Shown here piece by piece: positions 1 through 15,313 of a DNA stretch of 15,313 bases. This stretch comes from Planctomycetota bacterium (GTDB taxonomy: Bacteria > Planctomycetota > Brocadiia > JAJRTI01), in the NCBI GenBank assembly GCA_024278415.1, contig JAJRTI010000274.1, positions 1-15,313 on the forward strand. The letters are read 5' to 3'. The notes beneath the pieces are model-generated. The model made no database searches. It had not been told where the DNA came from and saw only the letters and a list, made by a program, of their open reading frames with translations. A program made the position numbers and the translations under genes. Position 1 is the first letter of the stretch. Every line of letters starts with the position of its first letter.

Positions 1-2
1 GG

Positions 3-80
3 CCTGCGGCCGCAACCCTGGGCTAGAAGCCGGAAGCCCGTTGGGCTTCCAAACAGCGTTGCGTCAAGCGGAAACGCTGT
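3..80. repeat. Intergenic palindromic repeats downstream of hflK
   Basis: Two hairpins follow the hflK stop codon. The first has arms 32-39 (GGAAGCCC) and 43-50 (GGGCTTCC) around a GTT loop. The second has arms 53-60 (ACAGCGTT) and 73-80 (AACGCTGT) around a 12-nt loop. Positions 3-27 also resemble 5844-5867. The GTT-looped form matches a hairpin at 12332-12344, which suggests a dispersed family. Neither hairpin is followed by a T-run on the minus strand, so a classic intrinsic terminator is not shown, although the structures could protect the mRNA 3' end. Confidence 0.5.
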
Positions 81-146
81 CCATCGAACTCGCGCACGTT
101 CATGGGGCCAACGGCTGTTGCAATCGGCTGAAGTGTTACAAGAGTT

Positions 147-1133
147 CTACTGTCGGTTGACGAATTTCAGGTTGACCTTTTGGCCGGGGGCCGCCGGCTT
201 GAGGATGTACTTCTTGATTCGAGGAAGGATGCGCTCCATCGTCTCCAAGTACAGGCGATAGCGGGTCACGTCCTCGGAGTAGATCTTCGCATCCCGCTGA
301 TACTGCGCGAGCATAGCCTCGAACCCTTGGGCGTCGCCGGTGGCGCGGTTGACCACTTTGATACGGTAGCTTTCGGCTTCGCTGACGATCTCCCGCGCTT
401 TGCCGCGGGCTTCTGGCACGATGCTATTGGCGAATCCTCTGGCTTGGTTGATGGCCTGCTCCCGGTCTTCCCTCGCGGTCTGGACGTCGCGGAACGCGTC
501 GGCCACGTCCGTGGGGGGGACAATCGCGCGGATGTTGAAGGCGGTGATCTGGAGCCCGCATTCGTAGCTGTCGAGCACGTTCTGCGCCTTCGAGAGGATC
601 TTGGTCTGCGCGCCGACCTTCTCCGTGGTGAGGATCGCGTCCACGCCCATCTGCCCAATCAACTCCACGAGCGCGGCGCCCACTGCGTTGTGCAGCAGCC
701 GCTCCTCACTGAAGTTGGCCCGGTAGAGGAACTGAGCGGCATCTTTGATCTTGTAGTGCACGATGGCCTGGACGTTGATGATGTTCTCGTCGCCGGTGAG
801 GAGTTGGAGCTTCTCCGGCAGGAACGCCGGGTGCTCATGCTCCGGCAGCACCATGCCAATGTCCGCACGGCGGACTTCGCTCACATTGACCGTCTCCACG
901 GTGTCCACGGGCCAGGGGATTCGGTAATGCGCACCCGCCCCCTCAGTGGCGACAACTCGGCCAAGGCGCTTGACCACGGCCTGTTCGCCGGGGCGAACAA
1001 TGTAGATGCCGGTGAGGAAGTACATGCTGATGAGCAGGACGATGCCGATCGGCGCCAACACCGCCAGCTTGAGGTGTCCGAACGCTTGGCGGATGTCGTC
1101 CCAGGGATTGCGGGGGGGAGTCTCTTCGGTCAT
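147..1133 (-). CDS. hflK: HflK-type SPFH/band-7 protein, FtsH modulator
   Basis: A 328-residue SPFH protein. One transmembrane segment lies at about residues 23-44, followed by the HflK-like entry motif IYIVRPGEQAVVKRLGRVV (43-61), the SPFH domain to about residue 220, and a charged coiled-coil helix. By analogy with E. coli the N-terminus is cytoplasmic and the SPFH domain periplasmic, joining HflC in a cage that gates FtsH access to membrane substrates. At 328 residues it is shorter than E. coli HflK (about 419) and lacks the Gly-rich N-terminal tail. An insertion with an EHEHP motif (98-102) sits inside the SPFH domain, where the fused paralogue at 2111-3646 has none. The ATG overlaps the hflC stop (ATGA, 1130-1133), which implies translational coupling, and AGGAGG (1143-1148) lies 9 nt upstream. 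It ends in TAG. Family assignment is strong; the role in this organism is inferred. Confidence 0.9.
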   Translation of the reverse strand: MTEETPPRNPWDDIRQAFGHLKLAVLAPIGIVLLISMYFLTGIYIVRPGEQAVVKRLGRVVATEGAGAHYRIPWPVDTVETVNVSEVRRADIGMVLPEHEHPAFLPEKLQLLTGDENIINVQAIVHYKIKDAAQFLYRANFSEERLLHNAVGAALVELIGQMGVDAILTTEKVGAQTKILSKAQNVLDSYECGLQITAFNIRAIVPPTDVADAFRDVQTAREDREQAINQARGFANSIVPEARGKAREIVSEAESYRIKVVNRATGDAQGFEAMLAQYQRDAKIYSEDVTRYRLYLETMERILPRIKKYILKPAAPGQKVNLKFVNRQ

Positions 1134-2080
1134 TTCGTCGGACCTCCTGCGAGTGAGGGTGCGCGGCCCGCGGCGGCTGTCGCTTTGGGGAGCTTCCCTT
1201 GGTCTAGGTACTGCAACAACTCTGAGTCCGCCGGGAGGATAGCGGTCGTCTTATCATCAATGATCTTCTCATAGGCGGCGAGGGTCCGGATGAAGCGGTA
1301 GAACGAGGGATCCTTCTGGAAGGCTTTGGCGTAGATGGCGATGGCTTCAGCCTCGCCATCGCCCCTGATGATCTCAGCCTTCTTGTAGGCCTCCGAGAGG
1401 ATCGACTGCTCTTCCTTTCTCGCTTCCGCTCGGATCTTGGCCGCCTCTTCGCTGCCCTCAGATCGGTACTTCCTGGCCATTTGTTCGCGTTCGGCCTTCA
1501 TGCGCCGGAACACGCTCAACTTGTTGTTCTCGGGGAAATTGAGGGTCCGCATCTCCACGTTCACGATCTCGATCCCGTACGCGGTCGCCTGTCGGTTGCA
1601 GCCCTCGACGACGGACGTGAGCATGTCATGGAGCTTCATGCGCGCCGGGTCCTCGTTGACGAGATCGCTGAGTTCGTATTTGCCAAGCTCCACGCCCAAG
1701 ACTGAGGAGATGACGTCCGACAGGCGCGCCTCAGCCCCGATCTTGTCCCGGACCGTCTTCAGGAACGCTAAGGGGTCTGTGATTCTCCACGAGCCGTAGT
1801 AGTCCACGACAACGCTCTTCTTGTCTCTCGTCAGGAACTCGAACTGGCCGGCCTCGTAGACTTGGAGGCGATTGTCGTAGCGTCGTACTGTTTGGATGGG
1901 TTCGGGCAGCTTCCACTTCAGGCCCGGCTTCAAGATCGAGCGCACAGGCTTGCCAAACTGGGTGATCACCGCGAACTCGGTGGTGTCCACGACAAAGAGG
2001 ATCAGGTTGCTGATCACAAGGACGAGCACAAAAAAGCCTATGCCCAAAGCTGTCTTTATCCAGGTCTTGTTCGCTTCCAT
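1130..2080 (-). CDS. hflC: HflC-type SPFH/band-7 protein, FtsH modulator
   Basis: A 316-residue HflC-like protein. A single N-terminal membrane anchor (about residues 10-31) is followed by the HflC-style sequence VDTTEFAVITQFGKPVR (31-47), an SPFH domain, and a long Ala/Glu/Lys-rich helix (about 190-255) containing the AEGEAEA-like stretch GDGEAEAIAIYAKAF. That helix is the conserved coiled coil that packs neighbouring subunits. The ATG at 2080 is preferred because TAGGAG lies 7 nt upstream; a TTG one codon earlier (2083) is also in frame. It starts 30 nt after the CDF-HflK fusion and overlaps hflK by 4 nt, so the three SPFH genes appear co-transcribed. In known systems HflC pairs with HflK in equal numbers; here it has two possible HflK partners. 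Confidence 0.92.
   Translation of the reverse strand: MEANKTWIKTALGIGFFVLVLVISNLILFVVDTTEFAVITQFGKPVRSILKPGLKWKLPEPIQTVRRYDNRLQVYEAGQFEFLTRDKKSVVVDYYGSWRITDPLAFLKTVRDKIGAEARLSDVISSVLGVELGKYELSDLVNEDPARMKLHDMLTSVVEGCNRQATAYGIEIVNVEMRTLNFPENNKLSVFRRMKAEREQMARKYRSEGSEEAAKIRAEARKEEQSILSEAYKKAEIIRGDGEAEAIAIYAKAFQKDPSFYRFIRTLAAYEKIIDDKTTAILPADSELLQYLDQGKLPKATAAAGRAPSLAGGPTK
1143..1148 (-). promoter_or_regulatory. Shine-Dalgarno AGGAGG of hflK, inside hflC
   Basis: A full AGGAGG on the minus strand lies 9 nt before the hflK ATG, within the last codons of hflC. It fixes the start at 1133 and supports coupled translation across the ATGA overlap. Confidence 0.75.
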
Positions 2081-2110
2081 CAAGGATCTCCTATTCCGTG
2101 TGTCAGAAGG

Positions 2111-3646
2111 TCATTTGGTATCGAACAGCGCGCCTGTGCCCTTTCCGAGGAACCAGAGATCGGTCCCTCCGAGTTGGATGTCGCCGCTCACAAGGAATTT
2201 GCGGACACCAGGCAGAACCTTCTCCATCGCTTCGAGGTAAAGCCTAGTTTGGGTGATATCGCGTGAACTGGCGAACTCGGCCAGCTTCTTAAGGAATCGC
2301 TCGGCTTCGCCTTCGGCCTGGCGCACTCTTGCGACTTTCGCCGCCTCTGCCGCAGAGATCCGTTCAAAGGCTTGGCCGCGCGCCTTGGGCACCAACGCGT
2401 TTTGGAATGAATAGGCCTCGTTGATGTACGTGACCTTATCCTCCCGCGCACTGGCTACGTCTTGGAACGCCTCAATCACGTCCTCGGGCGGCCGCAGGTG
2501 GAGGAACAGCACGTCGAGCACTTTGATGCCGGTGGCATTCTTATCGAGTTCGGCCTGAAGGCTTGTCCGGATGTCCGCCAGCGCGCGTGCGCGCTCGATG
2601 GTGAGTAGGTCGTCGATCGCGGTGCGGCCCACGGTGTTGCGGACGCCGGCTTGCGCGGCGTCCTTTACCAGTGCGTCTGGCGAGGCCGGTTTGAGGAGGT
2701 ACTTCACCGGGTCATCCACCCGATAGTGCACCGCCACCTCCACGTCCACGAGGTCTTCGTCGCCGCTCAGCAGCAGACGCTTCTGTGTGCTGACCTGCCG
2801 GACCGGCGTCGTCCTGACGCGATTGACGCGCTCAAAGGGATAAGGCAGCCGGTAGTGAAGGCCTGGGCCCATGGGTTTGCCCCGCACTTTGCCCAAGCGG
2901 CGAATCACGGCCTGTTCTTCGGGGCGCACATAGTAGAAGCCTGACGCCAGATAGCCTGCCGCGGCCAGCAGAATCAGGCCTGCCGTGACGAGCTTGTTGG
3001 GCCCCTTCAAGTCATGGGCATGCTCCTCCCCGATCTCTTCCCGGCCCGAGAGGAGCGCCCGTATGTTGGTGCTGAGTATCTCGATGGCCGCCAGGAAGAT
3101 AAACACAACCACGATGGTGGCCGCGACTTTGTCGAGCCCTGTGAGACCGAAGACACTCCCCACCAGCCCCACCAGCACGGCGCTCGAGCAAAACATATCC
3201 ATGCGCGCGTGGTAGCCTGCTGCGAGCAAGCTGGGCGATCCGGTCTGCTGCCCGACGAACAGCATGTACCGGCCCATGAAATAGGTGATGCACACGCCGA
3301 GGAACGCGCCGAGCGCGGACGGGATGAGGTAGGCAAGCTCGGCCGCCTCGCCGCCCACGGCCTCGGTGAAGAGTTCGAAGCCCATCCAGAGGATGAAGAT
3401 GGCGACGAAAATTGCGACCATGTTCTCCACCCGGGCAATGAGGCCCTTATGGCGCTGGTACTTCTGCCTGGCCACCACCAGGCCAAGGTATACGACTCCG
3501 AGCACGAATACGTCGGCCAGCGAGTGCCAGGCGTTCGCTTTCAGCGCTAAGCTGCCTGACACGAAGCCAAGCAGAAAACGCAGGCAGATGAGCAGCGCGT
3601 TCGCTCCAATACTGATCAGTACCGTCTGTTCTTTTCGTTTGTCCAC
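2111..3646 (-). CDS. CDF cation-transporter membrane domain fused to an HflK-like SPFH domain
   Basis: A 511-residue two-part protein. Residues 1-200 form about six hydrophobic segments resembling the membrane half of cation diffusion facilitators. Both HxxxD metal-site motifs are present: H41/D45 in NAWHSLAD (TM2) and H146/D150 in YHARMD (TM5), equivalent to the zinc site of YiiP-like transporters. The usual cytoplasmic dimerisation domain is missing. After a linker with EEHAH (208-211), a seventh membrane segment (about 217-238) leads into YYVRPEEQAVIRRLGKV (238-254) and a full HflK-like SPFH domain with coiled coil (to about 480). Topology is compatible: CDF termini are cytoplasmic and HflK enters the membrane from the cytoplasm. 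The start is GTG, with GAGGAG (3655-3660) 8 nt upstream. It lies between the isomerase and hflC. Both halves are in one frame with no stop between them, so a genuine fusion is favoured. Substrate metal and transport activity are unknown. Confidence 0.88.
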   Translation of the reverse strand: MDKRKEQTVLISIGANALLICLRFLLGFVSGSLALKANAWHSLADVFVLGVVYLGLVVARQKYQRHKGLIARVENMVAIFVAIFILWMGFELFTEAVGGEAAELAYLIPSALGAFLGVCITYFMGRYMLFVGQQTGSPSLLAAGYHARMDMFCSSAVLVGLVGSVFGLTGLDKVAATIVVVFIFLAAIEILSTNIRALLSGREEIGEEHAHDLKGPNKLVTAGLILLAAAGYLASGFYYVRPEEQAVIRRLGKVRGKPMGPGLHYRLPYPFERVNRVRTTPVRQVSTQKRLLLSGDEDLVDVEVAVHYRVDDPVKYLLKPASPDALVKDAAQAGVRNTVGRTAIDDLLTIERARALADIRTSLQAELDKNATGIKVLDVLFLHLRPPEDVIEAFQDVASAREDKVTYINEAYSFQNALVPKARGQAFERISAAEAAKVARVRQAEGEAERFLKKLAEFASSRDITQTRLYLEAMEKVLPGVRKFLVSGDIQLGGTDLWFLGKGTGALFDTK

Positions 3647-3654
3647 CTTTGCAG

Positions 3655-3660
3655 CTCCTC
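3655..3660 (-). promoter_or_regulatory. Shine-Dalgarno GAGGAG of the CDF-HflK gene
   Basis: GAGGAG on the minus strand lies 8 nt before the GTG at 3646. It decides this start over downstream codons and shows that the transporter half belongs to the coding sequence. Confidence 0.7.
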
Positions 3661-3685
3661 GTAAGCGCAGGTCTATGGGGCCTGG

Positions 3686-3710
3686 TTCGCCTCATTCGCA
3701 CACAGGCGAA
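3686..3710 (-). other. Intergenic hairpin between the isomerase and CDF-HflK genes
   Basis: Arms TTCGCCT (3686-3692) and AGGCGAA (3704-3710) pair perfectly over 7 bp around an 11-nt loop. The hairpin sits just after the isomerase stop (3714-3716) and about 25 nt before the Shine-Dalgarno of the fusion gene. No T-run follows on the minus strand, so it is more likely an mRNA-processing or stability element than a terminator, but no function is shown. Confidence 0.35.
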
Positions 3711-3713
3711 GGG

Positions 3714-5672
3714 TCAATACAGAGAACGCTCGTCCGTGTGTGTCTTGGATTCTACTTGCAGCATCCGGCTCAGGACGAAGTCCCTGATGACCAGTTGCGA
3801 TTTCTCTAGGAGTTCGTTCTGAAGTTCAATCGCTCGTTCCTGGTGTTTGATCGCTTTGAGATACTGTTCGATCCTGGGCCGAGCCTCTTCGAACGTTTGT
3901 TGACGGCTGGGCTGAAGTTCGCGCATCTTCACAATCCAGTAGTTATTGCGGAACTCGAAGAAGTCGCTCACCTCTCCGGGCTGAAGCCGAAACACCTGCT
4001 GGTGGAATCCGTGCTCATAGAGTTCGCCGAGATGGCTGCCGCCTTCAAAGATCCACCGGTCCATATCGCCGCCGCGCGTGGCGGTCCAATCTTGTGAGTA
4101 CTCCTTGGCCACTGCTGCGAAGTCCTTCCCCTCGCGGAGTTTCGCTTGGGCCTCTTCGATCTTATTGCGCGCGCGTTTGCGCTCGTCTTCGTTGAAGCCG
4201 ATCGCGATGCGGATGATGCTCACTTTGGCTTTGGCCGGCTGCTTGAGCACGGTCTTTCGTTTTTCATAGAGATCGCGGGCCTCTGCTTCGGTCACCTGGA
4301 TCTTCTCGTCCACCTCTTCCTTGTGCAGCATCTGCTGAAGCGCGCGCCTCTTCAGTTCTTCGATCTCCTTGCGCCGTTCCGTCTTGACGCCCTTGTCCTC
4401 CGCTTTTTCCATCAACAGTTCTTTGATGATGAGTTGGTCGAGCAAGTTCTTCTTCGCCTCGAAATTGCCGAACTGGCGTTGCTGGGTGGGAGTGAGTTCG
4501 GAGAATTCCTGCTGGAACTCCTCCACTGTGAACCGTTTGCCGTGAATGGAGAACAGCGCCTCGTACTTGTTGCCCTTGAACTTGTCATCTTCCTTCTTGC
4601 GGCGGACCGCGGCTTTCACATCTTGTAGGACCTCCGCGAGCGGCCTCTCTCCTTGCCCCTCACGTTCCAGCACTTTGACGACATAGAATAAATCGCCGTC
4701 CTTGAAGATTGGCGTGGTTTCGCCGGGATAGTAGCGGAAGACGGTGCGCTCGAATGTCTTGCTCCTCTGGCCCCGCTCGACAAGCTCGACGGGGGCGGTC
4801 TTGTCATCGGCGAACTCCGCCGCCACTTTGGGGAAGTCTGCGCCGGTGCGGAGTTTCGTCAACGCCTTCTCAGCCCTCTCGCGCCCCGCCTTCTCGTCGG
4901 CGGCGCTGACGCGGAGGGTCTGAATGCGGACGAACTCCGGCTTGGCGAATTCTTTGCGATGGGCCTCGTAGTAGGCTTTCACCTCTCCTTCGGTCGGTTC
5001 AGGCACTTTGAGCAGATCATAGTTCCGCTCGATCACCGCATTGGCCTTGAGTTCTTCGATGTACTTGGGAATGTAGTCGGCCTGTTTCTGCGCCACCAGG
5101 ATGCGCTCGATATCCTTCTCGACTTCGCTGAAGGGTCGATTCTTGTATTCTGCTTTGTGCTGCTCATAATACTGGCGCATTTCCACCTTGTCCGGTTTCA
5201 GCTTGTCCGCGTGCATCTCGCCGGCCAGCGCGTCCAGGTTGATCTCCTCGACCAGGTGCTTGAGCTTATGCTTGACCTCCTTGCGCGCGGTCATGCCCTT
5301 CTGCCTGATCCACCGGTTGACCATTCTCTCCATCACGAGTTCTTTGAGGAGAACCCGATAGGATTCGACGGAGTTGAGAGGATGCGTCTCACACTTTTCT
5401 TGGGGTGAGCACTTGGAGTGATCGTATCCGTGTTTGTCACAAACAGAATGCTTGCCGTGGCGAGCGACCGTCTTGTTGATGTAATCGCGCAGCCCACTTG
5501 CGGTGACCTCGCCGCCCACAAAGGTCGCGACCACATCCTCGCCGATGCGCTTCTCGACCTGCACGATTTTGACCTTCTCCGCCTGCTCCTGTTTGACCCC
5601 CAGCATGATGAGCGCAAGGGTCAGCGCGGCCACGCCAACCACCGTCATGGCAATCGCAAGCTTCTGAGACAT
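3714..5672 (-). CDS. Membrane-anchored double-parvulin peptidyl-prolyl isomerase (SurA/PpiD-like)
   Basis: A 652-residue foldase-like protein. An N-terminal anchor (about 5-25, QKLAIAMTVVGVAALTLALI) precedes a SurA-type helical region. Two parvulin-like domains lie at about 246-338 and 482-588; the second is clearer, with SIIRIAIGF, GKDFAAVAKEYSQD, RGGDMDRW and LQPGEVSDFFEF. Between them is another helical chaperone-like segment (375-475). Near the N-terminus, residues 72-97 hold H72, H75, C78, H81, H85, C88, C94 and H97, a possible metal or disulfide module foreign to ordinary SurA or PpiD. The ATG at 5672 is preferred because it directly precedes the anchor and has GGAG about 9 nt upstream. 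The frame stays open to 5855, but that extension is Arg/Pro-rich and not protein-like. It would fold or escort exported and membrane proteins on the periplasmic side, next to the HflKC genes. The first parvulin domain is divergent and may be inactive. Confidence 0.85.
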   Translation of the reverse strand: MSQKLAIAMTVVGVAALTLALIMLGVKQEQAEKVKIVQVEKRIGEDVVATFVGGEVTASGLRDYINKTVARHGKHSVCDKHGYDHSKCSPQEKCETHPLNSVESYRVLLKELVMERMVNRWIRQKGMTARKEVKHKLKHLVEEINLDALAGEMHADKLKPDKVEMRQYYEQHKAEYKNRPFSEVEKDIERILVAQKQADYIPKYIEELKANAVIERNYDLLKVPEPTEGEVKAYYEAHRKEFAKPEFVRIQTLRVSAADEKAGRERAEKALTKLRTGADFPKVAAEFADDKTAPVELVERGQRSKTFERTVFRYYPGETTPIFKDGDLFYVVKVLEREGQGERPLAEVLQDVKAAVRRKKEDDKFKGNKYEALFSIHGKRFTVEEFQQEFSELTPTQQRQFGNFEAKKNLLDQLIIKELLMEKAEDKGVKTERRKEIEELKRRALQQMLHKEEVDEKIQVTEAEARDLYEKRKTVLKQPAKAKVSIIRIAIGFNEDERKRARNKIEEAQAKLREGKDFAAVAKEYSQDWTATRGGDMDRWIFEGGSHLGELYEHGFHQQVFRLQPGEVSDFFEFRNNYWIVKMRELQPSRQQTFEEARPRIEQYLKAIKHQERAIELQNELLEKSQLVIRDFVLSRMLQVESKTHTDERSLY

Positions 5673-5862
5673 TCGGTCCACTCCAGTTGTCGTGCACGAG
5701 AAGGCAGGAAGACGCGTGCTCAGCAGGTACACTTTGAGCACGGACGAGTCGTGAGGCGGGATCGGTGCGCGGAGAGGACGTGGGCTGATCCAACCTCCGG
5801 TGGCGCCCGCGCTCAGGGCCCTGCGGACCCAAGCCGGTGGGCGCCTGCGGCCCAACTTGAGG
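5673..5862. other. Intergenic leader upstream of the isomerase gene, with repeat segment
   Basis: This stretch separates the isomerase start from the His-rich reading frame and probably contains the operon leader, though no -35/-10 pair can be named with confidence. At its upstream edge, 5844-5867 (CCTGCGGCCCAACTTGAGGC onward) resembles 3-27 at the other end of region A. Two near-identical words, CCGGTGGCGCC and CCGGTGGGCGCC, occur about 35 nt apart near 5798-5845. Confidence 0.35.
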
Positions 5863-6231
5863 CTAGATCAGTAACGCGGAGTGGAGCACAAAGAGAGGGG
5901 GCAACGAGGATTCACCCGAGGGTCTCGTTGCCGCGAGGGGGAGGGATGGGTGGAGGGGAGACTGCGACGGGGACGATACATCCCATTTCTGTATCGGCTG
6001 CTTCCCATCGTGGTAGGCGTTCAACCCCCGAAACTCGTCGAGTGCGACAGGCTTGGCCAGAGCAATGTGGTGATGGTGGTCCTTTTTCGATGGCCCCTGG
6101 CTATGCACCTGGCCCGCCTGGCGAGCGTAGCAGCAGTAGACCCCAACACCCAAGAATACGCCCACCACTCCTATCGCCAGAAGGGTTGCCGTATGCGCCC
6201 CCCTCGTTCGTCTTCGGATGGCGACAATCAT
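5863..6231 (-). CDS. Putative small His-rich single-pass membrane protein
   Basis: A reading frame of 122 residues from the ATG at 6231 (AGGGA 5 nt upstream); an ATG at 6246 is also in frame. A basic start (IRRRTRG) is followed by a convincing membrane segment (about 13-35, TATLLAIGVVGVFLGVGVYCC), a Cys pair, and a polar region with DHHHH (about 51-55), plus scattered His. The positive-inside rule puts the His-rich tail outside the cytoplasm. The last 40 residues are Ser/Pro-rich and run through an inverted repeat (5901-5931) and a repeat segment holding the stop, so the true C-terminus may be decayed or extended. No family is recognised. Its position upstream of the isomerase, in the same orientation and with a shared His/Cys theme, makes it a plausible operon member, but it could be a chance frame. 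Confidence 0.4.
   Translation of the reverse strand: MIVAIRRRTRGAHTATLLAIGVVGVFLGVGVYCCYARQAGQVHSQGPSKKDHHHHIALAKPVALDEFRGLNAYHDGKQPIQKWDVSSPSQSPLHPSLPLAATRPSGESSLPPLFVLHSALLI
5901..5931. repeat. Inverted repeat
   Basis: GCAACGAG (5901-5908) and CTCGTTGC (5924-5931) form an 8-bp stem with a 15-nt loop that holds a smaller ACCC/GGGT palindrome. It falls inside the doubtful C-terminal part of the His-rich reading frame. No T-run follows. Confidence 0.4.
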
Positions 6232-6266
6232 GGAGTCCCTAGTCATGGCCGAAATGTCTCGACGGT

Positions 6267-6455
6267 GTGGCGACAAAAGCGGTCTTGGCAGGTGCGCTCG
6301 CCGACCTGCTCGAAGGATTACGAACCGGTCCCCAAAACTCGGACGCTGAGTGGGTCGAGCATCAGGGCAGCAGGCTCACGGCCACGCTCAAGCGGGATAA
6401 AGCGAGGCGGCGATTCGGGTACTTCTACCCCGTCTATACGCTGCAAAGGGGATAG
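6267..6455 (+). pseudogene. Short plus-strand frame, possible 5' part of a recombinase relic
   Basis: A 62-codon GTG-started frame with a protein-like composition (helical VLAGALADLLEGL, then a charged stretch ending FGYFYPVYTLQRG) but no recognised family and no clear Shine-Dalgarno. It ends in TAG at 6453-6455 and is in the same frame as the recombinase-like segment that follows, so one stop codon separates the two. It may be the preceding part of the same decayed gene or a chance frame. Confidence 0.25.
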
Positions 6456-6458
6456 CGT

Positions 6459-6701
6459 TTGAGGTTTTCTGCGGCTACTAGCGCCCGGCACTCGTTCGCG
6501 GCGGCCGCCGGCGTGAAGAATCGAGTTATTGACAAACTCGCGGGGCACATAACTGAGGCCATGAGGCGGCGTCACCGGCATCTGTGCCCCAGACGCCGGA
6601 AGGACGCGAGGGGCATGTCCGCTCGCATGTGTCGCTCTGCATTTGGTGGAAATGCTGGCGCCGAGACTCACCCCTGTCCGTTGTATCTGGCTTTCAAGTA
6701 A
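6459..6701 (+). pseudogene. Relic of a tyrosine recombinase (phage-integrase family) C-terminus
   Basis: Codons 10-44 of this frame (6486-6590) read RHSFAAAAGV, VIDKLAGH and MRRRHRHLCP, matching the order RH(S/T)FA, aGV, i..LlGH, M..RYrHL.P at the end of XerC/D-type integrases. The spacing from the GH histidine (residue 30) to the nucleophile position (residue 39) is 9, as in active enzymes, but that position is His (CAC, 6573-6575) instead of Tyr. A few residues are missing between RHSFA and AGV, the HxxR box and the upstream catalytic core are absent, and a TAG lies just upstream. It is the only recognisable plus-strand coding signal in the window. It is probably a remnant of a mobile element. 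Confidence 0.45.
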
Positions 6702-6815
6702 CGCGCTAACGGATCCTGTCGCCGAATACGCCACAAGTAGCGACGATAGGCTGGCTTGAGACAAGACACCACCCTTTCGCAACGGCGCCTCCCTCGCGCC
6801 GCCCCCGGACTCGAA
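6702..6815. other. Gene-free stretch after the DUF6259-like gene
   Basis: With the relics at 6267-6701 this makes up a 540-bp interval without an intact gene. Only a weak GC-rich inverted repeat (GGCGC/GCGCC near 6784-6800) is visible just after the glycosidase stop; it lacks a T-run and is not called a terminator. Confidence 0.3.
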
Positions 6816-8942
6816 TCACTTCAGCATCTGGAACGCGGCCTCGCCCGGCCGCAGGGTGAACGAACGGCCCAACGCGTCGAACGACACGGCGCGGGCCGCG
6901 ATGCAGGCGAAGACGTAGCCGGCCCGGCCATCGGGCAGGCGCCACGCGCTGTGCAGGACGCTGGGGACCTCAAGCACCGTCCTCGTCTTCTTGCGCCAGT
7001 CGTAGAAGTTCAACTCACAGGGCGGCACGTTCAGCGCAGGGGAAGCCACCCGCTGTCCGAAGACGAGAAACTCCCGAGCCGGCCCGCGCCACAGGGCGAC
7101 GTGCGCGCGCAGCAGCCGGCGCTGGAATGCGTGCGTGGAACGCGGGTCGAACCACCGCGTCCACACAGACGCGCCGGGCGTCTTGCCGCAAACCAAGTTC
7201 GCGGCCTGCTGGTAAAGCGCGACCGGCCACGGCTTGTCGCTTGCCAGGCAAGAGTCGCCTCCGTAGCCAAGCATATAGTCGTGGTACACGTGCGTAAAAA
7301 GTGGGACGCCTAGGACCCCGCGGCCTGACCGCGGCCAGCTCGCCTGCTTGTAGTCGCGGGCGTGGTAGACGTCGAGCACGGGGATGAAGAACTCGCCTGG
7401 CTCTTCCATCGAGAACGCGAAATGTGGATCCTTCGCCTTTCCCTTGCGTCGAATCTCCGCAAACAGGTTGTAGAGGCTTTTCGCACACCAGCTCCCGCCG
7501 CCGGGCGGATGCGAGTGTTTCGGATGGTAGCACAGAGGCAGCCCGCCGCCGACGATCCCGTCGGCTTGCACGCAGTCGATCCCCAAGTCCTGGCACCGCA
7601 TGGCCGATCCCAGCAGAATCTCCCGCGCCAACGGTGTGGCCGAGCAGATTTGCGCATACTGCCCGATGCCATCCGTTGGCTTCCCGAAAACAAGCGGTTT
7701 GCCGGCGGGGTTTGAGACCGCGTACGGCCGGCCCCTCTGGTCGAACGCGGCCTGCTGGTCGATAACGACTCCATCGCGCTTCTTGTGCAGCGTCCACTTG
7801 AGCCCTGAGAGGAACACGAGCGCGCGGTGGCCGCGTGCGTGAAGCCCGCTCACGGCCGCTCGGAACGCGTCGGCGCCGCCGAAGGGCGGGAAGTAGTCTG
7901 GCGTGACCCACGGCCCGCGTTTCTCCCAGGCCATCAACATGAACGTGACCGGCCCCCCAAGCACCTCCCGCCAAGCCTCGGCCTGCTTCACCACGTCCGG
8001 CAGACGGTTGGCCATCTTCTTGTCCCGGTCTTGTCCGCGCAGTGAGAACGCGTAAAAGAGCGATGGCTCGGTGAGCCACTTGGGCACGTCGCCCGCGGCC
8101 ACGCGTTCGGCGAGCGTGCGCCGGCACCAGGGCTGCTTCACGGCCCACGCGCGATACAAGTCCGCCGCGGCCTCCCACGAGGTTGTGTCGGGGCCGAACG
8201 CGCCGCGGAACGTCGTGAGCGCCATGTCGTACGACAGCTCCCACTCGCGCCGCGGCGTGCGGGACAACAGGTGCGCCACGTTCAATTCGATTCCCTGGCC
8301 CACGCGCCGCGCGTTGAGCATCTTGGTGTGCGCCTGGGCGTCGTATGCGGCCAGGTAGAGTCCGGCCCGCTTGTCGTAGAGGGCCATGAGCTGCATCGAC
8401 GCCCCGCCAGGGTACGGCAGCGCTCGATAGATGCCATTCTTCAACGGGTCGCGCACGATGCTCCCATCGCAGAGAGGCAGGAGCGCGGCATCGTCTTCCC
8501 CTGAATCGCCCAGTGGCAAGGCGACGCGCAGGATCGGGAAGCGGACCCACGAAAGCGACCGCGGCGGGTCGCACTTCACGGCGATGCGGCCGAAGATGAA
8601 CGGGCTACCCGGCCGCACGCGAAACGTGCACGTGACCGCGATCGGCGCTTGCGCGTGCCGCGCCACCTCGATACGCAGGCCGTCCGGGAGCCGCTGCACC
8701 TTGATCTGCGCGGCATCCCGCGACGTGATCCGCAGATCGGGCGCCGCAAATGCCAACTCGTAGAGCGGAGCATTGGGATCGAGCGCGAACTCGCACCCTG
8801 TCGCCTTGTCGATCAACGACATCAAGCGGCCGCTCGTCGGATCGACTCGCAGGCGCGTCGCGACGCTCTCCACCTCGAGCGCGGCGCCCCAGAGGGGCGG
8901 CCCGAGAAGAACCAATGCGGCAAAGAACGTTCGCATTCTCAT
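6816..8942 (-). CDS. Secreted DUF6259-like glycoside hydrolase
   Basis: A 708-residue protein with a signal peptide (residues 1-21, RTFFAALVLLGPPLWGA). The N-terminal half (about 22-240) looks like a beta-sandwich of the type preceding glycosidase barrels. The rest fits a TIM barrel: WVTPDYFPPFGG (345-356), then IDCVQADGI with D461, CYHPKHSHPPGGGSW (471-485), and SMEEPGEFF with E513/E514. The D461 and HSHP/GGG region matches the pattern I associate with DUF6259 proteins, related to alpha-galactosidase-like and GH101-like barrels. D461 and E513 or E514 are candidate nucleophile and acid/base; this is inference. The ATG at 8942 is chosen because GGAGAA lies about 8 nt upstream and the signal peptide follows at once; the frame stays open to 9032 but would overlap the upstream sulfatase. 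The start lies 44 nt after that sulfatase, so they are probably one transcript. Substrate unknown. Confidence 0.8.
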   Translation of the reverse strand: MRMRTFFAALVLLGPPLWGAALEVESVATRLRVDPTSGRLMSLIDKATGCEFALDPNAPLYELAFAAPDLRITSRDAAQIKVQRLPDGLRIEVARHAQAPIAVTCTFRVRPGSPFIFGRIAVKCDPPRSLSWVRFPILRVALPLGDSGEDDAALLPLCDGSIVRDPLKNGIYRALPYPGGASMQLMALYDKRAGLYLAAYDAQAHTKMLNARRVGQGIELNVAHLLSRTPRREWELSYDMALTTFRGAFGPDTTSWEAAADLYRAWAVKQPWCRRTLAERVAAGDVPKWLTEPSLFYAFSLRGQDRDKKMANRLPDVVKQAEAWREVLGGPVTFMLMAWEKRGPWVTPDYFPPFGGADAFRAAVSGLHARGHRALVFLSGLKWTLHKKRDGVVIDQQAAFDQRGRPYAVSNPAGKPLVFGKPTDGIGQYAQICSATPLAREILLGSAMRCQDLGIDCVQADGIVGGGLPLCYHPKHSHPPGGGSWCAKSLYNLFAEIRRKGKAKDPHFAFSMEEPGEFFIPVLDVYHARDYKQASWPRSGRGVLGVPLFTHVYHDYMLGYGGDSCLASDKPWPVALYQQAANLVCGKTPGASVWTRWFDPRSTHAFQRRLLRAHVALWRGPAREFLVFGQRVASPALNVPPCELNFYDWRKKTRTVLEVPSVLHSAWRLPDGRAGYVFACIAARAVSFDALGRSFTLRPGEAAFQMLK

Positions 8943-8986
8943 TGCGGCTTCTCCGTGCCTTCTTGAGAAAAAGATGGCGTTCCGAT

Positions 8987-10450
8987 TCACGAGGACGATT
9001 CGTACGGAACGCCTTCCCTGCCCAACGCCCACTCGAAGGGCCCCCGCAAGCGATCCTGCGTTTCCTCCATCCAGTCATGCAGCATGCCCATCATGTGGTG
9101 CCGGATGTCTTTGTACGCCGGGTCGCCGACCCGATTCGTCACCTCCCACGGATCTTTTTCGAGGTCGTAGAACTCGTCGATGTCCGTGGCGTTGAAGACG
9201 TACTTGTGGTTCTCGTGGCGAATCATGCGCTGCGAAACGAGCAGGGCCATGCCATGCGATTCCGACACGACGTGATCTCGCCAGGCGACGTCGCCCGCGT
9301 TGGGGTCGAGCAATGGGGCGAGACTGCTCCCTTGCACGCCGGCCGGGGGCGCGAGGCCGGCCGCGGCCAGCAAGGTCGGCATGATGTCGGCGGACGAGGC
9401 GAACCGCTCCTCCCGCTCGCCGCGGCGCATCCCCGGCCCGGCGATGATGAGCGGAATCCGATACGTCTCTTCGTACATGAAGTAGCACTTGTCCATCAAG
9501 CCGGCGTGCATGCCCAGCGAGTCGCCGTGGTCGGCCGCGAAGACGATCACCGTCTCCTTGTCCATGCCCAGCTCAGACAGGCGGCCCAGCATCCGGCCGA
9601 TCTGGTCGTCGATCATCGTGGTGAACGCGTGGGACAGGCGGATTCGCTCCTGCCAGAACTCCCAGGGCCGATCAATGCAGTCGGGCCGCATGACCTGGCG
9701 GTGAATCGCCGGCTTGTCCGCCTTGTCGTCGCGGAAATTGCCGTGTTCAGGGATGGGGGCATCCTTGTACATGTCCACGTACTCTTGGGTTGAGAAGTAC
9801 GGAGGATGCGGCCCCCAGAAGTTGCACCAGATGAAAAACGGCTTCTCTTGTTCTTTGAAATCCTTGGCAAAGCGGTCCATCTGGCCCATGGCTTCTTGAG
9901 CGAGGAAGTACGGCACGGTGGCTTCAATGGGGCCTTTGACAATGCCGCCTCGATGCCCGGCGTTGAGCGTCGTCTGCTCGATCTCGTACGAGAGGCCGTT
10001 CGATTCCAGATACTCCTTGTATTCCGGATACCCGAAGCCGCCCCCGCCGTGGCCGGGGAAGTTGTGTCCTTCGAATCCGAAATGCTTGGGCAGCGATTTC
10101 GCGCCCAGGTGCCACTTGCCCACGTAGCCCAGGTTGTAGCCCGCCCCCCGGAGTTGCTCGGACAGGACGTGCGGCGCAACCTGGAATTCGCTCATCTCGC
10201 AGCCGGGGCCATGGACGTTCGTGGTCACTTTGTGCGTGTGCGGATACTGGCCCGTCATGAGGGTGCCACGGGCCGGCGAGCACACGGAACAGGTCGTGTA
10301 GGCGCGGTCGAACGTTACGCCGCGGTCAGCGATGCTGTCGATGTGAGGAGTCTTGCAGACGGGTGCGCCGTAGGCGCCGACCGCGTCGCAGCGGTGTTGG
10401 TCCGTGAAGATGAACAGGATGTTCTTTTTCGGGGTCAAGGAGGGCGCCAT
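8987..10450 (-). CDS. Cys-type sulfatase (S1 family, alkaline-phosphatase superfamily)
   Basis: A 487-residue arylsulfatase-like enzyme that hydrolyses a sulfate ester. Family landmarks are in order: FIFTDQHR (D17/Q18, metal site), CSPAR (57-61, C57 becomes formylglycine), GKWHLG (K112/H114), GPHPPY (H215), AADHGD (D307/H308) and MDKCYFMYEE (K321). The C-terminus (about 380-480) is the usual small sulfatase subdomain. No signal peptide is visible: the first strand begins at residue 10, so the enzyme appears cytoplasmic unless the start is wrong. The ATG (10448-10450) directly abuts the TGA of the truncated MFS frame (10451-10453), and its GGAG lies in that frame's last codons, so translation could be coupled. 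A formylglycine-generating enzyme (anSME or FGE) is not in the window but would be needed. The substrate cannot be read from the sequence. Confidence 0.93.
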   Translation of the reverse strand: MAPSLTPKKNILFIFTDQHRCDAVGAYGAPVCKTPHIDSIADRGVTFDRAYTTCSVCSPARGTLMTGQYPHTHKVTTNVHGPGCEMSEFQVAPHVLSEQLRGAGYNLGYVGKWHLGAKSLPKHFGFEGHNFPGHGGGGFGYPEYKEYLESNGLSYEIEQTTLNAGHRGGIVKGPIEATVPYFLAQEAMGQMDRFAKDFKEQEKPFFIWCNFWGPHPPYFSTQEYVDMYKDAPIPEHGNFRDDKADKPAIHRQVMRPDCIDRPWEFWQERIRLSHAFTTMIDDQIGRMLGRLSELGMDKETVIVFAADHGDSLGMHAGLMDKCYFMYEETYRIPLIIAGPGMRRGEREERFASSADIMPTLLAAAGLAPPAGVQGSSLAPLLDPNAGDVAWRDHVVSESHGMALLVSQRMIRHENHKYVFNATDIDEFYDLEKDPWEVTNRVGDPAYKDIRHHMMGMLHDWMEETQDRLRGPFEWALGREGVPYESSS

Positions 10451-10603
10451 TCACTTCTCCATGCAGAATGTTACGACAGTGTAGAGGGGCAGAAACCGCT
10501 CGGCCATTCCCTCGCCCAGGCCCACGAGCACGACCATAGAGAGCAGGCCGACGATGCTCCGCCTCAGCCCGAAGAACCCGCGGAAATGGCGCCACTCTCT
10601 CAT
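10451..10603 (-). pseudogene. Truncated MFS transporter gene (5' fragment)
   Basis: A 50-codon frame that begins MREWRHFRGFFGLRRSIVGL and matches the start of the MFS protein at 12489-13721 in 36 of its first 41 residues. At DNA level 10481-10603 aligns with 13599-13721 without gaps, with about 11 differences in 123 bp (about 91% identity). After codon 41 the match stops, nine unrelated codons follow, and the frame ends in TGA touching the sulfatase ATG. Sequence upstream of the ATG does not match the intact gene, and no good Shine-Dalgarno is seen. Several differences are synonymous, so the copy may have been constrained for a while. It could be translated as a one-helix peptide that couples to the sulfatase, but a relic of a lost transporter gene is simpler. 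Confidence 0.8.
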
Positions 10604-10735
10604 GCCGTGCGCCATACCCATGCTCTTTGATCGAGTGCGACGCCAACTCGGTGGCGCAATTGCAGCCGGCGCGTACGATGGCGAGCATCCGATCTCTCTG
10701 CGGCAGAACGAATCTCGACTTTCGCATGGGTCGGC
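10604..10735. other. Spacer between the apiosidase-like gene and the MFS fragment
   Basis: This 132-bp spacer shows no convincing gene, hairpin or terminator and does not resemble the sequence upstream of the intact MFS gene. Confidence 0.4.
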
Positions 10736-12046
10736 TCACGGCGCGATGTCTCCTGGCTGCAACACGAGCACCCAATCGTTGCCGCGTTGGACCGGCCCGG
10801 GCGGATCGAATCGGCGTTGGCCGTCTGAGGCGGCCACGGCGATTTCGCGGTCGTGTCCGGTCCTTGGATCAAACCAACGAGCGTGCAGGCGGCCCTTCTT
10901 GAACTGGCCAAGATCGACCGTGAACGGCTCGCCCTGCGGTGTGTAAACCAGCGCGTACCTTCCCTGCTTCCCGCCGGCGGCTGAGATGCGCCGGTGCACG
11001 GCGAGCGATTTGTGCCCGCCATTATCCGACGCGGCGACAAGCCCTTCGAGGGGCACACGGCTCGTCGGAGGAAAGGACTCCATGAGCCTGCGAAGGTATT
11101 GCATCTGCACGCGGCCGGGCAAGTCGAGGCTTTGCCGCCATTTCCCCTTTCCGCCCTCCACTGGCGAGTCGAACCCGTAGATGTTCCAACTGCCGTATGT
11201 ATGGCCAAACGCGCCGGCAAAGACCGACTGCCACGCCTGCACGCGCACTTCCCAGGCATTCACGGGCGGCTTCTTCCACGTCGCCCCCTCATACCACGGT
11301 TCGAGATTGACAATCGGTTTTGTGGGCTGGCGAGCGGAGTCGGCTGAAATTGTGCGCACGATAGCGTTCGCCGGCCGCAGCCCGATCTGCGCGCCATTGA
11401 AATCGAGCCACGCCGCGTTGTGAAACCACTTCGACGAGGTGCTATGGCCGCGCGGGTGGTAGGTCATGAGCGTCGCGTCCCACTTGGCCTTGCCGTCGAA
11501 CTTATCCTCGCCCGCGACGCCATCAGCCACCCCCTCCGCCATTGCGTTCCAGCCCTGGAATCCCATGGGCGCGACGCGCTTGGAATCGTCCGGGTTGACA
11601 TCAATTCCTATCCCCCAGATGAGGTTGGTCTTGTCCCGAAAAAGCGCGCCGAGCGCGCGTCCGTATCGATAGGCCTCTTCGCGCGTGCGACAAAACGGGC
11701 CGTGGTTGTCCTTCCGTCCTGGCGCGCCGGCGACGAGGAGCACGTAAAGCTCCCGTGCGGCCGCCTCGTCCATGACCCACCCCAGGTATTCCCAATACCG
11801 CGGGTTCAGGCGCCACGGCTTGCCTTCGAGGTACGGCGCGTTTCCGTAAGCATTCTTGCCGTCGTGCAGCGCCCAAGTGTTGACGGACATGAGCTGAATC
11901 ACAGTGAACCGCTTCGCGTTGGCGTCGTCGAGGTAGCGCAACACGTCGTCTTTCTTGAGGTTTTGATGGAGGGCCCACGCGGTATCGCCGAGCCAGAAGA
12001 ACGGCCGCCCGTTCGTGCGGACGAGAAACCTACCCGTGCGGTCCAC
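10736..12046 (-). CDS. Apiosidase-like glycoside hydrolase (GH140/DUF4038 type), 5' end broken
   Basis: A 436-residue open part from a GTG at 12046. The beginning, GRFLVRTNGRPFFWLGDTAW (5-24), is the standard entry to DUF4038/apiosidase-like barrels. WGIGIDVNPDD (144-154, D149) and VNLEPWYEG (246-254, E249 or E253) fit the two catalytic carboxylates of the family. The C-terminal region from about 335 (KKGRLHARWFDPRTGHDREI and beyond) matches the collagen-binding-like beta domain usually found after the barrel. The family releases apiose or related residues from plant-type polysaccharides; the substrate here is unknown. The GTG lacks a good Shine-Dalgarno. The same frame continues upstream through a TAG to a signal peptide with a strong ribosome site (see 12047-12148), so the native gene probably ran from 12148. 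Starting at 12046 would leave it unsecreted. It may be a recent nonsense mutant, a base-call error, or a readthrough gene. Confidence 0.78.
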   Translation of the reverse strand: MDRTGRFLVRTNGRPFFWLGDTAWALHQNLKKDDVLRYLDDANAKRFTVIQLMSVNTWALHDGKNAYGNAPYLEGKPWRLNPRYWEYLGWVMDEAAARELYVLLVAGAPGRKDNHGPFCRTREEAYRYGRALGALFRDKTNLIWGIGIDVNPDDSKRVAPMGFQGWNAMAEGVADGVAGEDKFDGKAKWDATLMTYHPRGHSTSSKWFHNAAWLDFNGAQIGLRPANAIVRTISADSARQPTKPIVNLEPWYEGATWKKPPVNAWEVRVQAWQSVFAGAFGHTYGSWNIYGFDSPVEGGKGKWRQSLDLPGRVQMQYLRRLMESFPPTSRVPLEGLVAASDNGGHKSLAVHRRISAAGGKQGRYALVYTPQGEPFTVDLGQFKKGRLHARWFDPRTGHDREIAVAASDGQRRFDPPGPVQRGNDWVLVLQPGDIAP

Positions 12047-12148
12047 TCTGAGCCTGGGAAGCTCTCGTCCCGCATTTGCAGACGTTGCGCGGGCCTGCGC
12101 CTAAACGAGGAGGCATACAAAGAGGGCCATGCTGTTCACGATTCTCAT
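12047..12148 (-). pseudogene. Detached signal-peptide start of the apiosidase-like gene, ended by in-frame TAG
   Basis: From the ATG at 12148 the minus strand reads MRIVNSMALFVCLLV, then TAG (12101-12103), then AQARATSANAGRELPRLRV in the same frame, running straight into the 436-residue body (12148-12103 is 45 nt; 12103-12046 is 57 nt). This is a textbook signal peptide (basic n-region, hydrophobic core, AQA cleavage site) with the stop at the end of the core. AAGGAG lies 5 nt before the ATG. Confidence 0.75.
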
Positions 12149-12153
12149 TTCGA

Positions 12154-12159
12154 CTCCTT
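12154..12159 (-). promoter_or_regulatory. Shine-Dalgarno AAGGAG for the interrupted apiosidase-like gene
   Basis: AAGGAG on the minus strand, 5 nt before the ATG at 12148. Its strength, compared with the weak site before the GTG at 12046, marks 12148 as the native start. Confidence 0.7.
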
Positions 12160-12201
12160 ATTCAAGCAGCGTAGACACACGGGATCGAGGTAGCGCCTGG
12201 C

Positions 12202-12417
12202 TGTCAAGCCCGAAGGGCTGACACATACCAGCCCAGGGCGCAGCCCTGGGTAGGCTTCACTCGCCGAACTCACAGAGCCCCAAAGGGGCGGCTCATTGGC
12301 TCAGCGCGCTCGGCTCTGCGAACGGTGTGTCGCCCCGTTGGGGCTTGCCCTGTCCATGGCGGCCTCGTTCCCAGGGCTGCGCCCTGGGCGGGTATGTTGC
12401 ACCCCTCTCGGGGTGCA
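12202..12417. repeat. Array of six short GC-rich palindromic hairpins (REP-like)
   Basis: The 340-bp gap between the apiosidase-like and MFS genes is packed with hairpins: 12202-12223 (TGTCAAGCCC/GGGCTGACA with a bulge), 12232-12250 (CCCAGGGC-GCA-GCCCTGGG), 12277-12289 (GCCCC-AAA-GGGGC), 12332-12344 (GCCCC-GTT-GGGGC), 12370-12388 (CCCAGGGC-TGC-GCCCTGGG) and 12398-12417 (TGCACCCC-TCTC-GGGGTGCA). The 12232 and 12370 units share both arms, with loops GCA and TGC that are reverse complements, so the two units are inverted copies. The 12332 unit resembles the hairpin at 32-50. No T-runs follow. Such arrays fit REP/BIME-like dispersed repeats, often mobilised by RAYT transposases; none is encoded here. 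Confidence 0.7.
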
Positions 12418-12488
12418 GAGGGTCTGGCCTGCCACGGTGGGACAGGATCGCTTGGCGACAGCAAGTGCTCGAATCTCGGATGAGCCCT

Positions 12489-13721
12489 TCAGTCTTCATC
12501 GGCAGGATCGCCCGCGAGGTCTGTGCCAAAGAGAGCGAACCAGAGCGTGCCGAGTGCGCCGAACGCGGAGGCGGCCAGGAGGTTCATCGCCGGGCTCCTC
12601 ATCCAGAGGAACGCGCCGCCAAACGCGGCCACGGACACCACGACGTCTCGAAGCAGGTAGTAGAGCCCAAACATGGCCGCCTTCCGCCCTTCCGGCGCGA
12701 GGTCCATGATGAGGGCCTTGCGCGTGGGCTCACCAAACTCCTTGAGGCCCCGAAGCGCGAACGCTCCGGCGAGCAGCACGAAGTTTTGGCAGAACAGCAG
12801 CGCGAGAGGGAACAGCGTGAAGAAGACGAACGTCGCCACCACGAACGGTTTCTTGTGGCTGCGGTCCGCGAAGTATGCGACCGGGATGTAGATCAGCATC
12901 GCGGTGGCCATCTCGATCGTCGTCAGGATGCCGAATTGGAACGCCGTGACCGGCGTGTGGATGGCTTTCATGCACCAGATGACCACGAACGCGTAGGGGA
13001 TCTGCTCGCAGAAGCGCACGAGGATGTCCGAGACCAACAGATTCCGGAGGGCAGGGCTCATCTGGCGGAGTACGACCAGCGGGTTCTTTTCGGCAGCCGA
13101 CGCGCGGCCTCCTTCCGCCTTCTCCCGAGGCTCATCGGCGATCAGCAATTGCTGCAACACGATGGCGACTCCGGCCATCACGAATGCCACGATGAACGCC
13201 GCCCGCACGCCGTCCCGCTCGCCCCATGCGCCGATGCACAGGCCGCCGATCACCGGCCCCAACGCCATGGGAACGCGGCGCACCAGCGAGTGCATGGACA
13301 CGCCCATGGTGCGCTTGTTCTTCGGCAAGGCCTTGGCCACGAGGCCCATGGTCGCCGGCAGTGAGATCGCCGTCCACGATAGGAAAAAGGCCGCGCCCGC
13401 GATGACGGCTTGCCACGTTGGGATGAGGATGACGATCAGGAAGCCGCCCATGGCCAGGAGGTTGAACACGATCAGCGCGCGCTTGGTGCCGATCCGGTCG
13501 GCGAGGTAGCCGCCGGGGAAGGAGTAGAGCGCGGACAGCAGGTTGTCCAGGCCGTTGAGGAGCCCCACCGAGATCGCGCCGCCGCCAAGCGCCACCAGGT
13601 AGATGGGCAGAAACCGCTCGGCCATTTTCTCGCCCAGGCCCACAAGCACAACCATGGAGAGCAGGCCGACAATGCTCCGCCTCAGCCCGAAGAAATCGCT
13701 GAAATGGCGCCAATCTCTCAT
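12489..13721 (-). CDS. Major facilitator superfamily (MFS) transporter
   Basis: A 410-residue polytopic membrane protein with about 12 hydrophobic segments. MFS motif A is present between helices 2 and 3 (GYLADRIGTKRAL, 71-83), with a related sequence between helices 8 and 9 (AYFADRSHKKPFV). A hydrophilic central loop (REKAEGGRASAAEKNPLVV) divides the two six-helix halves. Length and layout are normal for MFS. GGAG lies 7 nt before the ATG at 13721. It follows the sulfatase at 13793-15280 by 71 nt on the same strand, and the truncated copy at 10451-10603 also adjoins a sulfatase, so it may carry the sugar or sulfated oligosaccharide handled by these enzymes. Direction and substrate cannot be read from the sequence. 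Confidence 0.88.
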   Translation of the reverse strand: MRDWRHFSDFFGLRRSIVGLLSMVVLVGLGEKMAERFLPIYLVALGGGAISVGLLNGLDNLLSALYSFPGGYLADRIGTKRALIVFNLLAMGGFLIVILIPTWQAVIAGAAFFLSWTAISLPATMGLVAKALPKNKRTMGVSMHSLVRRVPMALGPVIGGLCIGAWGERDGVRAAFIVAFVMAGVAIVLQQLLIADEPREKAEGGRASAAEKNPLVVLRQMSPALRNLLVSDILVRFCEQIPYAFVVIWCMKAIHTPVTAFQFGILTTIEMATAMLIYIPVAYFADRSHKKPFVVATFVFFTLFPLALLFCQNFVLLAGAFALRGLKEFGEPTRKALIMDLAPEGRKAAMFGLYYLLRDVVVSVAAFGGAFLWMRSPAMNLLAASAFGALGTLWFALFGTDLAGDPADED

Positions 13722-13792
13722 GTGAGGTCTCCATTACTCTCCGTGTCCAGCAATGGCGGCAATCTTGGCGTCCAGCCTCGCCCGTGCCGCAC
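13722..13792. other. Short spacer between sulfatase and MFS genes
   Basis: A 71-bp spacer that carries the MFS Shine-Dalgarno (GGAG) near its end. No promoter or terminator is clear, consistent with co-transcription. Confidence 0.4.
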
Positions 13793-15280
13793 TCAGTACT
13801 CCCACTTCTCCACTGGCAGTCCAGTTCGATACAACAGCACACGCGGCTCGTATCCGTCGTCGGGCCGGGGGCGAGTGGGGCCGCTCCACTGCATGCGGCA
13901 ATCTTGCCGCCAGGGGCGACGCTCCCAGATGGGGCCGCGCAGGGGGTCGCGGGTGCGGTTCATCCAGGCGAGCAAGCGGTCGTGCAGATCGTCGCGCAAG
14001 GCCGCGTGAGCGGGCGACTCGATCAAATTGGCCATCTCGCCAGGGTCTTCGGCCAGGTCGTACAGCTCGTCCGTGTAGTGCAAATTGACCACGAGCTTGT
14101 GCCGGCCATCGAACACACAGCGGATCGGCTGGAACCCGCCGAGGCCGTCGTGGTCCAGTTCGAACCGATTGAACTCGATGAAGATCTCGTCCTGCGGCCG
14201 GTGCATCGGGTTCGCGACCGTGTCCATCAGGCTCACGCCGTGGAGGAACGGCGGCGGGTCGAGCCCGGCCGCTGCGAGGATCGTGGGCACGATGTCCGCG
14301 TGCGAGACCGGGTGCTCGCAAACCGCTCCCTTCGGCGCGCAGCCCGGCCAGCGCACGATGAACGGCACGCGCACGATCTCCTCGTACATCGTCGGGCCCT
14401 TGCCGGTGAGCTGGTGAGCGAAATCGTGGTGGCCGTGGTCGGACGTGTAGATCACGAGCGCATCCGGCGCGAATTGGTCGACCGCGTCGAGTACGCGGCC
14501 GATCTCATAGTCCACGAACGCGTTGCACCCGAAGAACATGGGCCGTTTGAACGACTTCATGCCGCGGGCGAATTTGTGCTCCGCGGCCCATTCGCGCTGG
14601 TGCGCGGGCTTATTGGCCAGCGTGTCGTTCGTGTTCTCGCCAAGCGCATACTCGTAGTCCACGAACATGTCGCAGAACGGCGGCGGGCAGGTGCACGGGC
14701 CGTGGGGCTCGTCGTAGGAGACCGCGAGGAAGAACGGTTCGTCCGCGTGCTTGGACAAGAAGTCGACCGCGCGGTTCGAACAGCGATGCGCGTACGTGTC
14801 GTCTTCGGTGATTCCGTGTTCGTGGATCTTCTCACGCGAGTTGAGATCCTGGCGCCAGCGCAGACGCTCGTCTGGCGACAATTCGTCGAGGTAGTTGCGG
14901 ATGTCGTACCAATACTCCGGGTCCCACCCCGGCGGGCAGATGCCGTTGCCGAAGTAGTCCGTGCCATCGAGATGCCACTTGCCCATGTACGCAGTGTGGA
15001 AGCCGTTGTCCGCGAGGCGCTGGCCGATGGTGCGGATGTTGTCGCCCATGGGCACGGCATTGCCCAGCACGCCGTTGGTGTGTGGGTACGTGCCGGTGAA
15101 AATGCCCGCCCGCGCGGGCCCGCACACCGGCTGGCACGTGTACCCGCGGTCGAAGCGTATGCCCTCGCTCGCAAGCCGGTCGATGCACACGGTCTGAAGC
15201 TCGGGGCGGCCATAGCACCCGACCTTGTCCGCGCCCTGCGAGTCCGTCATGATGAACACAATCTTGCTGGCTTGGGGCAT
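13793..15280 (-). CDS. Cys-type sulfatase (S1 family, alkaline-phosphatase superfamily)
   Basis: A 495-residue sulfatase and distant paralogue of the one at 8987-10450. Landmarks: VFIMTDSQG (D13; the next residue is Ser where Asp or Gln is common), CGPAR (53-57, C53 becomes formylglycine), GKWHLDG (K101/H103), DEPHGPC (H193), TSDHGHHD (D281/H282) and LTGKGPTMYEE (K294). The unusual Ser14 may alter one metal ligand. Cys197 and Cys203 in the loop after H193 (CTCPPPFC) are notable. No signal peptide is seen; the ATG (15278-15280) has GAGGAG 4 nt upstream, and the first strand begins at residue 6, so a cytoplasmic location is predicted. Together with the downstream MFS gene this suggests import followed by desulfation inside the cell. 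The precise S1 subfamily cannot be assigned by eye. Confidence 0.92.
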   Translation of the reverse strand: MPQASKIVFIMTDSQGADKVGCYGRPELQTVCIDRLASEGIRFDRGYTCQPVCGPARAGIFTGTYPHTNGVLGNAVPMGDNIRTIGQRLADNGFHTAYMGKWHLDGTDYFGNGICPPGWDPEYWYDIRNYLDELSPDERLRWRQDLNSREKIHEHGITEDDTYAHRCSNRAVDFLSKHADEPFFLAVSYDEPHGPCTCPPPFCDMFVDYEYALGENTNDTLANKPAHQREWAAEHKFARGMKSFKRPMFFGCNAFVDYEIGRVLDAVDQFAPDALVIYTSDHGHHDFAHQLTGKGPTMYEEIVRVPFIVRWPGCAPKGAVCEHPVSHADIVPTILAAAGLDPPPFLHGVSLMDTVANPMHRPQDEIFIEFNRFELDHDGLGGFQPIRCVFDGRHKLVVNLHYTDELYDLAEDPGEMANLIESPAHAALRDDLHDRLLAWMNRTRDPLRGPIWERRPWRQDCRMQWSGPTRPRPDDGYEPRVLLYRTGLPVEKWEY

Positions 15281-15313
15281 GAGACTCCTCTTGTCTGTCG
15301 TGCATCCTATGAA
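15281..15313. other. Window edge upstream of the sulfatase
   Basis: Contains the sulfatase Shine-Dalgarno (GAGGAG) and nothing else that can be called; any promoter would lie beyond the edge. Confidence 0.4.

Follow-up and report, generated by a model that had tools for sequence, protein, structure and literature searches.

Cation diffusion facilitators (CDFs) transport metal out of the cytoplasm, and a cytoplasmic C-terminal dimerisation domain is usual in them, though not universal. HflK and HflC of E. coli, two proteins with SPFH domains, form a cage with FtsH, whose zinc peptidase is cytoplasmic; in the closed form the HflK/C transmembrane helices fully encircle FtsH, and an open form of the cage exists (both from passages of PMC12048511). 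We analysed a stretch of 15,313 nucleotides (hereafter the window) in which one gene, A, joins a CDF domain to an HflK domain in a single protein and belongs to a four-gene cassette with a peptidyl-prolyl isomerase (PPIase; P), an HflC (C) and a second HflK (K). Each half of A belongs to a known family, as judged by the family tests given below; the novelty lies in their combination and in the cassette. Among the titles and starts of abstracts listed in searches of the open-licence PMC literature, none reports the fusion or the cassette, and the text of the SPFH survey PMC2636767 contains no word starting with cation, transporter or fused. The four-gene cassette is apparently undescribed.

The original prediction held that A is one uninterrupted frame in which a CDF membrane domain with both HxxxD motifs intact runs, with consistent topology throughout, into a seventh helix and a complete HflK domain, the CDF cytoplasmic dimerisation domain having been lost. 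Each of these elements was borne out. The CDF part scored 113 bits against TIGR01297 (cut-off 82) and 101.5 bits against Pfam Cation_efflux (cut-off 26.6) and has the six-helix fold, and in an alignment with YiiP the pairs H41/D45 and H146/D150 fall on the site A positions in TM2 and TM5. No Pfam model of a CDF cytoplasmic C-terminal dimerisation domain matched A at E<=1, and the TIGR01297 match ended at model position 203 of 285. A also passed the HflK equivalog model TIGR01933 with 216 bits (cut-off 159), an HflK match covers residues 219-499, and the elements of the AF2 model follow the HflK layout of one anchoring helix followed by the SPFH/Band_7 domain, which continues into the long helix (residues 391-460). 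In a protein search that scored 7997 candidates and found 337 proteins, Cation_efflux and Band_7-type domains occurred together in 119 of the best 120 homologues listed. Loss of the metal ligands among homologues had been named as grounds for refutation; they were conserved in 112-119 of these 120 (H41 in 118, D45 in 119, H146 in 119, D150 in 112), the D150 position holding H in four and E in three and the remaining mismatches being gaps.

The same positions were conserved in a 95-row set of A proteins that includes distant loci, with H41 in 95, D45 in 92 (G in three), H146 in 95 and D150 in 88 (H in seven). This HD-HD composition is that of Zn-specific human transporters (as stated in part of PMC6465983). 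Histidine makes up 11.7% of the A linker versus 1.1% of the protein elsewhere, and within residues 198-218 of the 95 rows at least one His was found in 94, at least two in 85 and an HxH in 60. The conserved ligands of A are equally compatible with a sensor and a pump.

Table 1. Coordinates of the cassette genes and their features in the window.
Feature	Positions	Strand	Basis and remarks
P: PpiC/PpiD-like peptidyl-prolyl isomerase, first cassette gene	3714..5672	(-)	Rotamase domains; ORF; relatives
P: Cys/His motif H..C..H...H..C.....C..H	5382..5450	(-)	Candidate metal site
A: CDF-HflK fusion protein	2111..3646	(-)	511 aa, single reading frame
A: CDF transmembrane domain	3050..3619	(-)	Residues 10-199; ligands H41, D45, H146, D150
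A: His-rich cytoplasmic linker	2996..3046	(-)	Residues 201-217; His counts
A: seventh transmembrane helix, HflK anchor	2945..2995	(-)	Residues 218-234; AF2 model
A: SPFH/Band_7 domain	2414..2929	(-)	Residues 240-411; Pfam, TIGR01933, model
C: cassette HflC	1130..2083	(-)	TIGR01932, 209 bits (cut-off 134)
K: second HflK of the cassette	147..1133	(-)	TIGR01933, 226 bits (cut-off 159); 4-base overlap with C
K: His loop	801..878	(-)	Residues 86-111, HEH at 99-101; ahead of LTGDEN motif

A scan of one genome per species gave 479 relatives, some of which may be HflK alone, and the best 80 loci were retained for locus analysis. An ORF matching both the CDF and the HflK parts was found in all 80, which include isolates and one complete genome. 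The window's own protein is known from one 15,313-base contig, and this speaks for an assembly or gene-calling error that merged two genes; against it stand the identical fusion throughout the best 80 loci, by which we ruled out an assembly artefact, and the grouping of the A proteins into one clade. We give such an error a negligible chance. By record title or tree label, some metagenome-bin labels possibly being wrong, the fusion occurs in Planctomycetota, Lentisphaerota, Kiritimatiellota, Bacillota, Chloroflexota, Methylomirabilota, Thermodesulfobacteriota, Myxococcota, Spirochaetota, WWE3, Fidelibacterota, Pseudomonadota and others. Inside a phylum the fusion seems to be uncommon when matches are judged strictly: with E<=1e-130 and at most five candidates scored per genome among the matches listed, it was found in 2 of 294 genomes of the phylum of G001 (locus L002), both already known, and in 2 of 301 genomes of the phylum of G014 (locus L055), one of them G014 itself. 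One copy of the fusion is carried on a conjugative plasmid. Taken together, occurrence in many phyla, rarity within a phylum and a plasmid copy are characteristic of an accessory unit that passes from one lineage to another. Where the fusion carries a source name among the records examined, that name is HflK, as in 'FtsH protease activity modulator HflK'.

In the window P, A, C and K are arranged head to tail in this order; 67 bases separate P from A and 27 separate A from C, C and K share the 4-base overlap, and the contig ends 146 bases past the second HflK. The P ORF is open to 5855, and we infer its start at 5672 because relatives of similar length begin at the same hydrophobic stretch, which would provide a membrane anchor. 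Across the best 80 loci, HflC follows A in 78 (the contig ends in the other two), the second HflK is present in 74 (a contig end accounts for each exception) and the PPIase ORF is present in 74, the remaining six ending within or just past the cassette. Depending on the lineage, the PPIase stands ahead of CDF-HflK or behind the second HflK. A quick maximum-likelihood tree, which covered 116 of the 203 SPFH domains with SH-aLRT support and no bootstrap, gave one clade each for CDF-HflK, cassette HflK and cassette HflC (25 rows apiece, support 98, 90 and 93), CDF-HflK lying on the HflK side of the tree. All three were separate from the canonical HflK/HflC of nine of the same genomes, of E. coli and of Tistrella, which indicates that the cassette has its own history; the three Alphaproteobacterial cassette copies cluster with Chloroflexota. 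A separate locus counted as canonical hflK-hflC was found in 9 of the 22 searched genomes. FtsH scored above its family cut-off in 21 of the 22 cassette genomes, and no FtsH gene was found as a cassette member. The partners P, C and K go beyond the finding as originally described, which concerned the fusion.

The partner proteins carry His and Cys/His signatures of their own. By an alignment-based count, two or more His occur in the extracytoplasmic loop of K ahead of the LTGDEN motif in all 52 cassettes that have a sufficiently long K (of 57 nonredundant loci). The corresponding counts are 0 of 57 for CDF-HflK and 0 of 11 for canonical HflK, where one protein has a lone His. The Cys/His motif of P was found in 26 of the 55 nonredundant loci with a P ORF, the window included, and was absent in 29; a search of 3943 ORFs in all gave no match outside the cassette ORFs. 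By record titles, it is limited to part of the family, mainly Planctomycetota/Lentisphaerota/Kiritimatiellota-like and Bacillota copies. Judged from these residues, the A linker, the K loop and the P motif may each bind metal. Variants were observed as well: beyond the second HflK, on its downstream side, L001, L002, L003 and L004 have another PPIase paralogue, whose N-terminal region contains a different Cys/His-rich segment and which in L002 and L004 lies between the second HflK and an ATPase; the PPIases of L054, L057 and L080 have a C/H cluster near residue 372; and in L048, L054, L057 and L080 a longer His/Gly-rich insert of the second HflK replaces the short His pair.

We examined the neighbourhood in the 57 nonredundant loci, the window included, with flanks of up to 6 kb except in the window. 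Neighbouring genes encoded a P-type ATPase at 18 loci, an OmpR-type response regulator at 23, a histidine kinase at 21, SCO at four and DUF305 at four. Nineteen ATPase ORFs lay beside cassettes, and apart from one 104-aa fragment all were scanned: 18 of 18 matched the heavy-metal model TIGR01525, and 18 of 18 matched the Cd-type and Cu-type models at E<=1e-20. In the one ATPase with separate scores, the Cd model was above its cut-off and the Cu model slightly below. Thirteen of the 18 have a CPC motif, three SPC and one APC, with none in one truncated ORF. The two-component genes were less specific: the 21 of 21 scanned kinases match many kinase models alike, the regulators (19 of 23 scanned, leaving aside three ORFs cut at an end and one long ORF that was mis-called) match many regulator families, and the score table of one regulator gives 194 bits against the heavy-metal model TIGR01387, whose cut-off is 279. 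At L002, L004, L005, L007 and L008 the ATPase is downstream of the second HflK, with a further PPIase ORF intervening in four of the five, and the available stretches of L001, L003 and L006, close relatives of the window, contain no ATPase, those of L001 and L003 ending early. The plasmid copy is surrounded by genes for a heavy-metal ATPase, SCO, PCuAC, CopC, CopD and DsbB-like and thioredoxin-like proteins. The genes upstream of the window cassette encode sulfatases, glycan-related proteins and an MFS transporter. Positions 6816-15280 form a glycan-degradation region, whose genes lie on the cassette strand and encode two sulfatases, the MFS transporter, an apiosidase-like protein and a DUF6259 protein.

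In 22 whole genomes, chosen for spread after the neighbourhood counts were known and hence not a blind sample, a P1B ATPase lay within 10 kb of CDF-HflK in 14, versus 0.55 expected under random placement. Five of the other eight had no P1B ATPase on the cassette contig; in two the distance was 11 and 19 kb, and in the last it was 260 kb. For canonical hflK the corresponding number was 0 of 9 loci (two at 57 and 89 kb, seven with none on the contig), some cassettes and control loci in this comparison sitting on short contigs. ATPase matches below the TIGR01525 cut-off were left out of the distance counts (six rows for the cassette genomes, four for the third family described next).

Two further lineages place a metal pump or a CDF fold on HflK. 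The gene at L090 (positions 4364-7531, minus strand) fuses HflK to a P1B-type metal ATPase that scores above its family model's threshold; a protein search found nine more proteins with the same three domains. The third family, T3A (L092 at 4121-6052, minus strand, together with L093, L094, L096 and L099-L128), consists of proteins of ~640 aa in which a cryptic CDF fold, identified from a structure model, precedes an HflK-like part; in the alignment the HxxxD motifs are absent. HflC and HflK follow the fused gene in L090, L092, L094 and L096, and the neighbours of T3A are HflC, HflK and usually a P1B ATPase. T3A was found in 54 of 145 searched genomes of one phylum. Of the 32 best-scoring among these 54, taken without the discovery genomes G003 and G004, 26 have a P1B ATPase beside T3A. 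Persistence of a ligand-free CDF fold in this family implies that the fold has some use besides transport. Two source names that mention a Mn2+ efflux pump (P0198, P0237) had prompted us to consider an MntP-like domain in T3A; this was ruled out by Pfam, which gave Band_7 in 67 of 70 members and any other family in at most four, and by the CDF fold of the model. A further HflK-like protein of ~760 aa is encoded at L095 (1850-4138, plus strand), with a P1B ATPase ~2.6 kb away in the same genome.

The original prediction had linked A to metal, as transporter at the base of the cage or as sensor, and this link has gained weight from the near-invariant ligands, the clustered P1B ATPases, the His and Cys/His motifs of the partners and the second pump family on HflK. 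A cage dedicated to metal is favoured by the architecture, the conserved cassette, the ligands, the His motifs and the neighbouring metal ATPases. With slightly better than even confidence, we read the cassette as a specialised HflK/HflC-type cage for divalent-metal handling and metal stress, whose CDF subunits would export metal at the base. CDF-HflK subunits would join an SPFH cage with HflC and the second HflK, SPFH oligomerisation standing in for the missing CDF dimerisation domain. The CDF domains at the base of this cage would export divalent metal out of the cytoplasm through a zinc-type HD-HD site, probably by proton antiport, and the His-rich cytoplasmic linker would gather or sense metal. 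At the outer face, the His pairs of K and, in some lineages, the Cys/His sites of the PPIase would serve as binding or sensing sites for exported metal, and the PPIase itself would act as a chaperone of envelope proteins. That A transports is suggested by its ligands and neighbours; we infer likewise the metal carried, the co-assembly, the position of the CDF domain and any action on FtsH. Since CDFs export metal and the zinc peptidase of FtsH is cytoplasmic, a supply of zinc to FtsH by A is unlikely.

The main rival is a sensor controlling FtsH, in which the HD-HD site and the His linker would bind metal with little transport, and occupancy would reshape the cage and with it the access of FtsH to membrane substrates such as metal transporters. 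The loss of the CDF cytoplasmic domain, the His-rich linker, the HflK identity of A above the TIGR01933 cut-off and the occurrence of FtsH over its cut-off in 21 of 22 genomes are all compatible with a sensor, as is the E. coli cage, which encloses FtsH and can be open (passages of PMC12048511). Because the CDF fold of T3A is ligand-free, a relative that uses the fold without a transport site, the sensor stays alive. If A were a sensor, however, it would have to be reconciled with transport-site ligands that are near-invariant across many phyla, with P1B exporters clustered beside the cassette and with a P1B pump that passes its family model fused to HflK in a parallel lineage; we consider it unlikely.

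The same ligands weigh on a third reading, envelope quality control under metal stress by a chaperone/protease module in which the CDF domain would anchor the protein in the membrane and give its oligomers a scaffold, transporting weakly if at all. A scaffold would not need the four ligands, and all four are conserved in the cassette family. Quality control is consistent with the occurrence of a PpiC-type PPIase ORF at 74 of 80 loci, the rest of which stop inside the cassette or shortly beyond it, with the DsbB-like and thioredoxin-like genes adjoining the plasmid cassette and with T3A keeping the CDF fold without ligands, and we regard it as rather improbable. The His loop of K, the Cys/His PPIase and the copper-delivery genes on the plasmid would suit a metal-loading chamber, in which the CDF domain releases metal inside the cage and the PPIase and His loops load exported metalloproteins. 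The client proteins, the three-subunit cage and the side of its wall on which metal would be released are all hypothetical, and we consider a loading chamber very improbable.

The dedicated metal cage that we favour may extend beyond this cassette. HflK lineages carrying a CDF, a P1B-type ATPase, or a ligand-free CDF fold with an adjacent P1B ATPase could all build three-subunit cages, forming a general, undescribed class of metal-exporting SPFH cages. In these, export would be linked to a compartment outside the cytoplasm that has metal-binding His loops and a chaperone of its own, for detoxification or metalloprotein loading; we put this forward tentatively, as possible rather than probable. 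The fusion gene itself names a cargo: the metal transporter is covalently part of a cage subunit, and the partner genes accompany it as a cassette across many phyla. The P1B ATPase on HflK and the cryptic CDF fold on an HflK-like protein point the same way. The content of an SPFH cage thereby becomes directly testable using a single protein, and a candidate metal-handling system is added that goes by the plain name HflK in the named public records examined.

Compared with the E. coli HflK/HflC-FtsH complex (PDB 7wi3, 7vhp, 9cz2), A has a six-helix CDF domain replacing the N-terminal part ahead of the anchor helix, the cassette adds a third SPFH protein and a PPIase, and A, C and K form clades separate from canonical HflK/HflC. 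In contrast to YiiP/FieF and ZnT transporters (CDF, SLC30), A lacks the cytoplasmic dimerisation domain and is fused to an SPFH part, and it has an HD-HD site where YiiP has DD-HD. CDFs that likewise lack the C-terminal domain have been described (Kolaj-Robin et al. 2015, as cited in part of PMC6465983); judged by that description, A differs in carrying an SPFH domain at the C-terminal place. Stomatin bound to aquaporin 1 (PDB 9zd2, by its entry title) also pairs an SPFH assembly with a membrane transporter, whereas A is a covalent fusion with another transporter. The P1B-ATPase-HflK proteins and T3A share with A a metal pump or CDF-fold domain placed N-terminally to the HflK part, and the HflC and HflK that follow; the former have an ATPase in place of the CDF, and the latter has the CDF fold without the HxxxD ligands.
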